Of a stretch of DNA of 64,000 nucleotides, positions 1-64,000 are shown in pieces. Position 1 is the stretch's first letter. Every line of letters begins with the position of its first letter. This stretch comes from Porodaedalea pini. Its lineage: Eukaryota > Basidiomycota > Agaricomycetes > Hymenochaetales > Hymenochaetaceae. The DNA lies in the NCBI GenBank assembly GCA_002794775.1, contig NBAY01000106.1, forward strand, positions 31,408-95,407, given 5' to 3'. The notes beneath the pieces were generated by a model. The model was not told the DNA's origin. It made no database searches and worked only from the letters and a program-made list of their open reading frames with translations. The translations under genes and the position numbers were made by a program.

Positions 1-2180
1 TACCCAAACTCAGTGAGCAAGTTGCGCAACCATATGATCTCTTGTCCTGATTGTACAGCAGCAATGTATTCTGCCTCAGTAGTAGAGAGAGTCACAATGG
101 TTTGCAACCGACTTGCCCAACTGATTGCACCAGTTCCCATTTTAACCACCATGCCACTTGTAGAGCGCCTGTCATCCTCATCACCACCATGGTCTGCATC
201 AGAGAATGTGGTGAACAGCTCAGCTGAGTTGGGGTCAGATGCATAAGTCAACTTGTAGTCTTTGGTACCTTGAAGGTAACAACACAAGTGCTTTGCAGCC
301 TTCCAGTGAGCCATGCCAGGATTAGCACTAAAACGTGCCAGAACTCCCACTGCATAAGCAATGTCTGGGCGTGTAGCCACAGCAAGATACATGAGAGCGC
401 CCACCAACTGCTTGTAAGGAACAGTCTTCATGAAGGCAGTCTCTTCATCATTCTTGGGAGCCATGGACTTGCTAAGCTTATGACCTTCAGGTAGTGGGGT
501 TGTCACAGTGCCACAATTGCTAAGTTCAAAACGCTCAAGTATGTCAATGATATACTGGCGCTGAGATATAGACAAAGAGTGCTGAGAGCGATCACGCTCA
601 ATGTGAACTCCCAAGAGGAATGAAGTTGGCCCGAGGTCATGTAGCTTGAAGTGCTTCTCCAACTCACTCTTCACAAACTGGTACTGCCCCTTTGACTTTG
701 TAGCAATGGTCATGTCATCAACATAGACAGGAATGATAATGCGCACATCCTCTCTGCGATAGACCCATATACTGTTGTCGCAGCGCACCAGTTGGAAGCC
801 CATACCCTTCAGTACTGAATCGAGTTTCTTGTACCACTGGCGTCCAGCTTGTTTCAGTCCATAGATAGACTTTACTAGCTTAAGAACAAATCCAGCACCA
901 TAATACTCCTCAAACCCTTCAGGCTGGTCCATGTAGACATCATGATCCATCTCACCATTGAGAAAAGCGGTGGAGATGTCTACACTGTAAAGCTCAAGGT
1001 CCTCAAGTGCAGCTATAGCCAGAATTGCACGTAGTGCTGCCCACTTTGCAGTTGGTGCAAACACCTGTGAAAACTCCAATCCCGGTCGCTGTGAGTATCC
1101 CTTTGCAACCAGTCTTGCCTTGTACCTGTCCACAGAGCCATCTGCCTTGCGCTTGAGTTTGAACACCCAGCGACAACCAATAGTTTTACGACCAGTTGGA
1201 AGTCTGACAGGCTGGAAAGTGCCATTCTCAATCAGACTGATGAACTCTTCCATTGCAGCCTGTTCCCAAAGATGGGCATCAGGGCGCCCCTTGATATCCT
1301 TCCACTGGTAGGGCTCTGGACCATATTGCTTGCGCACTTCTGCAGAGAATACATGCTCAAGACAATTTGTAGACTTGAAGACATAGTCAAACACATCATC
1401 AAAAGCAATGTACTTGTCTTCAAGACCTGCATTTGTGCCAAAGTCCATGAGCCCATTGAACATGAGCGCTTCTGCTTGCATCTCCTCTTCAGACATGACA
1501 TCAAGTTCATCGTGCTGTTCAGCATCCTCCATGTGCACATCCATTTCTGGCTGATGCACAACTTCAGGCTCAGGTATGGGAACAGGATCAGGTCTAGGAA
1601 TGTGTCGACCTGGATAATCCATAAGTGGATTGATCATTCTGTCCCATGCACCAGTGGTAGTGCGTGGTTTTGGCCTGGGAGGAGGAGCTGATGACGGAGT
1701 TTGAGTCTGATTAGGGTGCTCACTCCTTGCTTTCTTAGCAGGAGGAGTCTGAGAAGGTGGAGGAGACACAGTGTGTTTACGTGCAGAAGCAAGCGGAGAA
1801 GGGGAATGAGTTGGTGGAGGTACAGGAGGGTCCACTGGACAAACAGGAGGTGGAGGAGATGGCAGAACATCATCATCATCATCACTTTCTACTCCCACCT
1901 GTTCTGGCAGATCTTTTGCCTCTGGAGGAGATTGTACCCGCAAATCAACAGGAGTCCTAGAATTGCCTGGAAACACGCGTTCATCAAACTGAGCAGAGTC
2001 ACTAATGATCTCCTTGTGTGTAACAGGGTTCCAGAATAGCCATCCTTTGTAATTTGCAGGGTAGCCAAGGAAGACACATTTCTGTGTGTGGGATTGCAAC
2101 TGTTTGCGTTGAGCCAAAAACGCGAAAATGAGAAACATCTGGTTTAGACTTGTACCAGAGTTGATAGGGTGTGTTGTCAT
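1..2180 (-). CDS. copia reverse transcriptase-RNase H, copy A (partial)
   Basis: This is the minus-strand counterpart of the copy B frame at 26989-29168. It encodes the proline-rich linker after integrase, then the copia reverse transcriptase (entry motif around CRWVFKLKRKADG, active site VYVDDMTIATKS) and most of RNase H. It runs off the left window edge before the RNase H end, so the termination codon is not visible. Expression would need a change of frame from the upstream gag-integrase frame, as in copy B. Confidence 0.85.
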   Translation of the reverse strand, partial: MTTHPINSGTSLNQMFLIFAFLAQRKQLQSHTQKCVFLGYPANYKGWLFWNPVTHKEIISDSAQFDERVFPGNSRTPVDLRVQSPPEAKDLPEQVGVESDDDDDVLPSPPPPVCPVDPPVPPPTHSPSPLASARKHTVSPPPSQTPPAKKARSEHPNQTQTPSSAPPPRPKPRTTTGAWDRMINPLMDYPGRHIPRPDPVPIPEPEVVHQPEMDVHMEDAEQHDELDVMSEEEMQAEALMFNGLMDFGTNAGLEDKYIAFDDVFDYVFKSTNCLEHVFSAEVRKQYGPEPYQWKDIKGRPDAHLWEQAAMEEFISLIENGTFQPVRLPTGRKTIGCRWVFKLKRKADGSVDRYKARLVAKGYSQRPGLEFSQVFAPTAKWAALRAILAIAALEDLELYSVDISTAFLNGEMDHDVYMDQPEGFEEYYGAGFVLKLVKSIYGLKQAGRQWYKKLDSVLKGMGFQLVRCDNSIWVYRREDVRIIIPVYVDDMTIATKSKGQYQFVKSELEKHFKLHDLGPTSFLLGVHIERDRSQHSLSISQRQYIIDILERFELSNCGTVTTPLPEGHKLSKSMAPKNDEETAFMKTVPYKQLVGALMYLAVATRPDIAYAVGVLARFSANPGMAHWKAAKHLCCYLQGTKDYKLTYASDPNSAELFTTFSDADHGGDEDDRRSTSGMVVKMGTGAISWASRLQTIVTLSTTEAEYIAAVQSGQEIIWLRNLLTEFG

Positions 2181-4140
2181 TCACCGCAGATGTAGGAGAG
2201 CGATTATGGACATGAACAAAAGCAGCAACTGCATCCCACCAGAAAGTAGCAGGTAAGTGTGCTTCATTCAGCATAGTGGTGATGCCCTCAGCTAACGTCC
2301 TGTTTGCGCGTTCAGCAACACCATTTTGGTGGGGTTCATTTCTGACAGTGTGCTGGCGATGAATGCCTTCATTTTCACAGAGTTGATCCCATTCCTTTGG
2401 CATGTATTCTCCTCCCTTATCATCACGAGTGGCCTTAATGTTCAAATCTAACTGATTCTCTGCATATGCCTTAAAATGCTTAAAAGCACTAAAAGTGTCA
2501 CTCTTCTTCTTCAAAGGCAAAACTGCCCAGAAGCAACTGAAATCATCAATGAAGGTGATCCAGTACTTGTAACCATTCCTTGACTGAATGGGAAGAGGAC
2601 CATGCACATCTGAGTGAACCAATTGAAGAAGACTTGATGCACGATGCGATGCAAGTTTTGAGACATTAGAACGATGCTGTTTGCCTGCAATGCAAGGCTC
2701 ACAGATCGGATCTGGCAAGTCCTTTGACTTAATCACCATTCCCTCAACTAAATGCTCATTGAGCAGTTTCTTCACATCACCATGGTGTAGGTGTGCAAAA
2801 TGTCGATGCCACAGAGTCAAATCAAGTGGACAAGTGCTTGTAAGTGCAGAGAATGCACTCATGGGTACGACTTGGCCATTGAGTGATGCAGCATTGTTGG
2901 GAGTGACATTTGCAGTGAAGAGGAGAGTGCCATTTCGATTGAATAGAATTTTATCACGCTGAATGGTGACAATATACGATTTGGCACGAGTTAAATACAG
3001 GACTGAGAGGAGATTGTTTCGCAAATCAGGGACATGAAGTACACGTTCAAATTCAAGTAAGTGTCCATCTTTGCCATTGATTACTGGTTGAAATCGCACT
3101 GTGCCCACTCCAACAGAATAGATGATTTCGTTGTTTGCAAGGCGTATAGGGGTGCGATTTGGTGAATATTTGTGAAACCAGTGTCGGTGGGGTGTCATGT
3201 GGCAAGTGGCACCTGTATCAACGATCCAATCAGTTCCTGCATCGAGAATGAGGGGTGTATGGGGGTTGGTGAAGTCTGAGGTACTTGCATTTCCAGCAAA
3301 TTCAGCAGATTGGACAGACTCGGAGTCGTCCTGCTGAGCAGATTGTGCTTTCTCCTTAGTCTTCCCTTTGTTATCCTTCCTCTTGGCCCTAATTGCCTCA
3401 ATTGCATCACGTCTCTTGAAGCACTTCGACTCTGGATGACCTTTAATGCCGCAAAATTCGCAGACAACAGGCTGAGACGATGAGGAAGGCTTAGAGGGAG
3501 CAGAGGACGCTTTCAGGGCCATGGACTGATCACCAGCACGCGATTGACAGTTCATTTGCTCCTGCATAAATGCTTCCTTAAGCGTCTTTAACTTGAAATC
3601 TGTCAGGAGCAAGAGTGCAGAGCGGAAGGATGAGTACTCTTCAGGCAGGGAGCGAACCAGGGCAACACATGCAAGCTCATCCTCAAACTCTTCGAGTTTG
3701 AGAGTGCTAGTGCGTGTATTTCTGATGTTATGAAGTCCATGCTCAACTCTGCTGACTAGTGCGGTCAAAGACTCATCCTCCTTCTTGCTGATACCGAAAA
3801 ACTCGTCATAGGCAATAAAACGTGCAGCTGGGTTGTCCTGCTTGTGCAGTTTCTCGAGCGCTTTCCACATCTCTACAGGGTCACCCATGTGTGATTGTAC
3901 CAAAATCTGCATGCTGTTTTTGAGTTTCTGGTAGATAAGGCCGGCTGCTTGCTCAGCCCTTTCTTCCCAGAGTTCGACTTTATCAGGAGGAGAAGATGGC
4001 TTCGACTCCTTGCCTGAAACGAGGCGCCAAAGCTTCTTGTACTGAAGGGCAGCCTGCATGTCGAATTTCCAAGTAGGATAGTTGCCTTCACCCAACTTGT
4101 TAAATGAAGACAGTGAGTCGGCAGGGGCAGATTTGGACAT
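2002..4140 (-). CDS. copia gag-protease-integrase polyprotein, copy A
   Basis: A 712-codon reading frame identical in layout to copy B. Residues 1-220 form the gag region, followed by a zinc knuckle CEFCGIKGHPESKC (C-x2-C-x4-H-x4-C). The aspartic protease active site is in DWIVDTGATCHMT. The integrase follows, with its H-H-C-C zinc-binding region (HRHFAHLHH to CEPCIAGKQH), catalytic core around FIDDFSCFW and RDDKGGEY, and the conserved HQNGVAERANRTL. The frame leaves the expected copia pol path shortly after HFRVFGST and ends about 30 residues later. The reverse transcriptase continues in another frame, and copy B has exactly the same break. Confidence 0.9.
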   Translation of the reverse strand: MSKSAPADSLSSFNKLGEGNYPTWKFDMQAALQYKKLWRLVSGKESKPSSPPDKVELWEERAEQAAGLIYQKLKNSMQILVQSHMGDPVEMWKALEKLHKQDNPAARFIAYDEFFGISKKEDESLTALVSRVEHGLHNIRNTRTSTLKLEEFEDELACVALVRSLPEEYSSFRSALLLLTDFKLKTLKEAFMQEQMNCQSRAGDQSMALKASSAPSKPSSSSQPVVCEFCGIKGHPESKCFKRRDAIEAIRAKRKDNKGKTKEKAQSAQQDDSESVQSAEFAGNASTSDFTNPHTPLILDAGTDWIVDTGATCHMTPHRHWFHKYSPNRTPIRLANNEIIYSVGVGTVRFQPVINGKDGHLLEFERVLHVPDLRNNLLSVLYLTRAKSYIVTIQRDKILFNRNGTLLFTANVTPNNAASLNGQVVPMSAFSALTSTCPLDLTLWHRHFAHLHHGDVKKLLNEHLVEGMVIKSKDLPDPICEPCIAGKQHRSNVSKLASHRASSLLQLVHSDVHGPLPIQSRNGYKYWITFIDDFSCFWAVLPLKKKSDTFSAFKHFKAYAENQLDLNIKATRDDKGGEYMPKEWDQLCENEGIHRQHTVRNEPHQNGVAERANRTLAEGITTMLNEAHLPATFWWDAVAAFVHVHNRSPTSAVNDNTPYQLWYKSKPDVSHFRVFGSTQTVAIPHTEMCLPWLPCKLQRMAILEPCYTQGDH

Positions 4141-5127
4141 GACGTTTCACAGGCAGGTAGGGGACGATGGGTACGACGTGTGTGTGATGTTTGGGAGGAA
4201 TTGGATGTGTGAGTGGGGCACAGTGAAGGAAAGTGTGTACAGACCACAATGACACGATTACAGATGACAGTTCAATGGAAGCCAATGAAGGTTACCAGAC
4301 ACTCAAAACGTCGAAGTATACACAGAGTCGCCGCAAGACAGTGCTGGTCTGTTGGTCTGCTAAGACCCCGCAGGCACCGCTGACTGAGAGAGGCTCTAGG
4401 CTTAAGTGACACTCAAAAGAGCGTCACAATCAGCGAACTAAGGCTGAGCAGTCGAGCTTCACAGACGATAGGCTAGTCTGATCCAACAACAACAGAATGG
4501 GGTGAAATGGGCCTTAATCAACTCACACCAGAGCTGGTAACCGTGCAAAATGGGACACTGAGGGAGAACGAGTGGTGCGATTGCAATGCAAATCAACACA
4601 CACTGAGGAGGCGTGAACACGAGCACGCAGACGAAGTTTCGAGAGAATCGGACCAAGGGTTCCGCAGAAAATGCGATAACCACGCGATGCAGCAAAGTGC
4701 AGAGTGTAATAAGAGTGGTTGCTCAGTAAAACGTTGCAGCACACTCAAATCGAGTCGAATATCGATGTAAGTTGGCACAAACGTAGATCACACGTAACCC
4801 CAACAATGTGCCAAGGTATAGTGCGAACAGTCAAGCCAATATCGAGTGATGGGTGATAGAGAGGTTTTGGATGCAGGTGGTGAATGAATGCAGTGTAGTG
4901 CGATGGGAAGTGGATGTGGTGGCACGAAACTTGGCAGAGACGCGGCAGACACACCGATTTTCCAATCAACAAAGATCCAGCTCAATCCAACCACCAGGAA
5001 CATTGCAATCGGCGAAACACTGTGTGTAGGGTGTGCAGATCAGGTCCGATCAGTCTATAATTGAAGCAGGGGGTGCTTCTCGAAGTCCAGAACCAGTGTG
5101 CGAAGTTAGAGCGCAAGGCTCATAACC

Positions 5128-5413
5128 TATTAGCAGCAGTGAACCAAAAGGGGTCACACTTCACACCTGAGTCCAATGGATGAGTGCAACAGATAGATAT
5201 ATATTAATATACAAGTGCATACCTGAGTCCAATGGATGAGTGCAACAGATAGGGACACTCATACATTGTCTCAGCCGCTTTGAAGCTAATATTACATAAG
5301 ACAAAAATCACGTGATGTTCGCACATGCGCGCACATGTGCGAACAGAGGCGTGGGAATAAATCAAGAAAAGCATGGAAAACATAAAATAAGTGTCAGAAT
5401 CACACTTCCAACA
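5128..5413 (-). repeat. 5' LTR of copia copy A
   Basis: A 286-bp LTR that on the minus strand starts TGTTGGAAGTG and ends TAATA, next to the primer-binding region GGTTATGAGC. It contains two occurrences of the TCTGTTGCACTCATCCATTG segment, that is, two units of the 56-bp internal repeat also seen in copy B. Its outer end at 5413 touches the gypsy LTR at 5414 with no intervening base. Confidence 0.9.
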
Positions 5414-5585
5414 GCCCCTTTGTCTATGATTACATAAAAGGGAGCGGAATGGAACGAATGAAGGTCATGTGAAAGGAGTGTGGGAAATGATTGAAAAGAT
5501 GATTAAATATAATGAAAAGGAGCGATTAAAAGAAAAGGAAAAGGAAAAGGGAAAATAAAGAAAAGGGGAAGTTCAAGTTCTAACA
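5414..5585 (-). repeat. 3' LTR of gypsy element
   Basis: A 172-bp repeat beginning TGTTAGAAC on the minus strand and ending GGGGC at 5414. The expected final A of a TG...CA LTR is missing here because the copia LTR starts at 5413. The right-hand LTR does have the A (position 11256). Confidence 0.9.
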
Positions 5586-8500
5586 TTACCCCCCCTTCAA
5601 GGCTGGGCGTCCCGACCAGCCCAGATCGTGGTCATTTGGTTTGGTGTCAATGAAGAGTGGGCGGAGTCGTTGGCGAGGGATGTTGAGTTTTCGAGGAGCG
5701 CCAGGGTGTTTTCGATAGAACTCAGCGATCGCCTCCTTTGCGTTCTCGCTGAAGTCCATCTCAGGCTGCCAAGTCAGTTCGTTGTATCCAACCCACTTGA
5801 CAAGGTACTGTAGTTTCCCTCGGTGCAGTCGTGAGTCTAGAACCTCCTCGATCTCGTACTCCTCCTCGTTGTCGACGATGTCCGGTGGCGGCGGTGCTGG
5901 TTGTCTTTGGCTCTCGAAGGACGGTTTGACGGCAGGTTTTAGCAGGGCCTCATTGAAGACTGGGTGGACCTTTTTCCATCGCTTTGGGAGCTTGAGCTTG
6001 TACGCACTTGCTCCCACCTTGTCGACGATTTCGAAGGGCCCATACCATTTGTCAGCGAGTTTCTTTGTGGGCGAATCCGTGCTGATGTTTCGTCCGTCAA
6101 GGAAAGCCTTGTCTCCGGCTTTGTACTCAACCGAAATCCCTGCTGTCCGGTCATGGTAGCGTTTCATGTCGTCCGCCGCCTTGACCAGGTTGTCTTTTGC
6201 GACACAATGAGTCTCCTTTATGTGCTTCGCAAATTCTTCTGCCGACATGTTGGCAGACGAGGTTCGTGTCGTGTCAAAGCTCAAGGGGTGACGTCCTGTG
6301 TTCGCGTAGAAAGGGGACATCTTCGTTGCCGAGTGCTCACGGTTATTGTACGCGAACTCCGCGAGGGGGAGCCAGTCCTTCCAGTCCGATTGCCGATGGT
6401 TCACAAAGAGCCTAAGATACTGTTCAAGCTCTTGGTTAACGCGTTCCGTCTGGCCATCTGTCTGTGGGTGATATGCCGTTGACGGGTTGCCTTTGATGTG
6501 TAGGAGTTTGTACAGCTCCTTCATCATCGATGCAGCGAACTGCGTGCCTCGGTCATGGATGATTTTCTTTGGCAAGCCGTGGAGGCGAAAGACGTGGTCG
6601 CGGTACAGTTGAGCCATGCCTTCCACCGACAACCTTGTCGTCGTTGGGATCGCATGCATCTGTTTTGAGAACCTGTCCACAAAGACGCAGATCGCGTTAT
6701 GTCCTTTGGAGTCTGGGAGTTCTCCAATTAGGTCGACCGTGACGATTTCCCAAGGGCCTTCAGGGATAGCATTTGGATGGAGTGGTCTCGACCTTGATGC
6801 TCTTAAGGCTTTTGTCCATTGACAACGGTTGCATCCTCGGACATATGTTCGGACGTCGGAGAACATCGATGCCCACCAGAAATCACGGCGAACAAGCTCC
6901 ACTGTCTTTGACGCTCCTGGATGACCGGCCAACACTGAGTCGTGACACTCCCGCAACACGGCTTCCTTCATCGTCGATGGCACGTACACCTTGCCTTTCA
7001 TCCGCCATAACCCATCAACCTCTATCATACCCGTCGGCCTTTCCGACTCGCCCTGCGCTTTCTGTGCTTCAACCACTCGTCCTACCACCTCATCGCGCGA
7101 CGTCCGCACCACTCCACGGTTCAGCCACTTGTCCTTGATGAACACGACGCCGTCGTTGTCATCCTTGCCCTGATCGTAGCCCGCCATGCGCAACAGCAGG
7201 TCGGCCTTGCCCATCGTCTTCCCCGACTTGTGTTCGAGGTGGAAGTCGAATTCTTCAAGTTCGGTCCGCCAACGAGCTTGACGGTAGCTCAGCTTCTGTG
7301 CTGATCTGAAGTAGGTAAGGTTGGCGTGGTCGGACCAGATTTCAATCTTGTGGCGAGCGCCGAGGAGGTATTGTCGCCACTCCTTGAGCGCCGAAACGAT
7401 CACGAGCATCTCCTTGTCGTAGATCTCGTAGTTTCGTTCCGCTGGTTCGAGTGCCTCTGACCTGTAGGCGATCACCCTCCACTTTCCTTCCTGCTTCTGC
7501 AACAACACGCCGCCGAGTGCAAAGTTTGACGAGTCCGCCTCTACGCGGAAAGGGCCCTCGTCGTTGGCGATGGCTAGGACTGGAGGTGAGCAAAGACGTC
7601 GTCTCAGCTCCTCGAACGCTTCCTGCTGTTCGGTCTCCCATACCCAGTCTTTCTTGCCTGTTAACGATGTCAACGGTCGGACCACCTTACTGTAGTCCTT
7701 AATAAACCGTCTCAGCCAGTTTCCCATGCCAAGGAACTGTTGCAGCTCCTTGAGGTTTCGTGGGATAGGCCAGTTTGCAATCACCTCCGTCTTCGCCGGG
7801 TCAGCCCTGATCTCGCCATTGCCAATGATGTGACCGAGGTACTTGACGACTTTGGCATCGAATTCGCACTTCTCCGGCTTCAGGTACAGGCCGTTTTCTC
7901 GGAGGATCTGGAGTACGCGCCTTGACGTGTCGATATGTTCCTCAATGGTTTCTGAGAGGATCAGGATGTCGTCGAGGTATATGATGATCAGGTTAGCGTA
8001 GATCAGGTCCTTGAAGATGTGGTTGACAAAAGCCTGGAACGTGGCTGGCGCATTGCAAAGGCCAAAGAACATGACCGTCGGTTCGAAGAGGCCCATGTTC
8101 GTGCGAAACGCTGCCTTCCATTCGTCACCCTTGCGGATCCGGATATTGTAGTACCCCCAGCGAAGGTCCAGCTTAGTGATGTACTTCGCTTTCTTGACCT
8201 TGTCGACGAGTTCGTCGATGAGAGGGAGGGGATACTTGTTCTTGATTGTACCGTCATTGAGCTTTCGGTAATCCTGGATCGGGCATAGCGATTTGTCAGC
8301 CTTCTTGATGAAGAAGAAGGGTGACGCCATGGGTGATATCGACCTTCTGATACGACCAGACTTCAAATTCTCGTCGAGGAAGTCCTTTAGCGATTGTTGC
8401 TCAGTTGGCGTGAGTGGATAGATCTTGCAATCACTAGGTTTGAAGTTGGGTTTTAAGTCGATGACGTGGTCCCAGGGTCGATGTTCCGGCAGCTTTTCGA

Positions 8501-9242
8501 AGCCTTTTTCGCTGAAAACGTCGGCGTAGTCATTGAGGTATGCGGGCCAGGACACCTTGTCCATTCGCATCTCACTCACCCTCCTCATCTGTTCCACCAC
8601 CTTCTTCACCTTGTCCAGGTCCTCCACTGGCTCCTTCTCTATCGCACATTCCTCTGGACAGTGAGTGAATTCGATCAAACCCGTCTTCCAGTCGACCTCT
8701 GGGTTGTGACGTCAAAGCCAGTCATACCCCAGGAATATGTTTGACGATGCTAGGGACGTCACTGCAAGGACAATCTTTTCCTTGTGGTGGCCAATCATGA
8801 GCTCGACGTCGACATATTCTTCGATCAACCCAGCCTCGTTGTGGGTGCCGTCGGCGTTGAGGACTGCAAGGGGTCTGATGTAACGCTTCGTCTCCAACCC
8901 ATACCGTTCGACGAACCTCACATCAATGCACGATCCTGTACACCCTGAGTCTACAAGGGCATGCGCATCTACCTCTCTCACTTCGCCCGCTACGTTGTGT
9001 CCGACGTTCAGGAGAAGGTCCAGCTGGCGTCCGCCAGTTCCTCTCATGAACAGCTGCTCATACTCCTCATCTTTATTCACACCGGTGGGGACTTTGTAAC
9101 TGGGAAAACCATCGACGTCGTTGGCATCTATGTATTGTACAGTCGATTGGTTATATCTTAACGAGTCCAGGTTCGAAGTCCCTTGTTCTTCTCGGTCAGT
9201 CGCCCCGATGGCTACGCCTGACCACTCGCAAAATCCTGCGAG
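5586..9242 (-). CDS. gypsy Pol: protease, RT, RNase H, integrase, chromodomain (one in-frame TGA)
   Basis: A continuous frame of about 1,218 codons interrupted only by a TGA at 8709-8711. The protease comes first, with ALVDSGCTGSCIDV. The reverse transcriptase has IIYLDDILILSE as its active site and LDLRWGYYNIRI upstream. RNase H begins around FRVEADSSNFALGG. Integrase carries the zinc-binding H-H-C-C region ending GCNRCQWTK, then TVDLIGELPDSKGHNAI and YHPQTDGQTERVNQE. The C-terminus is a chromodomain (EIEEVLDSRL, YLVKWVGYNELTWQP), the part that can guide integration to marked chromatin. The TGA lies between GYDWL and RHNPE and is explained by CGA to TGA, so this copy probably cannot make full Pol unless the stop is read through. 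Confidence 0.92.
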
Positions 9243-10300
9243 TCAACGACCTCTTCGTCATTGCCTTCCTCTTCCACATAGTCCTCTACAGTCAATCTCC
9301 GAGTGTCTACAACTTCCTCGAAGGCCGACTCCTTCATCGCTCCGAGCTCGTCGGCGAGGACACAACGTTCGCCTGGTGCCATCAGTTCCAGCATGCGCTG
9401 GATGATCAGTTTCGCTTGTGGGCACTTGTCCTTAAAGTGGCCCAGCCCACCGCAGATCCAGCACGCGTGTCGTCGTTGCGCCTCGTTCATCGAGACGTCC
9501 ATTGGCTGACCAGCGCCTCCGAATGTGACACCAGTTGCGTCGCGTTTGTCGACGTGTGGGGCCGCAATCTGTCGGCGCGCAGGAGGCGCTTGTTGGGGCA
9601 TCGGGCGAGGCGTGAATGGCAATGTCCTGCCTCGTTGTATTGCGCGAATTTGTTGTTCGCCCCTATCGATCTCGACAGCCTTCTTCTTCCATGCCTTGTA
9701 CGTCGTTGGTACGGGCGTCGACCTCAACACACCGCGGACCACCTCGATGTTCATCGTGTGCTTCAGGCGGTCGCAGATGACGCTGTCGTCCTTCAACTCT
9801 GCTGCCTTGATGATTACGTCGAGATCCTGGAAGAACTCATCGGCAGAGAGATCCTTCTGGACCTTGTCTCGGAACTTCTTCAACGCCTTCTCCTTCCTGT
9901 TCGGGTCGTCGAAGGAGGCATCCAGTCGTTCCTGAAACTTGGTCCAGTCATCCGTGAAGCTCACAACACCACTCGTTGTGAATTCCTGGACATAGTTTTG
10001 CGCCCACGTCGACGCATTGCCACCCTTGAGGTAAGAGAGGGCGACATAGATTTTGCTTGACGACGAGGGGTACTTCGCGGGGTTCGCCGAGACAAAGAGA
10101 AGGACTTTGCGCTTGAAGTCGAGGTAGTCATCGCCGCCAGCGAATTCGCGTGGCCGGGCGACGTCAATTGAGGGAGCTGGGGCTTGGGCTGCAGGGGCAT
10201 TCGTTGCCGCGCGAGTGAAGGCGGCCGCTACGATCGCCGTGATTTCTTGTTGCTGCCTTTGGGTAAAGCCCTCTGACATCGCTGGTATGGGCGTGTGCAT
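9212..10300 (-). CDS. gypsy Gag
   Basis: A 362-codon frame encoding the capsid/nucleocapsid precursor. A retrotransposon gag domain (roughly residues 45-190) has the usual tryptophan and leucine pattern. Near the C-terminus is one CCHC zinc knuckle, CWICGGLGHFKDKC, for binding element RNA. An acidic tail (EEEGNDEEVVDSQDF) ends at a TAG. The pol frame opens at 9242, so gag and pol overlap by about 30 nt in the -1 relation, consistent with frameshift expression of pol. The ATG at 10300 is the first in the frame. Confidence 0.9.
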   Translation of the reverse strand: MHTPIPAMSEGFTQRQQQEITAIVAAAFTRAATNAPAAQAPAPSIDVARPREFAGGDDYLDFKRKVLLFVSANPAKYPSSSSKIYVALSYLKGGNASTWAQNYVQEFTTSGVVSFTDDWTKFQERLDASFDDPNRKEKALKKFRDKVQKDLSADEFFQDLDVIIKAAELKDDSVICDRLKHTMNIEVVRGVLRSTPVPTTYKAWKKKAVEIDRGEQQIRAIQRGRTLPFTPRPMPQQAPPARRQIAAPHVDKRDATGVTFGGAGQPMDVSMNEAQRRHACWICGGLGHFKDKCPQAKLIIQRMLELMAPGERCVLADELGAMKESAFEEVVDTRRLTVEDYVEEEGNDEEVVDSQDFASGQA

Positions 10301-11256
10301 TAGGCATTCAGGGGGCGTCGGCGGCGACGAGTCTCTGCGGGGCGTTTGGTATCCTCCTGGTTCACTGGGAAGGACGACCGACGATGTTGAAACGGTAGGG
10401 GATGATGGGGCGCGAGGGGTTCGAGGCGCCCACCGAGTTCTTTCGCCTGATGGTTCAGTTGAGTACCAGGCGCGTCTAATGTCACTCCACCAGAGGTTAT
10501 GGGTGACGTGGTTTCTATCGTCGGCTACGTACGACTGTCGTTCAGTGTCGTAGCGCGACGAATGAGGGAGAGCCCGCTGCTGTTCCTTGGTAAGATCTAT
10601 GTTGACTAGACCGGAGGGGGAACGGGGAGGGGCTGGTTGTCCGGATGAATGTTACGCTGGCGAAGGACAGGTTCGTCGGCGAGTTTGATGACCAATCGGA
10701 AGGAGGCGGCCGAGATTACAATCGACGATGACGTTGACGACTGTACACGGTGTGTTACCCACGTCCAAGTCAGATGGTTTCTCCACCAAAGAGAAAGTCG
10801 GAGGGCCAGGGTGGGATAAGATTTCCTAATACACGAACGTCCAAAAACGCCCGGGCAGGGTTGAGGGTTGTCGTTCAGGGGGTTTACACGTCAAGTCCGT
10901 CGAGGGGAGTGCTCCTCTAGACCGAGTGAAGGCGAGTCGACAGCGACGACGTACGCTGGGGATGAGCCTGGGTGAGGTTCTGCTTTTATGTTAGGCGGGA
11001 ATCCGGGAGACGACTCGGACTGGGCAGGCCTCGGCTGACTGTCATCTGGGACGTGCTATACTCGAGTGGAGACTCGGGACACGCTGTACTCAGGCTAGGT
11101 CGTCACGGGGGTAAGAGGATTAATACAATGTACTCTACTACAGGAGGGGGACGCGGTCTCACCTAGGTCGTCACGGGGGTAAGAGGAAAAGCAGAACAGG
11201 TGTTCAGACGCGATTCCTCTTCCTTATATACAGTGATCACCTCGTGAGAACTGGTT
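10301..11256 (-). other. gypsy untranslated leader
   Basis: About 950 bp between the 5' LTR and gag with no convincing coding frame. A 23-bp segment, AGGTCGTCACGGGGGTAAGA plus three bases, occurs twice about 70 bp apart near 11096 and 11166. I could not identify a standard tRNA primer-binding site next to the LTR. Confidence 0.6.
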
Positions 11257-11428
11257 GCCCCTTTGTCTATGATTACATAAAAGGGAGCGGAATGGAACGA
11301 ATGAAGGTCATGTGAAAGGAGTGTGGGAAATGATTGAAAAGATGATTAAATATAATGAAAAGGAGCGATTAAAAGAAAAGGAAAAGGAAAAGGGAAAATA
11401 AAGAAAAGGGGAAGTTCGAGTTCTAACA
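11257..11428 (-). repeat. 5' LTR of gypsy element
   Basis: Direct repeat of 5414-5585 with one visible mismatch. Purine-rich, with repeated GGAAAAGGAAAAG motifs on the plus strand. The flanking sequence at 11429 does not match the base pairs next to the left LTR. Confidence 0.9.
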
Positions 11429-12425
11429 CGACCGTCGGTCACATAGGAGGTCACATCCAAACAAGAACAGGTGAAAAACATTGGAAAGATGCCAAACACG
11501 CGAGAGACGATATCAGAGTGATGGAATCATTGGGACGAGTTCGTGACCCCACCCTATGTAACATGCTTTCCATTTGTCGCTTTCTGCTCTCTTTTTTATG
11601 TGGGCTGGCCTTACGAGTCTTGTATTTGTCATATGTATTTTTCTAAACCTCTTTGTCTAGTTATAATAATAGGTGTCTTCAGTCCAACCAATTAAAGAAT
11701 AGAGACATGCTCACTCGTATGGCAAATATTTACTATCAAAGTTATTGCACCTGAGAAGTGCAGATCTACTATGTAGCACTGGTCCTTCCGAACATACAAC
11801 TCTCCAGCATATTGAAGATACCCTCATCTCGACTATTGACCCAGCATGGATATATACAAAGAAATCGACACATATGATCTTGTTCGGCCTGCAAATAGAT
11901 GTGAAACATAGGTATGGACGAAGAACAGCTATGTCATCGAGCATCTGCATAGTAATGGGGATGACTTTAAATTCAGTTATGTGTCAATGCTCACTTAATG
12001 GAATACTCCAGCACTCATCCTAATCACACCCTATCGTACATCCTACAGAATGCAGTCGACACGCACATGCAACCTGCAGTTCAATGTGCATCAGAGACTG
12101 TAATTGTGTACTCTTAATTCAAGTGATAGGTTTTTGAGCCTAGCCTCGACTCAATTGCATGATAATTGGAGCAAGGTGAGTTCTTTTATTGCAAATAGAC
12201 AAGTCCATGAGACTATGTAAATGAAGATGAGGTTAATGTACAAACTCGACGTGAATGGTGGAAACTAGATTTTGGTGTTTCTTATTTCGGCTCTCCGATG
12301 ATACATGATGAATGTAAGCTTTGGGCATTTATGGCTCCAATGAAGCTTTCGTACACCCATGAACACTAGCTCATGGTATAGTCTATGAAACTTGTTTCAT
12401 GACTTCATGAAAAATAGCTAACTTA
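11429..12425. other. intergenic, AT-rich, no gene recognised
   Basis: Short frames only, with no motif, intron pattern or repeat I can support. Confidence 0.5.
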
Positions 12426-13351
12426 ATGCTCTTCGAAAGCAGCAGCAACAGCAATATGTTCAAATACAATGCCGATACTGAGGACACTACTAGTGTGGAT
12501 GACTCAAAATTCATGCCTGTGCAAAATAAGAAGTGCATTTTAGCCTCACGTCTCTACAGAACTCATGTAGTAGATGTCGATGTACAGACTTTGCATCCTT
12601 CACATCCCGAGGACAAGTCAGGTGAGTGTACATTTGTTCAAATTTGAGAACGGCTCTAACGCCTTCCTGATCTTAGATATAGGATGCCTTCTCAGTGTCG
12701 GCGTACATGCTTCAGATTCTGAGAGTGAGGCCCATGACGATACATCTGCGCAGGATGTCATGGACGAGAAGTTCGTCGAGATTTTACTAACAGGCCCGGA
12801 CATCATCACACTCTTCGTATGTGATGTCGGTGTACAAACAGATCCTGAGTACGATTCAGATGAACATAAAGTTAAATCTGTCGCCGAACATCCATTCAGA
12901 TTTGATAATGAATCCGACACCAATTCAAAGAGCGCAGCCGAAGCAGACAATCCCATAGATACGCGGAACCAGAGTCATGATGAGTCTGACACTGAAGGTA
13001 GTTGGATCAGAGGTCTAACCATCGAAAGAAGCCTGCTTTTGCATGGAATCCGCTTGAGAGATGGCAAGATCCATGACCCAGATAGCCCATCATCAGACGA
13101 GCTACCTTACTATCGGCTTCGCCTACCAGCCATTCCTCCTGTCTCAGCTGGACTCGATATTGATTATGCGAATGCAATGGAGGAGATGGCAGCAGTGGAG
13201 TCTGAAAGCAATTCATGTGAGTTTAATGTTACCATGCCACTGCCACTTTGTCTGACACAGAATTCAGCCTCCGGTTATTGACATGGATGATATCACGGAA
13301 ATTGATGAGGAAGAGTTGACGAGACTTAACTCAAATGCTGTCTTTGAGTAA
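12426..13351 (+). CDS. unrecognised acidic protein, multi-exon
   Basis: I do not recognise this gene. An ATG frame from 12426 runs to a good donor (GTGAGT at about 12622). After an intron of about 55 bp it joins in phase to DIGCLLSVGVHASDS. The second exon runs about 540 bp and is rich in Asp, Glu and Ser, ending at a GTGAGT near 13217. A third acidic stretch (IDMDDITEIDEEELTRL, stop at 13351) follows, but neither visible acceptor keeps the frame. The gene may therefore be slightly broken or the last junction may be mis-modelled. There is no signal peptide or membrane segment. It lies between a retrotransposon and composite copy 1. Confidence 0.4.
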
Positions 13352-14037
13352 AAAGTATAAAAGATCATGGCCTTGTTGAATGAGAAGGAGGCTGCAGATG
13401 TCAACATGGAGAGAACTGGTTAAGCGTATCGCTAAATGTAAAGAAGATTGACCATGAATATCAAATGTATGTATTCGAGTAAAACAATGTACACATGGCT
13501 TCCTTAGACAAATAAATATGTACATGTAGCCTTGAAGAGTACTCGATCGGCTGCCAGCAGGCACCAAGAGTACGAAGTCTGGCACATATGATATATTTGC
13601 TCGGGTTAAATACTACCCAAAAATAGTGCACATCCTCCCCAAAAATATCACGATTACTGAGTTTACGAAGTATCGTCTTTTGTTGTGGGCAAAGATAAAG
13701 TCCCCAATTTGGGTTTTTGTCAGCTTCATAAGCTGATGGCATACCATATATGTTAATTTTGGACCCCATTTCTGCTAAATTGAGCAGTGGCTATGAGGCG
13801 ATACACAGCTTTTGTGGCTGTACAGTGCTCAGTTTCTTCATTGACATATTTAATTTTATTCAACCATCCAAATCACTAGCTTGAAGCATGTAAAAAAACT
13901 TCAGACAATTGTCTATCTGTCTATGTATTTTTTGTAAAATAAAGTGGCTTGGTTGAATTAAAAATCGGTCAAAAGCAAAGTTGACGACAGTGCCAACATG
14001 TGATCTCCAACCAGCGGGAGGCACCCTTGTGGTCGTT

Positions 14038-16290
14038 GACGAGTACCCTTGCCCCCGGCGAGCTCACGAACCTTCGCCTTCCCTCGCCTCCCTTCACTCC
14101 TCCAGCACTGCACTTTACCTTAGGATACTTATACACCGGCATGCTCAGCTTCAGCAACCATTCATATGACTTGGACACCGCTTTCACTATCCTGTGCTCC
14201 GCAAACTATCTTCAATTGCAAACGCTCCATGACAAGATGCAGGCACGCCTCGTGCAGGAGATGCTCCATGGGCTCTTCCACGCTTTCCTCGAATTTGCTG
14301 GGTATGAACGCATCATTGGAGGCCGCTGGGGCACAGGTGGGTGTTGCTGCCGCCAGTGTGCACGTCGTGCACCGCGTACGCTCGTCTTTTCCCTGCGTCC
14401 AGACGTGCAGAATACATACCTTAAGCGTGGCGCGCGGCGCGCCCTTGTTGGTCTTTTCGGAGAGGGCTGGTGCACTCCGGACTTCGCTGCACTCCCACTG
14501 ACGGGTTGATGACTGGCCTGAAGAAGCATGCGCTCCCGCAGAACGCATTTCCTTTGCTCTTCACTGCGCATGCGGCCTCAGTGAAGCTCAACTCTGTGCA
14601 AGACGCTTGGGTAGAGGGTATGAAAGAAATGGTTATGACAGCAAGGGGGTTTGTGGATGCTCTGCTTTGCAACGAGGCGGAGAAGTTTCAATGAGCGCAA
14701 GTGGGTCGAAATTATGGAGAATGATGGGCTAGGACGGTTTGAGGACGGGGAGCGCGTTGAGTGGGTTATGGAGGCTGTGCGGAGGGGCATGGCGGAGTCG
14801 AATGCTGGCATGCTCTGTCAGGTGAGTATTAAATTATAATCGGGTTTATTATTGTGCTCATTCCTTCGCAGACTCTCCTTTCCGCAATTCTTCTTCATCA
14901 GCACCCTACGGAACCAAGCGAGACCCTCTTATCAAGCATTTCCCACATCCGTGTGCAAGTTGAACAGACTCGTATGGATCTGCTTCGAAGGCGCTGGGTC
15001 GGTATCCGGAACGAGGGTGGCTTCGATGCGCTGGAAAGTTGGGCGATCAAGGAGATCAGCAATGGTAGGTCCGCGCTTCTCAAGGGTAAGGACTTTGCTA
15101 ATAACGACCTACAGAAATCAACATCCCGGTCGAATATCTTCTAACGCCGACGATGAGCAACTCCAACACGGTGCGTGGGCCGCTTACGCGAGCAGGCCTT
15201 CGCCCTACTCTCAGCAGGATCGAAGACACCACTGAGCGCGATAGCATGAGCACGTCGCATTCGCTTCGTACAAGCGTGTTGAACAAGAACCTTGCTCGCG
15301 GGAACACAGCTGTCACCTCGTCTAGCACATCTGTCCGGAGTGTAGCGTGCAGCGTTGCGTCGACGACTAGCCGAACGTCATTGCGCCTTACGACTGCGAC
15401 GGAGTGTGAACGTAAGGAGAGCCAGCCACACTCGAAGTTTGTGCCGTCCACCCGCGTAGCACGAGTCCAAGCGTCCATAGGGCAGCGAGTGCGCTCTCGT
15501 ATAATTCAGGTATGGACGTGGATGGAGAGCGTGACGAACAAGAAAGCCTGCGACTAAAGGGCTCGACCTCGTCCCTTGCGCGCTCTACCGCGTCATCTTC
15601 CGTGGTTTCTCGACGGCCCGGTGTAGCTTCTCGCTCTCCACACACAACTGGGAAAGACACAGGCGACACCGCGAGTGTCACGAGTGTAAAACTACTGAAC
15701 GTCGTCTCCGTGCAAAGACCAAAATCTGTCGCCGCTTCTGTTTCATCTACTCGTTCACATGCATCGACTATCCGCAGAAATGCCGCCACTGCAGGCCAGC
15801 AAGGTACTCTTCGTCCACCTCATCCGCCCTCGCGACCGGCATCCTCGCTCTCGAATGTGTCAATGTCCAGCAGCAGGAGCGGGGCTTCAACACGCGAGTC
15901 TACATTCAAGACGCCTCGTGAGAATATGACTCCGCGGGACTCTGTTACTTGGTCGAGGAAAGTCTTGACCACGTCATCGACCTCGATGTGCAGCACCGGA
16001 ACCTCAAGATCTCCGCAAACGCCGGTGCCTGCACTACGGAAAGGACGGCCATGTCGCGTCTCTGAAACAAGTGCGGTGCCAATTAGTACAGTAAACGCGG
16101 CATCGCGCACACGGAAGGTGTCGCCCATTACTACAGTATCTACGAAAGCAACAGCGAACAAGACGTCCGTCATTCGAAAGTCACCATCGGCGAATTCAAT
16201 TCGATCAACTGCATCTGTGGCAACAGCAGGAGGGAAGAAGACAGTGACGAAGAAGTCCCCTGCAGTTGATGAGAAGAAGCCTTCTCCGGC
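14038..16290 (+). pseudogene. BTB-BACK and Ser/Thr-rich linker of a BTB/CAP-Gly gene, broken
   Basis: The sequence enters in the middle of a BTB domain (LRLPSPPFTPPALHFTLGYL, LYTGMLSFSNHSYDL) and continues into a BACK-like helical region. An exon with a long Ser/Thr/Arg-rich linker follows (15512-16290, for example MSSSRSGASTRESTFKTPR). Introns with normal borders remain, such as GTGAGT at about 14821 and GTAGGT at about 15065. Breaks include a frame change around 14330-14510 and absence of the start codon and the first half of BTB, both present in copy 2 at 43200-43960. In an intact gene BTB would mediate dimerisation or cullin binding, and CAP-Gly would bind microtubules or EEY tails. The pairing suggests a cytoskeletal adaptor, which is inference. 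Confidence 0.75.
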
Positions 16291-18265
16291 GAGGCATCGC
16301 GTGCGACTTATGCCTTACTCCAGTACGTGTTTATCCACCTTTAACTCATTGTATCGTCGCTGATTGGTGTATTTTAGCCTCTCGTCTAAATCTTTCCGTC
16401 ACTCCACCGTATAACGCCGATTTCGATGGCGATGAGATGAACATGAAGTATGTCACTTTTAAGATCATCTTTGGTATCGTGGAGAAGAAGACGGTTGGAG
16501 CGTCGCAAGGCGGTCTTATCCACGTCGACTTTCACGAAAAAGGTCCCGAGGCGACTCGTACGCTGTTCACTGGTCTCCAGCAGATCGTTAATCACTGGCT
16601 GTTCCACAATGGATTCAGTATAGGCATTGGTGATACGGTCGCGGATGAAGACAATGGCGTACATCACGGATCAGATCAAGATGTGGAAGCAGAATGTCGT
16701 GCAGGCCATAGAAGATGCATCTAACGACCGTCTGAAAGCTGCACCGGGTATGACTATTCGCGAGTCGTTCGAGAGTTGAGTCGAACGCGAGCTCAACTTG
16801 GCGCGCGACCACTCCGGTCAGTACGCAGAGAACGTGAAGGAGGACAACAATGTCAAAGAGATGGTTGTCGCGGGTTCGAAGGGTTCGTTCATTAACGTCT
16901 CGCAGATGTCCGTCTGTGTTGGTCAGCAGGCCGTTGAAGGGAAGCAAATCCCGTTTGGCTTCAGGCATCGCACACCACCTCACTTTACGAAGGACGACTT
17001 CAGCCCAGAGGCGCGCGGCTTCATTGAGAACTCGTATCTTCGCGGATTAACTCCGCAACAGTTTTTCTTCCACGCTATGGCTGGTCGTGAAGGTTTGATT
17101 GATACCGCTGTCAAGACGGGCGAGACTGGTTACATTCAGCATCGACTTGTAAAGGCACTCGAAGACGTGGCTGTCTGCTACGACAGGACTGTACGAAACT
17201 CACTGGGTGACCTGATCCAATTCGTGTATGGCGAGGATGGTATGGACGGTGCTTTTATTGAACGGCAAACGATCAAAAGGTTCGGTATCAATGATCGCGA
17301 GTTCGAACATCACTATCAGGTCGACGTCACTGACCTGAAGGGTGGATTCCTTCCTGGTGTTTTGCAAGTCGGTATCGACGACTCATCCCTCGAGCTCCGG
17401 CAAAAACCCGACGAGGAATATGACCGTCTTCATGAGGATCGTAAATTGCCCCGTGAATTCATTTTCCCGGGCCGTGACAATTCCGCTGCCCACTATCTTC
17501 CTGCCAACCTGAACCGCATCGTGCAGAACGCAACGCAGATTTTCCATATCGACCGCAGAAAACCGAGCGATCTGGAGCCGGTTTACATCATTGAGCAGGT
17601 GCAGCAGCTGGCAGACCGCCTCATCGTTGTGCGCGGCGATGATCTTTTAATAAAGGAGGCTGCCGAGAACGCTTCTGTTGCATTCCGCATGCACCTTCGG
17701 GCGACTTTTGTCGCGCGTCCAGTCCTAGAGTTCCATCTCAACAAGTAAGCATTTGACTGAGTATTGGGCGAGATGGAGACGAAGTTCAACCAGTCGGTCG
17801 CTCATCCGGGCAAGATGTGCGGCACACTCGCTGCCCAGTCGATTCGTGAGCCGGCGACGCAGATGACACTAAATACGTTCCATTACGCTGGTGTTTCGAG
17901 TAAAAACGTCACGTTCGGTGTTAACGTCGCCGCGAATATCAAGACTCCGTCGCTCACAATATACCTGGACCCAGAAATTGCTGCTGTCGACACAAGGGCC
18001 AAGTCGGTGCAAACAGAACTTGCGTACACATCGCTGCGTACCGTTACAGCAGCGGTCGAGATCCACCATGATCCTGATTCAAGTCCGACGATCATTGAGG
18101 AGGATAAGGAGTTTGTTGATGCATTCTTCGCCAAGTCCGACGAGGAAACTGAGTTGGGTCTTCATCTTCAGTCGCCATGGCTACTTTGTCTTGAGCTCGG
18201 TCGCTCGAAGATGCTTGACAGGAAACTTACGATGAACTACGTTGCTGGCCGTATCGCGGAAAGCT
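16291..18265 (+). pseudogene. RPB1: RPB1 (RNA polymerase II largest subunit) fragment, copy 1
   Basis: This is an internal RPB1 piece running from HRVRLMPYS through the catalytic loop [11 protein letters not shown] (about 16414-16446) to [16 protein letters not shown], that is, from the active site to the foot/cleft region. Recognisable blocks include [55 protein letters not shown] and [13 protein letters not shown]. The first intron (GTACGT to TTTTAG, 16324-16377) is retained. It is not functional. A deletion removes about 80 codons after the catalytic loop, 2 nt are lost near 16648, and stops stand at 16777, 17746 and 17758. There is no start and no C-terminal heptad repeat domain. Both ends join BTB/CAP-Gly sequence. 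Confidence 0.93.
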
Positions 18266-19012
18266 TTGCCATTGCCAAAAATGCCATCTAAGGAAAATAT
18301 CAATTTTGAAGATCCTCCCAATACAGGCAGTACATTGACGATTAAAGGGAAGGGGAAGGGGAAAGGGCGGGCGGATGCCATCATCGCAGACGACAGATCT
18401 CTGCGATCGAGCGACAACGGATCAAATACGACTCTCGCTACATTGCGGCACAAGGAATCGAATGACACCATTACCCTCAATCGAGTGCCTGTGGGGGAGA
18501 CGGTGTCTGCAGGCGAGACGGTCATGCTGCAACCCCATGGTGCTACATTGGACATCGGCATTCCATGTATCATTACTTCAAAGTGGAAGCGGTTCCGTGT
18601 GTTTGCCCATTATATCGGCGAGGTTGAGGGTGAGAGCGGGCCATGGGTCGGTGTAGAGGTGCCTGTGGGCGATGCTTAGGCAGACGATCAGCTCGAGGGC
18701 CACCAGTGGAATGACGGCTCATGGGGTGGCGTGCGCTACTTTGACGTCGGGACTTTGGCATCAGAATGGGGCGACGACGAATGCATGACCTGCCGGCAAC
18801 GCATTGATGTGACGAATAACTATGGCACTAGCGTTATTAGTGGCTGGAAGGGCACGAAGCGTGAGGGGGAGCAGCTCAGCGTTGACCGCAAGAAGTGTTT
18901 CCGTAGCGCGTCGCCGTCGGTGTCGGACGTGTCGAACGCGGAGTATCGAGGTCTCTTTGTGAGGCCACAGCAGGTGCTGTATGTTGTAGATGCTGTCGGT
19001 TCGGGCTTGTGA
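18266..19012 (+). pseudogene. CAP-Gly domain end of the BTB/CAP-Gly gene, with nonsense codon
   Basis: Reading [17 protein letters not shown], then a lysine/glycine-rich spacer, then a CAP-Gly domain: FAHYIGEVEGESGPWVGVEV, WNDGSWGGVRYFDVG and RGLFVRPQQVLYVVD match the usual glycine-rich scaffold. A TAG at 18677-18679, explained by CAG to TAG, cuts the domain in the middle. The reading frame is otherwise open to the TGA at 19010-19012. The domain also carries an extra segment of about 60 residues before RGLFVRP. Copy 2 has no CAP-Gly part. Confidence 0.75.
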
Positions 19013-19073
19013 ACCTTGGAACATATTTAAGTTCAGATTCCTGCCCCTTTTCTTTTTCTTTCTTTCTTTCTTT

Positions 19074-19255
19074 TACTTGAGGTAGTGGGCCATTGGGATG
19101 GCAAGCTACGATTACTGTTTTCTGTGTCTTTCATTTTATATGAGAAGACTAAAGCTTGAAAGTTATACTAAAACATTATTCTCATTAGTGAATTATTTAC
19201 TATTCAGTAAACAGTAATCGTAGCTTGCCATCCCAATGGCCCACTACCTCAAGTA
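19074..19255. mobile_element. 182-bp inverted-repeat (MITE-like) element
   Basis: Arms 19074-19120 and 19209-19255 are perfect 47-nt inverted repeats (TACTTGAGGTAGTGGGCCAT and onward) around an AT-rich centre of 88 bp with no coding capacity. Counting the outermost TA on each side as a TA target duplication gives an element starting CTTGAGGTAG. It sits exactly between the broken CAP-Gly piece and the truncated KDZ remnant. Confidence 0.7.
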
Positions 19256-20722
19256 GAAAGATGCATACGGTAGACTGGGGTCATGTTTCCAGTTGGGTCC
19301 TCCAAAACACGCAGGACAACGTTCTTGAAGGTATAGCGATGGCAGCTTCGGTTCAGCATAGAACTCAATCGACGTGCCTTCATACAGTGTCCAAGTCAAA
19401 ACATCTTGGTCAGTAATAGTTCCGCGCGCACATCAAAGAATACGCACTGTTGTTACCTGCGTTCTGAACTTCTTCAGCCAATTTCTCTTCTTGCAAACTT
19501 CCTAGGACATCTGTGAGTCGTGTATTGCATAGTTAATAGCTAGATAATCAGACATTATACCTTCGTAGTCGGAATCATCACCATTCAGGTTTCCCAAGGG
19601 CATATTGTTTCTCGGGCACGGAGAACTAGGTACAGAGCTCGAATCTCCACCATCTTCACCACTGCTAGCTTTACTACGCAAAGGCTGAGCATCATATGCC
19701 ATCAGTCTTATCATAGAATCGACGCGTTCCCGTGCAGCATCACGCAATGTACCGAACCAATGTAAACATTTACAGAACCTCTTTCGTAACGAGTCCTTCG
19801 AATAAAAGATCAATATAGGTGTGACACGAACATGAGAATGTGTACTTATGGAAGACTCGAACAAATATCCACGGGTGCTTAAGAAGGCCTCTAAGGTATT
19901 GCAGAGTGCCGTTTTGTTTGGCGGGATTCGTACAAAGAGCTCTAAGCAGAAGTCGAGGACATTTAAATCAACAGCTAAAGTTGGGAAACACGGTGCACAG
20001 CCAAAGAAACCTTTGTCGAGCAACTGGAACGGCGCTGAGTTGCAAGCGCAAGTAAAGACATTTATCTTTTCAAGCCCTACAAACTGAAAGTCAGCTTTGT
20101 AGCTTATACGGGGAGAATAGAACATACCTGTAAAAGATACACACAGTATCTCAATTTCCATTCGCACACCCATGCACATACATCGAGAGGACGAAGTCGA
20201 TACCACCGGGTGTCGAAGGTTTTCCGAACGGCGAAGAATGTCGAGGTATGGGATAACAAGTCCAGGTATTACATCTTCGGACCACCGTTGGTGCTGTCTG
20301 AGTCGCTTACGGCAGAACCTTGACAGTGTAGGATCGATAGGTGTGCGTCGAGATGATGCAAAGATACTGTCATGTCCATGATTCTCGAAATTATCAATAA
20401 AATTATCAGGAAGCTCGCAATTGTCAGAAGGGGAAGGCTTTCTAGGGGACAGAGATGGGGAAGCCTCGGATGGTCGAGCGCCTTGGGCATGTATAAGCGT
20501 CCGGCCGAAAGGCAGGAAGACGACAGGTTGCTGACTCTGCGTACGTGAGCTTCTAGAGCGCGGAGTGTCGCTGAAGAGCTCCGAAGTCGACGGTCCCGGG
20601 ATCAGAGCTGGGGACGGCGGGTTGTTCACAAGGGCGGCGAGCTCCTTCAGCCGCTTGCCAGATCTTCTGGTCATCGCTAGTATGAAGAACGTTGCAATGA
20701 AAGAAGGGGAAATGCGAGACAT
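19256..20722 (-). pseudogene. KDZ transposase-type CxC1 cysteine-cluster protein, truncated
   Basis: The 406-codon minus-strand frame (20722-19502) has the N-terminal layout of CxC1 proteins linked to KDZ (Kyakuja-Dileera-Zisupton) transposases: basic start, RKRLRQHQRWSEDVIPGLV, cysteine pairs (CMCMG, CVSF, CACNSAPFQLLDKGFFGCAP), PTLAVDLNVLDFCLELF and FCKCLHWFGTLRDAA. Past the stop at 19502, and after an intron, the expected next block is visible in another frame (LYEGTSIEFYAEPKLPSLYL, QERCPACFGG, about 19410-19260). It breaks off at the inverted-repeat element. The catalytic part of the transposase is absent, so this is a remnant. Confidence 0.75.
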
Positions 20723-20929
20723 CCAAGTTGCAAACCACTAAATGCATGTATCAGTAACTTTTCGCTAAGATATGGAAGATGTTTTTTTTTATTACCAGCG
20801 AGCCTCTATGTGAGAATAGAACATTATCGTGGTTTGTGGCCTGCAATCTGTCCTTTGTTTTCATTAACGAGCCACTGATCAATCAAAAACTAAAAGATAA
20901 CTCATCTTTTGTTCTGTCCTTTCCGGCTT

Positions 20930-21240
20930 CATCTTAAGCTACGCAGTTGCACCGTATCCTTCTCCACGCCGACGCTCCTGGTCACTGACGCATTCCACAC
21001 TGCTATTGTTCAAACCATATACTTTGAGCACCTTATACTATCGAGGTACATTCTTTTTTTCCCTTTCCATTGGTCCCGCAGAATGCTCATTTGCAAAACT
21101 ATCTACCATACATGCACAGACTGGAGCCCCAAAAATGTGTTCGACAGCTTTCAACCACAGTATACATTCGGTTCACATATCGACTTGCCAATCCAAGTAT
21201 ATGTCTCAAACGGATCACTCGACTCTCGACTAAGGTACTC
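20930..21240 (+). pseudogene. possible fragment of a basidiomycete multi-spanning membrane protein
   Basis: TLLVTDAFHTAIVQTIYFEHL followed after a GTACAT donor by STTVYIRFTYRLANPS resembles the D-x-h-H-x-x-h-h-x-x-x-x-Y and F-x-x-R-h motifs of the large DUF6534-type membrane family of Agaricomycetes. No start, stop or full set of membrane segments can be assembled. The resemblance is weak and could be chance. Confidence 0.22.
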
Positions 21241-21379
21241 GTGGATTTCAGCCGGACCGAGTTTATGGCCATCGTCCTTGGCGGTTTCCTCCTCGATCAG
21301 GAGGTCGTCAAGCGACTGCTACGTATGTACTGGAAGTCGGAAATATCGCCACTCGTGGCCAGCATAGTGTAGGATCCTA

Positions 21380-22834
21380 CAGGATGCAAGGGCGGGATGT
21401 CCCTGAAATGCGCGAGGGACTCATATGATGCTGTCAGGCATAAGCTTTCAAATTTAGTATTTATGAGGGAGTCCACAAATCTGACGCACCAAGGTTGTCT
21501 GCAACCATCATGATTCCGACCTTGTACTTAATCGCAAGCACGCTCGTGCCAGTCACTATGAGCTGTCTGCATTTTTATCATTTAGTCAGTTCTCAGTAAT
21601 TTTTGCGCGAGATAACATCAATGCAGAGTAAGTGCGTACTGAGTGCGCTGCACTCCATCTGTGAACGCGTCTGTCGGTTGCCAATTGTACGGCCTATGGT
21701 GGAAGGGATAGGTATTGTGCATTCGGCTTGAGGACAATGAGAGTGTACTACAGAGGTCGTTGAGCTTGGAAACGGTCCTAGGAAAACGTACTCAGCCATT
21801 GGAGTAGCGGCGTCAGCAGTTTGAGCAGATACGAGTGCGCACTTACCACGTATGAGTATCCTTCCGAGCCGCCACGGTTTACAGAAAGCGTTGAAAATTA
21901 GCTTCGAAGTTTGACATATATTTGCTCGTATTGCATGCTTACCAGAGCGTTATGGAAGTTCATTTTCCGTCACCGACGATCAGACAATGAACCGGAAGAG
22001 GCTGAGGAGGCGTTGCAATAGAAAGCCACAAAGGTGAACGAGATGTAGCTGCATGGGCGGGACGTTGTGCGGAGGTCATGGCGGTCAAGAGAGAGTTAGA
22101 AAGGTGTCCCAAAAGCGGAATCGGAGTTAGATATGCAGTGATCAGGCGAGTGGCATTAAACTTCCTCATTTGGATATGCTGCACTTACAAGCAACTTGTT
22201 CACACGCTCTGATCACTGCACATTAGCGCCGCATTTAATTTTAGAACACCTTCCAGCCTCTCCATCTTACTCCCATCATCGCTCGCTCGCCGTCGCATGC
22301 AACCAGCATACTGACCTCCAGCTTGCCACCTCAGCGCGTTCAGCTCCAAATCCACCTTGCCTTCACCATCCGTGTCCTGAGCTCAAGACTCAGAGGTTTT
22401 TTAGCACATCGCCGATAACGGCGAACACTTCATCGGCCACGCATCAAGTGAGCTTTCACGCCTCATTCTGACCGTCATAACTGCCTCATCAGACACTTTT
22501 CTCTTAACAGTTTTTTTTTTCAGCAACTCAGGGTTCCAACGCCGTGAAGCGCGTTCCGATTGCTCAGGCAAGCCCGATTTCACACTGTTTTCTTTATTTA
22601 GTCGCTTGTACCGTAATTTTGTATATTGGTAGTCACTGTTTGTATTTCGAACTTTTGTACTAGCAAAATAAAGGAACAGAGAAGGCCAGATAGAAAGTAA
22701 GAAAAATAGTTAATTGATTTCTCGTTAGGATCAATAAGCCAGGGAGTAAATTTCATCAAAACAGAAAGTAAACCGTGTCAAAGGTGTGTAAAGAATGCGT
22801 GAGAGGTGTTACACTTAGCTAACGTGAACTTCAG
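21380..22834. other. intergenic, no gene recognised
   Basis: Upstream region of the SPT5-like gene. Only short frames without family signatures. Confidence 0.5.
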
Positions 22835-23699
22835 ATGCCCAGACAAGCAGCGGATGAACGAGTTTTGCGCTATTTGGATCTGGAGGCCGAAGACTTCGAC
22901 GAGGACGATAACGACGAGGCTTTCTTAGACTCAGACAAAGGTATTGTGGGACTCAGCTACTCAAATATGCCTCACTGACCATTGACTCATACAGAGGCCA
23001 AATTTATCGACGATCGCGGCGAAGGAACATTGAGTGCAGGAGCGTGTCAGCGGCCTGCGCTATACAATATTGTCGAGCAAGATGATGTTCGAGCCATACT
23101 TCGAGGCATCAAAGAGTGTCATAAAACGTACAAGGAGACCTTTGACTACGGACACTTAAAAAACGAGAAGGAGCGTGTGTCGGCGAGGATCGGTGGTACG
23201 GGAAATAATCTATACATGATACGCATCAGGGTAAGTGACTTCAGTCGAAAAGTGATTGTGTTATGCTTATGCATGAATAGGTCGGCCACGAAGTCAAGGA
23301 GGCGAAACTACTGCATGAGTTCTTCCTCGAAACCGAGACTTCATGGGTACAACAAGGGCTGCCGCGTCCTTCTGAACAACCTTGCGCCTTCTCTCTACCA
23401 GCGTTTCCCAAACGTGTCTATGCGATCGCTCCGACACTCGGCGAGGTCAACTACGCAAAATCTTGGCTGGCACACCGGAATTTGTCGACAGTTGTTTGTG
23501 TTTGGGACGAGGAGGAATCCGCCAAGGTGCTCAGAATGCGCAATGGAAGCGCCTCTCTCGAGAGATTTGAAGTCGGCGAATGGGTTACCATCCAGCGCGG
23601 TCTGTACAAAGGCGATATCGGCCGCGTCAGAGAGTTGAGGACTCAAGATGACCGTATCGTAGTGGCAATCGTGCCTCGACTTCCAATCGACAAGGAATC

Positions 23700-24041
23700 T
23701 GTTGGAAGTGTGATTCTGACACTTATTTTATGTTTTCCATGCTTTTCTTGATTTATTCCCACGCCTCTGTTTGCACATGCGCGCGCATGTGCGAACATCA
23801 CGTGATTTTTGTCTTATGTAATATTAGCTTCAAAGCGGCTGAGACAATGTATGAGTGTCCCTATCTGTTGCACTCATCCATTGGACTCAGGTATGCACTT
23901 GTATATTAATATATATCTATCTGTTGCACTCATCCATTGGACTCAGGTATGCACTTGTATATTAATATATATCTATCTGTTGCACTCATCCATTGGACTC
24001 AGGTGTGAAGTGTGACCCCTTTTGGTTCACTGCTGCTAATA
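23700..24041 (+). repeat. 5' LTR of copia copy B (three 56-bp units)
   Basis: 342 bp, TGTTGG...TAATA. It contains three units of a 56-bp tandem repeat built around TCTGTTGCACTCATCCATTG and TATATTAATATATA, one more than its own 3' LTR and copy A. Confidence 0.93.
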
Positions 24042-25028
24042 GGTTATGAGCCTTGCGCTCTAACTTCGCACACTGGTTCTGGACTTCGAGAAGCACCCCC
24101 TGCTTCAATTATAGACTGATCGGACCTGATCTGCACACCCTACACACAGTGTTTCGCCGATTGCAATGTTCCTGGTGGTTGGATTGAGCTGGATCTTTGT
24201 TGATTGGAAAATCGGTGTGTCTGCCGCGTCTCTGCCAAGTTTCGTGCCACCACATCCACTTCCCATCGCACTACACTGCATTCATTCACCACCTGCATCC
24301 AAAACCTCTCTATCACCCATCACTCGATATTGGCTTGACTGTTCGCACTATACCTTGGCACATTGTTGGGGTTACGTGTGATCTACGTTTGTGCCAACTT
24401 ACATCGATATTCGACTCGATTTGAGTGTGCTGCAACGTTTTACTGAGCAACCACTCTTATTACACTCTGCACTTTGCTGCATCGCGTGGTTATCGCATTT
24501 TCTGCGGAACCCTTGGTCCGATTCTCTCGAAACTTCGTCTGCGTGCTCGTGTTCACGCCTCCTCAGTGTGTGTTGATTTGCATTGCAATCGCACCACTCG
24601 TTCTCCCTCAGTGTCCCATTTTGCACGGTTACCAGCTCTGGTGTGAGTTGATTAAGGCCCATTTCACCCCATTCTGTTGTTGTTGGATCAGACTAGCCTA
24701 TCGTCTGTGAAGCTCGACTGCTCAGCCTTAGTTCGCTGATTGTGACGCTCTTTTGAGTGTCACTTAAGCCTAGAGCCTCTCTCAGTCAGCGGTGCCTGCG
24801 GGGTCTTAGCAGACCAACAGACCAGCACTGTCTTGCGGCGACTCTGTGTATACTTCGACGTTTTGAGTGTCTGGTAACCTTCATTGGCTTCCATTGAACT
24901 GTCATCTGTAATCGTGTCATTGTGGTCTGTACACACTTTCCTTCACTGTGCCCCACTCACACATCCAATTCCTCCCAAACATCACACACACGTCGTACCC
25001 ATCGTCCCCTACCTGCCTGTGAAACGTC

Positions 25029-27167
25029 ATGTCCAAATCTGCCCCTGCCGACTCACTGTCTTCATTTAACAAGTTGGGTGAAGGCAACTATCCTACTTGG
25101 AAATTCGACATGCAGGCTGCCCTTCAGTACAAGAAGCTTTGGCGCCTCGTTTCAGGCAAGGAGTCGAAGCCATCTTCTCCTCCTGATAAAGTCGAACTCT
25201 GGGAAGAAAGGGCTGAGCAAGCAGCCGGCCTTATCTACCAGAAACTCAAAAACAGCATGCAGATTTTGGTACAATCACACATGGGTGACCCTGTAGAGAT
25301 GTGGAAAGCGCTCGAGAAACTGCACAAGCAGGACAACCCAGCTGCACGTTTTATTGCCTATGACGAGTTTTTCGGTATCAGCAAGAAGGAGGATGAGTCT
25401 TTGACCGCACTAGTCAGCAGAGTTGAGCATGGACTTCATAACATCAGAAATACACGCACTAGCACTCTCAAACTCGAAGAGTTTGAGGATGAGCTTGCAT
25501 GTGTTGCCCTGGTTCGCTCCCTGCCTGAAGAGTACTCATCCTTCCGCTCTGCACTCTTGCTCCTGACAGATTTCAAGTTAAAGACGCTTAAGGAAGCATT
25601 TATGCAGGAGCAAATGAACTGTCAATCGCGTGCTGGTGATCAGTCCATGGCCCTGAAAGCGTCCTCTGCTCCCTCTAAGCCTTCCTCATCGTCTCAGCCT
25701 GTTGTCTGCGAATTTTGCGGCATTAAAGGTCATCCAGAGTCGAAGTGCTTCAAGAGACGTGATGCAATTGAGGCAATTAGGGCCAAGAGGAAGGATAACA
25801 AAGGGAAGACTAAGGAGAAAGCACAATCTGCTCAGCAGGACGACTCCGAGTCTGTCCAATCTGCTGAATTTGCTGGAAATGCAAGTACCTCAGACTTCAC
25901 CAACCCCCATACACCCCTCATTCTCGATGCAGGAACTGATTGGATCGTTGATACAGGTGCCACTTGCCACATGACACCCCACCGACACTGGTTTCACAAA
26001 TATTCACCAAATCGCACCCCTATACGCCTTGCAAACAACGAAATCATCTATTCTGTTGGAGTGGGCACAGTGCGATTTCAACCAGTAATCAATGGCAAAG
26101 ATGGACACTTACTTGAATTTGAACGTGTACTTCATGTCCCTGATTTGCGAAACAATCTCCTCTCAGTCCTGTATTTAACTCGTGCCAAATCGTATATTGT
26201 CACCATTCAGCGTGATAAAATTCTATTCAATCGAAATGGCACTCTCCTCTTCACTGCAAATGTCACTCCCAACAATGCTGCATCACTCAATGGCCAAGTC
26301 GTACCCATGAGTGCATTCTCTGCACTTACAAGCACTTGTCCACTTGATTTGACTCTGTGGCATCGACATTTTGCACACCTACACCATGGTGATGTGAAGA
26401 AACTGCTCAATGAGCATTTAGTTGAGGGAATGGTGATTAAGTCAAAGGACTTGCCAGATCCGATCTGTGAGCCTTGCATTGCAGGCAAACAGCATCGTTC
26501 TAATGTCTCAAAACTTGCATCGCATCGTGCATCAAGTCTTCTTCAATTGGTTCACTCAGATGTGCATGGTCCTCTTCCCATTCAGTCAAGGAATGGTTAC
26601 AAGTACTGGATCACCTTCATTGATGATTTCAGTTGCTTCTGGGCAGTTTTGCCTTTGAAGAAGAAGAGTGACACTTTTAGTGCTTTTAAGCATTTTAAGG
26701 CATATGCAGAGAATCAGTTAGATTTGAACATTAAGGCCACTCGTGATGATAAGGGAGGAGAATACATGCCAAAGGAATGGGATCAACTCTGTGAAAATGA
26801 AGGCATTCATCGCCAGCACACTGTCAGAAATGAACCCCACCAAAATGGTGTTGCTGAACGCGCAAACAGGACGTTAGCTGAGGGCATCACCACTATGCTG
26901 AATGAAGCACACTTACCTGCTACTTTCTGGTGGGATGCAGTTGCTGCTTTTGTTCATGTCCATAATCGCTCTCCTACATCTGCGGTGAATGACAACACAC
27001 CCTATCAACTCTGGTACAAGTCTAAACCAGATGTTTCTCATTTTCGCGTTTTTGGCTCAACGCAAACAGTTGCAATCCCACACACAGAAATGTGTCTTCC
27101 TTGGCTACCCTGCAAATTACAAAGGATGGCTATTCTGGAACCCTGTTACACACAAGGAGATCATTAG
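25029..27167 (+). CDS. copia gag-protease-integrase polyprotein, copy B
   Basis: A 712-codon frame starting MSKSAPADSLSSF. The gag region spans residues 1-220, with a CCHC knuckle at about 227-240. The protease motif DWIVDTGATCH lies at about residue 305. The integrase zinc-binding region, DDE-type core and HQNGVAERANR complete the frame. It departs from the copia consensus after HFRVFGST, where the sequence normally linking integrase to KCVFLGYP is short by several residues. KCVFLGYP itself is found in the overlapping +1 frame. The ATG sits about 990 bp after the LTR. Confidence 0.92.
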   Translation: MSKSAPADSLSSFNKLGEGNYPTWKFDMQAALQYKKLWRLVSGKESKPSSPPDKVELWEERAEQAAGLIYQKLKNSMQILVQSHMGDPVEMWKALEKLHKQDNPAARFIAYDEFFGISKKEDESLTALVSRVEHGLHNIRNTRTSTLKLEEFEDELACVALVRSLPEEYSSFRSALLLLTDFKLKTLKEAFMQEQMNCQSRAGDQSMALKASSAPSKPSSSSQPVVCEFCGIKGHPESKCFKRRDAIEAIRAKRKDNKGKTKEKAQSAQQDDSESVQSAEFAGNASTSDFTNPHTPLILDAGTDWIVDTGATCHMTPHRHWFHKYSPNRTPIRLANNEIIYSVGVGTVRFQPVINGKDGHLLEFERVLHVPDLRNNLLSVLYLTRAKSYIVTIQRDKILFNRNGTLLFTANVTPNNAASLNGQVVPMSAFSALTSTCPLDLTLWHRHFAHLHHGDVKKLLNEHLVEGMVIKSKDLPDPICEPCIAGKQHRSNVSKLASHRASSLLQLVHSDVHGPLPIQSRNGYKYWITFIDDFSCFWAVLPLKKKSDTFSAFKHFKAYAENQLDLNIKATRDDKGGEYMPKEWDQLCENEGIHRQHTVRNEPHQNGVAERANRTLAEGITTMLNEAHLPATFWWDAVAAFVHVHNRSPTSAVNDNTPYQLWYKSKPDVSHFRVFGSTQTVAIPHTEMCLPWLPCKLQRMAILEPCYTQGDH

Positions 27168-29415
27168 TGACTCTGCTCAGTTTGATGAACGCGTGTTTCC
27201 AGGCAATTCTAGGACTCCTGTTGATTTGCGGGTACAATCTCCTCCAGAGGCAAAAGATCTGCCAGAACAGGTGGGAGTAGAAAGTGATGATGATGATGAT
27301 GTTCTGCCATCTCCTCCACCTCCTGTTTGTCCAGTGGACCCTCCTGTACCTCCACCAACTCATTCCCCTTCTCCGCTTGCTTCTGCACGTAAACACACTG
27401 TGTCTCCTCCACCTTCTCAGACTCCTCCTGCTAAGAAAGCAAGGAGTGAGCACCCTAATCAGACTCAAACTCCGTCATCAGCTCCTCCTCCCAGGCCAAA
27501 ACCACGCACTACCACTGGTGCATGGGACAGAATGATCAATCCACTTATGGATTATCCAGGTCGACACATTCCTAGACCTGATCCTGTTCCCATACCTGAG
27601 CCTGAAGTTGTGCATCAGCCAGAAATGGATGTGCACATGGAGGATGCTGAACAGCACGATGAACTTGATGTCATGTTTGAAGAGGAGATGCAAGCAGAAG
27701 CGCTCATGTTCAATGGGCTCATGGACTTTGGCACAAATGCAGGTCTTGAAGACAAGTACATTGCTTTTGATGATGTGTTTGACTATGTCTTCAAGTCTAC
27801 AAATTGTCTTGAGCATGTATTCTCTGCAGAAGTGCGCAAGCAATATGGTCCAGAGCCCTACCAGTGGAAGGATATCAAGGGGCGCCCTGATGCCCATCTT
27901 TGGGAACAGGCTGCAATGGAAGAGTTCATCAGTCTGATTGAGAATGGCACTTTCCAGCCTGTCAGACTTCCAACTGGTCGTAAAACTATTGGTTGTCGCT
28001 GGGTGTTCAAACTCAAGCGCAAGGCAGATGGCTCTGTGGACAGGTACAAGGCAAGACTGGTTGCAAAGGGATACTCACAGCGACCGGGATTGGAGTTTTC
28101 ACAGGTGTTTGCACCAACTGCAAAGTGGGCAGCACTACGTGCAATTCTGGCTATAGCTGCACTTGAGGACCTTGAGCTTTACAGTGTAGACATCTCCACC
28201 GCTTTTCTCAATGGTGAGATGGATCATGATGTCTACATGGACCAGCCTGAAGGGTTTGAGGAGTATTATGGTGCTGGATTTGTTCTTAAGCTAGTAAAGT
28301 CTATCTATGGACTGAAACAAGCTGGACGCCAGTGGTACAAGAAACTCGATTCAGTACTGAAGGGTATGGGCTTCCAACTGGTGCGCTGCGACAACAGTAT
28401 ATGGGTCTATCGCAGAGAGGATGTGCGCATTATCATTCCTGTCTATGTTGATGACATGACCATTGCTACAAAGTCAAAGGGGCAGTACCAGTTTGTGAAG
28501 AGTGAGTTGGAGAAGCACTTCAAGCTACATGACCTCGGGCCAACTTCATTCCTCTTGGGAGTTCACATTGAGCGTGATCGCTCTCAGCACTCTTTGTCTA
28601 TATCTCAGCGCCAGTATATCATTGACATACTTGAGCGTTTTGAACTTAGCAATTGTGGCACTGTGACAACCCCACTACCTGAAGGTCATAAGCTTAGCAA
28701 GTCCATGGCTCCCAAGAATGATGAAGAGACTGCCTTCATGAAGACTGTTCCTTACAAGCAGTTGGTGGGCGCTCTCATGTATCTTGCTGTGGCTACACGC
28801 CCAGACATTGCTTATGCAGTGGGAGTTCTGGCACGTTTTAGTGCTAATCCTGGCATGGCTCACTGGAAGGCTGCAAAGCACTTGTGTCGTTACCTTCAAG
28901 GTACCAAAGACTACAAGTTGACTTATGCATCTGACCCCAACTCAGCTGAGCTGTTCACCACATTCTCTGATGCAGACCATGGTGGTGATGAGGATGACAG
29001 GTGCTCTACAAGTGGCATGGTGGTTAAAATGGGAACTGGTGCAATCAGTTGGGCAAGTCGGTTGCAAACCATTGTGACTCTCTCTACTACTGAGGCAGAA
29101 TACATTGCTGCTGTACAATCAGGACAAGAGATCATATGGTTGCGCAACTTGCTCACTGAGTTTGGGTATCATTTTGATGCCCCATCTGTTCTCTATGTTG
29201 ACAACCAGTCTGCATTAGCAGTTGCCAGAAATCCTGAACATCATGGGCGCATGAAACACCTGGATTTGCGTCATTACTGGCTGAGAGATGTGGTTGAAGC
29301 AGGCTATGTGGATGTGAGGTACTTGCCCACTAAGTCTGTGCCAGCTGATATCATGACCAAAGCCCTTGGGCGCTTGAAAGTGGGAGAGATGTGTGGGATG
29401 TTAGGTCTTAGGTGA
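26989..29415 (+). CDS. copia reverse transcriptase-RNase H, copy B
   Basis: A frame of 808 codons overlapping the end of the upstream frame. It starts inside the integrase C-terminus (QKCVFLGYPANYKGW), then a Pro-rich and acidic linker. The copia reverse transcriptase follows: IGCRWVFKLKRKADGS, SVDISTAFLNGEMDHDVYM and active site PVYVDDMTIATKS. RNase H has CSTSGMVVKMGTGAISW, TLSTTEAEYIA and the DNQSALAVARNP block. The ATG at 26989 is not a natural start. Translation would have to reach this frame by frameshifting, by splicing, or not at all. Confidence 0.9.
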   Translation: MTTHPINSGTSLNQMFLIFAFLAQRKQLQSHTQKCVFLGYPANYKGWLFWNPVTHKEIISDSAQFDERVFPGNSRTPVDLRVQSPPEAKDLPEQVGVESDDDDDVLPSPPPPVCPVDPPVPPPTHSPSPLASARKHTVSPPPSQTPPAKKARSEHPNQTQTPSSAPPPRPKPRTTTGAWDRMINPLMDYPGRHIPRPDPVPIPEPEVVHQPEMDVHMEDAEQHDELDVMFEEEMQAEALMFNGLMDFGTNAGLEDKYIAFDDVFDYVFKSTNCLEHVFSAEVRKQYGPEPYQWKDIKGRPDAHLWEQAAMEEFISLIENGTFQPVRLPTGRKTIGCRWVFKLKRKADGSVDRYKARLVAKGYSQRPGLEFSQVFAPTAKWAALRAILAIAALEDLELYSVDISTAFLNGEMDHDVYMDQPEGFEEYYGAGFVLKLVKSIYGLKQAGRQWYKKLDSVLKGMGFQLVRCDNSIWVYRREDVRIIIPVYVDDMTIATKSKGQYQFVKSELEKHFKLHDLGPTSFLLGVHIERDRSQHSLSISQRQYIIDILERFELSNCGTVTTPLPEGHKLSKSMAPKNDEETAFMKTVPYKQLVGALMYLAVATRPDIAYAVGVLARFSANPGMAHWKAAKHLCRYLQGTKDYKLTYASDPNSAELFTTFSDADHGGDEDDRCSTSGMVVKMGTGAISWASRLQTIVTLSTTEAEYIAAVQSGQEIIWLRNLLTEFGYHFDAPSVLYVDNQSALAVARNPEHHGRMKHLDLRHYWLRDVVEAGYVDVRYLPTKSVPADIMTKALGRLKVGEMCGMLGLR

Positions 29416-29443
29416 CTTACAGATGTGTCAGATCAGGTGGGAG

Positions 29444-29729
29444 TGTTGGAAGTGTGATTCTGACACTTATTTTATGTTTTCCATGCTTTTCTTGATTTAT
29501 TCCCACGCCTCTGTTTGCACATGCGTGCGCATGTGCGAACATCACGTGATTTTTGTCTTATGTAATATTAGCTTCAAAGCGGCTGAGACAATGTATGAGT
29601 GTCCCTATCTGTTGCACTCATCCATTGGACTCAGGTATGCACTTGTATATTAATATATATCTATCTGTTGCACTCATCCATTGGACTCAGGTGTGAAGTG
29701 TGACCCCTTTCGGTTCACTGCTGCTAATA
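29444..29729 (+). repeat. 3' LTR of copia copy B (two 56-bp units)
   Basis: 286 bp. It is exactly 56 bp shorter than the 5' LTR and differs from it at a few bases, such as GCGTGCGC versus GCGCGCGC near 29524 and TTTCGG versus TTTTGG near 29708. Confidence 0.93.
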
Positions 29730-31863
29730 GAATCATCCACTCGTCCCGAGCCTGCGCTTTTCTCCCCTGATAACTTCAGGGGTGAAAAAATAAAGAAACA
29801 TGACTCAAGGACTTATACCTTTCGGCGTCGTAAGTACAAGAATGGACTACTCGAACTGACCTGCCCTAGCGTGCACTACGTTAGAAAGGCATCCCCTTCT
29901 TTACAGGACATCGGACTTTTCACACATACAGAGGCTTCGTTTGGACCCTTGGACCGCGGCAAACCATTTCTTCGAAGTGGCGATAAAATCCGCAGCTTGT
30001 CGACCGGCTTAATCGGGACTGTAGGTGACATCTCGAAATACGCTGTTTCGTCGACGCATACTATAGATACCTCGGGAAACTTTGTAGGCGGTGTTTCAGG
30101 CGATATCTTGGAGAACAGACACTCTGTAATTGAATATACCAAGATCAAGGAGAGGAAAACGGTCAAGGATAAAGGCAAGGAAAAGGAAGTGGTGGAAACA
30201 AGAACTATTGGTTCTCTCTTGGCGGACTATATTCCCGTACTGAATGTGACAGACAATTCCGGTAGAGTCCAGTATCATACTTTACAGTACGCTATGTCGG
30301 ACATTCGTAGAGTATTGGAACCGGGCATGAATGTCCGTGTCGTCGTCGGTCCATTCACTGGCGAAACTGGAATGATACAGACTGTCTCAGCGGATGAAAA
30401 AGAAATTTCATTCATTACAACCTCGTATTCTACGGTGTGTGTATCCTTCACCTCAAGTATATTTACTAAGTCTTTTTTTAGTTTACTGTCAGAGCGAAAT
30501 GGGTCCAAACGGTACACACCGACATGACTTGTTCCGGAGTCGAGAAGGATATCGTGCAACTCCTCCAGAGTCAGTGGTGCATCATTACTAGTGGTCAGTA
30601 CATCGGACGAAAGGCGCAGGTCATCTCAATCGACAACGAGACAGCAACTTTGGTTTTCGTGACTGAGGATGAGTTGAAGAATCATATTGTTTCCGATGAG
30701 GTACATATTTGTTTACTTTACCTATGAGAAACTTGCTCATTCGTTCGTTTATTCATTCATTCAGTTTACTGAGCGCGTGGATCGACTGCAGCCCGACTTT
30801 GTTGAGGCTGCCAAAAAAAAGACACTCGACTCATTGAGGACGGCAAAAGCTCTGCCGTTCCGCAGACCACTGACGAGCTGCACCGATTCTGCGATCATTT
30901 GCAGCATCTTTACGTTTTTGTCATCAACAACAAGGACTTCAAGGGTTGATTTGGCTATGTGCTCAGTACGAATCCGAATAAACCGACGGCAACCATTTCT
31001 ATTGATGGGACGATGAACGTATCGAGAAGCGCACCCGAGCAAATCATTGATCTAAAAGATCTAGTTGCAGTGTATGTGTTTTCTTCCAAGCTTATTATAT
31101 ACTTATTAATGTACTGTACAAAGCAGTGACAACGCGTATTGCTTGGACCTCGACCATCCTCTGACCGAGAAACAGCGGGTACATTTGACCGCCAAATTCA
31201 AGTCCTTGAGAGAAGGCGGCGCACGCTGGCATGAGTCGACTTCGACCGCCCGCGCAGTGACTCCCCCTCCTGATACAGCTCTCATTGAAGAGTTGAGGAG
31301 CTTCGTAACTGACCTCGAAACTGTGGACCCGCTACCGGCGCCTGTTGATGAGCCACAGACCTGGCCACCACCTCTTGGCCCCCTTACCGGTGTGTATAGA
31401 TTGATCATGATTAAGATCTTACTCACTTTCTGTCAGATTTCTCTGGATCCGGCATGTGGATTATACATCCCGATGTGCAATCGTTGTACTCCAAGTACAA
31501 GATTCATTTTCGCATTGGCCAATTGACGCTCGATAACTGGACGATTCTCGGAAGCATCGTGGACCACTTTCAATGCGAGAACGACAATGTGCACGGACTT
31601 TGCCACCTTCGTGCTATGCTTACGGACCATCGACAAATGACGAATTCGGGGTTTCGCAACACGTACGTGAAGGATATCAGGGTGCAAAAACCCAAAAAAA
31701 ATGCTGCTGCTCTCATTGTTCACGGTGACCCTGGGTTACGCGGGAAGATTGTTACCGTCAAGAAGTTCTCGAAGGACAAGGCAACCGTCGTCGTCGTTGA
31801 CTCGGAGAAAAAATCGTGGAATGAAAGTGTCTCGAATATGACCCTCATAGAGAAAATAGAGTA

Positions 31864-32347
31864 AATTAGACAGCCGTATCGTACTGGAAATCTCGGAATC
31901 ACCAATGTACTATAACTTAGCATTTAATTTATTACAATGTTCTACTGTTCCACTCCGAGCCACAAGTTTGTGCGACCTTCGATCCTGCCATGTGCGCAGA
32001 TGTCATCGGTACGCATATCAGTCTTGATATTTGCCTTGTTCCCATTCTGACGTGATTTGTTTTACAGATTATCCTCATCTCGAATTTGGTGCTTGAGATT
32101 TGCAGTTGCTACGGTCTTAGGCCTGTGAAACATGAGGCTTGTAAGTCAAGATTGGAGGCCACGTTCGAGAGCCGAATGCCACAGCGCGCTAAGATTTTGT
32201 GGCCGATGGGTCAAGTACTGCATGATAAGCCACTTTATTCTTTTTATCCTATTTAATGCGCCTGATGAGAACCACGAAATCCCATTTCACATATCTTCTC
32301 AGCTTGAGCAGTAGTTTTGAAAAGGTCCTCCAGAGTTCCCAACCAGC
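31864..32347. other. spacer between SPT5-like gene and next gene
   Basis: No motif recognised. A short stretch near 32060-32210 has an open frame but no start or family signature. Confidence 0.4.
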
Positions 32348-35300
32348 ATGGTTGTTGGCACACGTCGGTCTGCTAGGCTCGGTGGTGAGTACTTCTTTCG
32401 ATCATTTAGCACGTGCTTCTCTCACTCTGAGAAAGGAAATGTCGAGATCACGCAGGCGCCTCCGCAAGCGCCTTCTGCAAAGCAAGAGCGACGGTCCAAA
32501 AAGAAAGCGCTCGCGGAAGAAGTGAGCTTATCCATTCAGAAGAATGATTACATTGCTTATTAGGCATACAGGATGGCGAGTCTAATACTTCAAAGCCGAA
32601 GAAGGCAGCCGGGAAAAAGAGAAAAGGGAGAGGAACATTGGAGGACATTGTAGAAGAGACTTCGAAGGATACCGAACCCGATAATACGGTGGAGAAAGTC
32701 AGTCAATCATTCAATGTTTGTCTTCATAATGCTCATTAGTACAAGCTCGTGGAGCCGGTCAATGATCATTCTGAAAGGACTGAATTGCAGTCCGTCCGTG
32801 ATGACCAGGGCACGGCTCAGGCTCAGTACGTCGAAGACATCGAGTTTCAAAGCTCCCACCTCGAGCGTGATGAGATGGAGTCTGAGCGGCTGCGCAGGCA
32901 AGAGGTTTTGCATACCCGAGAGGCCGAAGTTCTTCAACTCACCAAGAACCGGAACGACTACCTAAACGAACTTCGGGTGACGGTTGCTGCTCCTCTTGAT
33001 GATACGTTGAGCCAGGAACAGCGTGAGATATTGAGAATCGCTCATGAAGAAGCTGTTAATGAGTATTCGAGATGGGAGAACCTAGTCAAGGCGGCGCGTG
33101 AATCTGTTCTAAGAGCAAAGGCGTCGTTGCGGAAGCTTGGTGTTGATATTGATGCAAAGGACGGAGAGCGACATGTACGTGTTGACACCGTTTATGCTTT
33201 ACAGTATATGAATGAATCTCTAGGCTTCTGGCGATGTGGAAAACACAACGGAATCACTGCAAGTCTGCGTGGACTCCGAGTTGACGTCTCCCGCGATGGC
33301 TTCTGAGCAGCAGCACGAGCCAATACATTGCGAGCGTGCAAATGATGAAACTCAAGGGGTTCCCGAGATCGAGACAGAGCAAGATCCGCACGCTGAGCTT
33401 CGTGCGGCTATGAAGTACCTTAGCTCCACTCGTAATGCACAGCGAGATAGGCCGAGTGAGGAAACTGACAAAAGGGTTGCAGAGGCTAAGAGGAGATATA
33501 TGGCGGTGCATCAACGAGTCGAAGAGGCAGATAATATTGTTGAGGAATCGCACTCCAACAGGCTGGCGAACAATGATGATCAGGTTGACTCACAATGCTC
33601 TGAGCGACAGGCAAGTAAATCAATTCATATAATATATATGGCACTGATGTATATAATACTAGGCGCGAGAATCATATCAACATGATGACCAGCATGGCCG
33701 TGACATATCGGTGGACTTGGGGATACAAGTCTCACTATAGAGAGAAATCCATCTAGCCTGGTAAGAAATATTACAGTATAACGTTATTGATCAATGTTCT
33801 TATGCTATGACCTTCAGGAGAATCCAATGCTTCGAGTGAGTGCCGAGGCTCTGAAAAACGACCCCTTCAATACACGAGAGCAGAGAAAGAGGCCAAGGGC
33901 ACCGTATTCAATTCAGAATGAGCCATTCACTCTGCAGCCCATCTCGCCGCCACATTCTGTGCACAGAATTCCTGCAATGAGTGCACCAAATATACCATTG
34001 GACGTCCAGAAGATCGCCTCGACTGGTACTGTCGTGAAAGCTCTGACCAAAGGAGGTCCGCCTCATGTTCCGATAGCTCCATCTTTGTCACAACAGCCAT
34101 GCAACGCACTAGATGATGCTCACCCTTCTGCAGCTCTCGCAGCCCTCATTCGGTCAAAGGAGGTTAACCCTGCAGCATGGAATGCGTTGATTCAGTCAAC
34201 AGAAGCCATACATCAAAGTATGTATTTTATTGTTATTTAGTTATTGTCGAACTGACTGTCCATTAGGACGCACTGTTCCTTCAGATGCAGCTGCTAGCGG
34301 TTCAGTCAACATAGTCAGTGAGAAGACATCATCTAACTCCGACAATGAATATCCTATTGCCCCTCCCCTCCCACCTGCTTCAAACAGGCCTGTCCTTCGT
34401 CAGCGCAACACCTCTCTCCCCAATCTACAACCAAATGAGGAGGAGGATGTTCTTGATGATGCATCTTCATCCGACGAGTTTGAGGCTCTGAGCGACGATG
34501 AGACAGATTCCGAAGCTGACGCCGAACTCCAGCCAGGAACAAGCAAGGCAGGTACTTCATCTCATACGAAGAAGGCATCTAGGAAAGAGAAGGGGAAAGG
34601 ACATGTACCTCTGCCTTCTGATAGATCCCGATCGAAGAAACGCAAGCATGGTGCATCCTCAGATGTAACCGAGTTGAATAAGGAAGCAAAGCGCCGCAAA
34701 CCTGGGCCACCATCAAAGGAAGGGCTAGCGCAGGTTCGCAAACTCTTCAATGATATCTTGGACATTGCGCATTGAGAAACCAAGGATGTCTGGGCATTTC
34801 TTGACAAGCTCGGTGTATCACACAAAAATTCTCGCAGTGTGAACATGTCCAATATGTTTGCAAAGTACTACTCGAAGAAAATCAGGTCTTACGATGACCA
34901 GAGAGGTGTGTAGTTTTCTGATGTTAATCACTACCCCTCATAACAGTTTTTCAGATGACGCAGACACATACAGAGCTGAAATACAGTGTAAATACGAGGA
35001 CGCAAAAAAGATGAACAAAGAAGATCGTGAGAAGCTATTCGAAGACGTCATTTCTTGGAATGAACAGCTCGACAAACTTGATATCGACACGGTCAAAAAT
35101 CTCGAGGGCGTCTGTAATAAGGGTCTGCACGAGTTTTGCAATTTTGTTCATTTCCTTTTCTCTTCGTATGCTTTACTTTGTCTAATGTTTGCGTTAAGGC
35201 TTCAAGAGATTTTGCGAGAACAAAAACGTTGTGGTTTGCTTGTCGTGTCAATCTCTCGAATAACGCACAGGCTGGAAAGCTAAAAGGGTTCATTGGTGGG

Positions 35301-36275
35301 ATACCGCTCGCTGAAAAGGCATTACAGCGAGCTTCATTTATAACAGCGAGCCTTGCCAGAGACTTAGAGACATGCACTAGGTGAGTGATCTTTGACATAT
35401 GTACAGGCTTTTTGCCTTCATACCACTGACGTACTATTTCTACTCAGAGCTGCAGAACTGCAAGAGCGTGGCATCAATGCAGATGAGCTGGATCGGCCAA
35501 TTTTTGATTTTTGTGCAAATGAGAAAGACGGCCTTCAATCGATATTTGGCCACTATGTGAAGAAAGACTTAGGTGAGTAGTCTGTCTTCATTCATGAGGG
35601 CGTCCTAATACATTGGTAGAACTTTTATATAAGTGAAGAGGTGATCCGAAGCAGACATTCAAAGTTGGCGAACCGATCCTGCCTTTCTTGTGGAGAGAAA
35701 AAATTGGTATTGTTGGCATTCCTGACGATATCGAAACCAGTGGCATGAGTGGTGGTAAGGATCGTGACGGCAATGATATCAAATTTGAATGGAGAAACTT
35801 GAAACTCGAAGGGAAATCATTCAAATCGTCAAATGGAAAGCGCCCCGGCGCGATTCAAAAGGTCATGAAGCCCATCATTGATGAGCAGAAAGCAATCCAG
35901 AATGGTGAAGAGCCACTCTCCGAGGATGTGATGCGCTTTGTTGACTTAAGGGATGGTCAGTCGTCTATTTTATTTTATTTTATTTCCTGTGATCCTAGCT
36001 GAACAAGATTTGTAGAACTCTCTAAGCCGCTTGCTTCTCTCGTTGATTTTGCAATGATCAAGACTACAACTGGTCGGGAGTTAGTTTTATTACGAGATTG
36101 TGAGGCATTCATTGCAGAGCTTGAAGATTCTTGTGACACCCCTTCTGCTGCGGCTACGTTATCAGACGCATCATCTCATAATCTTGCACAATCTCTATAT
36201 GACAATGCTGCAACAGGTCTTCTTGACGACATGGAGACTTTTGACGAAGATGATTGTTTATATGCTGATATATAG
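32348..36275 (+). CDS. unrecognised multi-exon protein, probably decaying
   Basis: I do not recognise the family. Starting at ATG 32348 (MVVGTRRSARLG), exons with ordinary short introns can be chained. A Lys-rich basic segment comes first (KKAAGKKRKGRG), then a long charged helical stretch likely to form coiled coil (32749-33170, HLERDEMESERLRRQEV). Acidic and Pro/Ser-rich regions follow, then a nuclear-localisation-like cluster (SRSKKRKHGASS, NKEAKRRKPG). The C-terminal part is more globular (GNDIKFEWRNLKLEGKSF). A TGA at 34773-34775 (CAT TGA GAA) interrupts an otherwise continuous exon and is explained by CGA to TGA. A further exon near 33690-33830 is hard to place. The composition suggests a nuclear DNA-associated protein, which is inference only. 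Confidence 0.5.
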
Positions 36276-36364
36276 TTGTAAATAATTCCAATTTATTGTG
36301 TGATGCTGTGTTTGACACGTCAGTGACGCTGTATTTGACATGTCAGTCAAATACTTTGTAGTTA

Positions 36365-36768
36365 CAGGGTTTTCAATAAACCTCGTCAGTGCGCATTTCA
36401 GAAAAAAAAAAGTTGTGCACTCTCCCAAAGAAGAATCTGCCTTTTTGGGTGAGGACACGCGTTGTGAATTTACACAACGAGCTCGCCATTAATATTGAAA
36501 TGATGTTGAGACAAGTCAAAGTATTTAGACCACATTTTCAAGGATTTTTTAAGAGGAAAATACTCTGCTATATTGAAGGCCCACTTTCTCCACTTTCTCC
36601 ATTTTATTTTACATCTGCTGTTCACGTTATCCACCTTTTGAGAGCACGACGCAGAGCTAGCAAACAAATCCACAACGTGTCCCCACCCAAAAAGGCAGAT
36701 TCTGCTTTGGGAGGTGCATAACTTTTTTTTTCTGAAATGCACACTGACAAGGTTTATTTAAAATCCTG
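36365..36768. mobile_element. 404-bp terminal-inverted-repeat (MITE-like) element
   Basis: Arms of about 105 bp are inverted repeats with some mismatches. CAGGGTTTTCAATAAACC at the left is matched by GGTTTATTTAAAATCCTG at the right. The arms include the shared AATCTGCCTTTTTGGGTG block. TA dinucleotides at 36363-36364 and 36769-36770 fit a TA target duplication. The centre has no coding capacity, so it must be non-autonomous. It lies just after the unrecognised gene, and its arms can form a long hairpin. Confidence 0.75.
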
Positions 36769-37060
36769 TAATCCATAAGGGTTTACACAAAGCTTCAACC
36801 TCTGAGTGTTGAAAGTGGACCTAATAGTTCTTCATAATGCATTGAATGTTTCATGCAAGGGCTTGGTGGTGGATCATGAGGAAAGGAGGGTGACTCAAAG
36901 CCCTTTGCACATGCAGTTTAATTTAGGATGCAACTCTGGTGCCTTCAAAGTCATGCAGTGTAGTTTTGACAGTGCTGGTGTAGCATAATGTATGTACAAA
37001 CAAGGTCTACTGTCCTAGAAGCTATGATCTTTGTGTTATTTATTACAATAAGTTCCCCCT
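36769..37060. other. spacer, no gene recognised
   Basis: Unique-looking sequence between the inverted-repeat element and the minisatellite. Confidence 0.4.
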
Positions 37061-37560
37061 GGGCCATCCCTGGATTATTATTTCTGGGCGATCCCTGAGT
37101 TATTATCTCTGGGCTATCCCTATGAAATTATCTCTGGGCTATCCCTGGATTATTATCTCTGGGCTATCCCTGAATTATTATCTCTGGGCCATCCCTGAGT
37201 TATGATCTCTGGGCCATCCCTGAGTTATGATCTCTGGGCCATCCCTGAGTTATGATCTCTGGGCTATCCCTGAGTTATTATCTCTGGGCTATCCCTGAGT
37301 TATTATCTCTGGGCTATCCCTGCATTATTATCTCTGGGCCATCCCTGGATTATTATCTCTGGGCTATCCCTGAGTTATTATCTCTGGGCTATCCCTGCAT
37401 TATTATCTCTGGGCCATCCCTGCATTATTATCTCTGGGCCATCCCTGAGTTATGATCTCTGGGCTATCCCTATGAAATTATGTCTGGGCTATCCCTCTGT
37501 ATTTATATCTGGGCTATCCCTGGGTTATTATCTCTGAGCTATCCCCATAGATATGAGATA
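37061..37560 (+). repeat. 25-bp minisatellite, 20 units
   Basis: Twenty tandem units in strict 25-bp register, consensus GGGCTATCCCTGAGTTATTATCTCT. Each unit start falls at 37061 plus a multiple of 25, through 37536. Units vary by substitutions only (GGGCCATCC, GGATTATTA, TATGAAATT and others), and I see no indels. An apparent reading frame through part of it is a by-product of periodicity. Confidence 0.95.
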
Positions 37561-38400
37561 CATATACTTATCAGTTAAAGTCATTCCTAGGTATTCTAAA
37601 TCATAATAATTAAGAACATGGGTGTATTCTATAAATTACAGAGGCTCAATCTCTGTTGTTATCACTGAGGTCATCATTTCTCAAAGTTCTACTTGTGGTC
37701 ATGCTATATAGAGATTAAAAGAGGACTTTTCTTATATTCAAAGCTAGAGATGTGTAGCCATATCATATCTGTTGTCATACAAATATCCAGTGAAGCTGAA
37801 TCTATGATAATATTCAAAGAGTAGCAGCTGCCTAGTATGTATAAAGTGGCCATGCACAAGGCCAAGCATTAAATGCATCACAACTGTTCAAAACTAACAT
37901 GGGATTGCTAATTTAAGCCCTAAAATATCAATTTTTTAATATAAAACTAGGTTGAAATTACCTGGGGAAATCCCAGTGAAAAGTCCCCCTGGCACCCAGT
38001 GACAACAGAGGGACAGCCCTATGGTAACTGCGCTAATAGGTATTAACTTACAGGAACATCCCCTGCCCTGGGACATCCCAGACTATATATATACATATCA
38101 GGACAGGCACCTTTAGGTGTAACTCAATTGGGCTAAGTTACACCTAAGAGGTCTGGGTAAAAGGGGTACCTGAAGTGATTTTTACCTTTTGCAGACACGT
38201 TTGGCAACCGTCCTCCTTGAACGTGAAAACGTGTACAGACACACGTTTCATCCTCTCTGCTAACTCTCTTGAAATTTACTGCTAGTTCTGGGCTTCTTCA
38301 AGAAATTGCCTCGGCCTTTACCGATGCCAGACGACGGCAAAGCCATTACCCTTCATTCCGACGATGAAGACCGGATACCCCCCATTCCGAAGGCTGCCAG
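37561..38400. other. AT-rich region without recognised gene; one hairpin
   Basis: No gene is supported. At about 38113-38147 the inverted repeat TTAGGTGTAACT / AGTTACACCTAA around an 11-nt loop could form a hairpin. A short plus-strand frame at 38306-38494 (MPDDGKAITLHSDDEDRIPP) has coding-like composition, but I cannot place it. Confidence 0.45.
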
Positions 38401-38491
38401 CGTCTTTAATTCATTTCCCGTGTGTAAAGCTGTGGATGGGCTTTGCAAATCTCCACGCAGTAATGATGCAGATGCAGTTCTGACATGCCGA

Positions 38492-39290
38492 TGAGCACGC
38501 CGATATGTGCGAAGATATACTGCAATGCATCCGCCAGTTGGAAGGCATCTACATTGCCAAGCCGGAATTGGACGTGCGCATTGACAACGAGCTTTGTGAG
38601 GCGACGAGTTTCACGGCACAAATGGAATGCATTTTCAAAGTGAGACTTTTTGCGTTCCTTCGTCGTGAGCGCCTTTACCGGCTTCAGATTCATGTTGTAA
38701 TCGAGATGAAGGTAATTCAAGTTCTAGAAGGATTGGAAGTCAGAATGATATAACGCAGCTTTCCCAACGATCATACCTTGCGATGGATGAGCAACTTCAG
38801 CGTGTTGTATCCTTGCCCGCACACTTGCAAACCAGCCTCCACCCAGTCCAGCTTTGTGGTCTGGAAGAACTTCGTCGCCTTCAACTGACGGAACAGGTTC
38901 TTTTTCGTCATCGGCTTCTCCGGCCTCGTCTTCAGCTCGTTGAGAACAAAGCACTTGAGCAGCTTCTGGTACGACATGCGAACCTTTACAGGCTGGTTCG
39001 ATGGGTGGTGCTCCAAGTACCAAATCTTCACCAATGGTACATCTTGCGCGCAGCGCATGTGTCCCGAGCGGTGACTGTAAGGCTCCGGCGTCCACCATAA
39101 AGCAATACCGTCCGCAGTGCTCTCCTTCTCCAAATCCTTATCCGAGAGGAATGGCTCAACCTCATCTGGTAGCTCGAATCCATCCTCGTCCGCGCCGTTG
39201 GGTCCGAAGATTTCGTCCTCGTGAGAAACGAGAGGCGCATTCTTTGGTTGGAAACCATGAGAGGAGACAGGGTTTGCAAGGTTGAACAGA
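38492..39290 (-). pseudogene. PRP8: PRP8 (spliceosome core) fragment
   Basis: Two exon pieces of PRP8 on the minus strand. The first (39290-38775) includes [84 protein letters not shown] and [19 protein letters not shown]. An intron with an AG acceptor near 38733 is retained. The second has [44 protein letters not shown] and [20 protein letters not shown]. It then diverges from PRP8 at about 38500. Intact PRP8 exceeds 2,300 residues. This is an internal slice of roughly 260, with substitutions at conserved positions (for example CGQ for CRQ). It lies in the same orientation as the eIF4G and RPB1 pieces upstream. Confidence 0.93.
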
Positions 39291-39514
39291 CAGATAGGAA
39301 AGTGGCTGAAGGAACAAAATTGCAGCAACAAAAACAATAAATGAGGAACAACAGAGTATGTATTTTAAAAAAGTTAGTCAGAGAAGCCAGAAGAGGCACG
39401 ACGGGGTAAAGAGGTTATGAAGGCGCAGGAAAACGGGCAGAGGGCAGGGAGGTGAGAATGGAATGACAATGACGAGAAGAGGAGATAGATTGCCTGATGA
39501 GTAAGTATAAAGTC

Positions 39515-41193
39515 ACAAACAAAATCTGAGCTAAAAAAGCAAGAAGCTCGTCGCTGTCCATTGACTTGCTTGATACATGCGTCCGTCGTTCCTCATCTAG
39601 CTTCGCGCCCTATATCATCGTCGCTATAAGAATGAAAGCCTTAGACGCATCAATCGCGATGCCGTCGAGAAGTTCCGCGACAGGCAGGAAGCCCTCCTCG
39701 AAGGATGCGGGTGAACAGAGATTCCGCGATAGAGCACGCGAAAACAGGTCGGCAATGGGTTTGGCATCAGCCTCCTTCGCCTCGATAACAGACATGTCAA
39801 AATTCTCGACGAGAATATGTCGATGCTCCAAGGGAAGTGCAGAGAAATACTCTTCCGCCTCGTCGAGATCGCAGAAAGCGAAGAACTCCTTGCGGTCTTG
39901 GTCAATCTTCTTTTCCGCCTGCTCCTTCAACATCGACGGTTTCCTAGAGTCCTTCTCGAGGATCTCGCCCTCCTCGCCCCCCTCACCATTCTAAGCCTCA
40001 GCGGGACTATCCTCCGACTTCTCCTGTACAGGCTTCAAACGCGGAAGCAGGTTGAGTCTGGGATGCTGAGCAGGCTGGGCAGGTTCCACAGGTGCATTGT
40101 GGGTCAAGTCGACGCTCATTGTACGGCTTGACGGGCGGCTTGGACGAGACGAGAATGTAGTAAGAGTCTCATTAGCGGCCTTAGCGGCCTGCAGCATCTG
40201 GAACATGTTCGTGTACTCGAACTTGTCCTTGAAAGGCTCGCACTATCGCGCTTGCTGTCTCCCTTCTTCGTGAAGGCGTTAGCTGGTCCAAAGTTCGTGG
40301 CGCCACTACCCTTCTGAATCTTGCCGAAGCTCGTCAGATCGCTCGCCTTGTTGGCAGGCCTCGAAGGACCAGAGGCAACGACCCATCCGTCGGGACCTAC
40401 TTGAGCCTTGCCGTCACGATCATGGCCACGGCGTAAATCACCACGAGACATTGCTGAGCATGCCAAGTTATGTTACTCCTGTTGCGCCTTCTCTTTCGCA
40501 GCCTGTATATTTGGTAAGCACGAGTGAAACTGAATAACAAAGCAAGAGCGCGTACCGCGTCATGAATCTGAGCGATTGAGCAGCGACTAAGTTGCGGGTA
40601 GTTCATTTCCTTTCCCGCAATTCAATCACATCTTGTCCAAGAAAGTCAGCTCAACGAAAGGCTATGAAGCAGAAGGCACACACCTGTAACATGAGCTACA
40701 TATGAGACGACACGTTGCTGCTCTTTGCAAGCTCCTTCGTGCGACTGAAGTAGACGTTCACGTGTCCGCGAGCCTGAGAGGTATCGAGCGCCTGACCAAC
40801 AGTTGTGGGGACTTTATATAAGCTTTCGATCTCTTGATACATTCAAGCATGATACGATCCGTGAGCATCTGAAGCTTGAAGAGCTCACCAATGAACTTGA
40901 CAAATCCGAGGCCTTGACGCTTGGCCTTCTGAGCAGCGTAGTATTTGTCCGAATACAGCGCACTCTCGCCAGCCTCCTTGTTTTCCTCTTTTCATTGGTA
41001 ACCTTAAGAACCTGATCCTCTGTCGCCTTCACGAGAGCCGCTGCCGCTGTCGACTCCTTCTGCGTCCGGCCGCGCCCGAAGCCTTCCTGACAGCGATTCA
41101 GAAGGTAGTTACGGAAAAGCAGACCACCTGTAATCGGCTTGCCGTCAGCATTGCGGATACCATCATCCTGCACGTTCGGGCTGATCTGTTCCA
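39515..41193 (-). pseudogene. eIF4G: eIF4G fragment (MIF4G end to C-terminal MA3 region)
   Basis: On the minus strand the piece begins at [18 protein letters not shown] (MIF4G domain) and continues [17 protein letters not shown]. After frame changes come [40 protein letters not shown] and DVIELRERK. Then come MSRGDLRRGHDRDG, VGPDGWVVASG, and the MA3 domain (FCDLDEAEEYFSALPLEHRH, IEAKEADAKPIADLFSRALS, LCSPASFEEGFLPVAELLD). It ends with KSMDSDELLAFLAQIL near 39515. Several frameshifts, an in-frame TAG near 39992 and a lost segment of about 20 codons in MIF4G show it is dead. Introns are retained. It joins RPB1 upstream without any spacer. Confidence 0.9.
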
Positions 41194-42474
41194 TCAGGTC
41201 ACCCAGTGACTTTCGTACAGTCCCGTCGTAGCAGACAGCCACGTCTTCGAGTGCCTTTACAAGTCGATGCTGAATGTAACCAGTCTCGGCCGTCTTGACA
41301 GCGATATCGATCAAACCTTCGCGACCAGCCATAGCGTGGAAGAAAAACTCTTGCGGAGTTAATCCACGAAGATACGAGTTCTCAACGAAACCGCGCGTCT
41401 CTGGGCTGAAGTCATCCTTCGTAAAGTGAGGTAGTGTGCGATGCCTGAAGCCAAACGGGATTCGCTTCCCTTCAACGGACTGCTGACCAACACAGACGGT
41501 CATCTGCGAGATGTTAATGAACGAACCCTTCGAACCCGCGACAACCATCTGTTTGACACCGGAGTGGTCATGCGCCAAGTTGAGCTCATGTTCGACTCGA
41601 CTCTCGAACGACTCGCGAATAGCCATACCCGGTGCAGCTTTCAGACGGTCGTTAGATGCATCTTCAATGGCCTGCACGACATTCCGCTTTCGCACCTTGA
41701 TCTGCTCCGTAATGTACGCCATTGTCTTCTTATCCGCGACCGTATCACCAATGCGTATATTCAATCCATTGTGGAAAAGCCAGTAATTAACGATCTCATG
41801 GAGACCAGTGAACAGTGTACGAGTCGCCTCAGGACCTCTTTCGCGAAAGTCGACGTGGATAAGACCGCCTTGCGACGCTCCAACCGTCTTTTTCTCCACG
41901 ATACCAAAGATGATCTCGCCGTTTTCAATGAGCATGCCATCATCGAAAACGGGGCTCGAAGATTTCGGATCAGGCGAGCGATATATGTTTATTCCACGAG
42001 GAATCGTCATGTTAAGAATCTGTTTGCCCGTCCATAATGGCTTCGGCTTTAAGATCGCCGGCGTCGGAATCGTGCCGTCCCAGTCCGGCACCCACAGCAG
42101 GATGTTTTGCACCTGCACCCAGTCGAGGAAGCTATCCCGCAGAGTGAATTTCCGGATACCGCACGACGTGTCCTGTATGATGCCCACAACAGGTTTGTTC
42201 GCCTGTAGCGAGATGATCTGCTTCGCAACCCATGCAATCTCACTGAGCTCGGCTCTCGTCTCTTCGCTCTAGACGGAGCTGAGAAAGAGATGTAAGGCTA
42301 ATCTTAAGAGTGACATACTGCATGTTCATCTCATCGCCAACGAAATCGGCGTTATACGGTGGAGTGACAGAAAGATTTAGACGAAAGGCTAAAATACACT
42401 AATCAGCGACCATACAATGAGTTAAAGGTGGATAAACACGTACTAGAGTAAGGCATAAGTCGCACGCGATGCCT
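41194..42474 (-). pseudogene. RPB1: RPB1 fragment, copy 2
   Basis: Runs from [10 protein letters not shown] to TVRKSLGDL. It keeps the region that copy 1 deleted: [55 protein letters not shown] and [18 protein letters not shown]. Two RPB1 introns remain near 42377-42443 and 42285-42324. The active-site loop reads [11 protein letters not shown]: the second metal-binding Asp is Val (codon at 42339-42341). A TAG stands at 42269-42271 where CAG is expected, and the segment [11 protein letters not shown] is missing. The sequence crosses into eIF4G after SLGDL. Confidence 0.93.
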
Positions 42475-43960
42475 CGCTGGAGAAAGCTTCTTCTCATCTG
42501 CAGGGGACCTCTTCGTCGCTGTCTTCTTCCCTCCAGCTGTTGCCGCAGATGAAATTAATCGAATTGAATTCGCCAACGGTGACTTTCGAATGACGGACGT
42601 CTTGTTCGCTGTTGTTTTCGTAGGTACTGTAGTAATGGGCGACACCTTCCGTGTGCGAGATGCTGAGCTTATCGTACTAATTGGCGCCGCATTAGTTTCA
42701 GAGACGCGACGCGGCCGTCCTTTCGGTAGCGCAGGCGCCCGCGTTTGCGGAGATCTTGAGGTTCCGGTGCTGTGCATCGAGGTCGTCGACGTGGTCGAGA
42801 CTTTTCTCGACCGAGTAACAGAGTCGCGCGGAGTCATATTCTCGCGAGCCGTCTTGAATGTAGACTCGCGTGTTGAAGCCCCGCTCCTGCTGCTGGACAT
42901 TGACACATTCGGTCGCGAGGATGTTGGTCGCAAAGGCAGATGAGGTGGACAGGATAGCGAAAGCGGTGTTCAAATCATATGAACGGTTGCTGAAGCTGAG
43001 CGTGCCGGTGTATAAGTATCCCAAGGTAAAGTACAGTGCTGGAGGAGTGAAGGGAGGCGAGGGAAGGCGAAGGGTCGTGAGCTTGCCGGGAGCAGGGGTA
43101 TTCTTGAGATCATAAGTGATGAGTTGATCGTAGAAATATGGCGCACGCGTTACAAGAACGAATCGATGCGAGCAGAAGACAGCGGTCACCTCTTCTTCAT
43201 TGGAAGGAGCACCTACTGTTGGCATATCGCTGCGTAGTTCAATGCAAACGTCAGAATACAGACGAGACCTCCACAAGAACACAAGGTCCTTCCGAAGCTT
43301 GTCGACGCGCACCTCTTCTACATCGGCATCGCCTTCCGGGCCCTTCTCATTCGCATCGAACAAAAACTCAAAAGCATCTCCAAATCCCCTTCCTGTATAG
43401 AGACACTCGAGCTCGTTGGTGAATAGCACGGTATTATGGTTGAGAGATATGCGCGAGAGGGAGCCGATTGCAGAGGACGCAGGGGAGATAGGTCAGAGCT
43501 GGGAAGGTGAAGTGGAGCGCATGGAGGCCGGGTAGGGGAACTCAACGCCAAGGTTTTGAGAGAGTGCAGATGTCGTCGGCATTGGAAGAGACGGTGTCTG
43601 AGAGGCAGCGAAAGGAAGTGGGGATGCGATAGGTGCTGGGCAGAATGTGAAATAGCGTGCTTGGAAACCGGGTGGTGCAGGAGCATAAACGATAGCTAGC
43701 ATTTGTTAGTCTCAAGGACAGGTGGTAGGTTCTGCGCTTGTGCCCACCTTTATGTCCCCAACCCTCCGAGTCCGCGTTGCTGCCTTCGTCCATTGCGTCC
43801 TCATCCAGTAGATCCCAGATGACGTCTGGGAAGTGATCTTTCATGCGATGAAAGAGTGATTGGAGGTCCTCTTGCCATGCTGTCGTCGACCTTTTTGTTG
43901 CCTCGAGCAGTGCGGGTGGGCAGGCAGGCAGCTGTGACGGGACGGCTACGGTGAGAAGCA
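42475..43960 (-). pseudogene. BTB part and linker of the BTB/CAP-Gly gene, copy 2
   Basis: The N-terminal exons absent from copy 1 are here: WQEDLQSLFHRMKDHFPDVI, an intron, then APAPPGFQARYFTFCPAP, then ELECLYTGRGFGDAFEFLF. The BTB domain follows (SRLYSDVCIELRSDM, FCSHRFVLVTRAPYFYDQL, FTLGYLYTGTLSFSNRSYDL). It is cut after NTAFAIL, and the frame passes directly into the Ser/Thr-rich linker (QQERGF, then in another frame MSSSRSGASTRESTFKTAR). About 1.6 kb of BACK and linker present in copy 1 is therefore missing. A TGA at 43492-43494 lies in the N-terminal exon, again explained by CGA to TGA. The linker ends at the RPB1 junction at 42474. Confidence 0.8.
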
Positions 43961-44286
43961 GTGATGTAGTGTGATTAAGAAAAAAGTAGAGAAATCCCAA
44001 GAGAAATTTGAAGGAGACAATTCAGCTCAAGTGTACCTCCCACTGAGGAACATATGAGGGAGCGAAGCGAGTGTCTTTGCTGCAGCGAAACGGACTCGTC
44101 GACAACCGCAAGTCTGCTGAGGTTGGAGATCACATGTTGGCACTGTCGTCAACTCTGCTTTCGACCGTTTTTTAATTCAAGTAGGCCACTTTATTTTACA
44201 AAAAATACATAGACAGATAGAGAATTGTCTGAAGTTTTTTTAAATGCTTCAAGCTTGAGAATTGGATGGTTGAATAAAATAAAATA

Positions 44287-45803
44287 AGGTATGCAAAAGT
44301 TAAACTCGACAAGCTGATGTCACGTCACAGTCACAGACCCTGAACCACTCGCTTACCCCATTAGGAAGGACCCTAGTGCGAAAATCGTGAGTTCAGAAAA
44401 TCAAATTGTTTTGTAGATTCCCTGCATGATCACTGTAGGACTTCAGGTACAGTTGTTCAGTATTTTCTGAGTTATTATCACTACCAGCATGCTCAATTTG
44501 TCTTTGTGAGCTATAGTACAGTATCAATTTTGTAAGGTAGACGAAAGTTAAACTCGACAAGCTGTGACGCGTGTGGCGCTAACCTCACTTGCCTAATCTG
44601 GCTTCACACAACATCGACGAAACTGCCTCGTCAACTGGACACAAGATCAAAATTGAGCCTCACAGAGTTGTTGGGGTTGCATTTACCTACAAACCTGTGT
44701 TTTTAAAATTTAGAAATAATAACTTTTGATGATTTTATAAGAAGAAAAAAGTTTTTTTGTTGCAAATGCATCAGATTTTACTTTGCAACAATCTGATGAA
44801 ATTTTGAAATTTTGACCACGGAAGTTTGGCCGCTCTCGGCTAATTCTCTATGACAAATAACTTTCTTTTATAGTAGTTTTAGACAATTACTAATTGTGCA
44901 TATCCTCAGCATTTTCTCCCCTTCAACACTGCCTTGCCACAAAAAAGCACTATGCCACACCATTCAAACAAGGATTACAAGGATAGACCTAATAATGAAA
45001 AGGAGATGGAGCAGAACATAAAAATTTGCCTTGACCAAATCCCTTTGGAACTATTCAAACAGTGTGTTTTTATTTATTTACCAATTACCAGTTCAAGACA
45101 TTGATATTTATTTAGCTTTGCTAACCGCTCAGAGCGGTTCATGGATTGTTACCATCATGGATTGAATGGGAAACAGGCACAGTGGGCAAACAAAAAATAC
45201 CATGGCCACAGAACACTACCAGATAGATTTATGACAGGGATGGAGGTTCATGGAATATAACAAATGTATTTCTCATTCTACAACAGCTAACAAAACTTTT
45301 CAAATTTTTGACCTCACGATTTTGGCCGCTAGGGTCCTTCCTAATGGGGTAAGCAAGGGGTTCAGGGTCCGTGACAGTGATGTGACATCAGCTTGTCGAG
45401 TTTAACTTTCGTCTACCTTAGCAGTGCAGAAGAATTGCTAAGCATGATTAATAATAAAGAGAACCTACTATATTTGGAACATATTAATCATATAAAATTA
45501 GCCAAGAGCGCGAAAATTGATGGGTGAAAATTTCAAAAATCTGCCAGAGTACGGTACAATTAAATATGGGGCATTTGGCACAAAAAAGACTTTTGTAAAA
45601 TAAGTCATCCAAAAATCTATTTTTCAAAAATTTAAGACCACAGAAATGTAGACAACAACTGTCCCAACAGTTCTGTGAGGATTGTTTGTAAATTTGTGCC
45701 CAGCTGAAGATGTTGTTTTGTCGACATCGAGTGAAGCCAGATTAGGCAAGTAAGGTTAGCGCCACCCACGTCACACCTTGTCGAGTTTAACTTTCGCATA
45801 CCT
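44287..45803. mobile_element. TIR element with TA target duplication, containing a second one
   Basis: Outer ends are AGGTATGC...GCATACCT with TA on both sides (44285-44286, 45804-45805). Copy 1 at 13847-13848 has the uninterrupted site with a single TA, which proves the insertion. The shared terminal repeat is about 30 bp (GTTAAACTCGACAAG inside it). Beyond it the two ends differ. The interior, AT-rich with no transposase frame, is non-autonomous. Without the nested element the outer one would be about 631 bp. Confidence 0.9.
44535..45418. mobile_element. nested, reversed relative of the TIR element
   Basis: Ends AGGTAGAC...GTCTACCT with TA on both sides (44533-44534, 45419-45420). Its left subterminal sequence (GTGACGCGTGTGGCGCTAAC) matches the right end of the outer element. 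Its right subterminal sequence matches the outer left end (GACCCTGAACC, TTACCCCATTAGGAAGGACC). The inner element is therefore the same family inserted in opposite orientation. Confidence 0.85.
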
Positions 45804-46407
45804 TATGTCAATGAAGAAAGTGAGCACTGTACAGCCACAAAAGCAGTGAACAACTTCATCGCCACTGCTCAATTTAGCAGAAAAGGGGTCCAAAATTAAC
45901 ATATATGGTATGCCATCAGCTTATAAAAGCTGACAAAACCCCAAATTGGGGACTTTATCTTTGCCCACAACAAAAGACGATACTTCGTAAACTCAGTAAT
46001 CGTAATCGATGTGAAAAGAACTACTTGCATCTGTGATGTCTTGAACAAGTCATTATTTGTGAAAATGACAGTCAACTCACACATCATACAAGAAATGAGC
46101 ATGAAAGTCCAGGCCCTATTATACACAAGAGTTGGTAGACATGGCAGCTCTCGATTGGCGGCATGAGACAAGGCACAGAAGAAAATAAGAAGGGAAAGTA
46201 AACTAGAAGAGGTTCAAGGAGCGGATAAATCGTTGATTCAGAGGGAAACAGAGAAGAGGAGGCAGAAAGAACAGAATAGACAAGAACGAAAGACACGAAA
46301 CACGGGAGCCCTTCCCCTTCACTACCCATTCACTATGCTTTCATGCTCACGCGCCAGGTCATAATTCTCTTTTCCATCGTGGATGGATATACAATTCGAA
46401 TTGCGGT

Positions 46408-48327
46408 CTACGCACGACGCTTCCAGTTCAGATGCATGAGACATTCCGCGTCATGGTCATCCCACGGGTGCTCGACCTCTACAGCGCGGATCAGTGCCTT
46501 CGCCACCGGTGAGCGTGGGCGTGCATCGACTGAAAATGATTCGGGGTGGCTGCATTCCCATTTGTCATTTCCTTATCAAGAAAAGCAGGAAATACAACGC
46601 ACGTGATAGTTCCCGCGACCCAGCCCTTCCCCTCTCCGACGCTGACTTTACTCAAGTCTGTGCCAGCCGCCGAGCGTATATCGAGCGCGGCGACGCTCAT
46701 CGCCACGAACATGAATAGACTTGTGTCTGCGAGCTCGCGACCAGGGCATGCGCGTCTGCCGAAACCGGACACATACTCACGTACATCACGCTCCGCACCC
46801 ATAGTTGCTGCGTGCCGAGCGAAAGAACCCGTCTTTGCACCAAGAGTCGATGATGATAGGGACGGGGAGGTAGGAGAAGATGGAGAGGAGGATGCCGCGA
46901 GGAAGCGCTCGGGGCGGAACTCGAAAGGTGAGTCATATACAGATGGGTCGTGCGCGTATTGCCTGGGTTGAACTTCAGTTACCAAGCCGTAAAAGAGCGC
47001 AGAATGACGCACCAGATATTAGGCATAACAACCGAGCCCTTCGGAATGTTGAACCCTTCATACATGACGTCCTCCGAGTTGACATGCGGCAGACCCATAG
47101 GTGCGACCGGCGCCCAGCGGAGCACCTCCTTGCACAGAGCGTTCACATACGGCAAACTCTCCCTGTCCGAAAAACCGGGGAGACGCGTGCCGCGCGTAAC
47201 AGAGTCGATCTCTGTCTGTGCCCGAGCGAGAACATGTGGGTGAAGTAGCATTGCAAGGAAGAAAGCCTGAATTGCGCTGACGGTCGTGTCCGCGCCGCCG
47301 GTATACAAGCTACTTGCGCTCCACTTGATTGCATGCTCCCGCTCTGGACTCAGCATGCCCGTTCCATCCTTGTCATACTTCTCAAGGAGCGCAGACACGT
47401 AGCTCGGCTCAGCCGCGCCGCTCGCGACCTGCATCTTGACGAACGCGAACGGCTTCTCGACGAGCTCCGTTACGGTCTCCTTGAAATGCTTTGCGGTCGC
47501 ATGAAAGGATCGAGCACCAGGGAAATACTTTGGAAGGTGGCGTAAGAATGGGAGGACGTCGACTAGGAACGCACCCGGCTGGGCGGCCATACTAATCTGC
47601 GAAATGCCCTTGTCCGCAAGGGCATGGAGTGGGTCGCGGCCGGAAGGCTCAATAGTGTAACCGTACGCCATGCGCAGGATGATCGCGCCTGCAGAGGTCT
47701 GAACGTGTTTCGGAAGCTTGGAGGTGTCGTTGAGGACGCGCAATAGGAAGCGACGTGTCTCAACTTCGATGAGCGGGTGGAATTTCGCGATGGAGGCGGG
47801 CGTGCCGAGGATCTAAACAACAATGAGTGCCCTGCACTTTTGGCATTCAAGTATGCCACTCACTTGATGTAACTCGCGTCTGAACAGCCTGAACGCATCT
47901 CCGTAACGCTGCAAGGCGAGAGTGTTCTCCCATCCACACATCTCGCCACCTTGAAAATAGGATGAATCAGGACGTGAAGTTGGGAATATGCCTGTGAAAA
48001 CGTACCGAACACGATCCGGGGCCTGTCGCTGAACACCGCGCTCCGCTTCTCGAAGAGGGCTGCTGCTGCTGCTGGGTCATGCAGTGCGACGATGTGCGTA
48101 CCAAAGACGCTCAGATGCGAGAGCGCGCCGAACTCTTTTGCTTGTGCGGACCAGCCGAGCCATGCGCGGCCTGTGGGGACGTCAAGGAGGTTGCCTATGA
48201 GCAGTTTGGGGGCGGGACCGGGAGGAAGAGGAGTGGTAGTGCGTGACAGACGACGTATGAGTCGACGGAGGAAGACGAGACCAACGGCTGCGAGTAGAGC
48301 GTCGGCGGCGTAGAGGAGGACGGACAT
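46408..48327 (-). CDS. cytochrome P450 monooxygenase
   Basis: Five exons joined in phase: 48327-48006, 47949-47864, 47812-47013, 46962-46603 and 46549-46408, giving about 569 residues. The N-terminus is a membrane anchor (LLYAADALLAAVGLVFL) followed by a Pro-rich hinge (PLPPGPAPKL). The I-helix has YTGGADTTVS. The K-helix ExxR is in KEVLRW, the PERF-type motif is FRPERFL, and the heme loop SGFGRRACPG carries the cysteine ligand. The C-terminal exon gives HPESFSVDARPRSPVAKALI, which fits the usual P450 end. It likely sits in the ER membrane and oxidises a small molecule with a reductase partner; the substrate cannot be told. I chose ATG 48327 over 48405 because a TATA-like sequence lies between them. 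Confidence 0.92.
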
Positions 48328-48370
48328 TGTGGGCGGGGATGAAGTTGCAATAGCAGGTGGCACAGGCGGG

Positions 48371-48377
48371 ATATAAA
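48371..48377 (-). promoter_or_regulatory. TATA-like sequence upstream of P450
   Basis: TTTATAT on the minus strand, about 45 bp upstream of the chosen P450 start. Weak evidence by itself. Confidence 0.3.
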
Positions 48378-48419
48378 GGACGGGCGGGGAAGGAGTACTT
48401 AGCAAATTACGTACGATCG

Positions 48420-51172
48420 TCTGCTAATTGGAATATCGACTCGGATTGCTAATTCTCAATATTAATCTCATTTCAATCTCCTCCGCCTTTCATCTTGAAA
48501 CATCGCACTTAATCCACAGTAATTTGTATCTTTCGACAGCGAGGACGACCGCGGCCCCACTGAGCAGGGAACGACACTCTGGCGCAGAACATCAGAAGAA
48601 GACGGTAAGTTTTGAGGAATCTGAGCAGCCCGCCCTTCCGTCTGGACACCTGCGGGCCTGTCAAATGCCGTTTGGATGAAATCGCCATAATGAATCGTGT
48701 TTCGGGCACGTTACCTTGGTTGCAGTCTCCAGATCCTTTCCTCTCTTCCTCCATGGCTCATATAGCGTCTCCGCAGCGAGGAGAACACGATGGGAAAAGA
48801 CAGACTTAGAGTGGTGTTAGCGACTGATCCGATCTCGGACTTCGAACCTTACGGCCGTCTCCGTTCATTTGCATTCAGTTCGTGGAGGTTTCTTTCTTGC
48901 GGATTTGAAGGACGTCAGTTACAGATTCGATATGATGGCTGTCCGCGTACCTTCTCCCTCTTGATCCATAGCACCGACTAGAGTTTCCCGCTCGCACATT
49001 TCAAAGCCTGATAAAGCAGAATACTGAAAGAGCCTCGGTGATAGTGGTGTTCAAAAGTCGAAAGGAAAGCCTCCGCAATTCAAAATTAATCGGCAGTCAG
49101 CAAGTTGTCGAGCGAACTGATCCGTACGATCAGCCTGCACACTCAATATTAATGTCAGTCCCAACTCGAAGACATATCGCGCAAGTTCCTAGCGCAGCAC
49201 GGTTCCCAGAAGATGCTGGAGAAATAAGCAACGACTGGGCCTCCTACTGTCAGCCCCGCCTGTCCGTCCAGCTTCCTATCATTCTCAATTGCCTCCGGCA
49301 GCTTCTTTGTTCTGTGCTCGTGAACATGATTCACGAAGTGCCAGGCCTGTGGCCTTCGACAAAAAAAATCGAGAGCGACAGCTTCTTGAGCTCTTCCATA
49401 TTCCGTTAGTATGTCTCTACATCCAGTCCAAACTCTCTTGGCACTCAATACCTGTTCAGTGTTCTTGTGTATTCGAAAGAATCTGCACTTGTTTCTGGTA
49501 AAGGGTCACTTAAAACCTTAGGAGTGATTTAGAATCTATGGCACTCCGATCGTAATCTGAGGTAAGAGTCGCAGCAAAGTCCTCCAAGGGGCGGTCGCTG
49601 ATATTTTAGCTCCCAATGGGGCGCCCTTTGCGTACCTCCGGAAGATACATCTCGCAAATGCCACGGTGCACAGCGTAAATATTAATGAAGGACAACTTGC
49701 ACTCAGTGGTAAGACCTTGGACATGTGTTGCATTTACGCTGAATGGGGAAGGTAAATGCTATTAATAAAGCGACGACGGCTTCTATGTAAGGTTACACCG
49801 TTTTGTCGCAGCAGTGTAGTGGCAAGTTCTCTATGCGGTTTTGCCATTGCATTCCGTAGTGAACCCCTCGGAGTTACTTGATCACAAACACTGTAAAGCA
49901 AATTCTTGCTGCTATATGCTAACGGCGAGCAATTGAGCTTGTCTCGGATATTCATTTACTTCCGGTGCCTTTCTTTTTGTAAATTTTATTCATATGAGAT
50001 ACAACAGGCTTACTAGGCACTTCAAAAGTGATTTATATACAGAACAGATTTATTTTGTGCGTAGCAGAGAAATAAAGATACATAGAAGTAATCGCCGATC
50101 AAGGATAGCTGAACCGATACAAAGGGCGCGCACATTACTCACGGACCATGCGATGTCACCGCAGTACTCGTCCTGCCCCAACATGCTCTGATTGGGTTGT
50201 AGCTGAAGACATTGTGAGTCAGGTAAGGGCCAGAAATGTCCACAGCTTTTTTTATCGATGGAGAAGTCGCGGATACCACAGTGAGTTTCTTCAGAAAATG
50301 GTTCATGAAATATAAGTCGCTCACTCTGAATATAAAATGTTATGTATAGTATGCCCACCTTGCATTAGACACAGAAACCCCTAAAATTCACTGGCTTACG
50401 TCCGCGTCGGAATACATGTTTTAAATGGCTTCAATTCGAGACGTGGGTGAAGTATGTCTGGCTCAAATACATATACAAGGGAACAGGTCGACTTGATCAT
50501 ACTGCAGCTTCTCGGATCTTTGGCGAATCTTGACCTTGACTATCTGAGTTGCTAGGGTAGCCAAGTGTTATCCTTCATGCAGATCTAGAGTGTGATGCGT
50601 CGGATGGTCAATGAAATGATGGCGCTGCCGAAGTGTACTTTTTTTATCCGTGATGAGAGCGAGTTTTCAGATGTCAGTGCAGTCCTTTTGGAGCACAGCA
50701 GAACCTCCGCAAAGACGACCTGAGTAGCTTGCTCATTTTCAGTGGACTGAGAAGTTCTCTTGCATTGAATGGCATGAAAATCGAATTGCGAAGGGTGTGG
50801 CAGTAGCAAAGACGTGCCTCAGACACGTCAGTTATGTCGACGATTTCATTCGTGCGAATCCTCCTCTGACGCATACCACCATGACTCTCAACAACATATC
50901 TACCCAGCTACTCAGCTTCCTCTCGACACGATCATGAATGGGCGCAGTGGGTGCCTTCCATTTTCAATAGGCGCCAACGACGCAGGCCTGCTATGACGTC
51001 GTGTTGATCTTGCTTGTCTCCCCATCGCACGGAACTCGACATGCATGCGAGCCCCGAAAACATATCTCCACTTAGCATAAAGATTAGCCGCAACACAGCG
51101 TGACGTCGTCCCAGTCCTGCACCTTATAACGCCCATCCTCTCGCCTCCAATTCGAGCTTCCCATCTATACAC
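48420..51172. other. long intergenic region, no gene recognised
   Basis: About 2.7 kb between divergent P450 and SDR genes. Short frames only (the longest about 120 codons near 49038), without recognisable domains or consistent intron borders. Confidence 0.5.
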
Positions 51173-52329
51173 ATGTCTACTGCGATTCGCTCATCATTCA
51201 CCTTGAGGTCTGCCATTTGGTGCGCGCGACCCAGTGTGAATACACCTCGCTGCATCTCACCCACTAGCACGGTATCCTCGTCTACACGCCGTACATTCAC
51301 TAGCACGCCTGCAGCGCATCTTCCCAAGAGCCAGTCCTTCTCCCCGCTGCACCCTCTCGGCGTCGAAGCCGCCCTCCGTGCCGCATCTGACCCGTCCTTC
51401 AAGCCCGCGCCGACGCTTCTCCAGAAGGAATTCTCTCTTGCCAACCGCGTCGCTATCGTCACCGGTGCCCACCAGGGTCTGGGTCTCGAAATGGCTGAAG
51501 CGCTCGCTGAAGCAGGTGGCACAGTGTACTGCCTCGATCTCTTTTCCGAACCCGACTCCACATTTCGCGCCACCCAGACTTATGTCTCCCGCCTGGGAAT
51601 TGAGGGTGCACGCCTCGAATACGCACAGGTGGACGTTACCGACCAAGAGGCGGTATGGAACCTTGTTGAGAAGATCGCGGAGAAGGAGGGTCGGATGGAT
51701 GCGTGCGTTGCTGCTGCAGGAATCTTACGGGGCAAGGACTGCCTTGAGTACCCTGCGGACGAGTTCGACAAGCTACTAAAAGTCAACGTGAACGGCGTGT
51801 TTCATACTGCGCAAGCCGCCGGACGACAAATGGACCGTCTTGGGACGAAGGGTAGTATTATTCTAATTGCGTCAATGTCCGGCAGCATAACGAACAGGGT
51901 GCGTACTTGCTCTTTCTCGCTTTCACTCTCTTTATGACGCGTGAGATCATTTTACGTAGGATCAGCACTGGGTTGCGTACAATACATCAAAGAGCGCGGT
52001 ACTTCAAATGGCGCGTAGCATGGCGTGCGAACTCGGCCCAAAGGGCATCCGCGTTAACTCGCTCTCGCCAGGGTACATCTATACTGCGTACGTCCCTTTA
52101 TCTTCATTCCTTTTTATCGTTTGACGATCGTCACCGTGTTTCCAGCTTGACGCACAACTTCCTGCACTCTCGGCCTGATGTACTAGCTAAATGGTCCGAC
52201 CAGAACCCGCTGGGCCGTCTCGGTCGGCCGGACGAGCTGCGCGGTGTGATCGCCTGGCTTGCGAGCGACGCGAGCTCCTTCTGCACTGGCTCCGACATCC
52301 TCGTCAGCGGTGGTCAGCACGCGTGGTGA
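51173..52329 (+). CDS. short-chain dehydrogenase/reductase (classical SDR, polyol/sugar-reductase-like)
   Basis: Three exons, 51173-51898, 51960-52087 and 52146-52329, in phase, about 345 residues. An N-terminal extension rich in Ser, Thr and Arg (STVSSSTRRTFTSTPAAH) resembles a mitochondrial targeting peptide. The NAD(P) fold starts VAIVTGAHQGLGLEMAEAL (TGxxxGxG). D-V-T and AAGIL (NAG variant) follow, then the catalytic serine (IILIASMSGS). The active site YNTSK spans the second exon, and the C-terminus is the usual DILVSGGQHAW. The layout resembles fungal sorbose/xylulose or arabinitol-type reductases, but the substrate is not certain. Intron 1 is 61 bp and intron 2 is 58 bp. A TTATAA lies about 50 bp upstream. 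Confidence 0.93.
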
Positions 52330-52865
52330 TCGAGGACTTGATTTGATTTCAGAACCGTCGTCGGTGAATGGCCAACAATGAGCTCAGCTGATTCATTATT
52401 CATGAACAATATTAATGGAACTCTCACTTAATACTGTATATTTTACTGCTGTCGCACGTCTACCATCCCACGTTCTCATTCTGCAATCCTCACTGTATGC
52501 ACGACTAGATTACATGTTTCGTACCAGTAGATGTAGCATAGATGCGTTAATCCTCATCCTTTCAAGTATAGTAACTGTTATCATAACCAACATTAATGTT
52601 GTCTTGCTTTACATACATGTGTATGTAGACTGAAACCTAAGGACTAGTATGATGAAGCCAAAGAAAGAACGCGTCGTCATTCATTTCACTGACATGATAA
52701 AGTTAAGAGATCAAGCACATCAGAGTAGTGCTGAAGACTGTGAAGTGTATCTGTGAGAGTCACTTACCAAACATGCCCAAGCTTAGAGACGCGTCTCTGC
52801 GGCACGCGACGGCACGTCTTGAGCAGCCGACGCGCCTGTCTCACACTTGAATTTGAACAAGCAAC
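52330..52865. other. intergenic between SDR and MCP1-like genes
   Basis: AT-rich, no supported gene. It must hold the SDR 3' end and the promoter of the next gene. Confidence 0.5.
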
Positions 52866-53662
52866 ATGTCTTCCTCGTCGTCGAACAGCGCATCGTTTCG
52901 AAAGACTCTCGTCCCGTACCTGACGAAGGCATCCCACATACCGGCGCCCTTCATTTCAGCCTTTCTACTTGTTCATCTCTCTGCACCACTTGTCGCGAAT
53001 ATTGGCGGTGCATCGCTCTCCTCATCGGTCATGGTACGTCAGCTCAACTTTCCCTTCTTTCGTACTCAGTTAATCACTGCACTCCGGTTTAGCTCCTTGG
53101 CCGTGAATACTACCAAGGAGCACCGCGCGAGCTCCTCCTTCTCTTCGGACCTCTCGGTCTGCATGTCTCTGCAGCGATTCTCAAGCGTCTGCTCTCCCCC
53201 TACCCTCCACGTCCCTTACGCTCTCTCCTAAGCACTGCAGGTTATGCCGCTCTCGGACTCCTTCCCATTCACGTTCTCATCCACCGTGTCTATCCCAGCG
53301 ACCCAACATCACCCATTTCGTCCATTGGCCCTGCACAGCTCGACTTCACCTTCGTCCAGCACGCACTTCAAAAGTGGCCTGTTCGTAGCGTGCTTATGTA
53401 TGGTGCTCTTGCAGGATCTGTAATCCTTCACATGCTGGAGGGCTTCGCTCTTCTTTCTGACCTCTACGGAACGCAGGACGGTTCACCGAAACGATGGGAA
53501 AAGAGCAGAGTACGGACACGCAGGATTCTAGGAACGGCCGGCATAATAGCAGTGACGGGTAGCCTCTACGCGCTTTGGGAAGAGCCCCTAGGTATACCGC
53601 TTCCATCCCTTCTTGCTCGGTTCGACGCGATCTTGGGTAAATCGATCGTATATCGCCTATGA
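52866..53662 (+). CDS. MCP1: MCP1-type mitochondrial transmembrane protein
   Basis: Two exons, 52866-53033 and 53093-53662, with a 59-bp intron, 245 residues. The sequence begins with a Ser-rich head, then a hydrophobic helix with SHIPAPFISAFLLVHLSAPL. LLGREYYQ and ELLLLFGPLGLHVSAAILKR follow. The middle has YAALGLLPIHVLIHRVYPSD, and later MYGALAGSVILHMLEGFALL and a last helix RILGTAGIIAVTGSLYALWE. The repeated helix pairs with H-V-x-x-x-I-x-x-R and H-M-x-E-G motifs fit the MCP1 membrane domain. The yeast protein is in the mitochondrial outer membrane and can bypass loss of ERMES lipid contacts. It is shorter than yeast Mcp1. Identification rests on motif pattern. Confidence 0.75.
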
Positions 53663-55237
53663 GCTCCAGTTACTGTCGTATGTTCATCATTTAGAAATGA
53701 AATATATCTCTAACATAAGAAGGGAATCGCGGCAAAATTTGAATGGCTTACGATTTAAAATGGAATTCGGGCAGGTCCATGGCTTCAGCGTGGAAAGGGT
53801 GTTCAAATAGCATTATGCTCAACGATCATCTCCACCTTGAACTCGTCGCACCTGATGGGCTTTAACTGATATGAGAGTCAGTCAGATCAGCTTGAGGTTC
53901 GTCCGATTTGCTGAGTATGTCCTCTAGACTAAAATATTCAAGTTTTGCAGGCGCGTACCTCGTTTCCTTTATTCCTGCGAGTCGAAGCTGAGGCACCCGC
54001 GTGAATAATTGAGGTTGGAAAAGAAGAACCAGAAGGGCGGAAATACCAAGTGATGCTCTCTTTTATGAAAACTAAGCCACTGTCAATATGGATTTGCCTG
54101 AGGTATACGACTTTCGAGCGCAGAGCAGACCTAAGGAAAATCATGAATGGTGGAACTTTGAGACATTAATATTCGGAGCACAATATCCTTATCACTCGAG
54201 GATCTATCCAAGAAATCACGCCGTCGCTATCGGGTATGCCGTGCGCGGAGATTTCTTCAGTCATATCTACATTCACTCGGTGTCATTCTTCGTACATCCT
54301 CGTCTCTGTCCATGCCCATAATCTTGCGGACAGCTTCCAGGCTTGTCTGAGTACCGCTTCTTATTTTTTTATTTTTACAAAGAACATCTATACCAGATTT
54401 CATCTGTACACTGATATTTGCTTGCAAAGTCAGGTCTCTAAAGCATCGCAGTCAATTTAGCGGGTGAAGGTTCATGCCGGTGCCGACGCCGATTGAGTTG
54501 AACCAACGCCGAAAGCGCAGCTTCCTCAGGTCCAAACTGCTTTTCTTGCGACCAGTCGGCAGGAAACTTGTCGTCCCGCAGGCTGTGACTCCCTGCAACT
54601 CTTATTCATTCCGGAACTCGCGGCTCCCCGATGACCGATCCCAAGGCGCTCTTAGACTCTAATGTCACGACACAGAAATACGCAATAACAAGTCTATTGT
54701 AATCCCTTGAACCCCGGGCAGCAGTAAGTACTAAGTAGTGGTGGTCTTCATTAATAATAATATTATCTACGCTTTCGTGCCGCCCGTTCTTCTTACAAGC
54801 AACCGGCAACCAGGTTACTCACCGCGTCCCGTGCCCGACCATTGATCGGCGAGGGCGAGCGAAGCAATCAACTTTCAGCGACACAGCGAGGAGAGGCCTA
54901 GGGACTCAAAAATCAAGTTTCAGTCAGAAAAAAATCCCTTCAACTTTGTCCTTATCGAGGCTCTTTGTCGTCCCTCTGCATCCGGTGCGACTTACGCGGA
55001 CGAGGATCCGTCCAATCTTCAATGCTATCTTGCCAGCTTGTTCCGACTTTCGACTCAGTAGCAGTGAAGGCGGAGGCGATGCTGGCGATGTTCACCACTG
55101 GGATCGTTCACCGAGGCTTGGCTGTGTGCTCTTCATGAGAGGCTCAGAAGGGTGTATAAAATGCAGGGATGAAGGTGCGTACTACTACAATCTCAGCAGT
55201 GAGACTAAATTCACATTGCCATACGTCTTGTCCTGGT
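53663..55237. other. intergenic, no gene recognised
   Basis: About 1.6 kb with only short frames. A 77-codon frame at 54088 has no recognisable relatives by eye. Confidence 0.5.
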
Positions 55238-57480
55238 ATGAGTAGCGACTCTTATCGTCCAAACGATCCTCTGGAGAACCTTGCTCGAGGGAAGGCATGC
55301 TTTAGCTGCAGGTACCACATCGACCGTATTTCAATTTGCGAGTTGACTGCTGACGCTCTAAGCCTTGTTTCCTTGCTGTTAGACGTAGGAAAACGGTAAC
55401 ACTTACTTATTCTGCTGGGGATGTCAGCTCACATCTCCTCATTTTTGACAGAAATGCGATGGTGTTAGACCTGTCTGTACACAGTGCATCCACCATGGAC
55501 GTGCAGGTGATTGCGAATACACCGACAAGCAAGGCCGTACGCGTATCCAGATACTCGAGGAGCAGGTCAGAACCCTCCAATCTCGGGTCCACGAGCTTGA
55601 GAATCCAGATATCGAGGAGCAATCTATGGTCCTGCAGAATCCATATAACAACGAGCCTGACTTGAGAAGGAATGTCGAAATCGAATCTAATGCTGAGGCA
55701 CGAGTCTCTGCCATGTTGCGATGCGTGCCTGCTGGGGTGCCCCAAGAGGTTCATAACACGCTGTATGCTGCTTTCTTAATCGATAATGGGATCTTATGAC
55801 TAACACAATATTCAGAATCCATTCCCTCGTTGCAATCGTATCGGACACCGGTTTCAGACTGGGCTCTATATGGTTTCGTGAGGCGATCAGCTATCCATTA
55901 AGGAGCGTCGCGAAACCGCACGTGCTCCCGCACTCAGCTCTTCTCAATGCCGTATATCTCTGGGCCGCCAGGCTTTCACGCTCTCCTGAGTTGATCCAAC
56001 ACGAGGCTGCCTATTATCAACTTTCCGAGAGCTCACTTCAAGATGCTTTGGTGAACGAGCAAGGACTGGATGTAGGAGACTGTTTTATTCTAATATCCTG
56101 TACTTCTATCTTATCATTATGACTCACTAGATCGAGAACATCTCGCAGCGAAGATTCCAAGCGGTTCAGGGCCATATTCTCTTTGCTCAGTACCTGTTTA
56201 CACAGGGACGCCTCCTGGAAGCTATGTATTATACAAATGGTGCAATGACGCTTGCGGTAGCCTGCGGCCTACATCGCATTCAACCTTTCTCAATCGCTGA
56301 AAGTGGGGTCGTTCCTGGACCATATAGTTTCTCGGGAAACGGCTTTGATCTCGTAGAACCGCGGGACGCAAGAGAGCATCATGAACGCGTCTGTACATTC
56401 TGGATGGCTTTCATTCTCGATCGCTGTTGGAGCGCTGCTATAGGCGTTCCATGCGCTCTCATAGATGATGCCGCATTCACCACAAGCATTGTCATGCCAT
56501 GGCCAATGAGTTTAGGGGAGTCTGTGAGTGTATGTGCATTTAGCATAGGCGTAGGCCGTTTATTTTTTATAATGAATCTCTACTTATGTAGGCGGGCAAC
56601 TTTACGACGTCATGCGGCGAAGGTCACGTCGAAGGTCCGGGAACAGTACAAGGCTTTCTGTTCGATGTCCATAAGCAGAGTCAGACCGAGGATCGGTCTC
56701 CTTTGGTTCTGCTCGCCAAGGCTTCTGCTCTATACGAGCGCTCTGCAAGACTCGCAGCCTCATGTGTCTCAGGTACGATTTCTTCGTTATGATACGGAGC
56801 CTCATTGATTTCACGTCATTCAAGTCTCTCTTCAGGATCGAGAACCCATACTTGCAGACATTCGTTCTCTGACTCACGCGATCCAAGCCTTTTCGCGGAC
56901 CATCATTCCGCTCGAGCAGATTCTCACGCAGCATGGGAACCAAGAAGCCAAAATGCTTGTCTGTGAGCGCGATACCTTCTTATTGGTACACGCGCTCGTT
57001 GAGGCTGCTATGGTCCGGGTGTACAGTATTGGACATCTTGACCTCGGTCTAGAGGACGCGAGGCTCGCGATCAACCATGCAGAGCGGATATTGTTCATCC
57101 TAGAGGCTGTTTCCAGTGGCGCCTACATCGGAACCGTCGACCCCCTATTTAGTGTCAGCCTTTTTCTATCGATATTTCAGCTGTACCCGTAACTAAGCAT
57201 AGCTCTGTTTACAGGTCATCGGGCGAGCTGCAGCAGAGATTTTCCTGCATGTGCGACGAACGGCGCAAATACGAGCTGATAAGTTATTCGTAAGTGCGAT
57301 TCGGATCACTGAGGCGCTTAGACACTGTTCAGGAACGAGAGAGCCGACTGGGAGCCTTGTTTTTGGTGGGTAATCTAACCCATTTTCATCTCTTGCGTAA
57401 GTTATTTTACTGACTTATCGTAATTTTCATATACAGCTCAGCAAGCATCGCAGATAGCTGAGTTGACCAGTGCACAATAA
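55238..57480 (+). CDS. Zn2Cys6 fungal transcription factor
   Basis: The DNA-binding zinc cluster CFSCRRRKTKCDG then VCTQC and CEY is assembled from exon 1 (55238-55311), a 13-nt micro-exon (55383-55395) and exon 3 (from 55452). A short coiled coil follows (IQILEEQVRTLQSRVHELE). The middle homology region of fungal regulators has HSALLNAVYLWAARLSRSPE, YYTNGAMTLAVACGLHRI and RVCTFWMAFILDRCWSAAIG. The last exons end VAQQASQIAELTSAQ at the TAA 57478-57480. Junctions are in phase except the one near 56772-56834, where visible borders leave the frame off by one; that could be a mis-modelled splice site or a small lesion. It is nuclear. Its targets are unknown, but the neighbouring enzyme genes are candidates. 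Confidence 0.88.
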
Positions 57481-58060
57481 TTCAGCGAACCAGATCCATT
57501 ATTCTAACCTCCGTGGAGACTTGTAATCCTTCTCGATAATTCATAGATGACTAACGCATCACATGATAGCTATGCACTAATGCTATTTGTTTATTTTGCA
57601 CGGCTCGCACCAGAGGCAATGTAGAGGACAAGTATATCCGTATCTCAAAAGCATGAACTAGCGTGCTTGCCGTTTTCCACCTGGAAGTAAACTCATTATA
57701 TGGAGATGGTCAAGATCGTAGCCGGGACTCGGATATCCCTCTTGCAACGGACGAGTTTGTATAACTCTACCATCGACTATTCTCTAAAATCCGATTATCT
57801 TCTTTTAAAGAAACCTTCTCCCTCACCGTTCCCGCCAAAACTAAATAGACACTTCTCGAAGACCTTTCTGACTTAGAGTGTTCTTTATCATATCTGAGGC
57901 GAAAGATTGGCTGGCGGAAACTCCCGCGCACTACGAGTGATCCGTCGCCGGGGAACTTCCGGAATGACCACTCTCCCAATTTTCATGTGCCATAATATTA
58001 ATAAACTGCTCAGCATGACCGGCCGAGAACATCATCTCCAACTCATAACACAACCTAACA
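57481..58060. other. intergenic, promoter side of the next gene
   Basis: No gene supported. Confidence 0.5.
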
Positions 58061-59226
58061 ATGTCTTCTATCCTCTTTCTGGGCGCAACAGGCTACATCG
58101 GCTGTAAATTCATTCTTTTATTTGTACAACTAAAACTAATTCCATCTTTCAGCGGCCGTCTTCAACGCGTTCATCAATGCACACCCCGCTCTTGAATACA
58201 CCGCACTCGTACGCACTCCTGCCCACGCAGCACACATCCGTGCCGTGAATACAGTCATCGGCACACTTGAAGACCGTGCACGTCTCGTGCAGCTCGCTAG
58301 CAAGGCGGATGTCATTGTCAACGTCGCGCGTGCAGACGATCCTGGGGTGGCGGAAGCGCTTATTGAAGGGCTGAAACAAAGAAGGGAAGAGAGAGAGGAC
58401 GTGCCTGCGCTCATTCATACGTGTGGCGGTGATGTCTTCGAGGGGAAAGAAATTTGGGACGTACGTCGTGAGCACTTCTGGTTCAACGGTCTCGTTCTCA
58501 CTGGTCGATGATACAGGATATGGACGGCGAGTGTGTGCGCGCACTTCTCAGTAGACCTGTGGAGAAAGCTATACTGGGCGCCGAAAAGCAGGGCGTTCTG
58601 CGCGCGTATTTCATCGTGCCGACGGCCGTGTACGGCCTTAATCCATACAATAAACCCTGTCCGTTCTACCTCGACTCCATACGAGAACTCCTCTCGCTCC
58701 CTAAACCGCTCAATTCTTCTACATCTTTCCCTGCGTTGACATCTGTCGCGCTCAAAGAGAACCCGGATCGCGTGATGGGGATGGTAAACGTCCGGGACCT
58801 CGCTGCTCTTTATCTACTCGTTCTCGACGACATCCTCCACTCCGCTTCCCCGTCTCCGAGCGAAACTGAATTTCCGCGCGTTTATATTGCCTCCGCCTCT
58901 GAGCACCTCTGCATGACCATTTCAGACCGCGTGCGCCAAGCTCTCGTTACGCGTGGCCTTCTCTCTCAAATATCTCCTACCAGGTACGTTTTCGCTTTCT
59001 TTTTCTTTTATATGCGTAACCTGCTTATTATGTGTGCAGCTCCTCAGAAGAAAAGTTGCAAGCTATCACATTGGAGCCGCATTTCTTCGCTCGCCGCGCA
59101 TCTACCGAGCTAGGCTGGACGCCGACCCAACCCGAATGGGAGCACGAGGCGGAATGGGACATCGATCGAGCATTAGAAGTACTTAAGATCAGTCATTCTG
59201 GTGCTGAATCTGCCAAGAACTTGTGA
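58061..59226 (+). CDS. NAD(P)-binding epimerase/NmrA-like protein (extended or atypical SDR)
   Basis: Four exons in phase, 58061-58103, 58153-58460, 58517-58983 and 59040-59226, 334 residues. The first intron splits the dinucleotide-binding loop, which reads MSSILFLGATGYIGSAV (GxxGxxG). VIVNVARADDPGVAEALIEG and ALIHTCGGDVFEG follow. AYFIVPTAVYGLNPYNKPCP and MGMVNVRDLAALYLLVLDD match the region around the cofactor and substrate pockets of this superfamily. The C-terminus gives PHFFARRASTELGWTPTQP. A Tyr-x-x-x-Lys pair of classical type is not evident, so it may be an atypical member that senses or reduces a small molecule. The reaction is unknown, cytosolic location likely. Confidence 0.85.
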
Positions 59227-59734
59227 CGCGAAAAAGGGGGCGGTAGGAAAATGACAAGGGCAAAAAGAAGAATTCGTTTGGCGTGAGGCACTAGATAAAG
59301 GCATGTCTCTTCATGATCTCCGCTTGCTCTGACTTAGTGTCCTGACTAACTGCTGTACAGTCACATATTGTATCCTTACCCTTTGGTAACCTATAACCAA
59401 AATTCTATCACAATTATATGTAATCGATCGTTATCAGTCCGACCGAATTCGCCTATTCTAATGTTTAGATCGATAGCACGACCATGAGGTTTGAGGTTGT
59501 CGCATTTGTGAATGTTACCTTCCAACTCATAAAATAAATTTTCTACTTCAGATGTGAGAAAACTTCGAGAGATACAGGCAATACAGCAACAACACAAAAC
59601 GGAATGTATCTTCGTTTCTATGTCAAAGACCCGGAACCAAAAAGGACGAAGAGAAGGAAACTATACTGGTGAAACACGTCGAACAGCAACAGTAACGTAG
59701 GAAGGTGACATATGGTTTTTGTGTGTCGCTTTTA

Positions 59735-62368
59735 TCACATGCCAAAGCGCTCAACATGCAAGAAAACGTTCGCACCACCACGCAGGACGGCCATCGGACC
59801 CGCAATCCTCGGCTTGCTCAGCGCGTCTCGCACGTCATCAATCAGAGTCTGAGGTCCAGACACTAAATAGAGCGATTGTCACCAATAAGTTACGAATCGA
59901 GAAAGAAAAGATCGGAAGGAAGGCTCACCGCAGATGGCCACAGAGTCCTCACATGCTGCAACTTCATCTTCCAGAATTCCCACAACAGCGGGTCGCCCAT
60001 ACACCAAGCGCACGAGCGAGTTAGTCGTAACTTCTGCACTAGAACCTGGTTTGTCGTCCTCGGTTATTGGCGACTCCGATTCGAGCTTCTCCTTTGAGAC
60101 CGCCGCACTCGGCTCGGTTGAGGCTATCGGCGTTTCCGCCCCAGTTCCCTTCTGTGCACTCGAGTTAAGCGACGGGACGTCAAGTTCTGCCCGCGGGTCG
60201 AGCTTTCCTGTGACGAAGACACGGATGTTGACGTCCAGTTCGGCTGGCAGGCTTTCTTGGATCGCGCTGAGGTCGTCTGAGATTCCGTCGAAGTGAGCTG
60301 ATGCATGATAGGAGATCAGTAGCGCCACGTTTCTCTGAGTGCAAAAAATGTGTTCCATACCTTGCTCTCGAATAAACCAAATAAAGTCAATTTTTCTGCA
60401 TAGTGTATTAGGTGTCTCCCTCCGAGCGCGTCTATACTCGCATACGGATGAGTACGTCGCTCCCGATCTTCACTATCAGTACTGACCTGATGAGATCGAG
60501 AAGCAAAGGTAGCGTAAATGAGACACCAGAGCCACCTTCCGGGCATTGTCATCAGTAAAGCTCACCCGAAAGCATAAATACCCTTATAAAACACACCTGC
60601 TAAGAGCACGACGTTCGGATGATCGTGAACCACAGGCGGCTCGCCGTACGGGCCGTCCACGAACACTGACACCGAGCACACTCCGCCCGCGCGCACCGCA
60701 TGCTCGTACAGCCTTCGTGTGAAGCCCCGGCGCACACGGATGATGAATTTCATCTCCAGCTCAGTTTCTTTCTCCTGCTTCTCCTGACTCCCGTGAGCTT
60801 CATCTATAATGTCAGATCTACGCAAAGATTCAACTGGAACATCGATAGAGGCAATGGTAAAGGGATGTGCCTCAGTCGATAACCCCCATCCCCACCGTGC
60901 AAACGGTGGGCACCGAGAGATACGCGTTCTGGCCCGCTTGCCATCCGAATCTGAGCAGTAAATGAGACGACCACGCGACGCGTATGGTGAGGCGAACTGT
61001 GTCTGGGGATAGGACCTCGAGAATTGCTTGTGAGGCCGTTCCCTTGCATCTAGAGGCAAGATAGCGAATGCGGAGCGTGCGTACTAGACGTAGCACACGG
61101 TCGAGACCCCAAACGATGCATGCCGGCCAAATGTATGGGAGGAATCTAAAGAGAATGCCGTCACATAAGAAACTAGAGTCTTTTTTTAAAGTAGACCAAA
61201 GTACTCACTGCTCAGCGTTCGTAACGTGGATACACGCTGCTACGAGGAGGATTCTATAGACGCCTTATTAGAAGCCCGTATGGAGTGTATTTACTATCGA
61301 TGATGACTGAAATAACTCACACAGAAAGCACAATGTGCCCAGCGAGAAAGAGTTCATATCCCCAATTTCGGAGTTGTCGCGTCCCGAGTAAGATCATAAG
61401 CGTTAGTGCAACGTTTCGCGACAATACCTGAACGTATCCATCCAACATGAAGCGAGTCTTTCCCAGTAAGACTAGGAGCAAACGGTGAGTGAGCATTGAT
61501 TATAGAAGTGGGAATATGACTCACCCAAGCTCCCTCTGGATAATGAGTCGAAAACAAATCAGTAAAGGCATATGTTTGTAAACAAAGTACTCGCCCGTCC
61601 CCACATATGGACCCATATCAAGAGCAGTAGCACTCGCGAGGCGGCGCGATGAAGAATGTTTAACTTCTCGTAGCTTATTCCAGTCAGCGCTACATCCGAA
61701 AGAAGTATCAGTCAGTTCCGTCCAATAGCTTTAGTTAAATCGTAAAGACACTTACTAGAGATGATATTGTTTTTTTCCAGAGAGCGCAATGATGAATGAG
61801 ATTTGGCTGACAGAAAGTGTCCCTGCACGATCAGCCCAATACTGTGGATCCAGTCGACCAACAGTGTTGCGCGCTGATGGCGGTACATCAACTAAATCAA
61901 TTGCTTTAGGACGGAGGAGATTAAAACATACAATTCGCGAACTCGAGCGTCAGCATCGCAAGGAAGTAACCGGCGCAAGTGACGACCTCAATGAGCGGCA
62001 CCCGTAGACCGGGGCCAAGCGGAAGGGATACTCTGTATGCTGCTATACGTAAGGTGTTAAGCAGCGCCAGCGGGACACGCCTCAGAGAAATATCTCCGCG
62101 GCGTCGAGCGGACCCAGGACCAGTCTCCTTATCCTTGCCCTCAGCAGATGCAGAGAATTTATTTCCGCAGAAACGAGCTAAGGGTGAGGCGGGTGTAGAG
62201 AATGTATGTGACATTGTAGAGCGAGACGACGACGACGAGGCACGCAACGAGGTAGACGGCGTACTGCGGGTATTTGGCCGCGCGGAAGTTGCGGAGTGTC
62301 CTATCAAGGCTCGTGTTCGCTCGCGCCTGTAAGGCGGCAGAGAGTTCAGAGTGTTCGAGGTAGCCCAT
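59735..62368 (-). CDS. ferric reductase-like transmembrane protein (FRE family)
   Basis: A many-intron minus-strand gene; exon ends are only partly resolved. The N-terminus (MGYLEHSELSAALQARAN) leads to a membrane helix (YAVYLVACLVVVVSLYNV), then SLRRVPLALLNTLRIAAYRV. Blocks typical of the heme-bearing core follow: LDPQYWADRAGTLSVSQISF, LNILHRAASRVLLLLIWVH and ELFLAGHIVLSVILLVAAC, with paired histidines for two hemes. The cytosolic part has HPFTIAS (FAD binding), VFVDGPYGEP, VVLLAG, GVSFTD (NADPH domain) and the ending ALSKPRIAGPMAVLRGGANV. It would reduce Fe(III) or Cu(II) at the plasma membrane using NADPH. The frame changes after the first helix (about 62190) without an obvious intron, so exon 1 needs checking. 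Stop at 59735-59737. Confidence 0.85.
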
Positions 62369-64000
62369 GAAGAAAAGAGAAACCGATATGAACGGGGGAT
62401 GGGGAATTGTGCCAGCTGTCAGCCTCTTTACTTAAAGGAGGGGCTGAGGTACGAAAACTTGCGGACATCCGTTGCCCGAGGGTGACATTTAATTTTAGAG
62501 GCGCAATTGGAGCGCCGGCGCGATCATCTCATATGAAAGACGACTGCGCGATGGACTGGATCGTCACCCACCAATTGAAGCATGGTCATGATACGAAAGA
62601 AGGCATACACTTCGCGGCCAACAAGTAGAAAGCATGTGCTCTCGTATGGATGAGCATGCTTGAATACTTTAGCGAAGGAACCTTGATTCTTTTTGGCCTA
62701 GAATGTGCTGCAGAGCGAGTAGCGCTTGAGCGGAGCAGGCGAACGAGACTCGTGAATCAGATAAGATGCGAAGCCTTCCCGGCTCATAAATCTTATCAGA
62801 TCCAGATGCACCGGAAGAACGGAAGGTCCGTCCGACACCGTCTACCAATCATAGTTTTCTGCAAGCTGCGTCGACGTCCTGTTCATCTGCCTTTTATTGA
62901 TGTCCTCAGTCCAGTCTACTCCACGCTAGTATTCTGAAGAGACGCAGGGTGGCAAATAATCCAAACACACATCGTATCGCATCGACGATGAGCGGTGACG
63001 GCAATGGGGAGAACATGCGGTCAGTCATTTACGGTATCTTCGGAAGCTGTTGAAAAAAAAGGAAGCGTGGACCGTGCAGACGCACTCGACTGTTTTTCTG
63101 CACAAAGAAAGCGCTGGCCTCAACGAAACTCTGCTTCATCTCCCCGGCCCCGGATTTGAAATCGCTTGGAATGCAAAGTCGGCACACAGACGCACTGAGC
63201 CCGACTCGGATGCATTCTCTCATGCTATTATCCAATGATAAGCTGACTCCTCGTGCCGCTTTTACGGGAAGTGCGCCCAAATTTTGATTTATTATCGTTA
63301 TTTCGAAACTGATAAGCAGGGTTAATAATTGTCCCGTCTTCTTCTGAGCGGTGTCATTTCTTCCCAAAATATCTTGGTAAGGCAGATATAACGGTGTCGG
63401 CATAGCACAGGTGGACAAGAGATCTGAGATCCGCGGAAGTTGTTTTTATCGCGACAGAGGCACGAAGTTCAAGGTTCAGAGTTCAGAATTAGGCTCGCAT
63501 CGTAACCATTGAGGACGGGGCTGCATTGGCTCAGGAGGGAACCAGATCTCTCACAGGCCAATGAAGTCGAGTGTGGACGAAGGGCGTATCATTTGCAAGA
63601 GCATGCGATTCTCAGCCCGAGTTCGCCTCTCTTGTGTGCATCAGAATCATCTATGGTCGGTCCTAGCGGCGGCACATCCCTGTATGACGTTGATGAGAGG
63701 ACATTCGGAGGCAAAAGCGCTGAAAGATAAGCCGCGTTTGCGAAGACTATCAAGGAAGCAACACCAGCTGACCTTGCCGAGCGCATGCAGCGGTCGTTGC
63801 GACTTGCTGGGAAGCTGCTATTTCTGAGATTTGTCGGGTCGAGACAAGCCTAAGCCCGCTATAAAAAACGCACATCCTGTCATGAGTTTGACTTGTATCG
63901 AATTCAGGTGAACTTTAAAAGGAGGGGTTCCTCAAGATGGAAGAAAAGGCGTTCGGATATATGTAAAGATTGCAGATGCGCATCAAAGGAGAACTGAACG
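62369..64000. other. right-end intergenic region, no gene recognised
   Basis: Short frames on both strands without motifs or plausible exon chains. Likely promoter of the ferric reductase gene and sequence beyond it. Confidence 0.5.

Follow-up and report, generated by a model that had tools for sequence, protein, structure and literature searches.

Gene-piece collecting by Helitrons is well known in maize, according to the accessible part of the maize study (PMC3288121), and is little reported in the fungal studies consulted. The FoHeli elements of Fusarium oxysporum, which belong to Helitron2, carry asymmetric inverted repeats, of which the 3′ copy stands some 20-40 bases inside the tip, and their 27 putative captures were judged not important in the portion of that paper available to us (PMC5148889). 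For a reverse-coded open reading frame, a precedent exists in a Helentron of D. ananassae (PMC4067079, available in part). We found no multi-gene host capture by a fungal Helitron in the open PMC library; one may exist in print elsewhere.

Here we analysed a 64,000-base stretch of the Porodaedalea pini genome (the window; contig NBAY01000106.1, positions 31,408 to 95,407), in which pieces of several host genes lie in a row on the minus strand at 38483-44050. We consider it highly probable that this array is cargo of a family of Helitron-superfamily (rolling-circle) transposons that has been widely copied in the genome. A sequence-only reading had named PRP8, eIF4G, RPB1 and BTB as the sources, and Pfam and PDB matches together with DNA alignment upheld all four identities and their common strand. 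The PRP8 piece (38483-39274) matched PROCN (E 1.1e-44) and PDB PRP8 chains (E to 2.2e-97). It adjoins the eIF4G piece (39275-41196), which aligns with a donor-like gene elsewhere in the genome and extends beyond a frame whose MA3 match falls just below the cut-off (E 1.3e-4, 22.3 bits versus 23.2). The RPB1 piece (41193-42360) holds Pfam domains 3-5, with E values from 7e-35 to 1e-24, and matched PDB RPB1 at E 1.3e-147, and the N-terminal side of the BTB gene (42951-44050) gave a Pfam BTB match above the cut-off (E 5.2e-5, 23.8 bits versus 20.5). Corrections were needed. A Ser-rich gene piece with no Pfam match lies between RPB1 and BTB on the same minus strand (about 42400-42950), and the unit does not stop at 38492 and 43960, where it had been drawn, but runs over about 38179-46005.

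The RPB1 piece retains a readable GT...AG intron at about 42279-42318, so the proposal of capture from DNA was borne out. The donor-like gene for eIF4G (locus L020) has frames carrying the Pfam domains eIF_4G1, MIF4G and MA3, and it is 88.5% identical to the captured piece over an alignment of 1,970 columns that includes 51 gap columns; we take it as the putative donor or a descendant of the donor. Intact donor genes of RPB1, PRP8 and BTB were looked for and not found. Of 21 sequences examined, namely the window stretch and 20 loci, the same five carry both eIF4G junctions, which indicates that these junctions arose once and were copied afterwards. The five sequences have different surroundings, which counters a local assembly chimera, a possibility the sequence-only reading had raised. 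At the join between eIF4G and RPB1, the bases ATCA (41193-41196) are common to both pieces and shared with both parents. The join at 42950 was read as a probable deletion: four other loci (L011, L022, L027 and L028) hold both of its sides 1.1-1.6 kb apart, and the two sides share AC. Against a deletion, the window's Pfam BTB stretch crosses the join, and Pfam recognised no domain in the frame on the BTB side of L022. Other copies carry additional cargo, namely RPB1 domains 5-7, more of PRP8 and a CAP-Gly piece (27.7 bits versus a cut-off of 26.5).

Nor is the array unique: its 5,469-base stretch has at least 95 genome matches on at least 30 contigs, with 40 of 348 candidates scored. Of 20 loci that were compared, 19 match the element; the remaining one is L020, the eIF4G gene. 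On contig C37, the copy L009 agrees with the window copy at 99.7% over 6,357 bases and at 98.0% over a further 611, and the flanks of the two are unrelated beyond the first bases after one shared end. In those first bases (window 46006-46029, L009 8917-8940) 19 of 24 positions match, which may reflect target preference or something else. From this identity and from the ends described below, we place a putatively non-autonomous and recent Helitron-type element at 38179-46005, on the minus strand of the gene pieces; its left limit is inferred, as homology with L009 starts at 38178 and the A there is taken as host by analogy. The terminal region common to the copies comprises 45804-46005 together with 44051-44286, again on the minus strand. 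The intervening 44287-45803, outside the array proper, is a nested TIR element between TA dinucleotides that other copies lack; it contains a second, related TIR element (44535-45418), also between TA dinucleotides and absent from L009, which has the empty site. At the opposite side lies an extra piece (38179-38482) that, of all loci examined, the window copy and L009 alone carry.

The window holds a second copy of the family at 13648-19253, with its gene pieces on the plus strand. Beside the array-bearing element, at 37080-37540, lies a minisatellite whose repeat unit (ctgggctatccctgagttattatct) measures about 24 bases. Two 714-codon frames with the same start and opposite orientation (2005-4146 on the minus strand and 25023-27164 on the plus strand) are probably an inverted retrotransposon pair.

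The sequence-only reading had suggested looking for multiple copies that have their outer ends in common, and one such end was found. Homology among the copies ends exactly at 46005, after a 27-base motif (45979-46005, minus strand) that reads GATACTTCGTAAACTCAGTAATCGTAA on the plus strand and TTACGATTACTGAGTTTAC on the gene strand. This motif had 110 genome occurrences with at most two mismatches, and its reversed control had none. In the loci examined, 22 distinct sequences follow the constant end, one of which (L028) merely repeats the end in tandem; the other 21 start with T in 14 cases, C in 6 and A in 1, so T after the insertion point is a preference. The seven flanks without T count against a Helitron. 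On the reverse strand of L028, near 8155-8227, the terminal 23 bases of the constant end form a tandem repeat of three units.

The other end is variable. In L010, L013, L014, L015, L016, L024, L026 and the second window copy (constant end 13648, palindrome 19075-19253) it consists of a palindrome some 180 bases long, CTTGAGG...CCTCAAG; L014 and L016 are incomplete at the constant end, and in a related insertion on contig C5 the palindrome's first arm alone was read. The base before the palindrome tip was A in 27 of 27 places, both arms counted, and the point at which the palindrome joins the element body varies from copy to copy. A different variable end, at about 38179, is present in the window copy and L009. 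The left limit of L012 was dropped as a candidate end, since the sequence there matches other copies. On the gene strand the tips read TTACG... and ...CTCAAG, and on the other strand CTTGAG... and ...CGTAA. Near 1751-2815 of oriented L014, close to the constant end, lies a 355-codon frame with no Pfam match, which is reminiscent of the cysteine-protease-like protein of some Helitrons.

Two insertions, of 5.7 and 6.3 kb, could be compared with intact empty sites. Both stand directly after an A, one in an A|T and one in an A|C target, with a one-base ambiguity of that A at both sites that counts against a Helitron. The L024 insertion lies inside a retrotransposon gag frame; a 30-mer of its rejoined flanks occurred at 20 genomic places, 4 of them exact, versus none for the reversed control. 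The C5 element (1415773-1422095, its interior read in part) lies inside an RPB1 fragment, and its flanks, the right one being L031, rejoin exactly as GCAGA|CAGCCAC, as in uninterrupted copies. The target duplications that had been hoped for were absent at both empty sites, which fits Helitrons. These sites also bear on the idea that the copies are old segmental duplications, or products of recombination between repeat-rich contig ends, and that the array itself was never transposed. Copies do cluster on certain contigs, and L021 shares flanks with L025 and L023 with L024; against this stand the exact same end before 21 different sequences and the two exact empty sites, and we regard such an origin as scarcely credible.

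The vehicle of the array had been called unknown, and it had been ranked as a candidate for an undescribed mobile system. Neither description held: beside the repeat with its constant end at 46005, matches to Rep and helicase adjoin the same cargo elsewhere in the genome, pointing to a vehicle of a known kind, the Helitron superfamily, which had been among the candidates named. Helitron_like_N was matched 10 times, on 8 contigs, each of which is also among those with matches to the array. PIF1 helicase gave 14 matches and, at 6 of the 8 Rep contigs, lies 2.1-3.9 kb downstream of Rep on the same strand. Its distance to a 301-base PRP8 piece is nearly fixed, at 4,470 bases on C5, 4,470 on C37, 4,435 on C79, 4,473 on C54 and 4,467 on C159, although C159 has no Rep match. 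From these pieces we infer a putative autonomous RepHel element of the family. Some observations count against a Helitron: on C77 and C105 Rep stands without a PIF1 match, the spacing is 8.1 kb on C128, the 301-base PRP8 piece is missing at that place on C62, and the canonical Helitron1 ends (5′ TC, 3′ CTRR) are absent in either polarity. On C54, DUF6570 lies ahead of Rep and a further PRP8 piece lies ahead of DUF6570 (312 residues ahead of Rep were read). PRP8 pieces flank RepHel on either side, a layout for which simple 3′ read-through does not account and which also counts against the model. The region ahead of Rep on C54 is split by an 850-base palindromic element (L046 1023-1874) that has dozens of copies in the genome.

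It might instead be argued that a TIR transposon of the Pack type, or one of the LINE type, carried the fragments, the 180-base palindrome being the end of a MITE. The palindrome tip is indeed frequent (99 forward and 107 reverse occurrences genome-wide, at most two mismatches) and is present at some sites where the array is lacking, L022 and L023 among them, and the pairing of one constant with one variable end resembles a LINE. Yet Pack-type elements have TIRs at both tips and a target duplication, whereas the tips here are not inverted copies of each other and neither empty site shows a duplication; introns are kept, and RepHel domains lie at a fixed distance from the cargo. The palindrome as an unrelated nested MITE was dropped for L024 and the C5 element, where the flanks rejoin around the whole unit, and a LINE-type model with a constant 3′ and a variable 5′ end was dropped in view of the empty sites and the RepHel linkage. 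A reverse-transcriptase partner was likewise rejected, as the genome has many such matches and none was tied to the family. Taken together, these points make carriage by a TIR or LINE-type element very unlikely. Among the RVT_1 matches, some lie in unusually long open frames (C55:286699, 4256 codons; C151:10977, 3659; C185:11271, 3499).

With a Helitron-type element as the preferred vehicle, we examined its polarity. We lean towards a constant 5′ end and a variable, often palindromic, 3′ end on the gene strand, with RepHel coded on the opposite strand. The palindrome-ended copies have the layout of Helitron2 and Helentrons, in which asymmetric inverted repeats are combined with a hairpin near the 3′ end. 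In L024, the constant-end sequence recurs inverted 31 bases from the palindromic tip, with a score reached by 1 of 2,000 shuffles, and is followed by a hairpin of −9.2 kcal/mol, which stops 6 bases short of the tip. On this reading the genes would be cargo in sense orientation, bounded by a 5′ end that is fixed and by 3′ ends that change, which matches the expectation of the end-bypass model. The same element could be read the other way round, with the constant end as 3′ terminus, RepHel in sense and the gene pieces as cargo in antisense, in the direction of the 3′ end. In favour of this, the usual coding direction of RepHel is 5′ to 3′, and Rep and PIF1 are on the plus strand when the constant end is taken as reference. 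A weak hairpin (−4.1 kcal/mol) can form from the final 30 bases of that end in two of the three copies folded, the window copy and L015. However, the hairpin is lost in L024 (−0.0), although L024 is a clean insertion, the asymmetric repeats and hairpin suit the polarity that we favour, and reverse-coded frames have precedents in FoHeli4/5 and the D. ananassae Helentron, according to the available parts of those reports. We therefore hold the reversed polarity to be possible but somewhat doubtful.

Whether the cargo works was addressed with the RPB1 pieces. At least one stop was present in 18 of 20 aligned pieces, and the median pairwise dN/dS was 0.71 (170 of 190 pairs, those with dS > 0.03), so a working RPB1 piece was rejected. 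The 20 sequences include several near-identical copies, and dN/dS between the window and the others was 0.30 to 0.73 (leaving out L009, dS 0.005); these pieces may thus show inherited constraint. The simplest reading is that the cargo is probably decaying passenger DNA, most of it already decayed.

In the mechanism that we propose, RepHel would nick one strand and copy the element by rolling-circle replication, at times passing the normal terminator into host genes. New pieces would be joined at short microhomologies and travel with later copies, and rounds of capture and deletion could have yielded the order PRP8-eIF4G-RPB1-X-BTB. A more speculative idea, which we think quite unlikely, is that a one-strand cassette of pieces of essential genes (PRP8 and RPB1, with eIF4G in one branch) is the standing cargo of the lineage, carried even next to RepHel, and is kept because it helps the element, for example by making homology-based silencing costly for the host, and that the palindromic end is a module that can be joined to truncated bodies and so remobilise them. 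The donor-like gene, the common junctions and the exact empty sites would make the family well suited to working out the order of the captures and to studying how Helitrons acquire new ends.

Among described systems, as far as the available text of each source goes, the family resembles Helitron2/FoHeli in its asymmetric inverted repeats, its hairpin, its lack of canonical ends and its putative Rep and helicase, and some FoHeli members, such as FoHeli4/5, also have reversed frames. It differs in its terminal sequences and its target; FoHeli1/2 target TNAT and T, FoHeli elements measure about 5-6 kb, and no array of housekeeping genes is reported for them (PMC5148889). Like Helentrons and HINEs, it has subterminal inverted repeats that stand close to the 5′ tip but at a greater distance from the 3′ one, and a palindrome near the 3′ end; like proto-Helentron-Pi, it starts with TT and inserts between A and T. 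Helentrons have a TT target and an endonuclease, whereas the empty sites here are A|T or A|C, and the proto-Helentron ends in CTAG, whereas this family ends in CAAG (PMC4067079). HELPO of Pleurotus ostreatus, whose host is probably related in kind to the one studied here, shares AT insertion, RepHel and extra genes downstream of RepHel, but has near-canonical ends, and in the available text no capture is reported, either of host genes or of their fragments (PMC4289320). Maize Helitrons, in a plant rather than a fungus, likewise carry several gene fragments per element, captured stepwise and also present in putative autonomous members (PMC3288121). With its high copy number and pieces of five identified genes (PRP8, RPB1, eIF4G, BTB and CAP-Gly), the present family would be a counter-example among fungal Helitrons; the unusual part is the multi-gene capture in a fungal Helitron, and not a new system.
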